Positions 1 through 58,459 of a DNA stretch of 58,459 nucleotides are shown here, piece by piece. The translations under genes were made by a program, and so were the position numbers. The notes under the pieces are model-generated. The model was not told the origin of the DNA. It made no database searches and saw nothing but the letters and a program-made list of their open reading frames with translations. The stretch covers positions 1-58,459 of the forward strand of contig CADCVH010000130.1 of the NCBI GenBank assembly GCA_902806085.1, read 5' to 3'. Numbering within the stretch: the first letter of the stretch is position 1; every line of letters starts with the position of its first letter. This DNA comes from an uncultured Rubrobacteraceae bacterium (GTDB lineage Bacteria; Actinomycetota; Rubrobacteria; Rubrobacterales; Rubrobacteraceae).

Positions 1-1
1 A

Positions 2-733
2 AACCTCGACGCCAAGCTCAGGGTGCAGATGAGGACGGAGATCGCCAAGCTCCACAACCGCATCGGCACGACGACCATCTACGTCACCCACGACCAGACC
101 GAGGCCATGACCATGGCCGACAGGATCGTGGTCCTCAAAGACGGGCTCGTGCAGCAGGTCGCAACACCCCAGATCATGTACGACCAGCCCGACAACGTCT
201 TCGTCGCCGGCTTTATCGGGTCGCCGGCGATGAACTTTATCCGGGCCCGGCTCGAGAAGGAGGGCGACGCGTACGTCGTCACCTTCGGCGGGACGCGCAT
301 ACCCATAAGCCGGGAGGCCATGGGCGGGGCCAGGGACAAGGGGTACGACCCCGAGTCCTTCGTCGGCAAGGACGTCATCCTGGGCGTTAGGCCCGAGCAC
401 ATGGAGGACGCCGGCACCGAGGACGCGGCGGCCGTCGGCGGGTCCTCGGGCTCGAACATCATGGACGTCGACCCGCAGGTCATAGAGAGCATGGGCAGCG
501 AGAAGTACGTGTACTTCGCTTTGCCAAGCGAGCACGCGGCCAAGCTGGGCAGCCTCCAGGGCATGACGGACGACGAGACCGAGGGGAACGGCTCCGCCGA
601 CTCCTCGGGCGACATGCTCGTCGCCCGCGTCTCGGCCGAGAGCACGGCGAAAGAGGGCCAGCAGATGCGCATGGTCATCGACGCGAGCAAGGTCCAGCTC
701 TTCGACCCGGACTCGGAAAAGGCGATCTTCTAG
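2..733 (+). CDS. Sugar ABC transporter ATP-binding protein (MalK/UgpC type), 5'-truncated by window edge
   Basis: This is the C-terminal part of the ATPase that energises a carbohydrate importer at the inner face of the membrane. The reading frame is open from base 2 and begins N-L-D-A-K-L-R, the segment just after the Walker B region of MalK-type ATPases. The H-loop (YVTHDQTEAM) and the following DRIVVLKDG strand are intact. A C-terminal TOBE/regulatory domain follows (about residues 80-240), with a Gly/Ser/Asp/Glu-rich stretch near the end that looks like a lineage-specific linker. The Walker A and signature motifs lie outside the window. The solute-binding protein and two permeases follow in the same direction, so this is probably the first visible gene of one operon. 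The sugar substrate cannot be told from sequence. Confidence 0.93.
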   Translation, partial: NLDAKLRVQMRTEIAKLHNRIGTTTIYVTHDQTEAMTMADRIVVLKDGLVQQVATPQIMYDQPDNVFVAGFIGSPAMNFIRARLEKEGDAYVVTFGGTRIPISREAMGGARDKGYDPESFVGKDVILGVRPEHMEDAGTEDAAAVGGSSGSNIMDVDPQVIESMGSEKYVYFALPSEHAAKLGSLQGMTDDETEGNGSADSSGDMLVARVSAESTAKEGQQMRMVIDASKVQLFDPDSEKAIF

Positions 734-883
734 AGACGACGGGCGAAGCCCTGACGGACGCGATTCGCGAAGAACGGGGCGCGGGCCGCGGCCTGCGCCC
801 CTGGGAAAGGCAAACTCCGCGAGGTCATGGCCTCGGCAGGGCGTCCGCCGGCTGACACAAACTATGGGAAGGTGCAGTCAAGC

Positions 884-2227
884 ATGACGCAGAGTTTCTA
901 CGGGAGGACGGGCACGCCCCGCGGTCGGAGTTTCAACCGGCGGGACTTTCTCAAGATGGGCGGCGCGGGGCTGGCGGGGGCGGCCCTGCTCGGGACCGCG
1001 GGCTGCGGGGGGGGAGGCGGCGGGAGTTTCAACGGCGAGATTACGCTCGGCTTCGGGCGCGAGCCCTCCGGCACGCTCCAGAAGCTGATCGACCAGTTCA
1101 ACAAGCAGAGCAACGACATCAAGGTCACGTGGCGGCCAATGCCCTCCGACACCGGCCAGTACTTCGACCAGCTCCGCACCCAGTTCCAGGCCCAGGACGC
1201 GAGCCTCACCCTGATCGGGGGGGACGTCATCTGGCCGGCCCAGTTCGCCGCCAACAGCTACATCATCGATCTCTCGGACCGCTTCACCGAGAGCATGCGG
1301 AGCAAGTTCTTGCAGGGTCCCGTGGAGTCGAACTCCTACGAGGACGGGATCTTCGGCGTCCCCTGGTACACCGACGCGGGCCTCCTCTACTATCGCAAGG
1401 ACCTGCTCGAGAAGGCGGGTTTCTCCGGGCCGCCCGCGACCTGGGACGAGCTCAAGGAGCAGGCCCAGAAGGTCATGCAGGATGAGGGCACGAAGTTCGG
1501 GTTCGTCTTCCAGGGCGCCGAGTACGAGGGCGGCACGGTCAACGGCCTGGAGTACATCAACAGCCACGGCGGGCAGGTGCTCGACCCCAACGACGCGAGC
1601 AAGGTAACCATAGACAGCCCCGAGTCGGTCGCCGGTCTCGAGACCGAGTACAGCATGGTTGCCGACGGCGTCTCGCCGCAGGCCGTGAGCACGTACGCGG
1701 AGCCCGAGACCGAGGCCCCCTTCCTCGGAGGGGACGCGGTCTTCGCCCGCAACTGGCCCTACATGTACAGCTTGGCCGGCACGGAGAACTTTATAGAAAC
1801 CGATCTCATAGACATAGCGCCCCTGCCGGCCGGCGAGGGTGGCGAGAGCGTCAGCGTGCCTGGCGGGTGGAACTTCTTTATAAACGCCTTCGCCGAGCAG
1901 GAGGCCCAAGACGCCGCCTGGGAGTTCGTCCAGTACATGACGGCCCCCGAGCAGCAGAAGGCCTACGCCCTCGGAGGCTCATACCTGCCGACCCTGACGG
2001 CCCTCTACGAAGACCCGGAGATCAAGGAGGCCTTGCCCGTGGTCGGGGTGGCGGGAGAGGCACTCAAGAACGCCATCCCGCGCCCGGTCTCGCCGGTCTA
2101 CTCCGACATGTCCCTGAAGATGGCCGAGGAGTTCAACGCCTCCCTGGGCGGCGACACCCCGCCGCAGCAGGCCATAAGCACGCTCCAGTCGGAGCTGCAG
2201 AAGATCGCCGACCAGGCGCCGAGCTAG
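884..2227 (+). CDS. Extracellular sugar-binding lipoprotein with Tat signal
   Basis: Family 1 extracellular solute-binding protein that captures the substrate outside the cell for the ABC importer. The N-terminus carries a twin-arginine signal (RRDFLKMGGAG, residues ~19-29), a hydrophobic core and a lipobox ending in GTAGC followed by a glycine-rich tether, so it is predicted to be exported folded by Tat and lipid-anchored. The mature part has the expected MalE-like pattern, including a segment near residue 165 (GVPWYTDAGLLYYRKDLL) and a Trp-rich C-terminal half. I chose ATG 884 because GGAAGG lies 11 bases upstream; an in-frame upstream start at 827 would add residues before the Tat motif. 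Length (447 residues) is normal for the family. The permeases follow after 70 bases. Confidence 0.92.
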   Translation: MTQSFYGRTGTPRGRSFNRRDFLKMGGAGLAGAALLGTAGCGGGGGGSFNGEITLGFGREPSGTLQKLIDQFNKQSNDIKVTWRPMPSDTGQYFDQLRTQFQAQDASLTLIGGDVIWPAQFAANSYIIDLSDRFTESMRSKFLQGPVESNSYEDGIFGVPWYTDAGLLYYRKDLLEKAGFSGPPATWDELKEQAQKVMQDEGTKFGFVFQGAEYEGGTVNGLEYINSHGGQVLDPNDASKVTIDSPESVAGLETEYSMVADGVSPQAVSTYAEPETEAPFLGGDAVFARNWPYMYSLAGTENFIETDLIDIAPLPAGEGGESVSVPGGWNFFINAFAEQEAQDAAWEFVQYMTAPEQQKAYALGGSYLPTLTALYEDPEIKEALPVVGVAGEALKNAIPRPVSPVYSDMSLKMAEEFNASLGGDTPPQQAISTLQSELQKIADQAPS

Positions 2228-2297
2228 GCCGAGGAGAGCCGCGCCGGCGGGCCGCGCGCCCGCCGGCGGCGCCGACAACAGAGAGAGGTGAGACGTT

Positions 2298-3212
2298 GTG
2301 AGCGTAGCCGCAGAGAAGAAGCGCAGGGGCGGCTTCTTCAAGAGGGAGTTCGGCGACCCGGAGCGACGGACGGCGTACTATATGGTGCTGCCGGCGCTCC
2401 TGATCATCATGATAGTGGCCTTCTTCCCGATCATGTACGCCGTCGTCCTGAGCCTGACCGACTCCACCGTCGTCCAGACCGGGCCGTTCGTCGGCGTACA
2501 GAACTACGTCGAGATGTTCCAGAACCCGGACTTTCTCGAGGGCCTATCCAACACGGTCGTCTTCACGGTCGTGAGCGTTGCTCTGGAGTTCCTCATCGGG
2601 CTCGCCATCGCGCTCGCCATCAACCAGGCTTTCAAGGGTAGGGGGCTGGTCCGGGCTGCGATCCTCGTGCCGTGGGCCTTCCCGACCGTCATCTCGGCGG
2701 TGATGTGGCGCCTGATGTTCCAGGATCAAGTCGGCGTCATCAACTACGTGGTGAACACCTTAGGCATAATCAGCCAGCCGATACTCTCCGACAGGACGTT
2801 GCTCCTGATAGCAGCCATCGGTGTCGATGTGTGGAAGACGACGCCGTTTATGGCGCTCCTCCTGCTCGCCGGTTTGCAGACCATCTCTTCCGACGTCTAC
2901 GAGGCGGCGCGGGTGGACGGGGCGAACATCATGCAGCGGTTCTTCCGCATCACGCTGCCGCTCTTGAAGGGCACGATCCTGGTCGCCGTTCTGTTTCGCA
3001 CGCTGGACTCGTATAGGATCTTCGACCTCTTCTGGGCGATGAGCAACCGCGAGCTTGAATCCTTGAGCACGTTCGTCTACAAGTCCGTGCGGGTAAGCCA
3101 GCTCCTGTTCGCGCAGGGCAACGCGGCGTCGGTCTTTATCTTCGTGACGTCGTTCCTCTTGGCGTTGTTCTTTATCTACGGTCTGGGAATGCAGACCTCC
3201 ACGGAGGATTAG
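2298..3212 (+). CDS. Sugar ABC transporter permease (MalF/UgpA type)
   Basis: First of two integral membrane subunits of the importer. About six membrane helices are visible, starting near residue 25. The cytoplasmic EAA loop (YEAARVDGANIMQRFF, ending in ITLPLL), which docks on the ATPase, is intact at about residues 200-222. It starts at a GTG with a purine-rich ribosome site (GAGAGAGGTGAG) just upstream and is followed after two bases by the second permease. Length (304 residues) is typical for the UgpA/MsmF-like group, which lacks the large periplasmic loop of E. coli MalF. Confidence 0.95.
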   Translation: MSVAAEKKRRGGFFKREFGDPERRTAYYMVLPALLIIMIVAFFPIMYAVVLSLTDSTVVQTGPFVGVQNYVEMFQNPDFLEGLSNTVVFTVVSVALEFLIGLAIALAINQAFKGRGLVRAAILVPWAFPTVISAVMWRLMFQDQVGVINYVVNTLGIISQPILSDRTLLLIAAIGVDVWKTTPFMALLLLAGLQTISSDVYEAARVDGANIMQRFFRITLPLLKGTILVAVLFRTLDSYRIFDLFWAMSNRELESLSTFVYKSVRVSQLLFAQGNAASVFIFVTSFLLALFFIYGLGMQTSTED

Positions 3213-3214
3213 GC

Positions 3215-4075
3215 ATGGCTAGCGCAACCGCGGCGAAGGGCGGGGCGGGCAAGGGCACTTTAGGCGCCGTACTGTTCTACGTCTTTTTGACCATCTTCGT
3301 CCTGGTCAGCACCTTCCCGCTGATCTGGATCTTCAAGATGAGCATCATCACCCGCAGCGAGCTCTTCCGGTCGCCCCCGACCCTCCTGCCGGCCAACCCG
3401 ACCGGCTCCGAGTACGCGCAGATCTTCGGGGACGCGGCCTTCCAGCAGGCGCTCATAAACAGCGTCATCATCTCCGGGGTGACGACCGTGATCTGTCTGT
3501 TCTTCGGGGCGATAGCGGCCTACGCCATCGCCCGCCTGAGGTTCGGCTTCAAGGGTATCATCATGACGCTGATACTTGCGATCAGCTTCTTCCCAGGAGT
3601 TGCGATCATCGCCCCGCTGTTTATCCAGTTCAGCACCTTCGGCATCATCGACACTCTCGCGTCTGTCATCATCACGGACGTGGTCTTCGCCTTGCCGCTG
3701 ACGGTGTGGCTGCTAGTCGCGTTCTTCAGGGAGTTGCCCAGGGACTTGGAGGAGGCCGCCAAGGTGGACGGGGCGACGACGGTCCAGGCGTTCCGCAAGG
3801 TGATCGTGCCGCTGGCCGCACCGGGCGTCTTCACGACGGCGATCCTCACGTTCATCTTCGCGTGGAACGAGTTCCTGTTCGCGACGACGTTCCTGCTCAC
3901 GCCGCAGACCCAGCCGGTGACGGTCGTGATCCCGAACTTCGCCAGCCAGTACACGACGGACTACGGGGCGCAGGCGGCGGCGGCGGTGGTGGTGACGGTG
4001 CCGCTGGTGATCATGGTCCTGATCTTCCAGCGCAGGATCGTCTCTGGCCTGACGGCCGGGGCCGTTAAGGGTTAG
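3215..4075 (+). CDS. Sugar ABC transporter permease (MalG/UgpE type)
   Basis: Second membrane subunit of the importer. It has six predicted helices and an intact EAA loop (LEEAAKVDGATTVQAF, then KVIVPLA) near residues 183-206. The start codon lies two bases after the stop of the upstream permease, so the two are translationally linked. The conserved tail ends in GLTAGAVKG, typical of MalG/MsmG proteins. With the partial ATPase and the Tat lipoprotein this completes a four-gene carbohydrate uptake operon. The last bases of the gene contain the ribosome-binding site I assign to the next gene. Confidence 0.95.
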   Translation: MASATAAKGGAGKGTLGAVLFYVFLTIFVLVSTFPLIWIFKMSIITRSELFRSPPTLLPANPTGSEYAQIFGDAAFQQALINSVIISGVTTVICLFFGAIAAYAIARLRFGFKGIIMTLILAISFFPGVAIIAPLFIQFSTFGIIDTLASVIITDVVFALPLTVWLLVAFFRELPRDLEEAAKVDGATTVQAFRKVIVPLAAPGVFTTAILTFIFAWNEFLFATTFLLTPQTQPVTVVIPNFASQYTTDYGAQAAAAVVVTVPLVIMVLIFQRRIVSGLTAGAVKG

Positions 4076-4076
4076 C

Positions 4077-5039
4077 CTGGAAACGGACCATCAGAGGGAG
4101 AAGCTCTGGGCCAGGAACATCGAGCCCGGGCGGAGGCTGCACTCCAGCTTCCTGGCGGTGGACGCCGCGGTTCGTAAGGACAGCCGCGGCGCCCCCTACC
4201 TCTCCCTGAAGCTGGTGGACCGGACGGGCTCCGTGGACGCCCGCATGTGGGGCCACCTCCCGGAGGACCTGGTGCAGCAGATCCCGGACCCGGCGTACGT
4301 GGAGGTGGAGGGCCAGGCCCAGGAGTACCGCGGCACGCTGCAGGTAAAACTCGACCGCGTGCGGGTCATGCGCCGGGACGAGGTGGACGAAGAGGACTAC
4401 CTGCCCGCCACCGAACAGGACCGCCGCGCCCTGGCCTCCGAGCTCGAGGAGGCCGGACGGACGCTCGAAAACGAGGACCTCCGCCAGCTCTTCGAGCTAA
4501 TGGTCTCGGACGAGGACTTCTGGGAGGCGTTCTGCGAGGCGCCCGCGGCCAAGGGGATGCACCACGCCAGGATCGGCGGCCTCCTGGAGCACTCCGTGGG
4601 TTGCCTCAGAATCGCCCGCTCCCTGGCCGAGATCTACCCCGTCGACCGCGACCTCTTGTTCTTTGGGGCCATCTTCCACGACGTGGGCAAGGTCCGCGAA
4701 CTCTCCTGGGATGGCGGGGGATTCGCCTACACGACCGAGGGACGCCTCCTGGGCCACGTGGTTATCGGGGAGCGCCTCGTCCTCTCCTACATAAGGATGC
4801 TGCCCGCGTTCCCCGATGACTTGCGCCTGAGGCTCTCGCACGTCCTGATCTCGCACCAGGGCGAGACCGAGTACGGCTCCCCCGAACGCCCGAAAACCCT
4901 GGAAGCCCTGCTCGTCCACCTCATAGACAACCTCGACGCCAGGGCCGCGATGTACCTCGAGTCCACCGAGAACGTCAGCCCCGGCGGCTGGAGCCACCAC
5001 GAAAACCCCCTCCGCCGCGCCCTGTACGTGCCCGAGTAG
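4077..5039 (+). CDS. 3'-5' exoribonuclease YhaM-like: OB-fold plus HD domain
   Basis: Predicted RNase of the YhaM/CBF1 type. An N-terminal OB-fold (pattern GAPYLSLKLVDRTGSVDARMW) would bind nucleic acid. A C-terminal HD hydrolase domain carries HH (MHHARIGGLLEHS), the HD pair in FFGAIFHDVGKV, and a later His-Asp set (LLVHLIDNLDA). The first canonical start is GTG 4158, but that would cut off the conserved OB-fold beginning (NIEPGRRLHSSFLAVD), which is open in frame back to a stop at 4050. No ATG, GTG or TTG occurs in that interval. A CTG at 4077 with AAGGG five bases upstream is my best guess, so the start is uncertain. It follows the sugar permease closely but probably belongs to RNA turnover, not transport. 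Confidence 0.85.
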   Translation: METDHQREKLWARNIEPGRRLHSSFLAVDAAVRKDSRGAPYLSLKLVDRTGSVDARMWGHLPEDLVQQIPDPAYVEVEGQAQEYRGTLQVKLDRVRVMRRDEVDEEDYLPATEQDRRALASELEEAGRTLENEDLRQLFELMVSDEDFWEAFCEAPAAKGMHHARIGGLLEHSVGCLRIARSLAEIYPVDRDLLFFGAIFHDVGKVRELSWDGGGFAYTTEGRLLGHVVIGERLVLSYIRMLPAFPDDLRLRLSHVLISHQGETEYGSPERPKTLEALLVHLIDNLDARAAMYLESTENVSPGGWSHHENPLRRALYVPE

Positions 5040-5046
5040 CACGCGC

Positions 5047-5083
5047 GGCTGAAGCCTCCGCTTTCAGCCCGTCGGCTTCTTTT
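5047..5083 (+). terminator. Probable intrinsic terminator after the exoribonuclease gene
   Basis: Two mutually exclusive hairpins start here: GGCTGAAGC with GCTTTCAGCC (5047-5069), or GAAGCC with GGCTTC (5051-5079). The second is followed by TTTT. It sits just downstream of the exoribonuclease stop codon. The remaining bases up to 5246 show no gene. Confidence 0.5.
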
Positions 5084-5246
5084 GCGCAGGTGTAGCCGGT
5101 CGGGTAGGACCTCCACAGGCGCCCCGGGCGGCGATGGTCAGGGGCGCTCTTGCCGAGAACCTTTGAGGGGAAGCCCAGAGGGGGAGCCCAGAGTCGTGTG
5201 AGACGGCGTGCTGAAAGCGTAGTCGGGGCGTGCTGACGGGCCGGAC

Positions 5247-5450
5247 TCAGCGCTTGCGGCGGTCCTTCTTGTCATCGTCGTCATCGTCCGCGGCGGAGGT
5301 GATCTCGTCCTTGAAGTCGTCCACGGCGCGGCGGGCCTCCGTGACGAAGCGGCCCACGTCCCTGGCCATCTTCGGGAGCGAGCCGGGGCCGAAGATGATC
5401 AGGAAGATCAGGGCGATAAACACTATCTCGCTGCCGCCGACTCCTAACAT
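5247..5450 (-). CDS. tatA: Twin-arginine translocase subunit TatA-like
   Basis: Small Tat pore component of 67 residues: one N-terminal membrane helix (IVFIALIFLIIFGPGSLP), the conserved F-G-P hinge, an amphipathic helix (KMARDVGRFVTEARRAVDDF) and a charged tail with a run of aspartates and a basic end. I chose the ATG at 5450 because the helix must lie at the very N-terminus; the longer frame would add 12 unrelated residues. It stands alone, facing away from the metalloprotease gene at 5553. A second tatA lies with tatC at 23.5-24.7 kb. TatB-like use cannot be excluded. Confidence 0.88.
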   Translation of the reverse strand: MLGVGGSEIVFIALIFLIIFGPGSLPKMARDVGRFVTEARRAVDDFKDEITSAADDDDDDKKDRRKR

Positions 5451-5552
5451 GGGCCTAATACTAACCCGCGGAGACCTCCAGGACAATCGGAGTGGGTCTC
5501 GCCGGGGCAGCGTATATACTCACCACATGTTATTTACAGCAAGGATTTATCG

Positions 5553-6575
5553 ATGATCTCCTGGGGCGCGGCCCGCACTATCGCGGTGACGCTCGCCTCC
5601 CGCTCCGAGAAGGCGCCGGCGTCCGATTTCGACTACCCCGGCGCCGTCGAGGAGACCCTGACGCCCCTCTCTAACTTTACCGGCATAGAGTTGCCGCGCG
5701 GGCCGGCCGCGGGCCGCCAGCTGCTGGTGGCCGACCGGGCCGAGTGGATAGACTTCAACATCGAGGGCTTCGGGGGGCTCATGGAGCCCGTCCTCGAGCG
5801 CGCGACCGCCGGCGCCGGAAACGTGACGTGGGCGCTCGGGGGTGTCACGCTCACGGCCCAGATGGGCCTGCTGCTCGGGTTCCTCTCCTCCAGGGTGCTC
5901 GGCCAGTACGACACGGGGCCGCTGCTCTCCAAGGAGGCGGCGGGCGGGCCCGGCAAGGTCTTCTTTCTGGACGGGAACATCGCCGCCGCGGCCGGCAGGC
6001 TCGGGGTCCCGCTGGACGGGTTGCGGCTCTGGATCGTGCTCCACGAGATGACCCACGCCCTGCAGTTCGAGGGCTACCCCTGGCTGCGGGGCCACCTCGG
6101 CGGCCTCCTCGAGAACCTGGTCGGCCCGCTGGCGGAGAAGCTCGGCGTCCGCGAGACCGTCCAGAGGCTCTCCGGGAACCTCAAGACCGGCGCCCGCTCC
6201 ATGGAGCTGGTGATGAGCCCGGAGCAGCGCGTCTCGTTCGACAGGATGCAGGCCGCGATGTCCGTCATAGAGGGCTACTCGGATTTCGTGATGCACAACG
6301 TCGGCAAGGGGCTCGTCCCGCACTACGAGCACCTGAAAGAGCGGATGTCCAGGAGCCGGGCCCACCGCCCGCCCTTCGAGACGGTCGTCTTCCGCATCAC
6401 CGGCCTCGACGTGAAGCTCGAGCAGTACCGCCTCGGCGAGCGGTTCGCCGACGCCGTCGCCCGCCGGCAGGGGATGGAGGGCCTCAACCGCGTCTGGGAG
6501 AAGCCTGAGAACCTCCCCGACCTCGCCGAGGTCAGGGACCCGGGCCTCTGGATGTCCAGGATGGACGGCGCGTAG
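5553..6575 (+). CDS. Zinc-dependent metalloprotease-like protein, DUF2342 family
   Basis: Member of an actinobacterial family described as coenzyme F420 biosynthesis associated (DUF2342). Its defining feature is the zincin motif HEMTH in LWIVLHEMTHALQFEGYPW (about residues 160-178), followed by a mainly helical C-terminal half with a second glutamate-rich segment (SVIEGYSDFVMHN) that probably supplies the third metal ligand. The biological substrate is unknown. ATG 5553 has AAGGA seven bases upstream. Length (340 residues) is close to family size. No F420 genes are visible nearby. The next gene overlaps by one base. Confidence 0.88.
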   Translation: MISWGAARTIAVTLASRSEKAPASDFDYPGAVEETLTPLSNFTGIELPRGPAAGRQLLVADRAEWIDFNIEGFGGLMEPVLERATAGAGNVTWALGGVTLTAQMGLLLGFLSSRVLGQYDTGPLLSKEAAGGPGKVFFLDGNIAAAAGRLGVPLDGLRLWIVLHEMTHALQFEGYPWLRGHLGGLLENLVGPLAEKLGVRETVQRLSGNLKTGARSMELVMSPEQRVSFDRMQAAMSVIEGYSDFVMHNVGKGLVPHYEHLKERMSRSRAHRPPFETVVFRITGLDVKLEQYRLGERFADAVARRQGMEGLNRVWEKPENLPDLAEVRDPGLWMSRMDGA

Positions 6576-6901
6576 TGGAAGGGCGCGGCGAGGAACCCGC
6601 CCTACTGGGCTACCAGTTTGCCCGCGAGGAGGACGCCCGCGCCGCCGCCTCCGACCTGGACCGGCGCTTCGACGACGCCGAGCTCAAGGGCCTGCGCATC
6701 TACCGCGTCCGCTGGAACAACGACTTTATAGTCGAAGCCGCCTTCCCCCAAAGCACCCCCGAATCCCGACTCCAGGACGCCCGGGCGCTCCTCGGCGAGT
6801 CCGGCTCCCCCGTTCACCCGGACGACCTGGCGGACTACAAGAAAGCCACGCAAGAAGGCGGGGGACTCCCCGGATGGGTCCGACGCCTGTTCGGCAGCTA
6901 G
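6575..6901 (+). CDS. Small hypothetical protein coupled to the DUF2342 gene
   Basis: A 108-residue protein of unknown family. Its GTG shares a base with the upstream stop codon, which points to translational coupling. Composition suggests a soluble alpha/beta domain (repeated hydrophobic/charged alternation, GLRIYRVRWNNDFIVEAAF in the middle) ending in a basic, aromatic tail (PGWVRRLFGS). The RIYRV plus FIVEAAF strand pair resembles small ferredoxin-like folds, but this is only an impression. Confidence 0.7.
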   Translation: MEGRGEEPALLGYQFAREEDARAAASDLDRRFDDAELKGLRIYRVRWNNDFIVEAAFPQSTPESRLQDARALLGESGSPVHPDDLADYKKATQEGGGLPGWVRRLFGS

Positions 6902-6930
6902 GCGTCAGCGCAGCGCCGACGGCGCCACGC

Positions 6931-7224
6931 TCAATCGATCTTCTGTTCGAGGCGCGTGATCTGCTCCCTGAGCTGGTCTATCTCGTGCTCCAGGTATTTT
7001 TCCCTGCCCCGAACGCGGGTGTAGCCGGATTCGAGAAGGGGGCCGAGCCTTCTGACGGCCCGGACGGTGTTGCGGCCCAGGAATCGGAACGAGGAGCCTA
7101 CGCCGCCAACGGCGGACTGCCCGGCCGAGCGCGCCGCGGACGTCGTGGCGAAGGCGCCGACGGCGAAGCCGCAGGCCGCGCCGACCGCCGTACCGAAGAA
7201 AAATTTTGTCGTTCCCTCGCCCAA
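6931..7224 (-). CDS. Small membrane-anchored coiled-coil protein
   Basis: A 97-residue protein with an N-terminal small-residue hydrophobic segment (FFFGTAVGAACGFAVGAFA) resembling YtxH-type glycine-zipper membrane anchors. A basic middle follows, then a heptad-rich C-terminal helix (EHEIDQLREQITRLEQKID) typical of a coiled coil. It lies on the opposite strand to its neighbours, converging with the gene at 6575 and facing away from selA. A long plus-strand frame crosses it, but that frame is only the upstream extension of selA and has no coding character here. Function unknown. Confidence 0.72.
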   Translation of the reverse strand: MGEGTTKFFFGTAVGAACGFAVGAFATTSAARSAGQSAVGGVGSSFRFLGRNTVRAVRRLGPLLESGYTRVRGREKYLEHEIDQLREQITRLEQKID

Positions 7225-7290
7225 AAGATCCTCCCGGATTACGCCGGCGCCAGTTTAGCACAGCGGTTCGCCGGCAAGCCCCGCGCTTAC

Positions 7291-7320
7291 CGGCCACGGG
7301 TATACGGCCACGGGTATACT
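7291..7320 (+). promoter_or_regulatory. Perfect tandem 14-mer carrying two -10-like boxes before selA
   Basis: The 14-base unit CGGCCACGGGTATA occurs twice head-to-tail (7291-7304, 7305-7318). Each copy ends in a -10-like hexamer, TATACG (7301-7306) and TATACT (7315-7320). The second ends nine bases before the selA ATG, so transcription from it would give an almost leaderless mRNA. No Shine-Dalgarno sequence is visible before that ATG, which fits. Confidence 0.5.
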
Positions 7321-7329
7321 CTGGGCCGT

Positions 7330-8688
7330 ATGTTGGAGACGGGGAAGCGGGAGAGGCTCAGGAGCCTGCCGGCGGTGGACGCGGTGCTGCGGGACCCGGC
7401 TGGGGCCGCGCTCGCGGATCGTCACGGCCGCGCGGCGGCGACCTCGGCCGTCCGCGGCGCTTTAGGGGAACTGCGGCGCAGGATCTCCGCGGGCGAGGAG
7501 CCCGCGATCTCCGGGCACGCCGTCGTCGCGCTCGCCTCCGGGCTTCTCCCGGGGAGGGGCCTGCGCCGGATCGTCAACGCCACCGGCGTCGTCCTTCACA
7601 CGAACCTGGGCCGGTCTGTACTTTCGGAGAGGGCCGTGGCCGCCGTCGTGGAGGCGGCGGACCGGTATTCGAACCTGGAGTACGACGTGGCGGCGGGCGG
7701 CAGGGGTTCCCGCTACGACCGGGCGGTGCCGCTGCTAAGGGAGCTCACGGGCACGGAGGACGCGCTCGTCGTGAACAACTGCGCGGGGGCGACGCTGCTG
7801 TCCCTGGCCGCCGTGGTCGGGGAAGGGGAGCCCGAGGTGATCGTCTCCCGCGGGCAGCTTATCGAGATCGGGGGCGGCTTCCGCATCCCGGAGGTGCTCG
7901 AGCTCTCCGGCGCAAAGCTCCGCGAGGTCGGCACCACGAACCGCACCCGCCTCTCCGACTACGAGGAGGCCATAAACGAGAACACCCGCGCCATCCTCTG
8001 GGTCCACCCGAGCAACTTCGAGATCCAGGGCTTCACCGAGTCCGTGGGCGTGGCCGGGCTCGCCTCTTTGGGCCTCCCCGTCATAGCCGACGTCGGCAGC
8101 GGCGCCCTGCTGCCCTTCGGCGAGGAGCCGCTCGTGGGTGACGCGGTCCGGGACGGCGCCGCGCTCACGGTGTTCTCCGGCGACAAGCTGCTCGGCGGGC
8201 CGCAGGCCGGCATCACCGTCGGCTCCGCCCCCCTCGTCGCCGCGATGCGCCGGCACCCCCTCGCCCGCGCCCTCCGGGCCGACAAGCTGTGCCTCGCAGC
8301 CCTGGAGGCCACCCTGACCGCGTACCTCGAGGGCAGCGCCGCCGAGGAACTGCCGACGCTCCGGATGCTCCGCGCCCCAGAGGTAGAGGTGAGGGCCAGG
8401 GCCGAAGACCTCGCGCGGGTCCTGTCTCGGGAAGCCGCCGGCCTGGAGGTGGACGTGGCGCCTTCCGTCGCCCGAAGCGGCGGCGGGACGTTGCCGCTGT
8501 ACGAGATCCCCTCCTCCGCCGTCCGCCTCGGCGGTGTCGACGCCGAGGCGTTCGCGGAGAAATTGAGGGCGGCAGACCCGCCCGTCGTCGGCCGCGTGCA
8601 CGGGGGCAGGGTCTGGCTCGACGCGCGGACCCTGCTGCCGGGTGACGAGGAGGCGGTCGTCGCGGCGGTGAGGGGCGCCATTGGGTGA
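7330..8688 (+). CDS. selA: L-seryl-tRNA(Sec) selenium transferase
   Basis: SelA converts seryl-tRNA(Sec) to selenocysteinyl-tRNA using selenophosphate and pyridoxal phosphate. The family landmarks are clear: RIVNATGVVLHTNLGR near residues 80-95, the PLP lysine K286 within FSGDKLLGGPQAG, and the conserved EVGTTNRTRLSDY block. The 452-residue length is normal. I place the start at ATG 7330 because upstream in-frame sequence overlaps a minus-strand gene and matches nothing in SelA. It overlaps selB by eight bases, and the tRNA-Sec gene lies 2.5 kb downstream. selD is not in the window and must be elsewhere. Confidence 0.96.
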   Translation: MLETGKRERLRSLPAVDAVLRDPAGAALADRHGRAAATSAVRGALGELRRRISAGEEPAISGHAVVALASGLLPGRGLRRIVNATGVVLHTNLGRSVLSERAVAAVVEAADRYSNLEYDVAAGGRGSRYDRAVPLLRELTGTEDALVVNNCAGATLLSLAAVVGEGEPEVIVSRGQLIEIGGGFRIPEVLELSGAKLREVGTTNRTRLSDYEEAINENTRAILWVHPSNFEIQGFTESVGVAGLASLGLPVIADVGSGALLPFGEEPLVGDAVRDGAALTVFSGDKLLGGPQAGITVGSAPLVAAMRRHPLARALRADKLCLAALEATLTAYLEGSAAEELPTLRMLRAPEVEVRARAEDLARVLSREAAGLEVDVAPSVARSGGGTLPLYEIPSSAVRLGGVDAEAFAEKLRAADPPVVGRVHGGRVWLDARTLLPGDEEAVVAAVRGAIG

Positions 8689-10537
8689 GCCGGCAGACGG
8701 TCGGATAGCCCTCACCATCGGGACGGCCGGGCACGTGGACCACGGCAAGACGACGCTCGTCCGGCGCATGACCGGCACGGACACGGACCGTTTGGAGGAG
8801 GAGCACCGGCGCGGCATCTCCATAGTCCCGGGCTACGCCGAGCTCGTGCTGCCGGGCGGGCGCCGGGCGAGCCTGGTGGACGTGCCGGGCCACGAGCGGT
8901 TCGTCAAGAACATGGTCTCCGGGGCGACCGGGGTGGACGCCTTCCTGCTCGTGGTCGCCGCCGACGACGGGGTCATGCCCCAGACCCGCGAGCACCTCGA
9001 CGTGCTTCGGGTGCTCGGCGTGGATCGGGGGGTCGTGGCGCTCACCAAGACCGACGCCGTGGACGCCGAGACGGCCGAGCTCGCCAACCTGGATGCCGAG
9101 GAACTTCTGGAATCCGCCGGGGTCTCCGCCCCCATAATCCCGGTCAGCGGCCGGACCGGCGAAGGCGTGGACGACCTGCTCCGGGCCCTCGACGGCCTCG
9201 CCGCGCAGGGTCACGAGGAGCAGGCGGGTGACCGGCTCGCGCGGCTGCCGGTGGACCGGGCCTTCGTGCTGAAGGGGATCGGGGTCGTCGCGACGGGGAC
9301 GCTCTGGAGCGGGGAGATCCGGGCCGGCGACACCCTCCACACCTCCCGCGGCCACCGCCCCCGCGTGCGTAGCATCCAGAACCACGGCCACCCGGCGTCC
9401 GTTGCATATCCCGGGGCGCGGACGGCCCTGGACCTGACGAGCATCGACGCCTCGCAGATAGAGACGGGGGACGTCTTGCTCTCCCGGCCCGTGGCCGAGA
9501 GCCGGGCCTTCGACGCCCGCCTCAGGCTCCTCGAAGGTGCGCGACCGCTCGCCCACGGCGTCAGGGTGCGGCTGCACCACGGCACCCGGGCGACGAACGC
9601 CAGGGTCCGCCTCTCCGGCTCGGAGGAGTTGCGGCCCGGCGAGAGCGCTTTCGCCCGCCTCCGGCCCGAGGAACCCCTGGTCGTGCTCCCCGGCGACCGC
9701 TTCGTTCTTCGCTCGATGGCGCCGCAGGTGACCATAGGCGGCGGCACGGTCCTCGACCCGGCGCCGTCCGGGCGCCGTCCCGAACCGGATTGGCTGGAAG
9801 CCCTGGAGGGCGGCGACGTGTACCGGACGATCCCCCAGGTCCTCGCCCGACACCCGGACGCGGGCATGACCGCGGACGAGCTCGCGCTCGCCGTGGCCGT
9901 CCCCCCGGAACAGGTGCGGGAGATCTCGGACCGCGTGCCGGAGGTCGCAAAGGTGGGCGACCTCTACGCCTCCGCGGAGGCCGTTCGCGCGGCGAAAGAC
10001 CGGCTGCTCGCGGCCCTGCGCTCGCGGTCCGAAGATCGCCCCGAGACGCCGGAGATCAACGTCGCCGAGGCCCGTTCGGCGACGGGGTTGCGGACGCCCC
10101 TCGCCGACGCCCTGCTCGACGAGCTCGCGGGCTCGGAGGTCCGAATAACCGGGACCGGCGTGGGGTTGCCGGACACCGGAGAAATCCCGGCGGAGATGGA
10201 AGAAGGGGCGCGCGCGTTGCTGGCGGAGCTCGATGCTTCCGGTGCGGAGCCGGTGGCGCCGGAGCCCACTCCGGCGCTGCGGCTGCTGCTCAAGAGGGAC
10301 GAGGCCGTCGAGCTCGGGGGAGGGCTCGTCGCCTCCCGCGGGGCGGCCGATCGTATCCTGGAGGAGATAAAGGCCGCGTGCCGGGAGGAGGGGGAGATCT
10401 CGCTCTCCGGCCTGCGCGACCGCCTCGGCACGAGCCGCAAGTACGCCCAGGCCTGGCTGGAGTTCTCCGACGCCTCGGGGGTCACCAGCCGCACCGGCGA
10501 CGTCCGTGTCCTCACCCGCCGCCACCGCCGGTCTTGA
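8681..10537 (+). CDS. selB: Selenocysteine-specific translation elongation factor
   Basis: SelB brings Sec-tRNA to the ribosome at UGA codons marked by a SECIS hairpin. The N-terminal GTPase shows G1 [10 protein letters not shown], the effector motif RGISI, G3 DVPGHE and G4 TKTD. EF-Tu-like beta domains follow, and then C-terminal winged-helix repeats (about residues 430-618), ending in a typical last winged helix ([16 protein letters not shown]). The start is TTG 8681, five bases after GAGGGG and overlapping the selA stop. The complete winged-helix region implies SECIS-dependent decoding. Confidence 0.96.
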
Positions 10538-10594
10538 TGCGACGGTCGGTCCTTCCGTGCACGGAATCTCGAAAAGCGACGGGAGGCGGATGAG

Positions 10595-11098
10595 ATGCAG
10601 ATGATCCGCGACGGTTCGAGGGGAACCTTCGACCTCGATGAGTTCCTCTCCCGACCCCTGTTCGCGCACCTCGCCACCGCCTCCGAACACGGCCCTCGCG
10701 AGTCTCCGGTCTGGTTCTCGTGGGAAGAGGGGGCGTTCTGGATCATGGGCGACGGCGGAGACGCCTTCCCGAAGAGGGTCGAAGAGGAGCCGCGGTGCGC
10801 CGTAGGGATAGTGGACTTCGACCCGAACACGGGGCTCGTTCGGCACGCCGGGTTTCGCGGCCGGGCCACCGTAAGGCCCTACGACCGTGACCGCGTAGGG
10901 CGCCTCTTCTCGCGCTACCTCGGGGGCGAGAAGGCCGGATGGGACGACGAGTTCCATGACGCCCTCGACGACACAAGCCTGGTGTTCGTGCGCTTCGAGC
11001 CGGAGACCGTGGTTGTGCGGGATCAATCCTACAAGGTGACGTCGCGCCCAACGTCGGCGGATACGGACCGTTCGAGTAAAAAGCAACCCGGAAACTAG
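10595..11098 (+). CDS. Pyridoxamine 5'-phosphate oxidase-family protein
   Basis: A 167-residue split-barrel flavin/F420-binding fold protein. The N-terminal FLSRPLFAHLATASEHGPRESPVWFSWEEGAFWI is typical of the PPOx-like oxidoreductases common in actinobacteria, followed by strands VGIVDF and GFRGRATVRPYD. The cofactor (FMN, F420 or heme) cannot be decided. The start at 10595 has GGGAGG upstream; an ATG two codons later is possible. It lies between selB and the tRNA-Sec gene, but I see no sequence reason to link it to selenium metabolism. Confidence 0.85.
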   Translation: MQMIRDGSRGTFDLDEFLSRPLFAHLATASEHGPRESPVWFSWEEGAFWIMGDGGDAFPKRVEEEPRCAVGIVDFDPNTGLVRHAGFRGRATVRPYDRDRVGRLFSRYLGGEKAGWDDEFHDALDDTSLVFVRFEPETVVVRDQSYKVTSRPTSADTDRSSKKQPGN

Positions 11099-11158
11099 AC
11101 GGTGGAGGGCAACATTATCGGATCGAGTAGTATTAAACTCGGAAGGGCGAGACGCCTC

Positions 11159-11247
11159 GGAATGCGAGGGCCTGGTGGCCCGGCCGGTCTTCAAAACCGG
11201 TTTGCGGTCGCGGAGCGGCCGTGGCGGTTCGATTCCCCCGCATTCCG
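11159..11247 (+). tRNA. selC: tRNA-Sec (anticodon TCA)
   Basis: Selenocysteine tRNA with an 8-bp acceptor stem (GGAATGCG with CGCATTCC). The D stem is GGGCC/GGCCC with a 4-base loop, the anticodon stem CCGGT/ACCGG, and the anticodon TCA is at 11191-11193. A long variable arm follows (GCGGTCGC/GCGGCCGT, 8 pairs including two G-U), then a TTCGATT T-loop. The discriminator is G and CCA is not encoded. The T stem reads GGCGG against CCCCC, leaving a C-C opposition in the middle, which is unusual. Neighbouring selA and selB support the call. Confidence 0.95.
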
Positions 11248-11260
11248 CGATCGGAGGCTC

Positions 11261-11412
11261 TAAGGTTTTGAGGTTTTAAGGCACAAGGTGTTGCGGAAAA
11301 TCCCGGAACCGACGACCCGCCAATGCGGCAGGTGTACCGCTGTGGCTCGCGGACGCGGGCACGGAGAAGCCCCCGCCTACCACCCCTCAAAACCTAGAAC
11401 CTCAAAACCTTA
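11261..11412. repeat. 14-bp perfect inverted repeat bracketing the moaC leader region
   Basis: TAAGGTTTTGAGGT (11261-11274) is perfectly complementary to ACCTCAAAACCTTA (11399-11412). A partial extra copy of the right arm (CCTCAAAACCT) lies at 11385-11395. The 124-base interior shows no convincing gene. These AT-rich strings contrast with the surrounding GC-rich DNA. The repeat ends about 15 bases before the moaC ribosome-binding site. Confidence 0.55.
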
Positions 11413-11437
11413 AAGCCTACAAACCGGAGGTTTCGCG

Positions 11438-11893
11438 ATGACCTTTTCCCACATCGACAAAGAAGGGGCGGCCCGCATGGTGGACGTTGGCGAGAAGGCC
11501 GTCGTGCGGCGGACCGCCGTTGCGGCCGGGTTCGTCGGGATGTCGCCGGAGACGGTCGGGCTTTTGCGGGAGAAGGCCCTGCCGAAGGGAGACGTGCTCA
11601 ACACGGCCAGGATCGCGGGGGTCATGGCGGCAAAGAAGACCCCGGAGCTGATACCGCTGTGCCACGGGCTGGACCTGACCTCGGTGGACGTGGAGTTCGA
11701 GGTGGGGGAGGACCGGGTCGGGATCGTCGCGACGGCCCGCGCGAGCGACCGGACGGGGGTCGAGATGGAGGCGCTCACCGCGGTAGGCGTCGCCGCCCTC
11801 ACCGTCTACGACATGTGCAAGGCGGTCGACAAGAACATGGCCATCGAGGGGATCAGGCTCGTCGAGAAGACGAAGGAGACGGCCCCGTCGTGA
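11438..11893 (+). CDS. moaC: Cyclic pyranopterin monophosphate synthase
   Basis: MoaC catalyses the second half of the first step of molybdenum cofactor synthesis, turning the MoaA product into cyclic pyranopterin monophosphate. Conserved blocks are visible: [36 protein letters not shown], and the C-terminal [13 protein letters not shown] followed by IRLVEKTKE. Length (151 residues) is standard. A perfect GGAGGT stands just before ATG 11438. No other moa genes are adjacent. Molybdenum cofactor and selenocysteine are often both needed by formate dehydrogenases, so closeness to selABC is suggestive but not proof of a link. Confidence 0.96.
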
Positions 11894-12014
11894 AGGCTTA
11901 CACCGCGCCTCAAAACGTCGTATGACACACTTTGATCCACGATGATGGCGGTGGGCCGGCTATGCTAGACTTCCGGCCTGATCCACCGCCCGACAGTTAG
12001 GTCAGGAGACGAGA

Positions 12015-12575
12015 ATCGGGGTCGAAAACGCGGTCCTTTATCCTCTTTTCATGGACGTCTTCGAGAAGCGCTGCGTGGTCGTGGGCGGCGGCGGGGTCGC
12101 CGCCCGGAAGGCGCGCGGGTTGCTGGAATCGGGGGCCAGGGTCGTCGTGATCTCGCCCGAGGTCAGGCCCGAGATCCTGGACATGGACGTGGAGGTCCAC
12201 GACCGGCCTTACGCGCCTGGCGACCTGGCGGGGGCCTACCTCGCGTTCGCGGCGACGGACTCGCGCGAGGTCAACGCCGCGGTGACGCGCGAGGCGCGGG
12301 AGGCCGGCGTGCCGATCAACGTGGCGGACAGGCCGGCCGAGGGCAACTTCGCCCTGCCGTCGGTGCTGCGCCGGGGCGGGATGCAGGTCGCGGTATCGAC
12401 CGGCGGCGCCTCGCCGACGCTGGCGCGCAGGGTGCGGGACGGGCTAGAGGCGTCGTTCGCGCCGGAGTGGGCCGGGATCGTCGAGAGGTACGGGGCGGCC
12501 CGGCGGGCCGGGGCCGTGCCGGACGCGGGGCTGGAGGGGGAGGTGGTTCGGTGCTTATCGCGGTTGCGGGGATGA
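12015..12575 (+). CDS. Precorrin-2 dehydrogenase / sirohydrochlorin ferrochelatase-like (CysG N-domain)
   Basis: NAD-dependent oxidation of precorrin-2 on the way to siroheme (CysG-N/Met8p family). The Rossmann motif VVGGGGVAARKARGLLESGA and the later FAATDSREVN and NVADRP blocks are clear. The first canonical start is ATG 12051, but the conserved strand before the Rossmann motif (AVLYPLFMDVFEKR) begins upstream. No ATG, GTG or TTG occurs between the in-frame stop at 11979 and 12051. An in-frame ATC at 12015 with AGGAGA five bases upstream is the best candidate start. hemA starts inside its last 25 bases. The separate methyltransferase function is supplied by the cobA-hemD fusion downstream. 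Confidence 0.85.
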   Translation: MGVENAVLYPLFMDVFEKRCVVVGGGGVAARKARGLLESGARVVVISPEVRPEILDMDVEVHDRPYAPGDLAGAYLAFAATDSREVNAAVTREAREAGVPINVADRPAEGNFALPSVLRRGGMQVAVSTGGASPTLARRVRDGLEASFAPEWAGIVERYGAARRAGAVPDAGLEGEVVRCLSRLRG

Positions 12576-13849
12576 GCCATCGCTCCGCCCCGGTAGAGGT
12601 GCGCGAGAGGGTCGCCTTCCCGCCTTGCGCCGGGAGGCCTTTCCTGAGGCGGCTCATCGAGGATGGGGTGGTTTCTGAAGCCGTCCTGCTCTCGACGTGC
12701 AACCGGACGGAGGTGTACGTCGTCGTGGAGGACGAGGGGGCGCGCTCCAAACTCCTGGATCTCCTCGCGGAAGACCGTGGCGTGGACCGGGCCTCGCTCG
12801 AGGAGGACACGTACTGGTTCACCGACGACGAGGCGGCGCGGCACCTCTACCGGGTGGCGTCCTCGTTGGACTCGATGGTCGTGGGGGAGGCCCAGATCCT
12901 GGGCCAGGTCCGCGAGGCGTACAGGGCCGCCACCGAAGAGCGTTGCACCGGACCCGTGCTCAACCGGCTCTTCCACACCTCCCTGCGGGTCGGTAAGAGC
13001 GTTCGCACGGAGACGGGGGTCGGCGACAGCTCCCTCTCCGTCCCCCACGTGGCCGTAAAGCTGGCCGAGGGGGTCTTCGGGAAGTTGCGGGGCAGGCGCG
13101 CGCTGGTCGTGGGCGCCGGGGAGATGAGCGAGCTCGTCGTCAAGCAGCTGAAGGACCGGGGGGTCTCGGACCTCAGGATCGCCAACCGCACGCCGGAGAG
13201 GGCGCACCGGCTCGCCGGGCGGGTCGGGGGATTGGCGGTGGGCTTCGAGGAGCTGCCGGCCGAGCTGTCGCTGGCGGACGTGGTGGTGAGCTCGACGGGG
13301 TCGGGGGAGTGGGTGATCGGCCGGGAGATGGTGGCCGGGGCCCTGGAGGGCAGGACGGACCCCATCTTCTTCGTGGACATCGCGGTGCCAAGAGACGTGG
13401 ACCCGACGGTCCAGGCGCTGGAGCGGACGTTCGTCTACGACATCGACGATCTGCAGGCCGTGGTCGAGCGCAACGCCGACGGGCGGCGGGAGGCGGCGGA
13501 GGCCGGCGAGGCCATGATCGGGCCCGCCGTCGAGGAGTTTATGGGTTGGATCAGCTCCCTCCACGCCGTCCCGGTCATCAAGGAGCTCAGGGACGGCGCC
13601 GAGAGGATCCGGCGCCACGAGCTCTCGCGCGCCCTGAAGCGGATGGACCTCTCCCCGGGCGAGGCCGAGGCCGTCGAGCGCATGAGCCACTCCCTCGTGA
13701 ACAAGCTCCTGCACGGCCCGATCTCCGAGATAAAGGCCCTCGCGGAGGCCGGGCACCCCCTCGGAAACGCCGAGGTGCGGCGCAGGCTCCTTGCGCTGGA
13801 GGGGCTTGAGGTAGAGCTGCACCGCTCCGGCCCCAAGACCTCCCCGTGA
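12551..13849 (+). CDS. hemA: Glutamyl-tRNA reductase
   Basis: First committed step of C5-pathway tetrapyrrole synthesis: NADPH-dependent reduction of glutamyl-tRNA to glutamate-1-semialdehyde. The N-terminal MLIAVAGMSHRSAPVEVRE and the catalytic Cys50 in LLSTCNRTEVY are present. GEAQILGQVREAY follows, then the NADPH domain (ALVVGAGEMSELVVKQL) and the C-terminal dimerisation helices. GTG 12551 is chosen over the longer frame because it follows GGGGGAGG and gives the family N-terminus. It overlaps both neighbours, so the cluster is one operon. Confidence 0.96.
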   Translation: MLIAVAGMSHRSAPVEVRERVAFPPCAGRPFLRRLIEDGVVSEAVLLSTCNRTEVYVVVEDEGARSKLLDLLAEDRGVDRASLEEDTYWFTDDEAARHLYRVASSLDSMVVGEAQILGQVREAYRAATEERCTGPVLNRLFHTSLRVGKSVRTETGVGDSSLSVPHVAVKLAEGVFGKLRGRRALVVGAGEMSELVVKQLKDRGVSDLRIANRTPERAHRLAGRVGGLAVGFEELPAELSLADVVVSSTGSGEWVIGREMVAGALEGRTDPIFFVDIAVPRDVDPTVQALERTFVYDIDDLQAVVERNADGRREAAEAGEAMIGPAVEEFMGWISSLHAVPVIKELRDGAERIRRHELSRALKRMDLSPGEAEAVERMSHSLVNKLLHGPISEIKALAEAGHPLGNAEVRRRLLALEGLEVELHRSGPKTSP

Positions 13850-14778
13850 GCCCCGCCGGTACCCTCGTACTCGGCACCCGCGGCTCCAGGCTCGCCCTGA
13901 CCCAATCGGAGACCTGCGCCGAAAAGCTGCGCGCGCGGGGCCTTCGGGTCGAGGTTCGCGTCGTCCGCACCACCAGCGACCACCGCCCGGAGACGCCGCT
14001 CTCCGTCATAGACCGGCGGGACGTCTTTACCCGCCAGCTCGACGAGGCCCTCCTCGCGGGCGAGATAGACCTCGCCGTCCACTCCCTCAAGGACGTGCCG
14101 ACGGAGCTTCCCGATGGCATAGTCCTCGCGGCGATCTCCGGGCGCCACGATCCCTCCGACGCCCTCATCTCGGAGGCGGGCTGGGACGTGGACGGCCTGC
14201 CGGGCGGCTCCACCGTGGCGACGGGCAGCCTCAGGCGCCGGGCGCAGCTCCTTCACCGCCGGCCGGACCTGAACATCGTCGAGATCCGCGGCAACGTCGA
14301 GACCAGGGTGCGCAAGATGCGCGACGGCGACGCCGACGCGATAGTCCTCGCCCGCGCCGGCCTCGAACGCCTCGGCCTGACCGCACAGGTGCCGCACGCC
14401 GTCCTCTCGCCGAACGTGATGCTCCCGGCCGTGGGCCAGGGCTTCCTGGTCGCCGCGGCCCTCGTAGACCACCCCTTGCGGGAGGACATCCGCGGGGCCC
14501 TCAACGACGAGGCGGGAGAGAGGTCCGCCCTCACGGAGCGCGCGATGCTGCGGACGCTCGAGGGCGGGTGCCGCGTGCCCGTCGGCGCCCTGGCTCTGGT
14601 TCGGAGAGAGGAGGTCCGGCTCAGGGGCCTCGTGGCCTCCCCCGATGGGGCCTTGATGTACGAGGGCGAGGCGGCGGGGCGGGAGCCCGACGAGGTCGGG
14701 GGGCGTCTGGCGCGGGAGCTGCTAGATCAGGGGGCCGGGATCGTGCTCGGGGAGATCCGGGAGGTGAGGAGCTCGTGA
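13846..14778 (+). CDS. hemC: Porphobilinogen deaminase (hydroxymethylbilane synthase)
   Basis: Polymerises four porphobilinogens into hydroxymethylbilane. Hallmarks are LGTRGSRLALTQ at the N-terminus, HSLKDVPTELPDG, ATGSLRRRAQL, EIRGNVETRVRK, and LEGGCRVPVGALA carrying the cysteine that binds the dipyrromethane cofactor. Length (310 residues) is typical. GTG 13846 overlaps the hemA stop by four bases (GTGA), and the stop codon overlaps the next gene in the same way. Confidence 0.96.
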   Translation: MSPAGTLVLGTRGSRLALTQSETCAEKLRARGLRVEVRVVRTTSDHRPETPLSVIDRRDVFTRQLDEALLAGEIDLAVHSLKDVPTELPDGIVLAAISGRHDPSDALISEAGWDVDGLPGGSTVATGSLRRRAQLLHRRPDLNIVEIRGNVETRVRKMRDGDADAIVLARAGLERLGLTAQVPHAVLSPNVMLPAVGQGFLVAAALVDHPLREDIRGALNDEAGERSALTERAMLRTLEGGCRVPVGALALVRREEVRLRGLVASPDGALMYEGEAAGREPDEVGGRLARELLDQGAGIVLGEIREVRSS

Positions 14779-16313
14779 TCTACCTCGTGGGCTCCGGCCC
14801 GGGGGATCCCGGCCTCTTCACCGTCAAGGGCGTCCGGTGCATGGAGCGGGCCGACGCCGTCGTCTACGACCGCCTCGCCCCGGAGGCGTTGCTCTCCTAC
14901 GCGAAGCCCGGCGCTGAGATGATCTACGTCGGCAAGAGGCCCGGCGACGACCAGGCGATGAAGCAGGACGAGATCAACAGGACGCTGGTGGACCTCGGCC
15001 GCGCCGGGAAGACGGCGGTCCGCCTCAAGGGCGGCGACCCGTACATCTTCGGCCGGGGCGGCGAGGAGGCCCTTGAGCTTATCGAAGCGGGCATCCCCTT
15101 CGAGGTGGTCCCTGGTGTTACGAGCGGGGTGGCGGCCCCGGCCTACGCCGGCATCCCGGTGACGCACCGCAACGTCTCCACGAGCGTCGCGTTTATCACC
15201 GGGCACGAGGACCCGACCAAGGGCCGCTCGGACGTGGACTGGCAGGGGATCGCCAACGGCGCGGACACGCTGGTCCTCTACATGGGCGTGGGCCGCCTGC
15301 GCGAGATCTCCTCCGAGCTTCTCGCCGCCGGCAGGGGCCCCGAGACGCCCGTGGCCGTCGTGAGGTGGGGCACCCTCCCGGAGCAACGAACCGTCACCGG
15401 CACGCTCGAAAACATCGCCGAACGGGTCGCCGAGGCGAAGCTCAAACCGCCCGCCATCACGGTCGTCGGCGGCGTGGTCGACCTGCGGGAGGCCGGCCTC
15501 GGATGGTACGAAAAGCGCCCGCTCTTCGGGCGGCGCGTCGTGGTCACCCGGGCGCGGGCGCAGGCCGGGGAACTCTCGGCGCAGCTCGAAGGTCTCGGGG
15601 CCCAGGTGCGCGAGTTTCCGACCATCGAGGTGAAGCCGCCGGGGGACTTCGGGCCGCTCGACGGGGCGATACTGAGCCTCGACTACTTCGACTGGCTGGT
15701 GTTCACGAGCGTGAACGGCGTCGAGGCCTTCGTGGACCGCCTCCGCCACCACGGCCTCGACCTGCGGGCCGTCCCGCGCGGGGCGAAGGTCGCGGCCATC
15801 GGTCCGGCGACGGCGGAGGCGCTCGGGGCGGTCGGGCTGCGGGTGGACGTGATGCCGCAGGAGTTCCGGGCTGAGGCCCTGATCGAGGCGATAGAGGACG
15901 ATTCGCTGTCCGGCAAGCGCATTCTGATCCCCCGCGCGAAGGTGGCGCGCGAGATCCTGCCCGACAAGCTGCGCGAGGCCGGCGCGGAGGTCGTCGTGCC
16001 GCCCGCCTACGAGACGGTACCCTCTTCCGAAGGCGGGGAGGCGCTCGTCCGCGAGCTCGAAGCGGGAGGGATCGACTGCGTGACCTTCACCGCAAGCTCC
16101 ACCGTGGACAACTTCGTAACCGCCTTCGGTCCTGAGGGGTCGGCCCGACTCCTCGCCGGGACGCGGGTCGTCTGCATCGGCCCGGTCACGGCCGACACCG
16201 CCCGCGGCCACGGCCTCCGGGTCGACGCCGTGGCGGGCGAGTACACCATCCCGGGCCTGATCGGGGCGGTCGTCGACCTCTTCGCCACCGAGCCCGTCAG
16301 GGACGCGAGGTAA
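14775..16313 (+). CDS. Fused uroporphyrinogen-III C-methyltransferase and uroporphyrinogen-III synthase (CobA-HemD)
   Basis: Two-domain enzyme of 512 residues. Residues ~1-245 are the SAM-dependent methyltransferase that makes precorrin-2 for siroheme/cobalamin (VGSGPGDPGLFT, VYDRL, RLKGGDPYIFGRGGEE, VVPGVTSG, YMGVGRL). Residues ~255-512 are uroporphyrinogen-III synthase (RRVVVTRARAQAGELS, FTSVNGVEAF, AAIGPATAEAL, FTASSTVDNF, CIGPVTADTARGHGLRV). GTG 14775 overlaps the hemC stop. The fusion places the branch point between heme and siroheme in one polypeptide; such cobA-hemD fusions are known in several Gram-positive lineages. Confidence 0.95.
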   Translation: MIYLVGSGPGDPGLFTVKGVRCMERADAVVYDRLAPEALLSYAKPGAEMIYVGKRPGDDQAMKQDEINRTLVDLGRAGKTAVRLKGGDPYIFGRGGEEALELIEAGIPFEVVPGVTSGVAAPAYAGIPVTHRNVSTSVAFITGHEDPTKGRSDVDWQGIANGADTLVLYMGVGRLREISSELLAAGRGPETPVAVVRWGTLPEQRTVTGTLENIAERVAEAKLKPPAITVVGGVVDLREAGLGWYEKRPLFGRRVVVTRARAQAGELSAQLEGLGAQVREFPTIEVKPPGDFGPLDGAILSLDYFDWLVFTSVNGVEAFVDRLRHHGLDLRAVPRGAKVAAIGPATAEALGAVGLRVDVMPQEFRAEALIEAIEDDSLSGKRILIPRAKVAREILPDKLREAGAEVVVPPAYETVPSSEGGEALVRELEAGGIDCVTFTASSTVDNFVTAFGPEGSARLLAGTRVVCIGPVTADTARGHGLRVDAVAGEYTIPGLIGAVVDLFATEPVRDAR

Positions 16314-16384
16314 GGGAGGCGCCCCGCAAGACGGGCGTCCCGCTGCAAGGACTGGCCTCGACCGTCGGCTGGATAAGCCTCGGG

Positions 16385-16765
16385 ATGGGGCTCTCCCTTA
16401 CGCTCGCGCCGCTCAGGAGCGCCGCGTTTCTCGGGTGGGGGGACCGGGAGGGGCTGGCGCGCATCATCGGCGCTCGCGACCTGGCCGTCGGCACGGGGCT
16501 GTTACTGGACCGGCGCCGGTCCCGGTGGATGTCGGCGCGGGCGCTCTTGAACGCGGTACTCGCCGCAACCTACGCCCTGGCCCTGGCGGAGAAGCCGCGG
16601 CAAACCCGCGCCCGTGGAGGGCCGATCGCGATGATCTGCCTGACCGTCTTCGATCACTCCCTATCCCGGCGTCTTCGGGGGTCCGAACGGGGGTCGAAAC
16701 CCCGTAACGCGTCGGCGGTATCCTTAGGGTGGAAGGCCCGTTTACGCGACAAGGAGACCCGTTAG
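16385..16765 (+). CDS. Small hypothetical membrane protein
   Basis: A 126-residue frame between cobA-hemD and hemB. The first two thirds are hydrophobic with about three membrane segments (MGLSLTLAPLRSAAFLGW, IIGARDLAVGTGLLL, ALLNAVLAATYALALAE), resembling small DUF4267-like membrane proteins. The basic C-terminal third is less convincing and the true end may differ. The open frame extends upstream of ATG 16385 (WISLGMGLSL), so the start is uncertain. No known role in heme synthesis. Confidence 0.5.
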   Translation: MGLSLTLAPLRSAAFLGWGDREGLARIIGARDLAVGTGLLLDRRRSRWMSARALLNAVLAATYALALAEKPRQTRARGGPIAMICLTVFDHSLSRRLRGSERGSKPRNASAVSLGWKARLRDKETR

Positions 16766-17743
16766 ATGGCATTCCCCACGCAAAGACCCCGCAGGACACG
16801 TCGCACCGCCGCGCTTCGCGGCCTGGTGCGCGAGACGCGGCTCTCGCCGCAGGACTTTATCTACCCGATGTTCGTGACGGTCGGGGAGGACGTGAAGAGC
16901 CCGGTGGGCTCGATGCCCGGCGTCTTCCAGCTCTCCATCAACCACGCCGTCGAGGAGGCGAGGCGCGCCCACGACCTCGGCATCCCCGGCGTCCTGCTCT
17001 TCGGCCTCCCGAGCGAGAAGGACGAGGCCGCCAGCGGCGCCTACGACCCCGAGGGCATCGTCCAGCTCGCAACCCGGGCCATAAAGGATGCCGTCCCCGA
17101 GCTCCTGGTCGTCACCGACGTCTGCCTGTGCGAGTACACGAGCCACGGCCACTGCGGGGTCGTGGAGAAGAACACGGGCCAGGTCCTCAACGACGTTAGC
17201 CTGGAGCTCATCTCCCGCACGGCGGCGAGCCACGCCGAGGCCGGGGCGGACATCGTCGCGCCGTCTGACATGATGGACGGCCGGGTCGCGGCCGTCAGGG
17301 CCGAGTTGGACAACGAGGGCTTCGAGAACACCCCGATCATGGCCTACACCGCCAAGTACGCCTCCGCCTTCTACGGCCCGTTCCGCGAGGCCGCCGACAG
17401 CGCCCCCCAGTTCGGGGACCGGCGCTCCTACCAGATGGACCCGGCGAACGCCCGCGAGGCCTTGCTTGAGGTAGATCTCGACGTGGAAGAGGGCGCGGAC
17501 GTGGTCATGGTCAAGCCCGCGCTACCGTACCTCGACGTCCTGCGCCGCGTGCGCGAGACGACGGACCTGCCGGTGGCCGCGTACAGCGTGAGCGGGGAGT
17601 ACGCCATGATCAAAGCCGCCGCCCAGAACGGCTGGCTGGACGAGAAGACGGCGGTCCTTGAAGCCCTGACGGGCATCAAGCGCGCCGGCGCCGACATCAT
17701 CGTCACGTACTTCGCCCCCGACGTGGCCCGCTGGATATCCTGA
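16766..17743 (+). CDS. hemB: Delta-aminolevulinic acid dehydratase (porphobilinogen synthase)
   Basis: Condenses two aminolevulinates to porphobilinogen. The cysteine cluster [15 protein letters not shown] shows the zinc-dependent version of the active site. The Schiff-base lysine regions are present ([16 protein letters not shown] and [13 protein letters not shown]), as is the C-terminal [13 protein letters not shown]. Length (325 residues) is standard. ATG 16766 follows AAGGAG by about ten bases. It continues the tetrapyrrole operon. Confidence 0.96.
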
Positions 17744-17759
17744 CGATCACGGGCGCACG

Positions 17760-17873
17760 GTGAAGCACCTCCACTTCGGCCCGGAAAAGCTCCTCCGCAA
17801 CCTGGACGCCGTCAACCCGGGCGTCGAACGCATCCTCACCAGCGCCGCGACCGGCCAGGGGGTAGACGGGTAA
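17760..17873 (+). pseudogene. Remnant of a HypB-like nickel-insertion GTPase C-terminus
   Basis: A 37-codon frame (GTG 17760 to TAA 17873) encodes a hydrophobic/charged start (HLHFGPEKLLRNLDAVNPG) followed by VERILTSAATGQGVDG. This matches the shape of the HypB/UreG-type GTPase end, where an F-D-x-E-K-x-x-x-N-x-x-x-V-N-P helix is followed by the SAxTGEG guanine-specificity loop. The rest of the protein is missing. I see no other hyp gene in the window. The match is by eye from family knowledge. Confidence 0.5.
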
Positions 17874-17965
17874 TGCTCCTGGCTGACGGGCCGGGCGGGA
17901 GCCTGAGGGGTCCCGCCCGGTAGAAAACGCCGCACGTCGATACGGCCCCCTTATTAGGGTAAGCT

Positions 17966-17995
17966 CTGTCACCACCGGCGTTGGCCGGGGATAAT
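17966..17995 (+). promoter_or_regulatory. Predicted sigma-70-type promoter for hemL
   Basis: CTGTCA (17966-17971) and GATAAT (17990-17995) are separated by 18 bases and point toward hemL, whose start lies about 40 bases downstream. This is the clearest promoter-like pair in the otherwise tightly packed tetrapyrrole region, which suggests hemL and the genes after it can be transcribed separately from hemA-hemB. Confidence 0.5.
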
Positions 17996-18032
17996 AGACT
18001 TCTGTCAGGCGCTTACAAGGGGGTTGGCGCGT

Positions 18033-19361
18033 TTGCGGCGTAGCGGCGAGAGCCTGGATGCAAGAGCTTTGTTGAGGATGGACCGTTCCGCCCGGCTCAT
18101 GGAGCGGGCGGTGAAGCGCCTGCCCGGCGGCGTCAACAGCCCCGTGCGGGCCTTCCGCTCGGTCGGCGGCGACCCATTGTTCATGGAGCGGGGCGAGGGC
18201 TCGACCATCTTCGACGTCGACGGCAACTCCTACGTCGACTACGTGATGAGCTACGGTCCCCTGGTGCTGGGCCACGCCCACCCGGACGTGATCGGCGCGG
18301 TAGAACGCACCGCCCGCAAGGGAACGACCTTCGGAGCCCCGACCGAGATGGAGGTCGAGCTCGCCGAGCTGGTGTGCGAGATGGTCCCCTCGTTGGAGAT
18401 GGTCCGCATGACCAACTCCGGCACGGAGGCGACGATGAGCGCCATCCGGCTCGCCCGCGGTTTCACGGGACGCGAGCGCATCCTCAAGTTCGACGGCAAC
18501 TACCACGGCCACGGCGACGCCCTGCTCGTCTCGGCCGGCTCCGGGGTCGCCACTTTGGGCCTCCCGGACAGCCCCGGCGTGACGAAGGGCGCGGCGAAGG
18601 ACACCGCCGTCCTCCCGTACAACGACCTGGAGGCCGTGCGCGGGCTATTCGGGCGGGAGGGCGAGGAGTTCGCCGCCGTCATCCTGGAGCCCATCGCCGG
18701 GAACATGGGCTGCGTGCCCCCCGCCCGGGGCTACCTGGAGGGGCTGCGGGAGTTGACGGAGGAGTACGGGGTCGTGCTCATCTTCGACGAGGTGATGAGC
18801 GGGTTCAGGGTGGCGCGGGGCGGGGCGCAGGAGCGGTACGGGGTCGTGCCCGACCTGACCTGCCTGGGCAAGATCATCGGCGGCGGGTTGCCGGTCGGGG
18901 CCTACGGGGGTAAGCGCGAGATCATGGAGCAGATAGCCCCATCTGGTCCCGTCTACCAGGCGGGAACCCTCTCGGGCAACCCGCTCGCGATGGCCGCCGG
19001 CCTCGTCACCCTGAAGGCCGTGAGGGAGCCGGCGGTCCAGGAGCGCCTGGAGGATCTCGGGGAGCGGTGGAAGAGCGGCATGGAGGCGGTCGCCTCCCAG
19101 GGCGATCTGCCTTATACGGTTAACCAGGTGGGTTCGATGGTGAGCATCTTCTTCACGGAGGGCCCGGTGACGGACTTCGCCTCGGCGGCCCGCTCGGACA
19201 CGAAGGCCTTCAAGGACTTTTTCTGGCACATGCTCTCCCGCGGCGTCTACCTCGCTCCGAGCCAGTACGAGGCCGGGTTCATCTCCACCGCCCACACGGA
19301 CGAGGACCTGGACAAGACCTTCGAGGCGGCGCGCGAGTGGTTCGCCGGGGGCAGGGGATGA
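18033..19361 (+). CDS. hemL: Glutamate-1-semialdehyde 2,1-aminomutase
   Basis: PLP enzyme converting glutamate-1-semialdehyde to 5-aminolevulinate, the partner of HemA. Conserved blocks are [57 protein letters not shown] and the PLP lysine in [19 protein letters not shown] 18033 lies nine bases after AAGGGGG, so I prefer it. ATG 18078 ([18 protein letters not shown]) matches the usual N-terminus of the family equally well but has poor ribosome-site spacing. The gene overlaps the next one by four bases. Confidence 0.94.
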
Positions 19362-19795
19362 TGGAGGGGACGTCGCGGCGCACGCCCGGGATCTCCCTCG
19401 AGGATCTCTTCTTGAAGGCCGCGGCCGGGTTGCCTGAGGGCGATCATCGCGCGGAGGTCGTCGCGGTGGCGCTCGGGCACCTGCAGCGCGGCTTCGACGC
19501 GCACTACGGCCACGGGCCGGGGGGCGCGACAGACGACGGCGTGCTCGTGGGGGACAACGCGTACGCGCTCTCCGTGCAGACGATCGCGCGCCTCGACGAG
19601 CCGCGCTTCGTGGAGGTGGCCGGCCGCATGATCCGGGACGGCGCCGGCCGCATCGCCTCGGGCGAGGCCGTCACCGTGGGGACCTGGACGCCGCACCTCG
19701 CGGGCCTGCTCGACATCGTCTCGGGCGAGGGCGCCCGGAGGTCCGAGGAGAGGGTCCGCCTCGCCGCGCGGGAGCTCCGTGACGGGGCCGAGTAG
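19358..19795 (+). CDS. Hypothetical protein between hemL and ubiE
   Basis: A 145-residue soluble, mostly helical protein. ATG 19358 overlaps the hemL stop (ATGA), and its end overlaps the ubiE start by 17 bases, so it is clearly part of the operon. A central block ([23 protein letters not shown]) is followed by a repeated Arg-rich helix. Operon position suggests an accessory role in isoprenoid-quinone or heme metabolism, but no motif supports a specific function. Confidence 0.75.
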
Positions 19796-20537
19796 CCCCC
19801 GGCGGACGGCCGGAGAGGGGCTACCCTCGGGCGAGGAGCGGGCCCGCCTGGTGCGGGAGATGTTCGACCGCATCGCCGGCCGCTACGAGCTCCTGAACGC
19901 CGTAATGACCGCAGGCCTCTACAAGCTCTGGAACCGCAAAGTGGTCCGCGCTACGGGCCTCCGCCCCGGCGGCGACGCCCTCGACCTCGCCTGCGGCACC
20001 GGGAGCCTGACCCGAGCGCTCGCGGGCGCCGTCGGCCCGACGGGCTCGGTGCTCGGCGTGGACTTCTCGCCCGAGATGCTGCGGGCGGCCCGGGCCAGGC
20101 CCGCCAAAAACGCCGAGTACCGGCTGGGGGACGCGACGGACCTCGCCGATGTGCCGACTGGGCGCTTCGACGCGGTCACCATCGCCTACGGCGCCCGCAA
20201 CATCCCCGACCTCGACGGCCTCTTCGCCGAGATGAACCGGGTGCTCAGGCCCGGCGGGCGGGCCGTCTGCCTGGAGATAGCCAGGCCCCGGGGAAAGCTG
20301 TCGGGCGCGTTCTACGGGCTGTGGTTCGACAGGATCGTGCCAAAAGTGGGCGGTTTGATCTCCGGCGACGCCCAGGCGTACGCCTATTTGCCCCAATCGG
20401 TGAAAGCATTCGTGGCACCCGACGAGTTAGCTGTCATAATGGGACGTAATGGATTACAAAATGTTACATGGGACAGGCTCGGGGGCGGCATCATCACCCT
20501 CCACAGCGGAACGGGAAGCCTCGACGGACCCCGGTAA
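19779..20537 (+). CDS. ubiE: Demethylmenaquinone methyltransferase (UbiE/MenG)
   Basis: SAM-dependent C-methylation of demethylmenaquinone, the last step of menaquinone synthesis. The UbiE signatures are MFDRIAGRYELLNAVMTAGLYKLW, DLACGTGSLT (SAM motif I) and a conserved block around residues 139-150 (AVTIAYGARNIPD). The later VLRPGGRAVCLEIARP and GDAQAYAYLPQSVKAF blocks complete the family pattern. It starts at GTG 19779 inside the preceding gene. Its 3' end overlaps the prenyl synthase gene by about 90 bases if that gene uses its first ATG. Confidence 0.93.
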   Translation: MTGPSSPRRTAGEGLPSGEERARLVREMFDRIAGRYELLNAVMTAGLYKLWNRKVVRATGLRPGGDALDLACGTGSLTRALAGAVGPTGSVLGVDFSPEMLRAARARPAKNAEYRLGDATDLADVPTGRFDAVTIAYGARNIPDLDGLFAEMNRVLRPGGRAVCLEIARPRGKLSGAFYGLWFDRIVPKVGGLISGDAQAYAYLPQSVKAFVAPDELAVIMGRNGLQNVTWDRLGGGIITLHSGTGSLDGPR

Positions 20538-21498
20538 GCTCCGCTCCGCGCTGCCTGCAGGGGCCTTCGATACCGTTGACGAGGTCGAGGGTCTGCTGGC
20601 GGCCGTGGGGGAACGTGCCCCCGCCCCGCTCGTGGGGCCCTCGCTCGAGGCGTTGACCTCCGGGGGCAAGCGTCTGAGGCCGCTGCTCTTGATCCTGGCG
20701 GCGAGGATGGGGGATGCGGACCGGGAGGATTTGCTCCGGGCCTCGACGGCCATCGAGGTGTTGCACACGGCCACGCTCGTCCACGACGACATCGTGGACG
20801 GGGCCCAGACGCGGCGGGGGATACCGACCGCCGTGGCGCGTTACGGTCGCGAGATCGCGGCGGCGACCGGGGACTACCTTTTCGCCGAGACGTTCTCCGG
20901 GCTCGCCGGTATCGGGGACCCGAGGCTGGTGCGGGCCTTCGCGGAGGCCTCCGTGGGCCTCGCGGTCGGGGAGCTCGAGCAGTACCGGGCCAACGGGGCG
21001 AACGTGGACGTCGGGGCGTACCTGGGGCACATCAGGAAAAAGACCGCCGGGCTCTTCCGGGTAGCCTGCGTGACGGGCGGCACTCTAGGCGGGCTCTCTC
21101 TGGCGCAGATAGACGCCCTGGCGACCTACGGCCAGGCCTTAGGCATCGCCTTCCAGATGTCCGACGACATCATGGACCTCGTCGGCAAGCCCGGCCTTAT
21201 GGGCAAGGGGATCGGGACCGATCTCGTCGAGGGCACCATCACGCTCCCGCTCATCTTTGCCTTGCGGGAGGGAGATTCCGAGACCATCCGGCGGGTGCTT
21301 GCCGACCCGAAGCCGTCGGCGGAGTTGCTGGAGGCCGGCATAGAGGCCGTGCTCGCGACCGACGCCGTCGCCAAGACCGAGGCGTGGGCGCAAGGGGAGA
21401 TCGAGGGTGCCTTGCGGGACCTCAGCCTCCTGCCCGCCTGTCCCGAGCGGGACTTTCTGGAGTCCGTTGCCTCCGAGGTGGTCGGAAGGGATGCCTGA
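20449..21498 (+). CDS. Polyprenyl diphosphate synthase (all-trans)
   Basis: Makes the isoprenoid tail, probably for menaquinone given its neighbours. The first aspartate-rich motif appears as LVHDDIVDGAQTRRG and the second as FQMSDDIMDLVG. GGKRLRPLLLILAARM and the KTAGLF block are also present. The chain-length-determining residues before the first DDxxD (ATLV) have no bulky aromatic blocker, which fits a long product, but length cannot be fixed from sequence. ATG 20449 is the first start; ATG 20461 or a later codon is possible because the first 40 residues are poorly conserved. Confidence 0.92.
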   Translation: MDYKMLHGTGSGAASSPSTAEREASTDPGKLRSALPAGAFDTVDEVEGLLAAVGERAPAPLVGPSLEALTSGGKRLRPLLLILAARMGDADREDLLRASTAIEVLHTATLVHDDIVDGAQTRRGIPTAVARYGREIAAATGDYLFAETFSGLAGIGDPRLVRAFAEASVGLAVGELEQYRANGANVDVGAYLGHIRKKTAGLFRVACVTGGTLGGLSLAQIDALATYGQALGIAFQMSDDIMDLVGKPGLMGKGIGTDLVEGTITLPLIFALREGDSETIRRVLADPKPSAELLEAGIEAVLATDAVAKTEAWAQGEIEGALRDLSLLPACPERDFLESVASEVVGRDA

Positions 21499-22732
21499 GG
21501 CCAAGATCTTCGCCGCCGGCACCCTGATGCCGGTCTCCGGTCCCCCGATCCCGGACGGCGCGGTCCTGGTGCGGGAAGGCAGGATCTCCGCCGTCGGGCC
21601 GCTCCTGGAGGTCAGCCGGAGAGACCCCGAGGCCCCCGTCCGCTTCTTCCCACGCTCCACGATAACCCCCGGCGCCGTCAACGCCCACGCCCACCTGGGC
21701 TTCCGCACGAAGGACGCGCCGCCCGGGGGGACGTTCTCCGGCTGGCTGACGAAGCTCATAGAGCGTCTGCCCGAGAAAGAGAGTTGGACCGCCGAGGCGG
21801 CCCGCGACTCCGCCCGCGAGGCCGTGGAGGCCGGTACGACGTTTATGGCGGAGTCCTCGCCCTACGGGGAGTGCCTGCCGCAGTTGGCGGAGAGCGGCAT
21901 GGCCGGTGCGGTCTACGCCGAGTTCTTCCCCGGGGACTACGAAGGTGCTGGGACGCAGGAGATCGTGGATTCGATCATCCAGCAGGTACAGGCGATGAAC
22001 GAGGGCCTCCCGGGGCGGGTCCGGGCGAGGGTCAGCGTCCACTCACCTTATACCGTGGACCCGGAGTCCTCCCGGCTGGCGGCCCGCAGGACGCGGGAGA
22101 TGGGTTGGACGCTCGCTTTTCACCTCTCCGAGAGCCCGGAAGAGGTCGAGTTCGTTCGGGAAGGGACGGGCGGCCTCGCGGACATCTTCGGCAGCAACGG
22201 TTGGGGAGGGGTGGGCGTCTCGCCCGTGCGTTACGCGGAGGGCATCGAGCTTCTCGCCCCCGAGACCATCGCGGCGCACCTCGCGACGGGCGTTGGGGAA
22301 GAAGAGATCGAGGTTCTAGCCCGCACGGGTGTCGCGGCTGCGCATTGCCCGCGTTCGAACGAGAACTTGGGTTGCGGCGTCTCGCCGGTGCCGCGGATGA
22401 TGGAGAGTGGGGTGCGGGTCGGGATGGGCACGGACGGCCTGTGGAGCAGCCCGAGCATGAACCTCTTCGAAGAGACGATGGTCGCGGTGGGCCTGCACGG
22501 CTTCGACGGGGCGACGGCCCTGCGCCTCGCCACGCTCGAAGGGGCGCGGGCGCTCGGGGTCGAGGGGGAGACGGGGAGCCTCGAGGCCGGCAAATGGGCG
22601 GACCTCGCGGTGGTCGAGGTCGCGCCGGGCGGCCCCGACCCCGAGCTCAAAACGCTGGAAGCGGCGGCAGGCGGGGGCGTGGTGGTGACGGTCGCGGGTG
22701 GCGACGTGATATACAATCGCGCGGAAGGCTGA
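21491..22732 (+). CDS. Amidohydrolase, candidate aminodeoxyfutalosine deaminase (MqnX-like)
   Basis: Metal-dependent deaminase of the ATZ/TRZ/SAH-deaminase group. Metal ligands appear in GAVNAHAHLGF, in FHLSES, and in the Asp of MGTDGLWSSPSMNLFEE; the last is typical of purine-nucleoside-like deaminases. A C-terminal composite domain (GSLEAGKWADLAVVEV) closes the fold. The gene sits directly after ubiE and the prenyl synthase with an 8-base overlap, which suggests a step in menaquinone synthesis; MqnX of the futalosine route belongs to this family. Without other mqn genes in view the assignment is inference. Confidence 0.8.
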   Translation: MPEAKIFAAGTLMPVSGPPIPDGAVLVREGRISAVGPLLEVSRRDPEAPVRFFPRSTITPGAVNAHAHLGFRTKDAPPGGTFSGWLTKLIERLPEKESWTAEAARDSAREAVEAGTTFMAESSPYGECLPQLAESGMAGAVYAEFFPGDYEGAGTQEIVDSIIQQVQAMNEGLPGRVRARVSVHSPYTVDPESSRLAARRTREMGWTLAFHLSESPEEVEFVREGTGGLADIFGSNGWGGVGVSPVRYAEGIELLAPETIAAHLATGVGEEEIEVLARTGVAAAHCPRSNENLGCGVSPVPRMMESGVRVGMGTDGLWSSPSMNLFEETMVAVGLHGFDGATALRLATLEGARALGVEGETGSLEAGKWADLAVVEVAPGGPDPELKTLEAAAGGGVVVTVAGGDVIYNRAEG

Positions 22733-22754
22733 ACGTCCCCGGGGGTAGCCCACC

Positions 22755-23393
22755 ATGATGATGAACCGCAAGAGGTTAGGCCGCGTGATGGCGGTGGTCG
22801 CCGTCTTGCTCGCCGTCTTTTTCTTGCTCTCTTCCATCATCCTGGGGCTGGGGATGACCACCAGCTACAACCTGCTCGACCTGTTCGGCAACCGCAGCCA
22901 GCCGCAGCAGAGCCAGGGCCCGAGCCCGCAGGACGCCATAGAAGAGGCCGAAAAAGACCTGGAGAACAGCCCGAAAGACCCCGACGCCATAACCGACCTG
23001 GCCGCCCTGTACTACCAGAACGGCCAGTACGAAGACGCCGCGAAGGTGCTGCAAGACGGGCGCAAGGAGGCACCGAAAAACGCCGAGATACCCGCCCTTC
23101 TCGGGGCCGTCTACCAGCAGCAGGCGGCTGGCGTGGAGCCCAAAGAGCAGAAGGAGTTGTACGCGAAGGCCGGCGACTCCTTTGCCGCGGCGGCGGAGTC
23201 GAACCCGCAAGACGAGGACCTCTACGCGCAGGCAGGCCAGAGCTACGACCAGGCGGGCGAGACCGCGGAGGCCATCCAGTACTACAACGGGTACCTCGAC
23301 CGCGAGCCGAAGGGGCAAGATTCCGAGGCGATAAAAGAGCGCATCTCGGCGCTTCTCGCTGGCGGAGAAGAGACGACAGGGGGTGGGTCTTGA
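22755..23393 (+). CDS. Membrane-anchored tetratricopeptide-repeat protein
   Basis: A 212-residue protein with one N-terminal membrane helix (VMAVVAVLLAVFFLLSSIIL), a Gln/Ser-rich linker and three to four TPR-like helix pairs (DPDAITDLAALYYQNGQYEDAAKVL; the last around residues 165-190). The tail is Gly/Thr rich. The topology places the TPR outside the cytoplasm. Such proteins scaffold partners; its position before tatA-tatC may hint at an envelope or export role, but no specific partner is shown. Confidence 0.85.
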   Translation: MMMNRKRLGRVMAVVAVLLAVFFLLSSIILGLGMTTSYNLLDLFGNRSQPQQSQGPSPQDAIEEAEKDLENSPKDPDAITDLAALYYQNGQYEDAAKVLQDGRKEAPKNAEIPALLGAVYQQQAAGVEPKEQKELYAKAGDSFAAAAESNPQDEDLYAQAGQSYDQAGETAEAIQYYNGYLDREPKGQDSEAIKERISALLAGGEETTGGGS

Positions 23394-23420
23394 TCCGCCC
23401 CGCACCGGAAGGCGTATAAT
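23390..23420 (+). promoter_or_regulatory. Predicted promoter for tatA-tatC
   Basis: A consensus TATAAT at 23415-23420 lies 40 bases before the tatA ATG. TTGATC at 23390-23395 is 19 bases upstream of it and overlaps the stop of the TPR gene. The perfect -10 makes independent transcription of tatAC likely. Confidence 0.5.
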
Positions 23421-23459
23421 GACCAGAACGACTATGTGGGTCACCCGTCAGGAGGAAAG

Positions 23460-23753
23460 ATGAGTCTCGCCCTAATCCCAGGAATACCAACTCTAGGACC
23501 GACGGAACTGATAATAGCTCTCGTCGTGATCCTGTTGCTCTTCGGGGCGAAGCGCATCCCCGAGCTCGCCCGCGGCCTGGGCAGCGGCGTGCGCGAGTTC
23601 AAGGCCGGCACCAAAGAGGGCCAGCTCGAGGACAAGCAGGACAAGGAAAAGAACGACGACAAGCCCGCCTCCGAGGTTCGCGACGACGAGACCAAGCTCG
23701 AAGAGGACGACGCCACCGTCAAGGCCGAAAAAGCCGAGCAGAACCGCAGCTAG
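23460..23753 (+). CDS. tatA: Twin-arginine translocase subunit TatA
   Basis: Pore-forming subunit of the Tat exporter. The N-terminal helix LGPTELIIALVVILLLFGAK is followed by the amphipathic RIPELARGLGSGVREFKAG. An unusually long, highly charged Lys/Asp/Glu tail makes up the C-terminal half of the 97 residues. ATG 23460 follows GGAGGAAAG. It is paired with tatC 27 bases downstream. The substrate-binding lipoprotein at the start of the window carries a Tat signal and is a likely client. Confidence 0.92.
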   Translation: MSLALIPGIPTLGPTELIIALVVILLLFGAKRIPELARGLGSGVREFKAGTKEGQLEDKQDKEKNDDKPASEVRDDETKLEEDDATVKAEKAEQNRS

Positions 23754-23780
23754 GCGAGCGGAAAACTCTCCTGAGCAAAC

Positions 23781-24653
23781 ATGGCTAGCCGTCTAAGAAG
23801 CAGCCCCGCCCGCGCGCGCGACGACGCGCGCATGACCCTGATCGAGCACCTGGGCGAGCTCCGGTCCAGGATCATCAAAGTCGCCGTGGTCTTCGTTCTG
23901 GCCGCCATCGTCATGTGGTTCTATCGCAGGCCTCTCTTCTACGCCCTTCTCGAACCCGCGGGTGACCAATTCCAGGGCCAGAGGCTCGCCGTCACCGCGG
24001 TCGGCGAGCAGTTCGTCAGCGACATGAAGCTGGCCCTTTGGGCCGCCTTCGTACTGACCATCCCCGTGCTGCTATACCAGGCTTGGGCCTTCGTGGCCCC
24101 CGCCGTGGGGGACATGGGCCGTGTCACGACGTACATCGTGATAACGTTGGCCTCCTCGCTGTTTCTGGCCGGGATCGCGTTCGGGTACTTCTTCGTACTG
24201 CCGGCTGGCCTGCAGTTTCTGCTCAACTGGGATTCGGGAGCCGACGGTAGGTACAGAACCATTATCACGCCGACCTTCTACATGTCGTTCACCACGCGCT
24301 TCCTGCTGGCTTGCGGGCTCGTCTTCGAGCTTCCCGCGGCCACGTACGTGTGCGCGAAGCTGGGGCTCATCGACGCGAACCTGCTCAAGAAGTACCGCAA
24401 GCACGCCGTCGTGGCGAACACGATCCTGGCGGCGGCGATCACGCCATCGCCCGACCCCTTCACCATGATCATGCTCGCCGTGCCGCTGGTCATCATGTAC
24501 GAGCTCTCCATCGTCATTGCCCGCTACGTCAACCCGACCACCGAGGTCACGGCCCACGAGCTGGCGCGCACCGACGATTCGGACGACGAACCGGAGGACT
24601 ACGAGCCCGAACCCCACGAAGAGAACGGGGACGAACGGGAACGGGACCTGTAA
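23781..24653 (+). CDS. tatC: Sec-independent protein translocase TatC
   Basis: Polytopic receptor for twin-arginine signals. It has the six-helix TatC pattern with the conserved early MTLIEHLGELRSRIIK, the periplasmic FVAPAVGDMGR loop and the FELPAATYVCAKLGLI helix. A long acidic C-terminal tail (about 40 residues rich in Asp/Glu) goes beyond the usual end of the family. Length is 290 residues. tatB is not adjacent, as in many actinobacteria where it lies elsewhere or is replaced by TatA. Confidence 0.95.
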   Translation: MASRLRSSPARARDDARMTLIEHLGELRSRIIKVAVVFVLAAIVMWFYRRPLFYALLEPAGDQFQGQRLAVTAVGEQFVSDMKLALWAAFVLTIPVLLYQAWAFVAPAVGDMGRVTTYIVITLASSLFLAGIAFGYFFVLPAGLQFLLNWDSGADGRYRTIITPTFYMSFTTRFLLACGLVFELPAATYVCAKLGLIDANLLKKYRKHAVVANTILAAAITPSPDPFTMIMLAVPLVIMYELSIVIARYVNPTTEVTAHELARTDDSDDEPEDYEPEPHEENGDERERDL

Positions 24654-24835
24654 AGAATAGGTTTCAGGCTTCAGACCTCAGGCACCGGGAAGACATCCGG
24701 GGCTCGGGCCTCCCGGTGACGCCGCGGATATCGATCGATGCCCTTGCCGGGTCGGGGGCCGGCCCAACTTTTCTGCGTGATCGAGGCGAGACGGGCGCGG
24801 AAGGAGAGCGCCCGAACACCTGCAGCCTGTGAAAC

Positions 24836-25303
24836 CTACCTGAGCCGCTGCCCGAAGCGCCGGATGGAGCGCCTGAGGAGGTCTTCGGTGAGGCCGCGGA
24901 AGAAGGGGCGGTGGGCGATGTTGTTCAGCCAGGGCGGGTTTACCCGGTAGTCGGTAGCCAGCGTCATCTTTACCGTTTCGACCCCGGCCTCTTCCACCAG
25001 CCAGCCGCCGGTGCCGACGGCGCCCCTGACGTAGCGCCATTCGAGGAGGTGCGGGGGCTGGACGGCGATGATCTCGCTGACCACCGTGTGGGTGAGGCCG
25101 GCGGCGCTGAGGACGAACTCGAGGTTCGTGCCGGGCTGGATCTCCGCGGTCTCCGCGCCGGTGTCGTCGGTCGCCCTGACGCCGCCGAGGCCCACGGCCC
25201 ACTCCGGGAAGCTCTTGACGTCCAGGAGGGCCGCGAATACCCGTTCTGCCCCGATCCCGGAGAGCAGGTAGCCCGCCCGGTAAGGCTTGTCTGTGTCAGC
25301 CAC
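24836..25303 (-). CDS. SRPBCC-family (polyketide cyclase/START-like) protein
   Basis: A 155-residue helix-grip fold with a hydrophobic ligand cavity. The typical opening (VFAALLDVKSFPEWAVGLGGV) and strand pattern (LTHTVVSEIIAVQPPHLLEWRYV) are seen, with a C-terminal helix (RGLTEDLLRRSIRRFGQ). GTG 25303 overlaps the stop of the upstream prenyltransferase gene by eight bases, so the pair is co-translated. A role in binding or presenting a lipidic quinone intermediate is plausible from the coupling alone. The 180 bases between tatC and this gene contain nothing recognisable. Confidence 0.85.
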   Translation of the reverse strand: MADTDKPYRAGYLLSGIGAERVFAALLDVKSFPEWAVGLGGVRATDDTGAETAEIQPGTNLEFVLSAAGLTHTVVSEIIAVQPPHLLEWRYVRGAVGTGGWLVEEAGVETVKMTLATDYRVNPPWLNNIAHRPFFRGLTEDLLRRSIRRFGQRLR

Positions 25304-26195
25304 CGAGCACGACGCCCGCGGTGTACAGGAGGCCGAAGACGAGGTGCAAACCGGCGGTCCGCTTGACCACCGGGTCGAGGCGCCGCGGCGTCGAGTGCTC
25401 CGCCACGTCCCGCCGGAGCCTGAGGGCCGCGAAGAGGCTCGGGTAGACAAGCGCGCACTCGAGGGGGACCACCCCGAAGGCCATAAGCACGCCCACCGCG
25501 ACGTACGCTTCCACGAGCAGGAGCCTGTAGACCACCACGCCGACTTCCCGGCCGAAGACTATCGGGAGCGTGCGGCGCCCGCCGCGGCGATCCGATACGA
25601 GATCCCGGAGGTTGTTCGCCAGCAGGATCGCGGCGACCGGCCCGCCTATGGGGAGGGCGGCAAGCGGCACGTAGGGGGGAAAGCCGCCCGCCTGAACGGC
25701 GTAGGCTATCACCACGATCAGCACGCCCATAAACACGAAGACCGCGGCCTCGCTCGCCGGGGTGTACGCGATAGGACGGGGGCCCGCCGAGTAGAGGTAG
25801 CCCCCGAGCGCGCAGAGGCACCCGAGCACCAGGATCGGCCACCCGCCCACGGCTATCAGGTAGATCCCGCAAAAAAGCGCGAGCACGTAGCAGAAGAGCG
25901 CCCCGAACAGCACGCTACGCGCCCGCACCCGCCCCCCGACGATCGAGCCCGCGATCCCGACCGTCCCCCGCACGTCGAGCCCCCGCTGCTCGTCGTAGAA
26001 CTCGTTGAACATGTTGGTCGCAGCCTGTATCAACAGGCTGCCAGACAGCATCGCCAAGAACGGCCCCCAGGAGAACGCCCCGTCTCTCCAGGCGAGCGCC
26101 GTACCGAAAAACACCGGCACCGCCGCCGCCGTAAGGCTAAAAGGCCGCGAGAGCCTGAACCACTCGGCAAGCACGCCCCGCCGCGACTCAGCCAC
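25296..26195 (-). CDS. menA: UbiA-family naphthoate prenyltransferase (MenA/MqnP type)
   Basis: Membrane prenyltransferase attaching the polyprenyl tail to the naphthoquinone head group. The first Asp-rich motif is N-M-F-N-E-F-Y-D-E-Q-R-G-L-D near residue 57 and the second is NNLRDLVSDRRGGRRTL. About eight or nine membrane helices are visible, and the protein has 299 residues. GTG 26195 is the first plausible start before the conserved WFRLSRPFSLTAAAVPVFFG. Whether the substrate is 1,4-dihydroxy-2-naphthoate (MenA) or 1,4-dihydroxy-6-naphthoate (MqnP) depends on which menaquinone route the organism uses; the MqnX-like neighbour leans to the latter. Confidence 0.88.
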   Translation of the reverse strand: MAESRRGVLAEWFRLSRPFSLTAAAVPVFFGTALAWRDGAFSWGPFLAMLSGSLLIQAATNMFNEFYDEQRGLDVRGTVGIAGSIVGGRVRARSVLFGALFCYVLALFCGIYLIAVGGWPILVLGCLCALGGYLYSAGPRPIAYTPASEAAVFVFMGVLIVVIAYAVQAGGFPPYVPLAALPIGGPVAAILLANNLRDLVSDRRGGRRTLPIVFGREVGVVVYRLLLVEAYVAVGVLMAFGVVPLECALVYPSLFAALRLRRDVAEHSTPRRLDPVVKRTAGLHLVFGLLYTAGVVLGG

Positions 26196-26439
26196 GCCCC
26201 GCCCGACCCGATCTGAGAAGTTCTCCAGGCATACCCGGCCAAGTGTACCCGCGCCACCCGCACAATTCCGCCCGTACGCGCGACCCCCAAATCCCTTATC
26301 CGGCCGCCGAAAGCGCTGGCCGCAGGCCCGAAGCGTGCCGAAAACCCCGGGAGGGGCCGTGCTCGAGGTGGAGGCGTTACCCGGAACGTGCCAGATTCGG
26401 CGTAGCCAGCGTGGCGACAAGCTGGTATAACCGGCAATC

Positions 26440-27327
26440 GTGGAAGCGGGTGGCTCCAAAGGATCTGTGGGGTCCTACCTCCGACTCGCGCGGCCGAAGC
26501 AGTGGACCAAGAACGGGTTCGTGCTGGCCGGGGTGCTGTTCGCGGGTAAGGCTCTCTCGATCCCCCACATCGCCGACGCGCTCCTCGCGTTCGCCGCCTT
26601 CTGCTTGGTCTCCGGGGCGGTCTACGCCTTCAACGACGTGCTCGATGTCGAGGAAGACCGCAAGCACCCGCTCAAGAGGTACAGGCCGGTGGCGAGTGGG
26701 GACGTGCCGGTGCCGGCGGCGGTCGTCTACGCTGCGTTGCTCCTGGCGGGGGGGCTGGCGCTCGGCTTCTACGTCAACCCGGGGGTGGGGGCCGCCGGGC
26801 TCGCGTATCTGGCGTTGCAGGCCGTGTACACGCCGTTTCTCAAGCACATAGCCATCCTGGACGTGATGAGCATCTCGGCGGGGTTCGTGATCCGGGCCCT
26901 GGCGGGCGTGGCCGCGGTGAACAGCCCCATCTCCCCGTGGCTGATCGTGTGCACGGGCCTTCTCACGCTCTTTCTCGGCTTCTCCAAGCGCCGCCACGAG
27001 CTCGCCACCCTGGGCGAGGGCGCGGTCGTCCACCGCAAGAATTTGCGGGATTACTCGGTGCCTCTGCTGGACGAGATGATGAACATCATGATCTCCGCGA
27101 CCATCATCGCCTACACCCTCTACACCTTCACCGTCTACGAGCGGGACAGCGAGATATTCATGATGGCGAGCATCCCGTTCGTGGTCTACGGGATCTTCCG
27201 CTACATGCTCCTGGTCCACCGCGACGGCGGCGGGAACCCCGACACCCTCCTGCTCGCCGACCGGCCCCTGCAGATCTCCCTCTTCCTCTGGCTCGTCGTC
27301 GTCGGCGTGACCATCTACTTCCTCTAG
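26440..27327 (+). CDS. Decaprenyl-phosphate phosphoribosyltransferase (UbiA superfamily)
   Basis: Membrane enzyme transferring phosphoribose from PRPP to polyprenyl phosphate, the first step to decaprenylphosphoryl arabinose or ribose donors in actinobacteria. Family marks are LRLARPKQWTKNGFVLAG at the start, YAFNDVLDVEEDRKHPLKRYRP (Asp-rich motif 1) and FLGFSKRRHELATL (motif 2). The protein has 295 residues and about nine helices. GTG 26440 faces away from menA across 244 bases with no gene. The flippase-like protein follows three bases later. Confidence 0.92.
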   Translation: MEAGGSKGSVGSYLRLARPKQWTKNGFVLAGVLFAGKALSIPHIADALLAFAAFCLVSGAVYAFNDVLDVEEDRKHPLKRYRPVASGDVPVPAAVVYAALLLAGGLALGFYVNPGVGAAGLAYLALQAVYTPFLKHIAILDVMSISAGFVIRALAGVAAVNSPISPWLIVCTGLLTLFLGFSKRRHELATLGEGAVVHRKNLRDYSVPLLDEMMNIMISATIIAYTLYTFTVYERDSEIFMMASIPFVVYGIFRYMLLVHRDGGGNPDTLLLADRPLQISLFLWLVVVGVTIYFL

Positions 27328-27329
27328 GC

Positions 27330-28289
27330 GTGGAGAAGCTCGGCAGAAACCTCGTCCTCGCCGTCGCACTCGGCGTCGCCGTCTACGCGGCCTTGTTCTT
27401 TTTTCTCAACTTTGGGGACGTAAGCTCCGCCCTCGCGGGCTTCAACCTGGCCCTCATCCCGGTCGTGCTCGGCCTCGTCTCGCTCTCCTACGCCGGGCGA
27501 TTCTTGCGCTGGCTCTACTACCTGAAGGTGCTCAAGGTTTCGGTGCCCCTCGGGACGAACGCGGCGATCTTCGCCGCCGGGCTCTCCATGACCATCTCCC
27601 CGGGCAAGCTGGGCGAGGTCCTCAAGAGCGTCTTCGTCCGCCAGGTCTCCGGCGCCCCCATAGCCCGCACCGCCCCCGCGGTCGTCGCCGAGCGGGCCAC
27701 CGACGGCACCGGCATGGTCCTCTGGGGCTTTTTAGGGGCGTTCGCCCTCGGCCTGCCCCCCTGGACCATGCTCGGCTTCCTCGCCGTGGCCGTCTTCGGC
27801 ATAGCCGTCCTGCGCTCCAAGAGGCTCTCCCTGCTCGCGGAACGCGTCCTCCTCAGGCTGCCGCTCCTGGACCGTCTCGTCCCGCACCTGCACGCCTTCC
27901 ACGGCGCGTCCAACGAGCTGCTCGGCGCGCGTCCGCTCGTGGTCGGCACGGCGATCTCTTTCCTCTCCTGGGGCCTCGAATGCCTCGCCGTCTACCTCTG
28001 CGCCGTCGGGCTCGGGGCGAACGCGGGCTTCCTCATGGTCGTCTTCGTCTTCGCGGTGAGTTCGCTCTTTGGTGTCCTCAGCATGATCCCGGGCGGCATC
28101 GGCGCCGTGGAGGCCGGGCTCGCCCTCCAGTTCACGAAGCTGGCTGGGATGTCCTCAGGTGTCGCGGGGGCGCTGACGTTCGTGATCCGATTGGCGACCC
28201 TCTGGTTCGCCACGCTTATCGGGATCGTGGGCTTGCTGGTGGTGCGACGGATGCTCGGCGGCGTCCCCGCGGAGCCCGACCCGGAATAG
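27330..28289 (+). CDS. Flippase-like membrane protein (lysylphosphatidylglycerol synthase TM/UPF0104 family)
   Basis: A 319-residue polytopic protein with seven to eight helices. Family landmarks are YAGRFLRWLYYLKVL, the AGLSMTISPGKLGEVLKSVF segment, VVAERATDG, and the C-terminal GVLSMIPGGIGAVEAG. Such proteins are the membrane part of MprF and are suspected lipid flippases. GTG 27330 lies three bases after the phosphoribosyltransferase stop, so a role in moving a polyprenyl-linked pentose across the membrane is a reasonable inference. Confidence 0.88.
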   Translation: MEKLGRNLVLAVALGVAVYAALFFFLNFGDVSSALAGFNLALIPVVLGLVSLSYAGRFLRWLYYLKVLKVSVPLGTNAAIFAAGLSMTISPGKLGEVLKSVFVRQVSGAPIARTAPAVVAERATDGTGMVLWGFLGAFALGLPPWTMLGFLAVAVFGIAVLRSKRLSLLAERVLLRLPLLDRLVPHLHAFHGASNELLGARPLVVGTAISFLSWGLECLAVYLCAVGLGANAGFLMVVFVFAVSSLFGVLSMIPGGIGAVEAGLALQFTKLAGMSSGVAGALTFVIRLATLWFATLIGIVGLLVVRRMLGGVPAEPDPE

Positions 28290-28318
28290 AACAGGGTCCC
28301 GTGCGGCGGTGACGCGCC

Positions 28319-29572
28319 TCAGTCCGCCGTTCGCATCGTTCGGCTCATCGCTCCAAGCAAGGCGGTGAGCAGCAGAAGGCCACCAGCCGCCAGGAACACC
28401 GCCGTCAGACTAAGCTCCACCAGTACCCCGGCTATCACGTAGGAGATCGGGTCCAGGGCGACGGCCGAGAACATCGCGAGGCTCATGACCCTTCCGGTCA
28501 GACCCGGCCCGGAACGCTCCTGCAACCAGGAGATATTCACGACGGCCATGAAGCTGGCCGTCATCCCGATCAGCGCGGCGAGGCTACCCGCCACGAGTAG
28601 GTTTGGCGAGAAGGCCAGACCACCGACGCCGATGCCCAGCGCCGCTGTGCACACCAGTTCTATGAGACCACGCCGCCGGATACGCGTACTTGAACCGGCG
28701 GCCACGGCCCCGACCAAAGGGCCAACCCCGCCCACGGCAACCAGCGTGGCGAACGCGCCGGCACCCCCCAACCGTGACTGCGCGAGAAGGGACCCTCCGA
28801 CGTAGATCGGTCCTGCCATAGAAAGGTTTATGCCGACCAGGATGAGCATTATCGTTCTGATCACGGGATCCTTCCACGCGTACCGCGCCCCCTCGACGAG
28901 GGCAGAGAGGGCACCCGTGTCCTCCTCGTGGGCGGCCTCCTCTCTCTCTGTGCTTCCGGGCGTGGTCGTTGCGGAGGGGACCGACCGGACTACCACGGCC
29001 AGTATCAATGCGGAGACAAAGAAGAGTATGGCGTTGGCTCCGAGGTTGATCCAGAGGCCGAAGAGCGCGAGTAAAAGCCCCGCAAGCGCGGGCCCCAGTA
29101 CGCCGCTGATCTGCTCGACGCCTTGCACCAGAGCGTTTGCGGCCTTGAGGCCATCCCGATCCACCAGGGATGGCGTAACTGACATCGAGGCCGGATAGTA
29201 GAGGGCATCAAGGGCGCTCAGTCCCCCCGCAAGCAGGTAAATGTGCCAGACTCGGGTGGCGTCCGTCACCACGAGGAGCATGAAGATGCCCATCAACACG
29301 GCGCGCACCACATTGGCAGAGGACATCACCGATACCGGCGACAACCTATCGCTCAGTACCCCGCCCAACGGCGTCAGCACGATACCCGGTATCGATGCCA
29401 CGGCGAGGACGGTGCCCAGCGCCGCACCCGAATCGGTGATCCCCAACACGAGCCAAGTCAGGGAGACGAGGAAGGCCTGGTCGGCCAGCATCGCTAGGCT
29501 GGTCCCGATCCAGACGAGCCTGAAAGGTCGGACCCTTAGCGGCGCAAGAAGCGGGAAGTCGCGCGTGACCAT
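28319..29572 (-). CDS. MFS transporter (EntS/MFS_3-like exporter)
   Basis: A 417-residue major facilitator with twelve predicted helices. The N-terminal FRLVWIGTSLAMLADQAF and the loop GGVLSDRLSPVSVM match the MFS_3/EntS group that exports siderophores and drugs, and the central cytoplasmic loop is charged (TEREEAAHEED). I chose ATG 29572, preceded by GGTGGTGAA; the longer frame adds a non-conserved leader. It is divergent from the XRE regulator at 29705 and marks the edge of the less GC-rich island. A role in exporting the product of the peptide cluster, or in self-resistance, is inference from position. Confidence 0.9.
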   Translation of the reverse strand: MVTRDFPLLAPLRVRPFRLVWIGTSLAMLADQAFLVSLTWLVLGITDSGAALGTVLAVASIPGIVLTPLGGVLSDRLSPVSVMSSANVVRAVLMGIFMLLVVTDATRVWHIYLLAGGLSALDALYYPASMSVTPSLVDRDGLKAANALVQGVEQISGVLGPALAGLLLALFGLWINLGANAILFFVSALILAVVVRSVPSATTTPGSTEREEAAHEEDTGALSALVEGARYAWKDPVIRTIMLILVGINLSMAGPIYVGGSLLAQSRLGGAGAFATLVAVGGVGPLVGAVAAGSSTRIRRRGLIELVCTAALGIGVGGLAFSPNLLVAGSLAALIGMTASFMAVVNISWLQERSGPGLTGRVMSLAMFSAVALDPISYVIAGVLVELSLTAVFLAAGGLLLLTALLGAMSRTMRTAD

Positions 29573-29639
29573 TTCACCACCGTTTCTCGGCTTGAAGGAG
29601 CCGTATCGTCGCCGTTTCTGACTTACACGTGTCGTAGTA

Positions 29640-29669
29640 TTGCTTAAACACAAGCGTTCATGGTATCGT
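29640..29669 (+). promoter_or_regulatory. Predicted promoter for the XRE/ImmA/peptide operon
   Basis: TTGCTT (29640-29645) and TATCGT (29664-29669) with an 18-base spacer lie 35 bases before the XRE gene. The 132-base divergent interval (29573-29704) is distinctly AT-rich. It probably also holds the promoter of the MFS gene on the other strand, so an autoregulatory operator here is likely. Confidence 0.45.
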
Positions 29670-29704
29670 ATTTGAAACATGATAGCCCTAGCGGAGAGAT
29701 CAGC

Positions 29705-30361
29705 ATGCACATAGCCGAACGGTTCGAAATCCTACTGGCGGCTCATCCCCGCCATGACGGTAGGACGTGGAGTGGCCAGGAGATAGACGAGGCGACTAAT
29801 GGCGTTGTGACGCGTTCTTACGTGACCAACCTCCGGAAACGCAGGATCGAGAATCCCGGATACGAAAAGCTGCGGGCGATAGCTAAAGTGATCGGATTCC
29901 CGCCGGAGCTGTGGTTCGACGAAGATCTGTCATCAGCCTCGAGTGCGTGGATGGAGCCCGATCGGGAACCCGTTGGCATCGCCGGTAAGGTGACGCATTT
30001 AATGGGAACGCTAAGGAACGAGGCGACCGGCGAGGCATACTCGGATGCCGACGTGGCGCGCCTGAGTTTCGGGCATCTAAGCGAGGAGGATGTCGAGGCT
30101 ATAAGGACAGGCAAGCTGACCGATCCATCCGTCGACCAGATCACCGCGTTCGCGGATGTTTTTGGCGTACACCCTTCCTACTTTCTACACGGGACAGGGA
30201 GCCTTCCGCTTCTCGACCAAGAGGCGATGGAGATATTCCGGGATGAGACCGTTAGCGCGATAGCGCACAAAAGCCTTCACCTTCCGGGGAGAGAGAAAGA
30301 AATGATACTAGGTATCATCCGCCAATTCGAGGATTCGCGGGGCGGCGCGGATGGGCGTTGA
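29705..30361 (+). CDS. XRE-family helix-turn-helix regulator
   Basis: A 218-residue DNA-binding protein. The N-terminal XRE domain (about residues 1-75) has helix 2-turn-helix 3 in WSGQEIDEATNGVVTRSYVTNLRKRRIENP, followed by YEKLRAIAKVIGFPPELWF. A second, similar helical domain (EEDVEAIRTGKLTDPSVDQITAFADVFGVHPSYFL) looks like a duplicated XRE fold. ATG 29705 has GGAGAG seven bases upstream. It overlaps the ImmA-like gene by 11 bases. This XRE plus ImmA pairing usually forms a repressor and its anti-repressor protease. Confidence 0.85.
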   Translation: MHIAERFEILLAAHPRHDGRTWSGQEIDEATNGVVTRSYVTNLRKRRIENPGYEKLRAIAKVIGFPPELWFDEDLSSASSAWMEPDREPVGIAGKVTHLMGTLRNEATGEAYSDADVARLSFGHLSEEDVEAIRTGKLTDPSVDQITAFADVFGVHPSYFLHGTGSLPLLDQEAMEIFRDETVSAIAHKSLHLPGREKEMILGIIRQFEDSRGGADGR

Positions 30362-30989
30362 AAGTCCTCCAAGCTTTCGCGGCCTTTTGCCTATCAAGCT
30401 AGAACAAGTAAGACGCTGGTTAAACAGCAGCAGGATTGCAGGGGGCGACCCGACCGCATCTCGCGGTTTCCTAACCCCGGAGGAGTTCCAGCAGGAACTC
30501 GTAGTCCTTGGTTTGTCAGATCGACAATTTGGGTCCAAGGAGTACGCCAGCGCGCTGGGCAAGCATTTGGGTTTGAGCGTATCGATAGACATCGTACCCG
30601 ACGCCACGCATCCCCTACTTTCGCGGGAGTTGGCGCGCAAGGGCGTCACGGGCGAAATACGCTACAGGGCCGACCTCGCTAGGGCCCAAATCATCGTCCC
30701 TGGGAGCCTCCCGCCGCTAGCCCTCATCTTTACTGTGCTACATGAGTTAGGGCACTTGGCCGCGGGCGATTTGTTCGTCGACACGTGCCAGGCCAGCCTA
30801 CTGTGTCTGGAGTCACCTGCCTTCCCAACGCTCGAAGTTCCGAACGAAAGGCGGTTGGCTCAACGAGCACCTTTCGCGCAGCCCGTAGATCGGGAGCACG
30901 AGGCCGACCTGCGCGCGGGATACGCTTTCGTGGCGGGGTGTTTGGGTAGCGAGAATCCTTACGCTCAAAGGATGTACGATATCCTTTGA
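30351..30989 (+). CDS. ImmA/IrrE-like metallopeptidase
   Basis: A 212-residue zinc peptidase-like protein. HELGH at residues 131-135 lies in FTVLHELGHLAAGDLF, and the downstream acidic segment DREHEADLRAGYAF (E184) gives the expected third ligand. ImmA-type proteases cleave XRE-family repressors to induce mobile or stress genes. The ATG lies within the end of the XRE gene, and its stop overlaps the TTG of the next gene. Together these form a translationally coupled regulatory cassette. Confidence 0.85.
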   Translation: MGVESPPSFRGLLPIKLEQVRRWLNSSRIAGGDPTASRGFLTPEEFQQELVVLGLSDRQFGSKEYASALGKHLGLSVSIDIVPDATHPLLSRELARKGVTGEIRYRADLARAQIIVPGSLPPLALIFTVLHELGHLAAGDLFVDTCQASLLCLESPAFPTLEVPNERRLAQRAPFAQPVDREHEADLRAGYAFVAGCLGSENPYAQRMYDIL

Positions 30990-32347
30990 ATACCTTCCAG
31001 GAACAGTCTCTGGTTTTGGCGTTGGTGTGCCTCGTGGCATCGTTATTCTTCCTTGGGGTAACGCGTTCTTCGCGAAGCACGTGGTTCAGCGGCGTCATAA
31101 CGATGAACCTCGTGGCTCTCGCCATTATCTTCGGGACCTTTGCCGCTGTAGAGATGAACGGAGAGCGCGCCGAGATAGCCGCTGCTCTCGTCTCCGAACT
31201 GCCTTTCGAAGCCGTCGTGTCCTGCTTGTGCGTGGCACAGGCGGGGTATCTGCCCCTACGAACAGGAGCGCCACCGCTTGCCGTAGTCGCGGCCCGGCCC
31301 AAACTGCGGTTGCTTCTTGCTAGCGCTGGGGTGGTACTGCCCGGTGCGTGGGTGCTGGCCGCCACATTCGGTTTCGTGTGGCCTTCGTCCGCCGTGCAGG
31401 CATTGGCCCCGGCTCCGTTAGAGTCCGTTATATTCAAGTGGACCCTGATGGTTCCGGCAATGCTTTTTGCCGGTCTCGCCGCCATCCTTTTTCTGAAGGC
31501 CGCCAGATCCGACTCCCTCGATACGAGACTGCGCTTCAAGAACGCTGCTTTCGCATTTGCCACGTTCTGCCTTGCGCTCGTTGCGCTCGAGTCAGCCATG
31601 TTTGCTGGCGCCCGAGCTTGGTTGCCGGGTGATCTCCGTGTAGCGATAACGAGTTCGCTTTTGACTGTGGAGACTTGCCTTGCCATCGCGTGCGTGGCCG
31701 CATTCCTGCTCGGGCTCGCCCTACGTTACACACCAGCCATCGCTGTACCCACGGTTCGACACGTGGCAACGCGGTGGCTTCCCGAGCAAGACCGCTTCGA
31801 CTCGCATAGGTGGCATGCCGTCGTCGGCGGCGTCGCCCGTGGGGTCGTGATCGCTTCTTACCGCATAGGAGCCGCCGCAAATCGACTAGGCCTCTCTCGG
31901 TTGGAGACCGAACGCGCCGTTGGTACCGTGCAGCATATCGCCGCGATACGAAACGGTGTTTGCGACGCTGCTAAGGTCACCCCGCAGAGGGCCCGCGATC
32001 TCCACGTATTGCAGTCCGAAGTCGTGAAAGACGCTGAATTGATTAGCAAATTGGACAAGATCGAGTCGCATGACCTCATGTCGCGCTTCGGAGCCGTGCA
32101 TGCAGCCTCCTTGCACGTCGAACTCGAAGCCGCCCTGGCCCTGATGGGGGACGTATCTACCAATAGTAACGGCCATGACGACCAACCCCTCTGGTTCTAC
32201 CTCGCGGCCGTGGGCGCTTCGGACGTGGGCCTTATCGACGAGCGCCGAACAACGACGATTCTCGACAACAAGATGCGGCACAACGAGGTACTCAGGGCCT
32301 ATACTGAAGCGGTCACGTCATCGAGGGACGGCTCTTACCATCCCTAA
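30986..32347 (+). CDS. Seven-helix membrane protein with cytoplasmic C-domain (MAB_1171c-like)
   Basis: A 453-residue protein. Seven hydrophobic segments fill roughly residues 8-245 (first SLVLALVCLVASLFFLGV, last TVETCLAIACVAAFLLGLAL), followed by a soluble, mostly helical domain of about 200 residues. I recall proteins of this shape (MAB_1171c family, called putative transporters) standing next to XRE and ImmA genes in actinobacteria, which matches here. TTG 30986 overlaps the preceding stop (TTGA). A sensory role upstream of the protease is plausible: ligand detection, then ImmA activation, then derepression. That mechanism is inference. Confidence 0.75.
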   Translation: MNTFQEQSLVLALVCLVASLFFLGVTRSSRSTWFSGVITMNLVALAIIFGTFAAVEMNGERAEIAAALVSELPFEAVVSCLCVAQAGYLPLRTGAPPLAVVAARPKLRLLLASAGVVLPGAWVLAATFGFVWPSSAVQALAPAPLESVIFKWTLMVPAMLFAGLAAILFLKAARSDSLDTRLRFKNAAFAFATFCLALVALESAMFAGARAWLPGDLRVAITSSLLTVETCLAIACVAAFLLGLALRYTPAIAVPTVRHVATRWLPEQDRFDSHRWHAVVGGVARGVVIASYRIGAAANRLGLSRLETERAVGTVQHIAAIRNGVCDAAKVTPQRARDLHVLQSEVVKDAELISKLDKIESHDLMSRFGAVHAASLHVELEAALALMGDVSTNSNGHDDQPLWFYLAAVGASDVGLIDERRTTTILDNKMRHNEVLRAYTEAVTSSRDGSYHP

Positions 32348-32450
32348 TGCCAGAGGAGATCCTTAAAGCCTCAGCATAGTTCGACCGAAAACCGGATACG
32401 CGTCGTTTGTATGACGGTGTTGATTAACCGCTGCACAGGAGGAGGGGCAC

Positions 32451-32669
32451 ATGAGCGTAGAGAGCCACACCCCGGATGTGGGAGGGGCCCAAAACAAGAC
32501 TATGGAGTTGGTGTCGCAGGCGAGGCAACGCACGTTGGAAGAACTGAGCTCGCTAACTTGCAACGATTCCGCTTCCTATGCTGCGGCGATCGCGGGCAAC
32601 ACACCCCACGTTACTCTTCCGAACGGCATTACGATAGTAATGCGCAAGTGCGGCGCTTGGTCGTGTTGA
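32451..32669 (+). CDS. Candidate RiPP precursor peptide with C-terminal cysteine
   Basis: A 72-residue peptide. A strong ribosome site (AGGAGGAGGGG) lies seven bases before ATG 32451. The N-terminal half is polar and helical like a leader (NKTMELVSQARQRTLEELSS). The C-terminal part turns to small and hydrophobic residues and ends in residues 67-72, C-G-A-W-S-C. It has three cysteines (37, 67, 72), the last being the terminal residue. The terminal Cys plus the cysteine-decarboxylase homologue 1 kb downstream suggest conversion to an aminoenethiol and an S-[2-aminovinyl]-cysteine ring. The six-residue span equals that of the thioviridamide C-terminus (T-V-A-F-H-C), as I recall it. It resembles no precursor family I can name. 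Confidence 0.68.
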   Translation: MSVESHTPDVGGAQNKTMELVSQARQRTLEELSSLTCNDSASYAAAIAGNTPHVTLPNGITIVMRKCGAWSC

Positions 32670-32712
32670 GTTCGACGGCCGCCTGAACCGTACCATCCAA
32701 GAACCAAAGTCG

Positions 32713-33666
32713 ATGAAAGAAGATGTGCGAGAACGTGTTGTGGCTCCGGTGCCCAGATGGCTGGACAACGCTGAAGTATGTCGAGAGGCAATCGCGGCGG
32801 CCGGCGATTTACCGTGCGCGAGTGGAGCACAGTTCGAACGCTTCTACGCGTACCTGCTGGTCGACGAGCCGATCATACAATTGATGCCCGGATACTTCCT
32901 TCCTCTGTGGGCTGAAGACGAGGTGCAGCCGGAGGCACTGCACGCCCTGGCGGTGGCCGCAAAGCTCGAGAACGCGCGAAATCGCTGGTTGGATGAGATG
33001 GTAGATGACCATCGAGCCCTTGGGTCGACGGTGTCCTCCCAAGAATTGAACAAGGCTATAGTAAGGCTGACAAGCCGCCAGTATGCCAGGGTACTGCCGC
33101 ATCACCCGGCCGCTTGCTTTTTCGAGCAGCTTGCGATGCTCTACTCTCGGCACTCGCTCTCCCTGGTTTTCGACGGCAAGAGCCAGGCGTTGCTTGGGCG
33201 GTCGCTTACGCTCTCGGACTACGAGGTCCATGCGAAGGCGCGCCATAGCTCCGTGCGCGCTCCTTTGGACGCGCTCTTGACCCTAGTGGGTGCCGACGAA
33301 GATCAACGCGCAAGAGCGACGAATTCCTGGCATGCGTGGGGACTCGGAGCCCAGCTCTACGATGATGCCCTGGACGTCGAGGAGGATTTTCGTAACGGGG
33401 CCTTGACCTGGACCGTGGCTCGTACCCTGGAGTGTCTTGGGGGCCGCACCCCCGAGAATCCGGACGAGTTCTACGCGGTTGCCCTTCGGGAGGGTATCGT
33501 CACCCGAACGCTCAGGCGGGCCGAGGGCCACTTTGGCCAGGCCGCCGAACTAGCCCACTCAAGTTTCCCACGTTGGACATCCGTCCAACACGGTTGTATG
33601 AGGCAAGCTCGGACGCTGCGAGAAGATTACGAACATCTACTCGAGTCGGAGCCTCTCGACCATTGA
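32713..33666 (+). CDS. Class I isoprenoid-synthase-fold protein in the peptide cluster
   Basis: A 317-residue, almost entirely helical protein. Two acidic motifs match the metal-binding helices of trans-prenyl synthases: LDEMVDDH (residues 93-100) and YDDALDVEEDFRNGALTW (216-233, second DDxxD plus a following Asp). Overall similarity to ordinary chain-elongating synthases is low, and the GGKRxRP motif is missing, so the substrate is open. It follows the peptide gene by 43 bases and overlaps the flavoprotein gene by four, so it is probably a tailoring enzyme (prenylation or cyclisation of the peptide or of a co-substrate). ATG 32713 has no strong ribosome site. Confidence 0.7.
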   Translation: MKEDVRERVVAPVPRWLDNAEVCREAIAAAGDLPCASGAQFERFYAYLLVDEPIIQLMPGYFLPLWAEDEVQPEALHALAVAAKLENARNRWLDEMVDDHRALGSTVSSQELNKAIVRLTSRQYARVLPHHPAACFFEQLAMLYSRHSLSLVFDGKSQALLGRSLTLSDYEVHAKARHSSVRAPLDALLTLVGADEDQRARATNSWHAWGLGAQLYDDALDVEEDFRNGALTWTVARTLECLGGRTPENPDEFYAVALREGIVTRTLRRAEGHFGQAAELAHSSFPRWTSVQHGCMRQARTLREDYEHLLESEPLDH

Positions 33667-34262
33667 GCGGTTCGCACGCTACTGTTACTGACCGCCTACT
33701 GGTCGGGGTGTCCGGCTCCATAGCCATCCTCAATTTGCCGACTTATCTGGTCGCCCTTCAGGCTACATTCGCTAAGGAAGTGCGCGTAATAATGACGGTC
33801 GGAGCCGCCCAGTTACTCTCGCCATCGACCGTCGCCTTACTCTGCGATGAGGTTCTGCTGGATGAAAAACCCACCGCACAAAAGAAGCCCGGTCACGTCG
33901 AGTTGGCCAACTGGGCCGACGTGTTTTTGGTCTTGCCCGCCTCGGCCAACATCCTGGGCCAAGTTGCAAATGGACTCGCCCAAAACCTCCTCACCACTAC
34001 GATCATGGCCTCCCCAAAACCCGTAATATTCTGCCCGAACCTGAACCGGACAATGTGGAGCAAAAAGGCTGTTCAAAGAAACCTCCGGACCCTCGCAGAA
34101 GACGGGCATTTAGTGGTAGAGCCGGAGCAAGCGCCGGCGTATGAGGTCGGGACGGGTGGGGTAGCCGACACCCTCGTGCTTCCAGAACCCGCTGTTCTGA
34201 TTCGGCATCTTGAAAACCTGCTGCAACAAATCGGGGAGGACTCTGTTGCGGCCGAGAAGTAA
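33663..34262 (+). CDS. EpiD/LanD-like flavin-dependent peptidyl-cysteine decarboxylase
   Basis: A 199-residue HFCD flavoprotein. The FMN-binding start is LLVGVSGSIAILNL, the active-site His78 is in HVELANWAD, PASAN is at 92-96, and the PNLNRTMW motif at 125-132 matches the PxMNxxMW signature of EpiD, LanD and CoaC. The His-to-Asn spacing (78 to 128) equals that of EpiD (67 to 117). The fused CoaB synthetase domain of bacterial CoaBC is absent, which argues against coenzyme A synthesis. TTG 33663 overlaps the upstream stop (TTGA) with GGAG upstream; the longer frame is a shadow. Its probable substrate is the terminal cysteine of the 72-residue peptide. UbiX-like flavin prenyltransferase is the alternative. 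Confidence 0.85.
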   Translation: MSGSHATVTDRLLVGVSGSIAILNLPTYLVALQATFAKEVRVIMTVGAAQLLSPSTVALLCDEVLLDEKPTAQKKPGHVELANWADVFLVLPASANILGQVANGLAQNLLTTTIMASPKPVIFCPNLNRTMWSKKAVQRNLRTLAEDGHLVVEPEQAPAYEVGTGGVADTLVLPEPAVLIRHLENLLQQIGEDSVAAEK

Positions 34263-34392
34263 CGGTACGCCGACGATCTCCAGAACATTCGTATAATTAG
34301 AGGGACGATCGTCTTTGGTCTAGGCTCCAAGGGTTTGACCGGTCCTCGGCCGTCCAGTTCGATTGACCGCGTGTGTTATAAACGGGAGCAAT

Positions 34393-36498
34393 ATGCGACT
34401 AATTATCTCTGAGAAGGCAAACACGGCAAAGAAGGTCTCCCAGTTCCTGGCAGAGGGTTCGGTGAAGGAGGGCAAGCACCGCTCCGTGCCGCACCAGACG
34501 TTCATGTGGAAGGGCGAGGAGACGGTCTCGGTGGGGCTCAAGGGGCACGTCCTGAACCCCGAGTACCCGGAGCAGTACTCGAACTGGCAGAAGGTCGAAC
34601 CAAGGGAGCTTATAGACGCTGAGATCCTGAAGTCCGTCTCCGAGAAGGGTGTTGCCGACGCGGTCAAGTCCCTCTCCAAGAAGGCAGACAAGGTCGTTAT
34701 CGCGACGGACTTCGACCGCGAGGGGGAGCTCATAGGGGTGGAGGCGCTCTCCCTGGTCTTCGAGGCGAACCCGAAGCTCGTGGACCACGTCGAGCGGGCG
34801 CGGTTCTCGGCGCTTACGCCGGGCGAGGTCAACCGGGCCTTCGACGAGCTCGTCGAGGTTTCGAGGGAGCTCGCGGAGGCGGGGGAGGCCCGCCAGGACA
34901 TAGACCTGATCTGGGGCGCCACCCTCACCCGGTGGGTCTCGCGCGCCACGAAGCGCTACGGCCCCGCCTTCCTCTCCGTCGGACGCGTCCAGTCCCCGAC
35001 CCTCGCCCTCATAGCCGGGCGCGAGAAGGAGCGCCGCGCCTTCGTGCCGGTGCCGTACTGGGAGCTCGAGGTCAACCTCAAGAACGGCGAGCCGTTCACC
35101 GTCCGCCACGGGACCGCCCGCTTCGAGGACGAGGCGAGGGTCAACGAGGCCTACGAGAACATAGCCGACGAGGCGACGGTCACCGAGGTGCAGCAGAAGT
35201 CCGCCACCCGCAAGCCGCCGACGCCGTTCAACACGACCGCGTTCCTGACGGCGGCCTCGAGCCTCGGCTACAGCCCGTCGAGGGCGGCCAGGCTCGCCGA
35301 AGACCTGTACACAGACGGGTACATCTCGTACCCAAGGACGGACAACACCGTCTACCCGCGCTCGCTGGACCTGCGCGAGGTGCTCGGGTACCTGGAGCGC
35401 GTCGAGGGGGCCGGCCAGTACGCCGAGAGGCTGCTGCGGGGGGACGAGCTCTCGCCGACGCGGGGCAAGAAGGAGACGACGGACCACCCGCCGATCTACC
35501 CGACGGGCCACGCGTCCAAGGACGCGCTGCGGGACGACCAGTGGAAGATCTACCAGCTCGTCGTCCGCCGCTTTCTCGCCACGCTCTCGGAGCCTTCGAA
35601 GTCCCTGCGCACCACTTTGCGCTTCGACTCCGGCGGCGAGCCGCTCACCACGGGCGGCACGGTCGTCACCGAAGAGGGCTGGCTCGGGGTCTACCCGTAC
35701 AGCCGCCGGGCCGACGAGGAGATACCGGACCTCCACGAGGACGAGGTCGTGAAGGTCGTGGATAAAACGATCCACGCCAAGGAGACCCAGCCGCCGGGCC
35801 GCTACGGCGCCGGCAGGCTCATCAACGTGATGGAGGATCTGGGCCTCGGCACCAAGGCGACCCGGCCGAACATCATCCAGAACCTCTACGACCGCGGCTA
35901 CGTCCACGACGACCCGCTCGTGCCCACGGAGAAGGGTGTGAAGGTCGCCGAGGCCCTCACGGACTTCGCCTCCGAGATAGCGTCCCACGAGATGACCGCC
36001 GAGCTCGAGAAGAGCATGGACGAGATCTCCGAGGGCAAGATCTCTAAAGACTCCGTCGTTGACAAGTCCCGCGACGTGCTCCGCCGCGTCTACGACCACC
36101 TCCAGGACGTGGAGACGGAGTTCGCGGACATCGTCTGGGAGGGCATCCGCACCGACGAGACTCTAGGCAAGTGCCCCGAGAGCGGGCACGACCTCATCGT
36201 CCGCCGCAGCCGCAAGAGCCGCAAGCGCTTCGTCGGCTGCTCCGGCTACCCCGACTGCAACGTGACCTACCCGCTGCCGCAGCGGGGCGAGATCATCCCG
36301 CTTGGCACCGAGTGCGACGCCTGCGGCTCCCCCGAGATCAAGGTGCTCGGCGGCAAGCGCCCCTGGATAACCTGCATCAACATGGATTGCCCGAAGAAGC
36401 TGGCCCAGAAGGAAGCCGCCGAAAAAGCCAAAGCGGAAGCGGAGGGGGAGAGCCCATCAGAGGAGAGCGCGAAGGAGCCCGTGAAGTCCACCACGTAG
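34393..36498 (+). CDS. topA: Type IA DNA topoisomerase, archaeal-like topoisomerase I
   Basis: Relaxes negatively supercoiled DNA. The Toprim domain opens with MRLIISEKANTAKKVSQFLAEG and carries the acidic DFDREGE motif. The catalytic tyrosine lies in DGYISYPRTDNTVYP. GRVQSPTLALIAGREKE, RYGAGRLINVMEDLGLGTKATR and two C-terminal Cys4-type zinc elements follow (CPESGHDL...CSGYPDC; CDACGSPEI...CINMDCPKK). The SEKANTAKKV opening and overall organisation resemble archaeal TopA more than the usual bacterial enzyme. ATG 34393 has GGGAGC upstream. Length is 701 residues. A normal bacterial topA, if any, would be elsewhere. Confidence 0.9.
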   Translation: MRLIISEKANTAKKVSQFLAEGSVKEGKHRSVPHQTFMWKGEETVSVGLKGHVLNPEYPEQYSNWQKVEPRELIDAEILKSVSEKGVADAVKSLSKKADKVVIATDFDREGELIGVEALSLVFEANPKLVDHVERARFSALTPGEVNRAFDELVEVSRELAEAGEARQDIDLIWGATLTRWVSRATKRYGPAFLSVGRVQSPTLALIAGREKERRAFVPVPYWELEVNLKNGEPFTVRHGTARFEDEARVNEAYENIADEATVTEVQQKSATRKPPTPFNTTAFLTAASSLGYSPSRAARLAEDLYTDGYISYPRTDNTVYPRSLDLREVLGYLERVEGAGQYAERLLRGDELSPTRGKKETTDHPPIYPTGHASKDALRDDQWKIYQLVVRRFLATLSEPSKSLRTTLRFDSGGEPLTTGGTVVTEEGWLGVYPYSRRADEEIPDLHEDEVVKVVDKTIHAKETQPPGRYGAGRLINVMEDLGLGTKATRPNIIQNLYDRGYVHDDPLVPTEKGVKVAEALTDFASEIASHEMTAELEKSMDEISEGKISKDSVVDKSRDVLRRVYDHLQDVETEFADIVWEGIRTDETLGKCPESGHDLIVRRSRKSRKRFVGCSGYPDCNVTYPLPQRGEIIPLGTECDACGSPEIKVLGGKRPWITCINMDCPKKLAQKEAAEKAKAEAEGESPSEESAKEPVKSTT

Positions 36499-36665
36499 GG
36501 CAGAGGCTCGACCTCGACGGGCCCCACGAACACCCTACCCGGCCGCCGTCGCGCCTGACCAGGCTCGGCGGCTACCTCATCTTCCTCGCCATCGCCGTCG
36601 TGGTTTGCTATTCTGCCGCGTTATAGTTAAGGTATAAGAAGAAACCGTTAAAAAGTGAGTAGACA

Positions 36666-37430
36666 TTGACCCCGATAATCGGCGTAACGGCGACACTGAA
36701 AGAGGATTTGGATCAGGTAGCGGAGCGCCCGCTCGGGCACTTCGTGCGGGCCGACCTGGACTACGTGGCCGGGGTCGCCGAGGCAGGCGGGGCGCCGGTG
36801 GTGTTGCCGCCTATAGGGGAGAGGCGCATGGCCGAGGCCGTGATCGGGGGCCTCGACGGGCTGCTGCTCAGCGGCGGTAGCGACCTCGACCCCGGCTACT
36901 ACGGGGAGGAACCCTCGCCCGAGCTCGGGCCGACCATACCGGAGCGGGACGCCTTCGAGGTCGCCTTGCTGGAGGCCGCGTTGCGGCGGGGGATACCCGT
37001 CTTCGGTATTTGTCGGGGCTTGCAGGTCCTGAACGTGGTGCTCGGCGGGACGCTTTACCAGGATCTCCCCTCCGAGTTCGGCGGGGATCTCTTGAAGCAC
37101 CGGCAGACCACGCCCAAGTGGCAGGTCACGCACGAGGTCGAGGTGCGGGACGGCTCTTACCTCGCGGAGATAGCGGGTCGGGGCGCGGTGAAGGTCAACT
37201 CTTACCACCACCAGGGGATAAAAGACCTCGCGGACGGCCTCGTGGTCTCCGCCCGTTCCTCCGACGGGGTGGTCGAGGGGATCGAGGGTGCCGACCTCTC
37301 TGATCGGTGGCTGGTGGGCGTGCAGTGGCACGCGGAGGCGATGCGCGGGGCGAGCCGCCAGCAGCGCGCCCTCTTCGAGGCCCACGTCCGCGCCGCCGAG
37401 CACCACGCCAAGCGCCAGGCCGCGGCGTAG
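36666..37430 (+). CDS. Gamma-glutamyl-gamma-aminobutyrate hydrolase-family protein (peptidase C26)
   Basis: Class I glutamine-amidotransferase-like hydrolase of 254 residues. The nucleophilic cysteine sits in PVFGICRGLQVLNVVLGGTLYQDL, the catalytic His/Glu in VGVQWHAEAM, and GLLLSGGSDLDPGYYGE is typical of the PuuD subgroup that cleaves gamma-glutamyl-GABA in putrescine breakdown. The start is TTG 36666; an earlier GTG runs into a stop. No other puu genes are near, so the actual substrate is uncertain. The 167 bases upstream contain only an unconvincing short frame ending in a hydrophobic stretch. Confidence 0.9.
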   Translation: MTPIIGVTATLKEDLDQVAERPLGHFVRADLDYVAGVAEAGGAPVVLPPIGERRMAEAVIGGLDGLLLSGGSDLDPGYYGEEPSPELGPTIPERDAFEVALLEAALRRGIPVFGICRGLQVLNVVLGGTLYQDLPSEFGGDLLKHRQTTPKWQVTHEVEVRDGSYLAEIAGRGAVKVNSYHHQGIKDLADGLVVSARSSDGVVEGIEGADLSDRWLVGVQWHAEAMRGASRQQRALFEAHVRAAEHHAKRQAAA

Positions 37431-38101
37431 GACGGGCCGCCGCGAGACCCCCGCAAGACGCCCCCGCCCGGGGGCTTTTCGTCACCATCGAGGGCCTGGA
37501 TTTCTCCGGCAAGTCCACGCTAGTCCGCGCCTTGAAGGGCTTATTGGCGGGTACCAGAATCCACTTCACGCGGGAACCCGGCGGCACGCCCGTCGCCGAG
37601 AGGATCCGGGAGATCCTGCTCGACCCGGCGGCCGAGATGGACGCGTGGACGGAGGCGTACCTGTACGCGGCGGCCCGGGCCGACCACGCGCGGGCCGAGG
37701 TCCTGCCCCGCCTGGAGCGCGGGGAGGGCGTCGTGTGCGAGCGTTACCTGGACTCCAGCCTCGCCTACCAGGGGTTCGGGAGGGGGCTCGGGGTGGACGC
37801 CGTTCGCGGGCTGAACGCCTACGCCGTCGGCACGGTGGCGCCGGACAGGACCTTCTACCTGCGCCTCGAACCGGAGGAGCGCGAGCGGCGGGCGAGGGGG
37901 CTCGGGGCCCCGCTTGACAGGATCGAGGTGGTCGGCGCGGACTTTATGCGCCGGGTGGAGGGGGGTTTCGAGGAGTTGGCGCGCCAGGAGCCGGAGAGGA
38001 TCATGGCGCTCGATGCTTCGCTTTCGCCGGGGGATCTGGCGGAGACGGTCGTGGGCGAGATGGGGCGGCTGCAATATACTCGTGACGAAGAAGCTCCCTG
38101 A
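37307..38101 (+). CDS. tmk: Thymidylate kinase (start unresolved)
   Basis: Phosphorylates dTMP to dTDP. The kinase domain begins about base 37474 with GLFVTIEGLDFSGKSTLVRAL (P-loop). TREPGGTPVAERIREILLD, the DR-like motif in VVCERYLDSSLAYQGFGRGL, and a lid segment with arginines (RRARGLGAPLDRIE) follow. The only canonical in-frame starts are GTGs at 37307 and 37325, deep inside the preceding gene, which would add ~55 non-conserved residues. No ATG, GTG or TTG lies between 37325 and the conserved domain. The real start is therefore unknown and may be non-canonical. The P-loop reads LDFSGKST where most Tmk proteins have DGxGKST. Confidence 0.88.
   Translation: MAGGRAVARGGDARGEPPAARPLRGPRPRRRAPRQAPGRGVGRAAARPPQDAPARGLFVTIEGLDFSGKSTLVRALKGLLAGTRIHFTREPGGTPVAERIREILLDPAAEMDAWTEAYLYAAARADHARAEVLPRLERGEGVVCERYLDSSLAYQGFGRGLGVDAVRGLNAYAVGTVAPDRTFYLRLEPEERERRARGLGAPLDRIEVVGADFMRRVEGGFEELARQEPERIMALDASLSPGDLAETVVGEMGRLQYTRDEEAP
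37460..37479 (+). terminator. Terminator-like hairpin at the tmk N-terminal coding boundary
   Basis: GCCCCC (37460-37465), loop GCCC, GGGGGC (37470-37475), then TTTT. It has the form of an intrinsic terminator for the peptidase C26 gene, but it overlaps the first conserved codons of tmk. It may attenuate read-through into tmk, or be a coincidence in GC-rich coding DNA. Confidence 0.4.
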
Positions 38102-38109
38102 GGAGAAAC

Positions 38110-38247
38110 GTGGACCGCGAACCGGGTGGAGGCAGGACGGGACGACAGTACGTGGGGGCCGGGATAGGGATCGTGTTGGATAACCTCGCCCTGTGGGTGA
38201 GGATAGGGGAAGCCTTCCTGGCCCGCCGGGACGAGGACGATGGCTGA
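38110..38247 (+). CDS. Short uncharacterised ORF between tmk and holB
   Basis: A 45-residue frame from GTG 38110 to TGA 38247. It is preceded by GAGGAGAAAC (strong ribosome site) right after the tmk stop and overlaps the holB start by eight bases. The product is Arg/Gly-rich at the start, then has a weakly hydrophobic helix (YVGAGIGIVLDNLALWVRIG) and a charged end. Spacing and ribosome site argue that it is translated. No family recognised; it may serve only to couple tmk and holB translation. Confidence 0.5.
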   Translation: MDREPGGGRTGRQYVGAGIGIVLDNLALWVRIGEAFLARRDEDDG

Positions 38248-39349
38248 GACGGAGACGTTCCGCGGCCTGCGCGGCAATGCCGCGACCATTCGGCTGCTGC
38301 AGAACGCGCTCTCGACCGGTCGGGTGGCGCACGCGTACATTTTTTTCGGGGCTCCGGGGGTGGGCAAGCGGACGGTGGCCAGGCGCTTCGGGGCGGCGCT
38401 GGTGGCCGGCGGGGACGGGGCGGCGGAAGACCGGGCGGGGCGCGGGCTGCACCCGGACCTCGCGGAGATCCGGCCAGAGGGGGCTTTCACGACCATAGGG
38501 CAGGTGCGCGAGATCCTGCGCCTCGCCGCCAGCCGGCCCTTCGAGGGCGCGCGCCGGGTGTTTATCCTGGAGGCCGATACGCTGAACGTGCAGGCCGCCA
38601 ACGCCCTCTTGAAGACGCTTGAGGAGCCGGAGGGCGAGGCTGTCTTCGTCCTGCTCGCCACCTCGCGCGAGGGGGTGCTCCCCACGATCCTCTCCCGCGC
38701 CCAGGCGGTGAGGTTCAACCCCGTACCGACGTCTGAGGTGGAGGAGTTCCTGCGCGCGCGCGGGGCGGAGGAGCCCGCCCTCGCGGCGGCCCTCGGCCGG
38801 GGGAGCGTGGGGCTGGCCTTGCGCTACGCCGAGGACCCGGAACTCAAGGAGTTGCGCCGGGCGGTCTTCGGGGCGGGGTTTTCGTTCTCGGAGGACTTCG
38901 AGGGGCGCCACGGGGCGGTGGAGGGGATCGTGGCGCGGGCGGAGGCGCTCGGGGCCGCGCGAGAAAAAGAAGTACTCGCCTCGTTCGAGGAGCCGGACCG
39001 GCGGGCGAAGGAGGGGGCCAAGCGGGCCGGGAAGGCGGCGCGGGACGGGGCGGTGCGCGAGGCTTTGGACCTTTTGGCCCTGATCTACCGCGACGCGGGG
39101 GCCGTCGCCGCGGGCGCGGAAGAGCTCGCGGCGAACGTGGACAGGTTGGATGAGCTTCGGTCCAGGGTGGAGGAGCACCCCGGGGCGGATTGGGCGGGGG
39201 CGGCGTTGACCTTGGGGGAAGCGCGGGCCGGGCTTGCGTATAATGTCTCTCCGGAGGCGATCCTGGAGGTGGCGCTATCACGGATACGGCGGAAAGTACT
39301 AGAACCCTTCCCAGGCTCGTCGACGTCCGCATCCCGGGTTGGGGCGTAG
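38240..39349 (+). CDS. holB: DNA polymerase III delta' subunit
   Basis: Clamp-loader ATPase-like subunit of 369 residues. GAPGVGKRTVARRFG (Walker A), FILEADTLNVQAANALLKTLEEP, the SRC-like position occupied by LSRAQ, and a helical C-terminal domain are visible. The cysteine quartet of the zinc module that usually follows Walker A is absent here (the region reads DRAGRGLHPDLAEI). The gene follows tmk as in many Gram-positive genomes, and ricT follows, the common tmk-holB-ricT (yaaT) order. Confidence 0.92.
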   Translation: MAETETFRGLRGNAATIRLLQNALSTGRVAHAYIFFGAPGVGKRTVARRFGAALVAGGDGAAEDRAGRGLHPDLAEIRPEGAFTTIGQVREILRLAASRPFEGARRVFILEADTLNVQAANALLKTLEEPEGEAVFVLLATSREGVLPTILSRAQAVRFNPVPTSEVEEFLRARGAEEPALAAALGRGSVGLALRYAEDPELKELRRAVFGAGFSFSEDFEGRHGAVEGIVARAEALGAAREKEVLASFEEPDRRAKEGAKRAGKAARDGAVREALDLLALIYRDAGAVAAGAEELAANVDRLDELRSRVEEHPGADWAGAALTLGEARAGLAYNVSPEAILEVALSRIRRKVLEPFPGSSTSASRVGA

Positions 39350-40188
39350 CAAGGCTCTGCTACGCCCGCGACCTCGACCTTCGCGTCGGGTACCGGGTCG
39401 TCGTCGCCACGGAGGTCGGGGATTTCGTGGGCCGCGTCGCCCTCACACCGCGCCGCCGCGAGGCCTACGCCGACCCCTACGACATCGTGCGCGTGGTCAC
39501 CGAGGAGGACGAGCGCGAGGAGGACCGCAACCGCGAGCTCGGGCGCGAGATGCGCGTCGAGGCCCGCAAGCTCGCCCGCGACCACCGCATCGGGGGTGTC
39601 GAGTTTATAGGGTGCGACGTTTCTTTAGACGGCGAGTACGTGGAGGTCAAGTACCAGGCCGACGAGAAGCAGTTGGACCTCCGGCCGGTAAAAGACGGCC
39701 TCCAGAGGGCCTACGACGTGCACGTGACGCTGCGCAGGTTCGGGTTTCTGGACCGCTCGGGGGACGCCGGCGGGTGCGACACTTGCGGGCTGCCCCTGTG
39801 CTGCGCGACGTGGAGCGGGGCAAGGGACATGGGGCCGGTCAACGTCAGGCTGGCCAAGCAGCAGGGGGTCACGCCGAACGAGAAGATCCTGGGCGGCTGC
39901 GGCGAGGTGAAGTGCTGCATGCGCTACGAGCACGACGCGTACAAGGAGTTCAAGGAGCGGGCGCCGTTCCGCAACTCCATCGTCACGCTCGGCGAGAGGC
40001 AGGGCAAGGTCGTGGACTACTCGATGGTCCGGGACGCCGTGGTCGTGCAGGTCGGCCCGAAGCGCTCGGACCAGGAGACGGTCCCCCTCGGCGTCCTCGC
40101 CCGCGACAACCCCGGCGTCGAGCCCGCCGACCCGGAAGACTGGGACCCGCCCGACCCCGAGACCCCGGACGACCCCAGAGAAGATTAA
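39277..40188 (+). CDS. ricT: RicT/YaaT-type PSP1 domain protein, probable ATC start
   Basis: Homologue of B. subtilis RicT (YaaT), part of the Y-complex that modulates RNase Y and carries iron-sulfur clusters. The cysteine-rich core GGCDTCGLPLCCATW and GGCGEVKCCMRYEHD is intact. The first canonical start is GTG 39427, but the conserved N-terminal strands (VDVRIPGWGVARLCYA, LDLRVGYRVVVATEVGDFVG) lie upstream and are open in frame back to a stop at 39241. No ATG, GTG or TTG occurs there. An ATC at 39277 stands six bases after a perfect GGAGGT, so I use it. The tail is Pro/Asp-rich. Confidence 0.88.
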   Translation: MTDTAESTRTLPRLVDVRIPGWGVARLCYARDLDLRVGYRVVVATEVGDFVGRVALTPRRREAYADPYDIVRVVTEEDEREEDRNRELGREMRVEARKLARDHRIGGVEFIGCDVSLDGEYVEVKYQADEKQLDLRPVKDGLQRAYDVHVTLRRFGFLDRSGDAGGCDTCGLPLCCATWSGARDMGPVNVRLAKQQGVTPNEKILGGCGEVKCCMRYEHDAYKEFKERAPFRNSIVTLGERQGKVVDYSMVRDAVVVQVGPKRSDQETVPLGVLARDNPGVEPADPEDWDPPDPETPDDPRED

Positions 40189-40192
40189 CCCC

Positions 40193-41152
40193 GTGCTGGA
40201 CAACCTGTGCGACGTGCCCGGCGTGCTCGTGGGACACGCAACCGACCGCGAGGGGCTCACCGGGTGCACGGTGGTTCTCTTCGACGGCCCGGACGGCGCC
40301 GTCGTGGGCGTGGACGTGCGTGGCTCCTCCCCCGGCACCCGGGAGACGGACCGCCTCGGTCCCGTCGGGGCCATCAGGGGCACCCACGGCCTGCTGCTGA
40401 CCGGCGGCAGCGCCTTCGGCCTGGCCGCCGCGGACGGCGTCGTCCGTTTCCTGGAAGAGGGGGGCGTCGGCCTGGACGTCGGCGTCGCCCGCATCCCGCT
40501 CGTCTCCGCGGCCGTCCTCTTCGACCTCGTGGTGGGGAACCCGGCCGCCCGTCCCGACGCCGAGATGGGCTACGAGGCCGCGTCCTCTGCCAAGAGTGGG
40601 ACCTTCAGGCAGGGAAGCGTCGGGGCCGGGACCGGCGCGAGCGTCGGGAAGGTGCTCGGCATGGGGCGTGCGATGAAGGGCGGCGTCGGGAGCGCGTCCG
40701 TGGATCTGGAAGATGGCCTCGTCGTCGCGGCCCTGGCCGCCGTCAACGCCTTCGGGGACGTGCGGGATCCCGAGACGAACCAGACCCTCGCGGGCCCCCG
40801 CCAGGAGGACGGCAGGCCGGGCGACACGGCGTACCTGCTACCGCAGGCGGCCTCCCGGCTCCGGTGGGGGGAGAACACGACCCTGGGCGTCGTGGCGACC
40901 AACGCCCGCCTGAGCAAACCGCAGGCGGTAAAGGTCGCCCAGATGGCCCACGATGGGCTCGCCCGCGCCGTTCACCCGGTCCACACCACCGTGGACGGGG
41001 ACGTCGTCTTCGCCGCGTCCGCGGGCGGAATCGAGGTCGCGACGGATATCGTGGGGGTCTGGGGCGCACGCGCGATGCAGCGGGCCATCGTGCGGGCCGT
41101 GCGCGAGGCGGAAGGGCTGGCGGGGATCCCCGCGGTCCGCGACGTAGGGTAG
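40193..41152 (+). CDS. P1-family peptidase (DmpA/BapA-like aminopeptidase)
   Basis: Self-processing N-terminal nucleophile hydrolase (S58) of 319 residues. Typical segments are DVPGVLVGHATDREGLTGCTVVL, LLLTGGSAFGLAAADGV and GSVGAGTGASVGKVLG. ENTTLGVVATNARLSK is where autocleavage would expose the catalytic residue, and GDVVFAASAG follows. Members cleave N-terminal D- or beta-amino acids; physiological substrates are mostly unknown. GTG 40193 lies four bases after the ricT stop. No signal peptide, so cytoplasmic. Confidence 0.9.
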   Translation: MLDNLCDVPGVLVGHATDREGLTGCTVVLFDGPDGAVVGVDVRGSSPGTRETDRLGPVGAIRGTHGLLLTGGSAFGLAAADGVVRFLEEGGVGLDVGVARIPLVSAAVLFDLVVGNPAARPDAEMGYEAASSAKSGTFRQGSVGAGTGASVGKVLGMGRAMKGGVGSASVDLEDGLVVAALAAVNAFGDVRDPETNQTLAGPRQEDGRPGDTAYLLPQAASRLRWGENTTLGVVATNARLSKPQAVKVAQMAHDGLARAVHPVHTTVDGDVVFAASAGGIEVATDIVGVWGARAMQRAIVRAVREAEGLAGIPAVRDVG

Positions 41153-41545
41153 AGGCCACAGGCATCGGCTTTCGCGGTGAACCGTGCGTGCCGCGTCGGC
41201 CACGAACGTCGGGCGCCCGGCGCACGGGTCGATTGCCACCAGCGACCCGCGCCTTCCGCGATCGGGCAATTCTCCGGGGGCGACCGACGCGTAGAGACGC
41301 GTCGTCCGACAAACCCGAAAGCCTCACAGCGGCGTTGGTAAAGGTTGGGCGCCAGGTTTCGTTCGGGTTCGGGGTTTCGAGGCTCTAGGTTTCGAAGGGT
41401 GCCCGGCGGGGCCCCCTCCCCGACGCACGCCCCCGATGCCCAGAGAAGCCCTCGAAGGAGGCGGCCTCGAGCCTCTTGCCCGTCCCGGGAAGGATCGACC
41501 CTTCCGCAAACCGCTGTCAGAGAGAGGCGAACTGAGGCCCGAAAC
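41153..41545. other. Converging intergenic region with no gene
   Basis: The 393 bases between the P1 peptidase (plus) and groEL (minus) hold no frame with coding character. A G/T-rich stretch at 41356-41400 contains reiterated GGTTTCG/GGGTTTCG strings and GAGGCTCTAGGTTTCG. The last resembles GAGGCTCTAAGGTTTTG upstream of moaC. No clear terminator hairpin was found. Confidence 0.5.
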
Positions 41546-43254
<1,709 letters not shown>

Positions 43255-43294
43255 GAATCCTCCTTCGGGCTTTGCGGCCCCTAACGGGGATGAA

Positions 43295-44356
43295 TCAGGC
43301 GGCCGCGCCCTCGGGGACAAGGATGCCGCGTCCGCGCAGGTTGCCGGAGTTGAGGTCCTGTACGGCGTCGTTGACGGCGTCCAGCGGGTAGGTCGAGGTG
43401 TGGAGCGTGACGAGGCCGCGGGCCGTCAGGTTCATCAGCTCCTCGAGGTCGTTGTACGTGCCGACGAGGTTGCCGATGACGCTCCGCTCGCTGGAGATGA
43501 TGTCTATGGTCGGAACCTCGATCTTGCCCCCGTACCCGATGACGTAGTGGAAGCCCGCGGGCCGGGTCATCTTCCACGCCTCGTCCTCAGCACCCCGCTC
43601 CCCGACGTAGTCGAAGACGACCTCAGCACCACCGTTGGTCATCTCGATCACGGTCTCGGCGTAGCCTTCTTCGACCTTGACAGTCTCGTCCGCGCCCCAC
43701 TCCTTGGAGAGCGCCAGGGCCTCCTCGCTCGGGTCCACCACGATTATGTTCGTCGGCGTCATCGCCCTCAAGCACTGGATGCCGATGTGCCCGAGCCCCC
43801 CGGCGCCGATGACCACGGCGTTCGTCCCCGCGTAGAGCTCCGGGACGGCCTTCCTGACGGCGTGGTGGGCGGTCAGGCCCGCGTCGGCGAGGGCGGCGAT
43901 GTCCCTGGGCTGCAGGATCGGGTCGAGCTTCACCACGCTCCTGGCGCTCGTCCTCAGGAGCTGCGCGAAGCCGCCGTCCTGGCTTATGCCGGGGAAGGCG
44001 CCGTTCACGCACTGCATGTCGCGTCCTGCGCGGCAGTAGTGGCACAGCCCGCACGTCATGAGGGGGTGGCAGATCACCGTGTCGCCCGGCTGCACGTTCG
44101 TGACCGCGGACCCGACCTCCTCGATCCAACCCGAGTTCTCGTGCCCGAGTACGTAGGGCAGGAGCGTCCCGTCGGGGTCCTGGATGGGCGCCCATTGCCC
44201 CTCGACGACGTGTATGTCCGTCCGGCACAGCCCCGCCGCCCCGACCCTGACGATGACGTCCAGGGGGTTTTCTATCTTCGGCTCCTCTATCTCCTCGACC
44301 TGTAGGCTGTCCTTGGGGATGCTCTCGTCGTAGCGGTGCAGCCGGGCCGCCTTCAT
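43295..44356 (-). CDS. Zinc-dependent alcohol dehydrogenase of the monooxygenase operon
   Basis: Medium-chain dehydrogenase of 353 residues. Catalytic zinc ligands lie in GLCRTDIHVVEG and YVLGHENSGW, structural-zinc cysteines in CGLCHYCRAGRDMQC, and the NAD site in AVVIGAGGLGHIGIQCL. It probably oxidises the alcohol made by the monooxygenase (propanol or a related short alcohol). ATG 44356 overlaps the stop of the DUF59 gene (ATGA). The longer frame upstream is a shadow of that gene. Confidence 0.93.
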   Translation of the reverse strand: MKAARLHRYDESIPKDSLQVEEIEEPKIENPLDVIVRVGAAGLCRTDIHVVEGQWAPIQDPDGTLLPYVLGHENSGWIEEVGSAVTNVQPGDTVICHPLMTCGLCHYCRAGRDMQCVNGAFPGISQDGGFAQLLRTSARSVVKLDPILQPRDIAALADAGLTAHHAVRKAVPELYAGTNAVVIGAGGLGHIGIQCLRAMTPTNIIVVDPSEEALALSKEWGADETVKVEEGYAETVIEMTNGGAEVVFDYVGERGAEDEAWKMTRPAGFHYVIGYGGKIEVPTIDIISSERSVIGNLVGTYNDLEELMNLTARGLVTLHTSTYPLDAVNDAVQDLNSGNLRGRGILVPEGAAA

Positions 44357-45048
44357 GCCGTCTTCTCCTCTCTCTCGGGGATGCCGTAGCGGGTGGAGAG
44401 CAGCCCGCGGCAGAGGCTCGCGTTCCCCTCTATGCTCACCCTCACGGTCTTCGCGAACCGCAGGTGCTGCACGACCGCCTCCTCGGGCACCCTGTTGCCG
44501 TCGGGGTCCACGATGAGCGGCGCTTCGGCCGAGACGTCGAGGCCGAGCTCCGCCCTGCGCGCCAGGTACGTCTCGAACTCCTCGGAGGGCGGAAGATCCT
44601 CTAGCCTCATGTTCGCGAGCTCCTCCGCCGGGCGGCCTTCGGCGCGCAAGGTCCGGCAGAGCTGCTCCTGGCGGGAGACGAAGCTCTTGCGCCGGAAGGT
44701 GGTGCGCAGCCCTTCGAGGTCGGGGCCCGCGGTCTTCTCGGGGAAGGCGCCGTCGAAGCCGCGCCTCTCGTTGACGCCGCCGTTGATCTCCTCGGAGGCG
44801 TAGTGGTCGTCGAGAAAGATCGTCGCCCGCTCCACGCCAGGCACCGAGAGCGCCGCCGCCTGCGCGTCCGCGACCATCAGGTAGGCGAAGTTTGGGGCGC
44901 AAAAGTACGTGGGCAGGCGCAGCCGGACGAGGACGGAGTCGCCGTCTATCTCAAGGGCGGAGACAAAGTCGAGGTCGGTTATGGGCTCGTCGAGCTCGGG
45001 GTCCCGGACGCCCGAGAGGGCGTCCAGAACCTCGTTGTGGTAGATCAT
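44353..45048 (-). CDS. DUF59/MIP18-type iron-sulfur assembly-like protein
   Basis: A 231-residue protein. The first ~85 residues form a MIP18/SufT-like domain (VLDALSGVRDPELDEPITDLDFVSAL, then RLPTYFCAPNFAYLMVADA with the conserved cysteine). The remainder is specific to monooxygenase clusters, with a charged helical region (TFRRKSFVSRQEQLCRTL). It probably helps metal-site maturation of the hydroxylase or reductase; that is inference from domain and operon. ATG 45048 overlaps the amidohydrolase stop. Confidence 0.86.
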   Translation of the reverse strand: MIYHNEVLDALSGVRDPELDEPITDLDFVSALEIDGDSVLVRLRLPTYFCAPNFAYLMVADAQAAALSVPGVERATIFLDDHYASEEINGGVNERRGFDGAFPEKTAGPDLEGLRTTFRRKSFVSRQEQLCRTLRAEGRPAEELANMRLEDLPPSEEFETYLARRAELGLDVSAEAPLIVDPDGNRVPEEAVVQHLRFAKTVRVSIEGNASLCRGLLSTRYGIPEREEKTA

Positions 45049-46088
45049 CTTTCGGTGGCCGGCTTCTCTGTGACGTCGAAGCCGGTGTCCTCGCCCACGG
45101 TGACCAGCTGCAGCTCGTCCGGGACCCGCAGGTCGTAGAGTTTCGCGGCGTTTAGGCCGAGGATCTTGCGCTTGATGTCGGGCGTGATCTCGGCGTAGTC
45201 GTCGAACTCCGGGTCACCCGGGTACTGGAAGTCCACGAACTTCTCCACGAGCCACTTAGGCTGCCAGAGCGCGTAGTCGCTGGCAAATAGGATGCGATCC
45301 TCGCCGATCCAGTAAAGCAGCTCGCCGATGATCTGGGCGAAGTACCTCGGCTTGGCGTGGATGAACGGCATCGCCACCGCGAGCCCGCCGTAGACGTTGG
45401 GCTCCTGGGTGCCTATCCAGCAGAAGTCCTCAAGGCGCGGCAGCCCAACGTGTTCGACTATAAAGTTGAGCTCGGGGTACATGGACGCCACCCGGTCCAC
45501 GTCCGCCACGTCGAAAGAGTCCTTGTTCAGAGGCCAGATCGTCGGCCCCTTGTGGACGTGGATGTTCTTTACGCCGTGCTCCACGCACTTGTCGAGGTGC
45601 TTCAAGGACCACTCGTCGTCTAGCTCCCAGCCGTGCGAGTCGCCGTTCCACTCGGCGGTGTAGAGCTTGACGCCCTTGAGGCTGTGCTCCTGAATCTGGC
45701 GCTCGAAGGCCTCGAGGCCCTTCTGCTCGAAGCGGGGGTCGAAGGACCCGTTGACGATGAACTTGTCAGGGTACTTGTCCTTGAGGACGGAGTTGCGCTC
45801 CAGGGTGTTGAAGCCGGTGTTGTAGAAGTCCGAGAGGTAGGTGGACTGGAAGATGCCGACGTCCACGTGACCGACCTCGAAGAGGTCGTGCATCATGTCC
45901 TCTTCTGAGTACTTGCGGTACTTCTCCAGCGACCACACGTACTCCTCGGGGGAGAGGTTCTTGTGGTAGTCGTAGAAGCACTTGATAAAGCCCTCGCCGT
46001 ACTTGTTGGTGGTGTTCTCCGGGCTCGCGTCCCAGAAGTGGATGTGCTCGTCCACCACGAAATACTTCTCGCCGTCCTTTTCGTACAA
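45045..46088 (-). CDS. Amidohydrolase-family protein of the monooxygenase operon
   Basis: TIM-barrel metal hydrolase-like protein of 347 residues. Metal-site segments are VVDEHIHFWD near the N-terminus, GVKNIHVHKGP, NFIVEHVGLPRLEDF and RILFASDYALWQPKW. Amidohydrolases of this kind recur in propane-monooxygenase clusters, where their reaction is not established. I chose TTG 46088, preceded by GAGAGGAG, because upstream sequence in the longer frame is not conserved-looking. It begins a three-gene overlapping series with the DUF59 and adh genes. Confidence 0.88.
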   Translation of the reverse strand: MYEKDGEKYFVVDEHIHFWDASPENTTNKYGEGFIKCFYDYHKNLSPEEYVWSLEKYRKYSEEDMMHDLFEVGHVDVGIFQSTYLSDFYNTGFNTLERNSVLKDKYPDKFIVNGSFDPRFEQKGLEAFERQIQEHSLKGVKLYTAEWNGDSHGWELDDEWSLKHLDKCVEHGVKNIHVHKGPTIWPLNKDSFDVADVDRVASMYPELNFIVEHVGLPRLEDFCWIGTQEPNVYGGLAVAMPFIHAKPRYFAQIIGELLYWIGEDRILFASDYALWQPKWLVEKFVDFQYPGDPEFDDYAEITPDIKRKILGLNAAKLYDLRVPDELQLVTVGEDTGFDVTEKPATER

Positions 46089-46244
46089 GAGATCTCCTCT
46101 CCCTCTCGGGTACGCCGCTCCCCAGCCAGACGTATCCCCAATGCCTACGCATAAACCGGGCAAGGCAAAGTGCTTACCCGGACCTTAGAGGTTGCGCGAA
46201 TCCTGGAACCGATTCCCTCCTTTCCCCAAGTTGGAACGTACGTG

Positions 46245-46274
46245 ATTATAGGGTCAACGCCGAACCCGGGGCAA
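46245..46274 (-). promoter_or_regulatory. Predicted promoter for the amidohydrolase-DUF59-adh operon
   Basis: On the minus strand TTGCCC (46274-46269) and a consensus TATAAT (46250-46245) are 18 bases apart, about 155 bases before the start codon. Nearby, ACAATGTAAGAAAAA (46294-46308, plus strand) resembles the left half of the palindrome in front of prmA (ACAGTGTGAGAAAAT). The rest of the 331-base divergent gap holds no gene. Confidence 0.5.
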
Positions 46275-46419
46275 CAACGCCCCCCGCTTTCCGACAATGT
46301 AAGAAAAACGCCGGAGAGCGGCGACGCGGCCGTCCGGCCTGTATAGACTGTTGCAAGCGAGCGACGTTCGTTGCGAAACGCGACGGTCTCTCGCCGCCCA
46401 CCCGCGAAAGGAGCCGGGG

Positions 46420-46728
46420 ATGCTCGGGGATCACGCGAACAGGCACACGAAGCCCAGGGAGTTCGGGGAGCGCGCCCTCAAGGCGGGTAGGATGCTCTAC
46501 ATGTGCCACGAGAACGGGACGGAGGACCCGTGGAACACCCTGGCGATGGCGGTCTGCGCCTTCGAGGGCCTGCACACCAAGGACGGCTGGGAGTACCTCC
46601 TGACGAACCGCCGGGACATAGAGGACATCGCCGGTCTTTTCGAGAGGGCCACCTCCCCGGAAGAGTTCCGGGACGGGTTGTTGGAGCTTAAGGAGCGGGA
46701 CCTAGCGCGGCGGATGGGTAACGGTTAG
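46420..46728 (+). CDS. Small hypothetical protein opposite to the monooxygenase operon
   Basis: A 102-residue soluble protein with an AAAGGAG ribosome site before ATG 46420. The sequence is rich in charged residues (HTKPREFGERALKAGRMLYMCHENG; WEYLLTNRRDIEDIAGLFERA) and ends in a basic helix. No family recognised. It is on the plus strand inside a gap between two minus-strand blocks of the locus, so it splits the prm genes from the amidohydrolase/adh/groEL block. Confidence 0.7.
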   Translation: MLGDHANRHTKPREFGERALKAGRMLYMCHENGTEDPWNTLAMAVCAFEGLHTKDGWEYLLTNRRDIEDIAGLFERATSPEEFRDGLLELKERDLARRMGNG

Positions 46729-46819
46729 CCGGACCCGCCGGGTCTCCGGGCGCAGGGGGACGTGTGGCGTCTCGTGAGGAGAGCAGGGCGGAGGTACGCG
46801 GGGCGCTCGCCCGGTTGGG

Positions 46820-47032
46820 ATGGGAAGTTCGGCCGAGGATGCGTCGTCGGGCGCGGTCATCGGTGGGCACGGCAAGTACTACCTGATGGTCAGCTTCGGG
46901 GACGACGGCCCCACCTCCATGATCATCTCCTACGTCGGAGGCGGCGGCGGGCTACTCAGCCGCGGGTGGCCCGGCCTGGAGCGCCTCCCGGCCCCCCGGA
47001 AGATCGTCCGGACGCCCTCCCACCGGTCGTAA
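46820..47032 (+). CDS. Doubtful small ORF
   Basis: A 70-residue frame (ATG 46820) in the 400-base gap before prmD. The middle (GKYYLMVSFGDDGPTSMIISYVGG) has a plausible strand pattern, but the ribosome site is weak, and composition at both ends is not convincing. If it is not real, this stretch has no gene. Confidence 0.28.
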   Translation: MGSSAEDASSGAVIGGHGKYYLMVSFGDDGPTSMIISYVGGGGGLLSRGWPGLERLPAPRKIVRTPSHRS

Positions 47033-47129
47033 GGCTTCAACGGGGGCGCGTCGACGGCGTAAGAGGGCGTCCGGTCCACGTTAGCGAACCGGCCACCCTC
47101 TTCTAGAGACGCTTCGGTTTAGTCAGGAG

Positions 47130-47495
47130 CTACTGCTTCACCTCCGGGAGTTGGAAGCCGATTTCCTCGGCGGCGTCTTCGGGGTTGGCGAACAGGAGGA
47201 CCCGGTCGTCTTGCTTGACCATGCGCCCGTAGTGGGTGGAGGTCTCGATCTCGAAGTCCTCCGGGGTGAACTCCTCCACGCCCAGGGCCTCGGCTATCTC
47301 GTCCATGTCGAACTCGAGCCTGTCGTCTGCGTCGATCCGGATCATGGCCGGGTACTTAACGACCTCGACGCCGGGTTTCTCGCCCATCACCTCGGCGATA
47401 ACGTTGCCCTCGACGCTGGCGCTCATCGTGACGCCGCACCTGTTGGACGACGTGCGGTGGTTCTCGAAACGTTCTTCGATTGGCCTTTCGCTCAC
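47130..47495 (-). CDS. prmD: Monooxygenase coupling/effector protein (MmoB/DmpM family)
   Basis: Small regulatory subunit of soluble diiron monooxygenases. It binds the hydroxylase and tunes substrate access and electron transfer. The 121 residues include the family core (NRCGVTMSASVEGNVIAEVM) and IRIDADDRLEFDMDEIAEALG. GTG 47495 overlaps the prmC stop by four bases and follows a perfect AAGGAGGTGA. It closes the prmA-B-C-D series. Confidence 0.93.
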   Translation of the reverse strand: MSERPIEERFENHRTSSNRCGVTMSASVEGNVIAEVMGEKPGVEVVKYPAMIRIDADDRLEFDMDEIAEALGVEEFTPEDFEIETSTHYGRMVKQDDRVLLFANPEDAAEEIGFQLPEVKQ

Positions 47496-48625
47496 AGGGT
47501 CACCTCCTTTGGCAACTGGAGTTGAAGATCGTCGAGGACGCCCTGGAAGCGGCTCTTGACCCCTTCGTAGGAATCATCGAAGCTTACCGGCTTGACCTCG
47601 GGCTCGGACCAGATGGGCGCGAGCCCCTTGGCTGCGGCGACGCTGTAGGGTGTCCAGCGGGCGAGCCACTCCTGCATGAGCTGGCGGTTCTCCTCGCCGT
47701 GGACTTCGTCCTCCCCGAAGACGCGGAACATCTCCTTGGTGTAGCGGAGGTCGCGCTCGTTGAACTCCCTCTCGCTCACCCCGATCACGGAGCCAGTCAG
47801 GGAGTCGCCGTGCAGGGGGGCGAACCGCATCGCGAACTGGCTGCGGAACAGCTCGCCGACGAGCGGCTCCAGGATGATGTTGGCCGCGAAGGTGGTCTCG
47901 GCCCAGTCCTTGGCGTTGATAATCCGCTCGACGTTCTCGCGCACGCCCTGCCAGGACGGATCGTTCATCCAGACCTCCTGGTGGATGGTCGGGTCGAACT
48001 CGTCCTCGGAGAAGATCTCGCTGATCTCCAGGTTGTAGAGCATGATGTCCTGGGCGGTGCGCAGCTTGTGCATGCAGTTGACGGCGATGGCGTTGTTGAG
48101 CATGTTGCTCATGGCTGCCCTCTGGGCCGGCATGAAGACGTACATCCCGAGGCCGTGGTCCACGTGCGACCAGGCGCTGACGTGCTTGGCGAGCATCGGG
48201 AGCCAGCTCTTGTTCCAGTACTGGAACACGTTCTCGGACTTGGCGTTCTCGATGCTCTGCGTGATCTGGCGGACGGAGTTGGAGTTGTTGACGTAGTACG
48301 TCTTCTCCCACTCCTCGTTGGGGTCGCGGAACTCGTGCCAGTTGGAGGACTTTATGCTCGTCCAACTCGCGTCGTAGCCCAGATCGCCGTTGGGCCAACC
48401 GAGGATCCAACCCTGCGTCAGGTACTTGTCCGGGTCGGGCTGGACGTCGACCGTTACGTCCTCGTACTTGGTGGCGCGGCGGCCCTTGGGCTCGAAGTAG
48501 TTGTAGGTCCGGCTGCCGGACCCCGCGAACTCCGCCGCCCCGGCTTCCGCGTCCGTTAGCCGGATGGGGGGTATGCTCCTCGTTCCCCGCCCCGCCGCTT
48601 CGGTGATTGCCTTCTCTTCAGTCAC
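47492..48625 (-). CDS. prmC: Propane/ketone monooxygenase hydroxylase beta subunit
   Basis: Small hydroxylase subunit (377 residues) of a soluble diiron monooxygenase. It has the ferritin-like helical fold without metal ligands. Recognisable regions are TYNYFEPKGRRATKYEDVT at the start, AWSHVDHGLGMYVF, MLNNAIAVNCMHKLRTAQD and WAETTFAANIILEPLVGELFR. The order alpha, reductase, beta, coupling is that of prmABCD and mimABCD. GTG 48625 is the start. Confidence 0.94.
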   Translation of the reverse strand: MTEEKAITEAAGRGTRSIPPIRLTDAEAGAAEFAGSGSRTYNYFEPKGRRATKYEDVTVDVQPDPDKYLTQGWILGWPNGDLGYDASWTSIKSSNWHEFRDPNEEWEKTYYVNNSNSVRQITQSIENAKSENVFQYWNKSWLPMLAKHVSAWSHVDHGLGMYVFMPAQRAAMSNMLNNAIAVNCMHKLRTAQDIMLYNLEISEIFSEDEFDPTIHQEVWMNDPSWQGVRENVERIINAKDWAETTFAANIILEPLVGELFRSQFAMRFAPLHGDSLTGSVIGVSEREFNERDLRYTKEMFRVFGEDEVHGEENRQLMQEWLARWTPYSVAAAKGLAPIWSEPEVKPVSFDDSYEGVKSRFQGVLDDLQLQLPKEVTL

Positions 48626-48724
48626 AGACGGTCAACCATCCTTTCCCTGTTGGTCTTTGCTGCCCGCACGACGAACTCTGTGGATCTGGTGTTCTGCCCG
48701 TCAAGGCATAGCCGTCTCCTCTCT

Positions 48725-49813
48725 TTATCCGAGCCGTTCGGGGGCCTCCGGGCCTCTCACTTCTTTCTTCTTGGACCCCTCCGCCTCCCCCGTGGTGGTG
48801 AACTTGTCGAAGTAGATGCTCTCCCGCTCCACACCCTTCATCTCGATCACCGGTATGGCGGCGTCGATCATGGGGGGCGGGCCGGCCAGGTACGCCTCCG
48901 TCCCGCCCAAATCCCCCTCCAGGCGGTTGAGGACGTCCGTGATCAGACCCGTCTCCCCGTCCCATTCGTCTGCGGGATCGGGCTCCGAGAGCGCCGGCAC
49001 GAACCGGAAACCGGGCAGCTTCTCCTCAAGCGCCGCCAACTCGTCGAGATAGAAGAGGTCCTTCTTCGTCCTGGCCCCGTAGTAGAAGGTGGCCTTCCGC
49101 CCGATGCCCTTCTCGGCCATGTGGTTGAGGATGGACCAGATCGGGGCCATCCCCGAGCCGCCCCCGAGGAAGATGATGTCCCCCTCGCTCTTCTCGTGCA
49201 GCATGAACATCCCGAAGGGCACCTTCACCTTCATCTTGTCCCCGACCTTGAGATCCTCCTCCAGGTAACTCGAGAACATCCCTCCCGGATAAACCTTGAT
49301 GATGAACTCCGCCCGCTCGGCGGAGGACGTGGTGTTGGCCATGGAGTAGGCCCGGTGCTCGTTGCTCCCCGGAAGGTAGAGCTCGGCGTACTGCCCCGGG
49401 ATAAAGTTCATCTCCGGGGGGTCCACCAGGTTGAGCACGAGCCGCTTTATGTCGTGCGTGAGCGCCTCGATCTCCTCGACCTCGGCGTGAACCATCTGGA
49501 TCGGAACCCCCGTCTCCAGCATGTCCTCGTGGTAGGCGATGAGCTCGACGTCCAGATCGCCGTAAGCGTAAGACTTGCACAGGAGGACGAAACCCTCCTC
49601 TTCCTCGGTCTCGTTGAGCGCGAACGTGGAGAAAGGGTCCATCTCCATGTCGCCGTCCAACAGGAACGCCTTGCACGCCGCGCACTGCCCCTGCCTGCAT
49701 CCATGCATCAACATAACGCCCTGCCTGAACGCCGCATCCAGGACGGTCTCTTCTTCGTCTACCTCGATCTCGATGTCGACAGGCTCAAAGTGGACCTTGT
49801 GCTTTTCTCCCAT
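48725..49813 (-). CDS. prmB: Monooxygenase reductase (2Fe-2S/FAD/NADH)
   Basis: Electron-transfer subunit of 362 residues. An N-terminal plant-type ferredoxin domain (HGCRQGQCAACKAFL plus a later Cys in VLLCKSYA) is followed by the FAD-binding domain (HRAYSMANT) and the NAD domain (IIFLGGGSGMAPIWSIL, ending YLAGPPPMIDAAIPV). It passes NADH electrons to the hydroxylase diiron site. ATG 49813 is preferred over a start five codons earlier. A 583-base gap separates it from prmA, containing a promoter, an operator-like repeat and a carboxylase remnant. Confidence 0.95.
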   Translation of the reverse strand: MGEKHKVHFEPVDIEIEVDEEETVLDAAFRQGVMLMHGCRQGQCAACKAFLLDGDMEMDPFSTFALNETEEEEGFVLLCKSYAYGDLDVELIAYHEDMLETGVPIQMVHAEVEEIEALTHDIKRLVLNLVDPPEMNFIPGQYAELYLPGSNEHRAYSMANTTSSAERAEFIIKVYPGGMFSSYLEEDLKVGDKMKVKVPFGMFMLHEKSEGDIIFLGGGSGMAPIWSILNHMAEKGIGRKATFYYGARTKKDLFYLDELAALEEKLPGFRFVPALSEPDPADEWDGETGLITDVLNRLEGDLGGTEAYLAGPPPMIDAAIPVIEMKGVERESIYFDKFTTTGEAEGSKKKEVRGPEAPERLG

Positions 49814-49882
49814 AACTCTGCCCCTCAACCCCTTTTATGCATGATCGTGTGGCGTACGCTCCCAAATCCCCTGTGGAGCAGG

Positions 49883-49920
49883 ATCGTATACACCCGGGAT
49901 AGCCACGTCAAAATTGTGAC
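49883..49920 (-). promoter_or_regulatory. Predicted prmB promoter with overlapping palindrome
   Basis: On the minus strand TTGACG (49911-49906) and TACGAT (49888-49883) are 17 bases apart, about 70 bases before prmB. The inverted repeat GTCA-AAATTG-TGAC (49907-49920) covers the -35 hexamer, so a repressor bound there would block transcription. This implies prmBCD can be expressed apart from prmA. Confidence 0.5.
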
Positions 49921-50143
49921 AACCCATTCCTCCCATGTTGGGATTTACGGGCGCGTAGACGAAAAAGGAAGGAATTCCAACAAATTTGGAACCAAAAAGT
50001 GGTGGCGTGCAAGCGAGGGCCACCGGATCGAACCGGCGGCCTTCTCAAGGGGCTGCTTCGTCAGGTACCTCTTGGGCCCGCCTTTCCGCCGGCGGCGTGC
50101 TCTCGGTGGGCTTCGTCCGCCGGGCGGTGCGTCGAACCGAGGT

Positions 50144-50203
50144 TTATCCGGTGTCGAGGAGGGCGATCTCCCCGCGGTTGGCGACCAAAACCTTCTCCAA
50201 CAA
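50144..50203 (-). pseudogene. 5' remnant of a biotin carboxylase gene
   Basis: On the minus strand a TTG-TTG start with GGAGAGGG just before it opens a 19-codon frame: L-L-E-K-V-L-V-A-N-R-G-E-I-A, then L-L-D-T-G and a stop. The first 14 residues are the near-invariant N-terminus of acyl-CoA/pyruvate carboxylase biotin-carboxylase subunits. The rest of the gene is missing. It lies between prmA and prmB; propionyl-CoA carboxylase would be a logical downstream enzyme of propane oxidation, so this may mark a deletion within an ancestral operon. Confidence 0.6.
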
Positions 50204-50346
50204 CCCTCTCCAGCATCGTGCGGCCTCGCAACAAGGGCAAACGACCGGACCCCTACCGGATCCTACGCACGCCCGACGGGCCGGCCAAAAAAGCCCGCGC
50301 CATTCTTTGAAGGTTGGAACTTGTTATCGGGAAGGAGACGCAAAGA

Positions 50347-50375
50347 GAGAGCGGCCGGGCAACCCGGCCGCTCTC
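50347..50375 (-). terminator. Perfect 13-bp hairpin downstream of prmA
   Basis: GAGAGCGGCCGGG and CCCGGCCGCTCTC pair perfectly around a three-base loop, 22 bases after the prmA stop. On the minus strand it is followed by TCTTT. It probably ends or attenuates transcription of prmA, giving more prmA than prmBCD transcript. Confidence 0.6.
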
Positions 50376-50396
50376 CTTGGTAAACGTCCCTGACGG

Positions 50397-52034
50397 TTAG
50401 TAGCTGGTGTTTATGGTGAAGCCAGCCTTGTACTCCGCCATGTGCTTCTCACGCTCTTCGTCGGACATCTGGTTGAGCAGGATGTTCGGGCTCTGGAACT
50501 CGATGCCCTTCGTGTTATCGGTGGTCCACATCTTCTTCTCGTCGAAGAGGACGTGGGGCTGGGGGACGAGGGTCTTGCCGTCATCCCGGACGTAGCCGAG
50601 ATCTCTCTGAATGTCGGCGAGGTCCCAGCCGTGGTAGAGGGTCTCCCACTCGCGCTTGCCGGTCATCTTGCCCATGGCGGGCGTCGGGCGGCCCTTGTAG
50701 GTGTCGCGGAAGGCGACCGTGTCCGTCCAGTGGCAGTACTCGTGGCAGTAGGTCCTCCACTGGCCGTCGACGAAGTCGAAGACGGTGTCTTCGCGGATCA
50801 GGCACGGGACCATGCAGCTCCAGCAGCGGTGCGGGTACACGTAGCCGGTGTCCTCGAAGGCTATCGGCTTGTGGCCGTTAGGCTCCGAAAGCGAGCTGTA
50901 GTGCTCCCACCACTTGCCGTACTCGTCGTACCAACCCGGATACTTGTGCTCGAACCACTCGAAGTCTTCCTCGGTCATCGGGTCGATGCGCCAGTAGTTG
51001 ACCGGCCAGCCGGTGGCGAAGAACTGGGCGACCTTGTGCACGTAGCCCTTGTTCCAGATCCGGTTCCAGCCCTCCTCGACGACTTCGTGAGGAACCTTGA
51101 GACCGTACTTCTCGAGCGGGACCAGGTAGCTGCGGTAGTAGTCGTCGTAGTACCAGCGGCGCCACATCTCCGCGTAGGACTCGCGGTCCTTGCGGCGGTC
51201 CTTGGTGCCGTACTCGATAAACACGCCGATGGCGGCGTCCACGACGGCGTGCTGGTTCCAGAGCGAGTAGATCAGGTCCCGCTCGAGGAGGTCCTTGTTC
51301 TCGTCGTTGGCGAGCGCCATCAGGAGCGTGCCGTAGCCGTTGTTCATGTGCCTGGACTCGTCGGACTGGACCGAGAGGAACACGGTCGGCAGCAGGTAGT
51401 CGCCGTTGGCGGCGGCCTCCGACGGCATCGCCACGAACAGGGTGTTCGTAAAGGCGGTCTCCGCGACGACCTGCAGGTAGATGTTGCAGGCGGTGATCGC
51501 GTCACCCGTGATGAAGCCCTCGCCGAACTGGCGGCCGATGGTCCCGGCGTAGTTGTTGGAGAACGCCTTCTCGGTGATGTCGAACCCGGCGGGGTCGATG
51601 TAGTTCTTCATGTACTCGCGCTTGAGGTTCATCTGGATCGTCGAGTGGCGGACCTCGTCGATCATCTGCAGCGCGAGCCCGTTGTGGATCTCGGTGTTTG
51701 GTACGGCCTCCGTCAGGAGCGGCATCGCCCTCGCGGCCGAGATCTCGGGGAAAGGAATGATGGAGAGAAAGAGCTTCTGCCACTCCATCCACCTGGGCTG
51801 CACCTGGCGCCACATGTTCCCGCGTACAGCACCGTCCACGGCGCCGTAGACCCGGTGGTCCTTCTCCTCCTGCATGGTGAAGTAGGACTGCATGACCTGC
51901 TTCATCGGGTCCTTCTGCGAACCCTTGGTAAGGACGTAGTCGGTCTTGTACTTCGGGTCCTTCTCGACGAAAGTCGGGTCCCAGGAGAGCTCCTGGATCT
52001 TCTTGTGCGCCTTCGTTACGCTTCTTCGGGCCAC
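50397..52034 (-). CDS. prmA: Propane/small-ketone monooxygenase hydroxylase alpha subunit
   Basis: Large hydroxylase subunit (545 residues) carrying the carboxylate-bridged diiron centre. The six ligands are E97 (FPEISA), E127 and H130 (IDEVRH), E192 (VAETAF), E226 and H229 (SDESRH). The spacing is identical to methane monooxygenase MmoX (114, 144, 147, 209, 243, 246). The Cys-rich C-terminal segment (PHRCWSCMVPC, YCHEYCHW) fits the propane/MimA subgroup. GTG 52034 follows AAGGAG. Substrate could be propane, acetone or phenol-type compounds; sequence alone does not separate these. Confidence 0.95.
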   Translation of the reverse strand: MARRSVTKAHKKIQELSWDPTFVEKDPKYKTDYVLTKGSQKDPMKQVMQSYFTMQEEKDHRVYGAVDGAVRGNMWRQVQPRWMEWQKLFLSIIPFPEISAARAMPLLTEAVPNTEIHNGLALQMIDEVRHSTIQMNLKREYMKNYIDPAGFDITEKAFSNNYAGTIGRQFGEGFITGDAITACNIYLQVVAETAFTNTLFVAMPSEAAANGDYLLPTVFLSVQSDESRHMNNGYGTLLMALANDENKDLLERDLIYSLWNQHAVVDAAIGVFIEYGTKDRRKDRESYAEMWRRWYYDDYYRSYLVPLEKYGLKVPHEVVEEGWNRIWNKGYVHKVAQFFATGWPVNYWRIDPMTEEDFEWFEHKYPGWYDEYGKWWEHYSSLSEPNGHKPIAFEDTGYVYPHRCWSCMVPCLIREDTVFDFVDGQWRTYCHEYCHWTDTVAFRDTYKGRPTPAMGKMTGKREWETLYHGWDLADIQRDLGYVRDDGKTLVPQPHVLFDEKKMWTTDNTKGIEFQSPNILLNQMSDEEREKHMAEYKAGFTINTSY

Positions 52035-52204
52035 GTGGAATGACTCCTTTCTAGAGTCCGGCTACCAAACGTGCTTTCTGGCAGTTTTCTTCCTGGTACC
52101 TCCTCCGCTTTCCCGACGGCATACCCCTCAAGCTCCCTTTCTTACAAAGCCATCTTAGGTCCGGCTTCCGGGCCGGCAAAGGCCGCCGACGCATTTTTCC
52201 AACA

Positions 52205-52222
52205 GTGTGAGAAAATTCACAC
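52205..52222. promoter_or_regulatory. Perfect palindromic operator between prmA and iclR
   Basis: GTGTGA-GAAAAT-TCACAC is a perfect 6-6-6 inverted repeat in the 296-base divergent region between prmA (minus) and the IclR gene (plus). It is the only strong palindrome there and is the best candidate binding site for the adjacent regulator. A CRP-like site is the alternative, since TGTGA-N6-TCACA is the classic CRP pattern. Confidence 0.6.
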
Positions 52223-52330
52223 GTAAAGGGGTATAGGTCTTGCGCGTGGGATCAGATGTTACAAAATCAAGATCAAGGCAAGGCGACCATAGCGCCCCGC
52301 GAGAGGGGTGCGAGATCGGGGTGACCGTCA

Positions 52331-53143
52331 ATGAGGCGGCATTTTTCTGAGAGGGCTAACGGTGCTGCGCCGGCGCGGGAGGTTGAGACCGGACCCAAGT
52401 TCAGGAGCGTACGGCGGGTCTTCAAGATCATGGACCTCGTCAGCCGGCGGGGGGAGGACCTCACGGCGAAGCAGCTAGCCAGGGAGATAGAGACGAGCCT
52501 CTCCAATTGCTACTACCTGCTGCACATACTCGTGGAGGAGGGCTACATCGACAGGGTCCCCAAGAACGGGGGCTACAGGCTGGGTCCCGCCGTCGCCGCG
52601 CTCAAGCACAACGCGAGGAGCAACCTCGACGCCACCATCGAGCCCGTTGTGGCCGAGCTCGCCCGGCGGTCGCGCCGGAACGTCTACACGGCGGTGCTCT
52701 CGGACGGGGAGGTCACCGTCACGCAGGTCAAGGCCCCGCCGGACGGGCCGCCCGTTGGGGTCGTGCCGGGCTTTCAGGGGGCGACGCACGCGCTGGCCTT
52801 GGGCAAGGTGCTGCTGGCCGGCCAGGGTTCGGCGTACGTGGACGACTACGTGGACGACCACGGGCTTGAGGCGTTCACGCCCCGGACCATCACCCAGCCG
52901 GCGCTCTTGCACGCGCAGCTCAACAAGGCGCGGATGGTCGGGATCGCGACGGACTTCGAGGAGTTCGCGCTGAACCTGTGTTGCGTGGCGGCGCCCATAC
53001 AGGACGAGAACGGCAAGGTCGAGGGGGCTATCGGCCTCTCGACCACGCCCAAGCGCATCCGGGAGGAGGGTCAGAGGCACCTCATCGAGCTCGTCCAGTG
53101 GGCCGGGCGGGAGGCCTCCGTGTTGGTACAGACCGGGCGGTAG
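52331..53143 (+). CDS. IclR-family transcriptional regulator
   Basis: A 270-residue regulator. A winged helix-turn-helix at about residues 25-85 (SVRRVFKIMDLVSRRGEDLTAKQLAREI, then the recognition helix SLSNCYYLLHILVEEGYIDR) precedes the IclR effector domain (TATHALALGKVLLAG-like block around 150, and CCVAAPIQDENGKVEGAIGLS). It is divergent from prmA and heads the plus-strand half of the locus, so it probably controls both directions in response to an alcohol, ketone or acid of the pathway. Confidence 0.92.
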   Translation: MRRHFSERANGAAPAREVETGPKFRSVRRVFKIMDLVSRRGEDLTAKQLAREIETSLSNCYYLLHILVEEGYIDRVPKNGGYRLGPAVAALKHNARSNLDATIEPVVAELARRSRRNVYTAVLSDGEVTVTQVKAPPDGPPVGVVPGFQGATHALALGKVLLAGQGSAYVDDYVDDHGLEAFTPRTITQPALLHAQLNKARMVGIATDFEEFALNLCCVAAPIQDENGKVEGAIGLSTTPKRIREEGQRHLIELVQWAGREASVLVQTGR

Positions 53144-53176
53144 AGGGATGCAAACACGAAGCGAAGGGGGAGCGGT

Positions 53177-53542
53177 TTGCCGATGTTAAAGGTCGAGGGC
53201 GCGGAGCCGGTGGAGGTCGAGGAGGGCAAGCGGTTGGTTCTCGCCATCGAAGAGGATGCCGGGGTGGACATCCAGCACCAGTGCGGCAGCTACGCCCACT
53301 GCACGACGTGCCGGGTGGAGTTCCTCGAGGGGGAGCCCGAGGACATGACGCAGGCCGAGATGATGGCGCTGCAGATGCGGGACCTCCTGGAGAAGGAGCG
53401 GCTGTCGTGCCAGATCCTTTGCGAAGAAGACATGAAGCTGCGCGTGGGATTGACCGTGAGCGGTAGCAAGGCCAACTCCGCGGGGGGCAAGCCGGAAGAG
53501 GAGATCACACCCGAGCCCGTCTGGATAGAGCGGCCGTACTAG
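53177..53542 (+). CDS. 2Fe-2S ferredoxin
   Basis: A 121-residue plant/adrenodoxin-like ferredoxin. The cluster ligands are in HQCGSYAHCTTCRVEF plus a later cysteine in LSCQIL. The C-terminal extension (PEEEITPEPVWIERPY) is not part of the core fold. TTG 53177 lies five bases after GGGGGAG; ATG 53183 is the alternative. In this locus it may supply electrons to an oxygenase additional to or together with PrmB. No partner oxygenase is adjacent on this strand. Confidence 0.9.
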   Translation: MPMLKVEGAEPVEVEEGKRLVLAIEEDAGVDIQHQCGSYAHCTTCRVEFLEGEPEDMTQAEMMALQMRDLLEKERLSCQILCEEDMKLRVGLTVSGSKANSAGGKPEEEITPEPVWIERPY

Positions 53543-53557
53543 AAGGGGGGGCGCGCG

Positions 53558-54601
53558 GTGAAGGCGTTGGTCTACCACGGTCCCGCCGAGAAGGAATGGG
53601 AGTCCAGGGGGGACCCGGGCATCGAGCGTCCCACGGACGCGGTGGTCAGGATAGACACCACGACCATCTGCGGCACCGACCTGCACATCCTCAAGGGCGA
53701 CGTTCCGACGGTGACGGAGGGCCGTACTTTAGGCCACGAGGCGGTCGGCACGGTGGTAGAGGCCGGCACGGGCGTCGTGGACGTCCGGGAGGGAGATCGG
53801 GTGCTCGTCTCGTGCATCTCGGCCTGCGGGCGGTGCGGGTACTGCCGGCGGGGTTTGCAGAGCCAGTGTACGAGCGGGGGTGGTTGGATCCTGGGCCACC
53901 TCGTGGACGGGACGCAGGCCGAATACGCGCGCACGCCCTTCGCGGACACCAGCCTCTACAAGGTGCCCGAGGGCCTCACCGACGAGCAGGTGCTGTTCCT
54001 GGCGGACATACTGCCCACCGGGTTCGAGATCGGGGTCAAAAACGGCCGCGTGAAGCCGGGCGACACCGTGGTCGTGGTCGGGGCCGGCCCCGTGGGGTTG
54101 GCGGCCATCATGACGGCCGGGCTCTACGGGCCGGGCAAGATCGTGGCCGTAGACCTCGACGATTCGCGGCTGGAGCGCGCCCGTCAACTCGGGGCGGACG
54201 TGACCATCAACAGCTCGTCGCGGGAGCCGGTGGGGGAGGTACAGGAGATCACAGACGGGCTCGGCGCCGACGCGGTGATGGAGGCGGTGGGCACCCCCGA
54301 GACCTTCGAGCTGTGCTGCGAGCTGGTGCGCCCCGGGGGGACGGTCGCGAACATCGGGGTCCACGGCAAACCGGCGACGCTGCACCTCGAGACGCTGTGG
54401 ATCAAGAGCGTAACCATAACCACGGGCCTGGTCGACGCGGCCTCCACGCCGACGCTCCTCAAGTTGGTCGCCGAGGGACGCCTGGACCCGACCCCCTTCG
54501 CCACCCACCGGTTCGACCTCGACGGGATCATGGACGCCTACGACGTGTTCTCCGACGCGGGCAAGACCGGCGCCCTGAAGGTCGTACTCTCGGCCTCGTG
54601 A
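53558..54601 (+). CDS. Zinc-dependent (secondary) alcohol dehydrogenase
   Basis: A 347-residue medium-chain dehydrogenase. Catalytic zinc ligands are in TTICGTDLHILKGD and RTLGHEAVG, and structural zinc cysteines in CISACGRCGYCRRGLQSQC. The cofactor motif is VVGAGPVGLAAIMTA, and the Asp-rich VAVDLDD after it predicts NAD. The CGTDLHI start and WILGHLVDGTQAEYARTPFAD block recall isopropanol dehydrogenases. With the minus-strand ADH it would allow oxidation of both 1- and 2-propanol; the split is inference. GTG 53558 follows a G-rich ribosome site. Confidence 0.93.
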   Translation: MKALVYHGPAEKEWESRGDPGIERPTDAVVRIDTTTICGTDLHILKGDVPTVTEGRTLGHEAVGTVVEAGTGVVDVREGDRVLVSCISACGRCGYCRRGLQSQCTSGGGWILGHLVDGTQAEYARTPFADTSLYKVPEGLTDEQVLFLADILPTGFEIGVKNGRVKPGDTVVVVGAGPVGLAAIMTAGLYGPGKIVAVDLDDSRLERARQLGADVTINSSSREPVGEVQEITDGLGADAVMEAVGTPETFELCCELVRPGGTVANIGVHGKPATLHLETLWIKSVTITTGLVDAASTPTLLKLVAEGRLDPTPFATHRFDLDGIMDAYDVFSDAGKTGALKVVLSAS

Positions 54602-54656
54602 GGAACGCGATGGCCCGGTAGGGCGGTGCGGAGGCCAAAGTCTACGGAAGGAGAAC

Positions 54657-54983
54657 ATGAACAGCGCTAGCCAATCGCCGGCGAAGAGCCCGGTAATCTC
54701 GGAGTGGGTCGGGTACTGGGTCTTCGTCTCCTACACGGCCGGCCCGAACCTCGACGCAGACGAGCCGTCCAAGCCCGTCAGGGACAAGGTCGAGGCCGTG
54801 ACCGCCTCCTTCCTGCTCGAAGGCTACGGGGACCTCGGCATAGAGGTGAAGCGCAACCCGACCGATCCGACCATCTTCATGTCGTGGGGGGGCGTGCTCT
54901 ACATCCAGGGGCCCCCGGCGGAGGTGCGCAAGCAGATAGACCTCGAAAACGCCAAGCAGGCGCGGGGAAGCGGCGCCAAGTAG
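54657..54983 (+). CDS. Small hypothetical protein in the monooxygenase locus
   Basis: A 108-residue soluble protein with AAGGAG before ATG 54657. Strand/helix alternation (VGYWVFVSYTAGPN; LGIEVKRNPTDPTIFMSWGGVLYIQGP) suggests one compact alpha/beta domain, and the C-terminal helix is Lys/Arg-rich. No family recognised. It lies between the alcohol and glycerol dehydrogenases with short gaps, so it is probably co-transcribed. Confidence 0.72.
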   Translation: MNSASQSPAKSPVISEWVGYWVFVSYTAGPNLDADEPSKPVRDKVEAVTASFLLEGYGDLGIEVKRNPTDPTIFMSWGGVLYIQGPPAEVRKQIDLENAKQARGSGAK

Positions 54984-55017
54984 TCCGCTGCGCCCTCGAA
55001 GGAGAGGAGAGCCCAAG

Positions 55018-56163
55018 ATGCACGAAAACGGTGGAAGGCCGCTTGCCGCGGTGTTCGCGTCGCCCGGCAAGTACATACAGGGCGCGGGCGCGGTGGGGAG
55101 GATCGGGGAGGTGCTCCAAGGACTCGGGTCGACGCGGCCCCTGATCCTGGGCGACCCCATAGTGGACGAGATCATGGGCGGCACGTTGGAGAACATCCCC
55201 GGCGCCACCCGCATCGAGTTCGGCGGCGAGTGCTCGCCTGAAGAGATAGACCGCGTGGCCGCGGCCGCCTCGGAGAACGGCGCGGACGCGCTGGTCGGCA
55301 TCGGCGGCGGCAAGACCATAGACGCGGCCAAGGCCGTCGCCCACCCGGCGGGGCTCCCGCTCGTCGTTGTCCCCACCATAGCCTCAACCGACGCCCCGAC
55401 GAGCTCCCTCTCGGTCGTCTACGACGAGGACGGCGCTTTCAAGGAGTACCGCTTCTTCGGCAAGAACCCGGACGCGGTCGTCGTGGACACGGCCGTCGTA
55501 GCCCATGCCCCCGTCCGCTTCCTCGTCGCCGGCATCGGGGACGGCCTCAGCACCTACTTCGAGGCCGACGCCTCTTCCCGCACCCGCCGGCAGACCATGG
55601 CCGGCGGCGCCCCCACCCTCGCGGCCCTCGCCATCGCCCGCCTCTGCTACGACACACTCCTCGAGCACGGCCTCGCGGCCCGCCTCGCCGTCGAGCGGCA
55701 GGCGGTAACGCCGGCCGTCGAGAAGGTAGTCGAGGCGAACACCCTCCTCTCCGGCCTCGGCTTCGAGTCCGGCGGCCTGGGCGCCGCCCACTCCATCCAC
55801 AACGGCCTTACCGCGCTCGAAGGCACGCACCACTACTGGCACGGGGAGAAGGTCGCCTTCGGGGTGATAGCCATGATCATGCTAGAAGAGCGCCCCGCCG
55901 AAATACTCGACGAGGTCGTGGACTTCTGCCTTGAGGTGGGCCTCCCCGTTACCCTCGAAGACATAGGCCTCGAAGACGTGGGCCGCGAAGACCTCCAGAA
56001 GGTCGCCGAGGCCGCGTGCACCGAGGGCGAGACCATCCACAATATGCCCTTCGAGGTCCACCCGCCGATGGTCGTGGACGCCATGCTCGCCGCCGACGCC
56101 TACGGCCAGCAGCGCCGGGCCCTACTGGAGGGCGAAGCGGCGTTGCCGGAGGTGGCGCGGTAG
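55018..56163 (+). CDS. gldA: Glycerol dehydrogenase-like iron/zinc alcohol dehydrogenase
   Basis: A 381-residue type III dehydrogenase. VGIGGGKTIDAAKAVAH is the NAD-binding glycine motif, PTIASTDAPTSSLSVVY the substrate region, and metal ligands lie in GIGDGLSTYFEAD, GLGAAHSIHNGL and YWHGEKVAFG. The family usually oxidises glycerol to dihydroxyacetone. In this locus it could act on another vicinal diol or hydroxyketone (for example propanediol or acetol from acetone oxidation); that is inference. ATG 55018 follows GGAGAGGAGAG. Confidence 0.92.
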   Translation: MHENGGRPLAAVFASPGKYIQGAGAVGRIGEVLQGLGSTRPLILGDPIVDEIMGGTLENIPGATRIEFGGECSPEEIDRVAAAASENGADALVGIGGGKTIDAAKAVAHPAGLPLVVVPTIASTDAPTSSLSVVYDEDGAFKEYRFFGKNPDAVVVDTAVVAHAPVRFLVAGIGDGLSTYFEADASSRTRRQTMAGGAPTLAALAIARLCYDTLLEHGLAARLAVERQAVTPAVEKVVEANTLLSGLGFESGGLGAAHSIHNGLTALEGTHHYWHGEKVAFGVIAMIMLEERPAEILDEVVDFCLEVGLPVTLEDIGLEDVGREDLQKVAEAACTEGETIHNMPFEVHPPMVVDAMLAADAYGQQRRALLEGEAALPEVAR

Positions 56164-56255
56164 GCAGAATATTCGGCGGGCCGCGATCCTAACTCCGTTA
56201 CCCGCCGGCAGATGAAAGCGGGCATTCGCTGCGATATACTCACGCACCGCAGCAA

Positions 56256-56328
56256 GCCGACGTAGCTCAGCTGGTAGAGCAGCTCACTCGTAATGAGCAG
56301 GTCAGCGGTTCGAGTCCGCTCGTCGGCT
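56256..56328 (+). tRNA. tRNA-Thr (anticodon CGT)
   Basis: Complete cloverleaf: acceptor GCCGACG/CGTCGGC, D arm with AGCTGGTAGAGC, anticodon stem GCTCA/TGAGC with loop CTCGTAA (anticodon CGT, reading ACG), and T arm AGCGG-TTCGAGT-CCGCT. Discriminator T; CCA not encoded. The integrase gene 110 bases downstream makes its 3' end the likely integration site. Confidence 0.97.
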
Positions 56329-56440
56329 CTCCTGTATTCCGCATAGGTATGGGAAAAACCGAATTGTTTCTAAGTCGTTGACACTGGCAACAGCGGGGCT
56401 TGTCAGCAGTGCGTCAGCAGTAGGGATCGGTTCTGTTGGG

Positions 56441-57580
56441 TCAGCCTAGTGCCTCGTCCATGCCGTCGGCGGCGTGCCTGCCCATGCTCGGTATCCAGTG
56501 CGAGTAGGTGTCTAGGGTCATGGTTATGGAGGCGTGCCCCAGCAGGTGTTGGACGAGCTTGGGGTTCACGTTGCGGCCCAATAGAAGGGTGGCGCACGTG
56601 TGGCGGAGATCGTGGAAGCGTATGTCGGGGAGGCCGGCATCCTTGAGGAGGGGTTTGAAGTGACGGTTTATGACGTTCTGGGCGTCGAGGGGCGTACCTT
56701 TGCCCGTCGCGAATAGGAGCCCGGAGTTGTCGTAATCTTTTGCCCCCGACGGTACCTCCGACTGCTGTTTTCGGTGGTTCCTGAGGGCTTCTAGGGCCCT
56801 CTGGGGAAGTTGTATGGTGCGTCGGCTGGCGTTCTTCGGCTCCGAGAACACCAACCCGCCGCCGCTCCTTAGCCTCTGTAGCTGGCGGTTTACCCTGAGG
56901 GTTCCCGTATGGAGGTCGATATCCGCCCACCTCAACCCGAGGGCTTCGCCGCACCTAAGACCGCACGTGAGGGAGAGGATAAAGAGGGCGCCGAATTTCT
57001 CCCCTTTTGCGGCGGCCATGAAAGCGCGCGCTTGTTCGGCGGTTAAAGGCGTGATCTCCTCTCGGCTCACCTTTGGCGGGTCCGCGCTGGCGGCCGGGTT
57101 GCGGGGGATGAGGTTCCATTTTACCGCCTGATCCAGGGCGCGGTGCAGCACCGCGTGGATGTAGCGTACCGAGGACGGCTTGAGCGTCTGGAGCTTCGAG
57201 GCGTAGAGACCTTGCACGTTGGCGGCGGTCAGTTTGGATAGCTTCATGGTCCCGAACGCGGGCTTTATGTGCTCGCGTATCTGTATCTTGTAGTTGTGGT
57301 ACGTCCGGGGCGCGAGCGTGCCCTTCGCGGAGTCCTCGATCCAGCGGTCCATGTACGCGCCCACGGTAAGAGATCCGGCGTCGAATATGAGGCCCTTGTC
57401 CGCGTCGCTCATGGCCGCCCTCAACGACCGCTCGCACTCGCCCTTGGTCTTGCCCGACACGTACCGGCGTTTTCTGTCCGGCCCGACGTAGGAGCCGAGG
57501 TAACCGGAGACCTTTCCCTGCTTGTTTTTCCGCGGGTAGACCGTGCCCGAACCGTTGCCACGGCTCTTCTTTTTCGGCAT
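56441..57580 (-). CDS. Tyrosine-type site-specific integrase
   Basis: A 379-residue phage/ICE integrase. An N-terminal arm-binding segment (basic, GSGTVYPRKNKQGKVSGYLG) is followed by a SAM-like core-binding domain (TVGAYMDRWIEDSA...YHNYKIQIREHIKP) and the catalytic domain. The catalytic Arg I is in CGLRCGEALGLRW, H-x-x-R in HDLRHTCAT, the second His in LLGHASITMT and the nucleophile Tyr in DTYSHW. Its C-terminus faces the tRNA-Thr gene, the usual layout when the tRNA 3' end is attB. The element would extend beyond the right edge of the window. Confidence 0.95.
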   Translation of the reverse strand: MPKKKSRGNGSGTVYPRKNKQGKVSGYLGSYVGPDRKRRYVSGKTKGECERSLRAAMSDADKGLIFDAGSLTVGAYMDRWIEDSAKGTLAPRTYHNYKIQIREHIKPAFGTMKLSKLTAANVQGLYASKLQTLKPSSVRYIHAVLHRALDQAVKWNLIPRNPAASADPPKVSREEITPLTAEQARAFMAAAKGEKFGALFILSLTCGLRCGEALGLRWADIDLHTGTLRVNRQLQRLRSGGGLVFSEPKNASRRTIQLPQRALEALRNHRKQQSEVPSGAKDYDNSGLLFATGKGTPLDAQNVINRHFKPLLKDAGLPDIRFHDLRHTCATLLLGRNVNPKLVQHLLGHASITMTLDTYSHWIPSMGRHAADGMDEALG

Positions 57581-57669
57581 TGCTCTTCCTCTACTCTGTC
57601 CTCAAGCTACTCGAACTACGCGCTAGTGCGGTTGTTCGTTCTTTCGCCTTATCCACTGGGCCGCGGTGC

Positions 57670-58185
57670 TTACCAGATGTGGAAAGCGCCCTTGCGGCAG
57701 AAGGAAATGACCCTCTCGAGAAACTCGCAATCGCTGGTGGCGCGGCTGATGATCTCGTCATCGAGGGTGTTCGATCGATCTAGGTTTAGGTACTTGAGCT
57801 CGAAGGTTGAAACAATCTCCGTTCGCCTGATCGGACCTTCACTGCCGTTCGCCTTCTGCATGGCCTTCATCAGGCCGATGGCGTCGGCGGCAGTTACCTC
57901 CTGGCCTTGGTCGGTGGTGTACGTACCGCTCCAGGTCTTGCGCGGATCCGACGCGAAAAAGTAGTTCCGATCGTAGGACCCGGGGAGATCCCAAAAGCCG
58001 TCTATGGCCATCTGGGTGATGACCTCGCCGTGGTAGTCGAGGTCCCGCCAGGCGCCGGGTTCCAGGGTCCCTGCGGGCTCCCAACCGTGGTCGCAGGCCA
58101 TGCCAAGGGCCCAATGCCACGAGCTCAACTTTAGCAAGTAACTTAGTTCCTCGTCTTGCTTGTTCACCAGCAAGCGTCTAATCAT
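57670..58185 (-). CDS. Hypothetical protein of the integrated element
   Basis: A 171-residue soluble protein of no recognised family. It is rich in Trp, Asp and aromatic residues (SSWHWALGMACDHGWEPAG; GEVITQMAIDGFWDLPGSYDRNYFFASD) and ends with a Cys-containing helix. It starts eight bases inside the small XRE gene upstream on the same strand, so the two form an operon, perhaps a toxin-antitoxin or defence pair. That is speculation. Confidence 0.65.
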   Translation of the reverse strand: MIRRLLVNKQDEELSYLLKLSSWHWALGMACDHGWEPAGTLEPGAWRDLDYHGEVITQMAIDGFWDLPGSYDRNYFFASDPRKTWSGTYTTDQGQEVTAADAIGLMKAMQKANGSEGPIRRTEIVSTFELKYLNLDRSNTLDDEIISRATSDCEFLERVISFCRKGAFHIW

Positions 58186-58387
58186 CGCTACCTCTCTCGA
58201 GAAGTTCTCTTGGGTCCGTTCCTAAGGCCCGGGCCAGCTTGCGGATGGTCCCCGGATGGGCCTCGGCGGGGCCGTTCTCCAGCCTCCAAACCGTGGCGTG
58301 GGTGAGGCCCGCGAGCCGGGCAAGGTCCCTCTGGGAGAGGACGTTCTCTTCCCGGAGGTGCCTCAGCTTCGACGGGTCGACCTGCAT
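58178..58387 (-). CDS. Small XRE helix-turn-helix protein
   Basis: A 69-residue DNA-binding protein: KLRHLREENVLSQRDLARLAGLTHATVWRLENG is a textbook XRE domain, followed by TIRKLARALGTDPRELL. ATG 58387 gives the domain at the very N-terminus; an upstream start would add 15 residues. The DNA before it, to the window end, is AT-rich (TATAAT on the minus strand at 58444-58439). It is the probable regulator of the integrated element or antitoxin of the following gene. Confidence 0.8.
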   Translation of the reverse strand: MQVDPSKLRHLREENVLSQRDLARLAGLTHATVWRLENGPAEAHPGTIRKLARALGTDPRELLERGSDD

Positions 58388-58459
58388 GGCCCCGCACCTT
58401 ACAACGACGAGCCTTTTGTGTACCAACAACATGCCGATATTATATCTATATTAAGTCAA

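What the first reader, a model, noticed from the sequence alone, without database searches (positions are those of the whole stretch)
29573..34262. Candidate new RiPP pathway: Cys-terminal peptide, isoprenoid-synthase-fold enzyme and LanD-like decarboxylase
Seen: a 72-residue peptide ending in cysteine, a class I isoprenoid-synthase-like protein and an EpiD-type flavoprotein are consecutive, with a 4-base overlap between the last two. They follow a coupled XRE/ImmA/membrane-protein cassette and a divergent exporter, in visibly less GC-rich DNA. Known: EpiD/LanD enzymes decarboxylate C-terminal cysteines of RiPP precursors. Inference: a peptide with an S-[2-aminovinyl]-cysteine-type end. No LanB/C/M, YcaO or CypH/CypL homologue is recognisable in the window, so the class would be new or minimal.
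Basis: partly seen in the sequence, partly recalled or inferred. Interest (0 to 1): 0.88.

Follow-up and report, generated by a model that had tools for sequence, protein, structure and literature searches.

The report
Decarboxylated, prenylated Trp-x-Cys peptide pathway
Rubrobacter-family bacteria carry a conserved gene cassette in which a small peptide, nearly always ending in Trp-x-Cys, sits beside a relative of lantibiotic decarboxylases that likely trims its last cysteine and an isoprenoid-enzyme relative predicted to attach a lipid to its tryptophan, which would make a new kind of modified peptide, perhaps a bacterial signal.

Summary
Peptide (32451-32669, 72 aa), class I isoprenoid-fold protein (32713-33666) and EpiD-type flavoprotein (33663-34262, 4-base overlap) are consecutive, behind an XRE/ImmA/membrane triad. 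The enzyme recurs in 8 of 197 genomes, all of the window's family. Of 115 peptides, 114 end in Cys and 112 in Trp-x-Cys. The flavoprotein's closest solved relative is MrsD; its only full-length homologue above 50% outside the cassette (119 genomes) sits in a LanB/LanC/LanT cluster beside an epidermin-like peptide. The aminovinyl-cysteine ring is not supported: LanB, LanC and HopA1 give no hit in the eight genomes, and 24 of 116 peptides have no Ser/Thr/Cys in the eight residues before the last Cys. The isoprenoid-fold protein resembles trans-IDS-like tryptophan prenyltransferases (ComQ, PalQ, Ord1): fold, Asp motifs, Gln before the second motif; ComQ modifies a Trp third or fourth from its peptide's end. 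Best reading: a ComQX-like RiPP, Trp-prenylated and Cys-decarboxylated. The chemistry is inferred; signalling is a guess. Contrary: the R. radiotolerans peptide lacks the Trp, and fold comparison ranks ordinary diphosphate synthases above Ord1.

The parts
28319..29710 (-). Divergent MFS exporter ORF (longest frame; the true start is probably further in, near 29575)
   Evidence: PF07690 3.7e-26; homologue divergent in L013, L014, L016, L018; an ORF without Pfam match stands there in L017 and L019
29640..29673 (+). Promoter/operator-like block TTGnTTAAACA-N8-CATGGTATCGTATTT upstream of XRE
   Evidence: Alignment of 7 loci, close in 5, looser in L017 and L019; overlaps a possible earlier XRE start; function inferred
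29705..30361 (+). XRE-family regulator (start MHIAERFE; upstream ATG at 29660 possible)
   Evidence: PF01381 4.6e-5; homologues in L013, L014, L016, L017, L018, L019
30351..30989 (+). ImmA-like HEXXH metallopeptidase
   Evidence: PF06114 weak, 0.042 against a cut-off it misses; HELGH 131-135 invariant in 7 loci
30986..32347 (+). Multi-pass membrane protein (about 7 hydrophobic segments) with a further C-terminal part
   Evidence: 8 strong hits in 39 family genomes, all in Iso cassettes; hydropathy; AF2 model too poor to use
32451..32669 (+). Precursor peptide, 72 aa, ending KCGAWSC
   Evidence: Strong SD; 114 homologues; terminal Cys 114/115, Trp third from last 112/115
32658..32666 (+). Codons of Trp70-Ser71-Cys72 (predicted prenyl acceptor Trp70; predicted decarboxylated Cys72)
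   Evidence: Conservation; modification inferred
32713..33666 (+). Class I isoprenoid-synthase-fold enzyme, predicted trans-IDS-like Trp prenyltransferase (D94xxxD98; Q214xxD217D218xxD221)
   Evidence: A5 conservation, 57 rows; AF2 pLDDT 89.6; Foldseek/VIA trans-IDS and Ord1
33663..34262 (+). LanD-like flavoprotein, predicted peptidyl-Cys decarboxylase (His78, PASAN, PNLNRTMW)
   Evidence: PF02441 9.6e-25 (on the longer frame); MrsD 1.5e-43, EpiD 8.3e-21; 56% to the LanD of a LanB/C/T cluster

Best explanation
The cassette encodes a small peptide that is likely a RiPP precursor, whose conserved C-terminal Trp-x-Cys would be finished by two adjacent enzymes: a LanD-like flavoprotein predicted to decarboxylate oxidatively the last Cys and a trans-IDS-like enzyme predicted to prenylate the Trp. 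Shown: gene order, conservation, LanD-type motifs and context, a predicted isoprenoid-synthase fold with both Asp motifs and the Gln before the second. Inferred: the C-terminal Cys loses CO2 and 2 H (-46 Da) to an enethiol; a prenyl group is put on Trp C3 as by ComQ and PalQ; the N-terminal part (RxRxxxE motif) guides the enzymes; the mature C-terminal lipopeptide leaves, perhaps through the MFS. A guess: it acts as a ComX-like signal read by the membrane protein/ImmA/XRE triad, which controls the conserved promoter-like block.
Confidence: 0.6

Rival explanations
1. An aminovinyl-cysteine RiPP: LanD makes the enethiol, which closes onto a dehydrated Ser/Thr through an unrecognised dehydratase, possibly the isoprenoid-fold protein.
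For: LanD-like flavoprotein and C-terminal Cys; Ser/Thr fourth from the end in 43 of 116 peptides; the LanD homologue of G016 sits beside LanB/LanC.
Against: No PF04738, PF05147 or PF17914 hit in any of the eight cassette genomes; 24 of 116 peptides have no Ser/Thr/Cys in the eight residues before the last Cys; the enzyme keeps isoprenoid-diphosphate Asp motifs.
Confidence: 0.12
2. LanD decarboxylates the Cys, but the isoprenoid-fold protein is an ordinary diphosphate synthase or makes a small terpenoid; Trp is conserved only because the decarboxylase prefers hydrophobic-small-Cys ends.
For: Most fold matches are diphosphate synthases; R. radiotolerans keeps the enzyme although its peptide has no Trp.
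Against: Trp in 112 of 115 peptides is more than a general hydrophobic preference: the G016 LanA-like peptide has Tyr there; peptide and enzyme genes are tightly paired; the FARM is DxxxD (D94/D98), like PalQ's D89/D93, not DDxxD.
Confidence: 0.17
3. The isoprenoid-fold enzyme prenylates sulfur, the Cys thiol or the enethiol, instead of the Trp.
For: Terminal Cys is slightly more conserved than Trp (114 against 112 of 115) and is kept in R. radiotolerans where Trp is not.
Against: The section and passages read describe this enzyme fold as Trp-directed only, and PMC5331326 says Cys isoprenylation had not been detected in prokaryotes; it would leave the Trp unexplained.
Confidence: 0.08

Closest known systems
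ComQ/ComX (Bacillus quorum-sensing pheromone, comQXPA)
   Same: Small precursor next to a class I isoprenoid-fold enzyme; Trp 3rd (or 4th) from the C-terminus; FARM kept
   Different: Peptide ends in Cys and a LanD is added; second Asp motif intact here, degenerate in ComQ; no ComP/ComA; instead an XRE/ImmA/membrane triad; Actinomycetota
PalQ/PalX (Paenibacillus alvei)
   Same: Trans-IDS-like enzyme with FARM D89/D93, Gln three residues before the SARM Asp, RiPP precursor
   Different: PalX has an NHLP leader and ends in Trp itself; its cluster is described as three genes without a LanD; PalQ rejects C-terminal extensions
MrsD / EpiD (LanD peptidyl-cysteine decarboxylases)
   Same: Sequence, catalytic His, PASAN and PxxNxxMW motifs, Cys-terminal peptide nearby
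   Different: No dehydratase or cyclase partner found; substrate end Trp-x-Cys
G016 lanthipeptide cluster in the same family (L057)
   Same: Flavoprotein 56% identical
   Different: LanB/LanC/LanT with an epidermin-like LanA; no isoprenoid-fold homologue in that genome

Membership tests
LanD / HFCD peptidyl-Cys decarboxylase | Flavoprotein domain with catalytic His, PASAN and PxxNxxMW motifs (motif names recalled) | tested here: met
   PF02441 9.6e-25; alignment to MrsD and EpiD
LanD / HFCD peptidyl-Cys decarboxylase | Encoded beside a precursor with C-terminal Cys | tested here: met
   7 of 7 cassette loci with a visible LanD, plus G016
LanD / HFCD peptidyl-Cys decarboxylase | FMN-dependent decarboxylation of the peptide | not testable with these tools
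   needs protein and mass spectrometry
AviCys-containing RiPP (lanthipeptide class I-V type) | Dehydratase/cyclase (LanB, LANC-like, HopA1) | tested here: not met
   0 of 8 cassette genomes for PF04738, PF05147, PF17914 (several are incomplete assemblies); G016, searched alongside, is positive for all three
AviCys-containing RiPP (lanthipeptide class I-V type) | Conserved Ser/Thr acceptor near the C-terminal Cys | tested here: not met
   Ser/Thr at the SxxC position in 43 of 116; 24 of 116 with no Ser/Thr/Cys within eight residues
Trans-IDS-like Trp prenyltransferase (ComQ, PalQ, Ord1) | Class I isoprenoid-synthase fold | tested here: met
Trans-IDS-like Trp prenyltransferase (ComQ, PalQ, Ord1) | FARM plus Gln just before the SARM | tested here: met
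   D98, D217, D218, D221 invariant, D94 and Q214 at least 90% in 57 rows; such a Gln is recalled to be common in plain synthases too, so it is not exclusive
Trans-IDS-like Trp prenyltransferase (ComQ, PalQ, Ord1) | Direct sequence homology to ComQ, PalQ or Ord1 | tested here: inconclusive
   profile search of the PDB finds a GGPP synthase (0.0084) and not Ord1; ComQ and PalQ sequences were not compared
Trans-IDS-like Trp prenyltransferase (ComQ, PalQ, Ord1) | Conserved Trp near the end of the partner peptide | tested here: met
   112 of 115; exception R. radiotolerans and P0218
Trans-IDS-like Trp prenyltransferase (ComQ, PalQ, Ord1) | Prenyl transfer to Trp | not testable with these tools
   needs enzyme assay
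comQXPA quorum-sensing system | ComP-type histidine kinase and ComA-type response regulator beside the pair | tested here: not met
   the cassette proteins show no kinase or response-regulator family in Pfam or NCBIfam

The most novel reading that the evidence does not exclude
A new RiPP class: prenylation at Trp C3 makes an indoleninium whose C2 is trapped not by the backbone nitrogen, as in ComX, but by the enethiol of the decarboxylated C-terminal Cys two residues on, closing a small prenylated thioether ring (Trp-x-Cys ring) that serves as an actinobacterial ComX-like pheromone read by the membrane/ImmA/XRE triad.
Probability: 0.12. Interest if true: 0.93.

Novelty: new variant of a known kind. 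Interest (0 to 1): 0.78.

Why it matters
LanD enzymes are known as partners of dehydratases, and ComQ-type enzymes as makers of Firmicutes lipopeptides; here one of each appears to share one precursor, without a recognisable dehydratase. If true, it is a RiPP with a free or newly trapped C-terminal enethiol plus a prenylated Trp, it takes ComX-like chemistry into Actinomycetota, and it gives a short, testable three-gene pathway that appears to be present in cultured strains (R. tropicus, R. radiotolerans). The natural variants (GWGC, TWAC, CWSC, YVTC, a Cys-less L019 peptide) are ready-made substrate tests.

Tried and rejected
AviCys ring: rejected as the main reading because dehydratase, LanC and HopA1 give no hit and no acceptor is conserved. 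Housekeeping CoaBC: the flavoprotein does match the CoaBC model (TIGR00521 1.3e-36) but far below its cut-off (126.5 of 219.7 bits), and MrsD is its best solved match. Defence reading of the XRE part: PADLOC gives only a capH regulator hit (3e-8) and a weak RmrA hit (0.0098) for XRE, nothing for the other five proteins. Distant XRE/ImmA/membrane triads sit in other contexts in four of four stretches read (G022 near a P450, G024, a second copy in G012, G030); no isoprenoid-fold or LanD homologue was seen there. BLAST did give a faint match of the window peptide in two of them (L081, L082), but to an ORF lying antisense to a 464-aa frame and without the Trp-x-Cys end (28-29 bits), taken as chance. 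A fifth genome with weak membrane-protein hits (G038) was not read. Membrane-protein fold: model too poor (pLDDT 62, pTM 0.39), not searched. Wider spread: the genome-contig scan with A2 gave 4 loci, three titled Rubrobacteraceae and one 'Actinobacteria bacterium'; it missed the two cultured species, so its sensitivity is limited. 396 phylum genomes gave 10 hits, 2 of them weak: G018, which by eye is a degraded remnant, and G176. 151 genomes of G176's family gave no second copy. A phmmer PDB search with the single enzyme gave one irrelevant hit (Csx30, 0.35). Literature: the listings show no paper that by title or abstract start pairs a LanD with an isoprenoid-fold prenyltransferase; the library lacks most subscription papers, so this is no proof of absence.
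Full report
What is there. The finding's sequence claims are right. Between a divergent MFS ORF (28319-29710, minus) and a 711-aa ORF from 34363 on that looks like a topoisomerase by eye (not tested) lie XRE (start at 29705 or 29660, to 30361), an ImmA-like protein with an HELGH motif (30351-30989), a membrane protein with about seven hydrophobic segments (30986-32347), a 72-aa peptide (32451-32669) behind an AGGAGGAGG ribosome-binding site, a 317-aa protein (32713-33666) and a 199-aa flavoprotein starting at TTG 33663. The six 1-kb windows from 29 to 35 kb have 57-61% G+C in a mostly 62-74% window, where a few other kilobases are as low. The window is contig C130 of a 4.41 Mb assembly in 133 contigs.

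The cassette is conserved. The isoprenoid-fold protein has homologues in 8 of 197 genomes searched (the window's own included), all in the window's family. XRE, ImmA and membrane-protein homologues are seen in 7 of these 8 (window, L013, L014, L016, L017, L018, L019); in the eighth, G008, the upstream part is on another contig, where the membrane protein, the peptide and the first codons of the enzyme were found. The flavoprotein follows in 7 of 8; the other (G035, L019) ends inside the isoprenoid-fold gene. A scan of one genome for each of 84,980 species gave 4 loci and no other named lineage, but it missed those two species. The enzyme has 237 protein-database homologues at E <= 0.001; of the 120 listed, 52 are 62-99% identical and the rest 45-52%.

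The peptide is a real gene with a fixed end. 114 database homologues (which includes the 25) plus the window give 115 rows, two of them fragments (P0219, P0234). The last residue is Cys in 114; the exception, P0220, looks frameshifted. The third-from-last is Trp in 112; the exceptions are P0220, P0203 (R. radiotolerans...ACSPYVTC) and P0218 (...SSCNC). The residue before the last is Gly 53, Ser 29, Asn 17, Ala 13, Thr 3. An Arg-x-Arg-x-x-x-Glu motif in the N-terminal half is invariant in a 113-row alignment with the two fragments and the frameshift left out. pN/pS is 0.37-0.57 among window, L013 and L014. Among the eight locus peptides (window, L013, L014, L016, L017, L018, L019, G008), 7 end in Cys and 6 in Trp-x-Cys; L019 ends NRYTR. 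Rows are related to one another, so these counts are not independent events.

The flavoprotein is LanD-like. In the PDB its best match is MrsD (1.5e-43), with EpiD at 8.3e-21. The His of GHVEL aligns with the position at which the two EpiD entries differ (His in one, Asn in the other; that this is H67N is recalled), and PASAN and PxxNxxMW-like stretches are present. In 119 genomes, the 8 full hits of 54% or more fall in two contexts: 7 in this cassette, and 1 (G016, 56%) in a LanT-LanD-LanC-LanB cluster with PF04738 2.3e-186 and PF05147 1.9e-60 and a peptide ending ITSYSLCTPGCAKTGSFNSYCC, an epidermin-type end. An 85-residue piece in G004 (53%) was not resolved. The remaining hits are 25-40% identical. 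So a Cys-terminal peptide accompanies each full-length homologue of this group seen. Decarboxylation itself is inferred; for another LanD, RosD, it was shown to leave a C-terminal enethiol (passages of PMC12291118).

The aminovinyl-cysteine ring does not fit. None of the 8 cassette genomes has a LanB (PF04738), LanC-like (PF05147) or HopA1 (PF17914) hit; G016, searched alongside, has all three. Several of the eight are draft assemblies (79-100% complete), but four are at least 93% complete with at most 5% contamination. Ser/Thr at the usual SxxC position occurs in 43 of 116 peptides (115 plus G008), and 24 of 116 have no Ser, Thr or Cys in the eight residues before the last Cys. YcaO occurs in 4 of the 9 genomes searched; in the window's genome it is on another contig.

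Regulation. The strong membrane-protein homologues (8 of 39 family genomes) are all in this cassette; weaker ones (23-31% identity, in G012, G022, G024, G030, G038) belong, in four of four stretches read, to XRE/ImmA/membrane triads elsewhere, without isoprenoid-fold or LanD homologues. A block TTGnTTAAACA...ATGGTATCGTAT upstream of XRE is shared by 7 loci, loosely in L017 and L019. A signal-sensing role for the triad is a guess.

Verdict. A conserved LanD pathway without a recognisable dehydratase, paired with a ComQ/PalQ-like enzyme on a Trp-x-Cys peptide. It is a new variant built from two known kinds of enzyme; the joint chemistry was not seen in the listings of the searches made. Papers: PMC10853753 abstract, introduction and the results section read; PMC13290415 passages and section 2.4; PMC5331326 and PMC12291118 passages only; all others as listings.

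Noticed in passing
L057 (G016) 5788-13456: Class I lanthipeptide cluster (LanT, LanD, LanC, LanB, epidermin-like LanA ending SFNSYCC) in a genome of the same family.
   Followed up: partly
G016:C1:1272075-1273032: A second, divergent flavoprotein (25%) next to a HopA1-family gene, suggesting a class V-like or thioamitide-like cluster in the same genome.
   Followed up: no
L035 (G176) 7462-8661 (-): Distant isoprenoid-fold gene (FQLIDDLADAEED) preceded by a 48-aa ORF ending in Trp (...KPLLPW), which resembles a PalQ/PalX pair; no second copy in 151 genomes of its family, so the small ORF's conservation is untested.
   Followed up: partly
L019 (G035) 3998-4294: Cassette peptide without terminal Cys (ends NRYTR) whose stop overlaps the start of the isoprenoid-fold frame; the contig ends before any LanD.
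   Followed up: partly
L017 3520-4377 (-) and L019 395-1237 (-): A divergent ORF of 280-285 aa with no Pfam match takes the place of the MFS exporter in these two cassettes.
   Followed up: partly
L058 (G004:C434) 342-566: Partial second LanD-like fragment, perhaps a decayed copy.
   Followed up: no
L080-L083: XRE/ImmA/membrane triads next to other genes (e.g. a cytochrome P450 in L080), pointing to a general regulatory module.
   Followed up: partly
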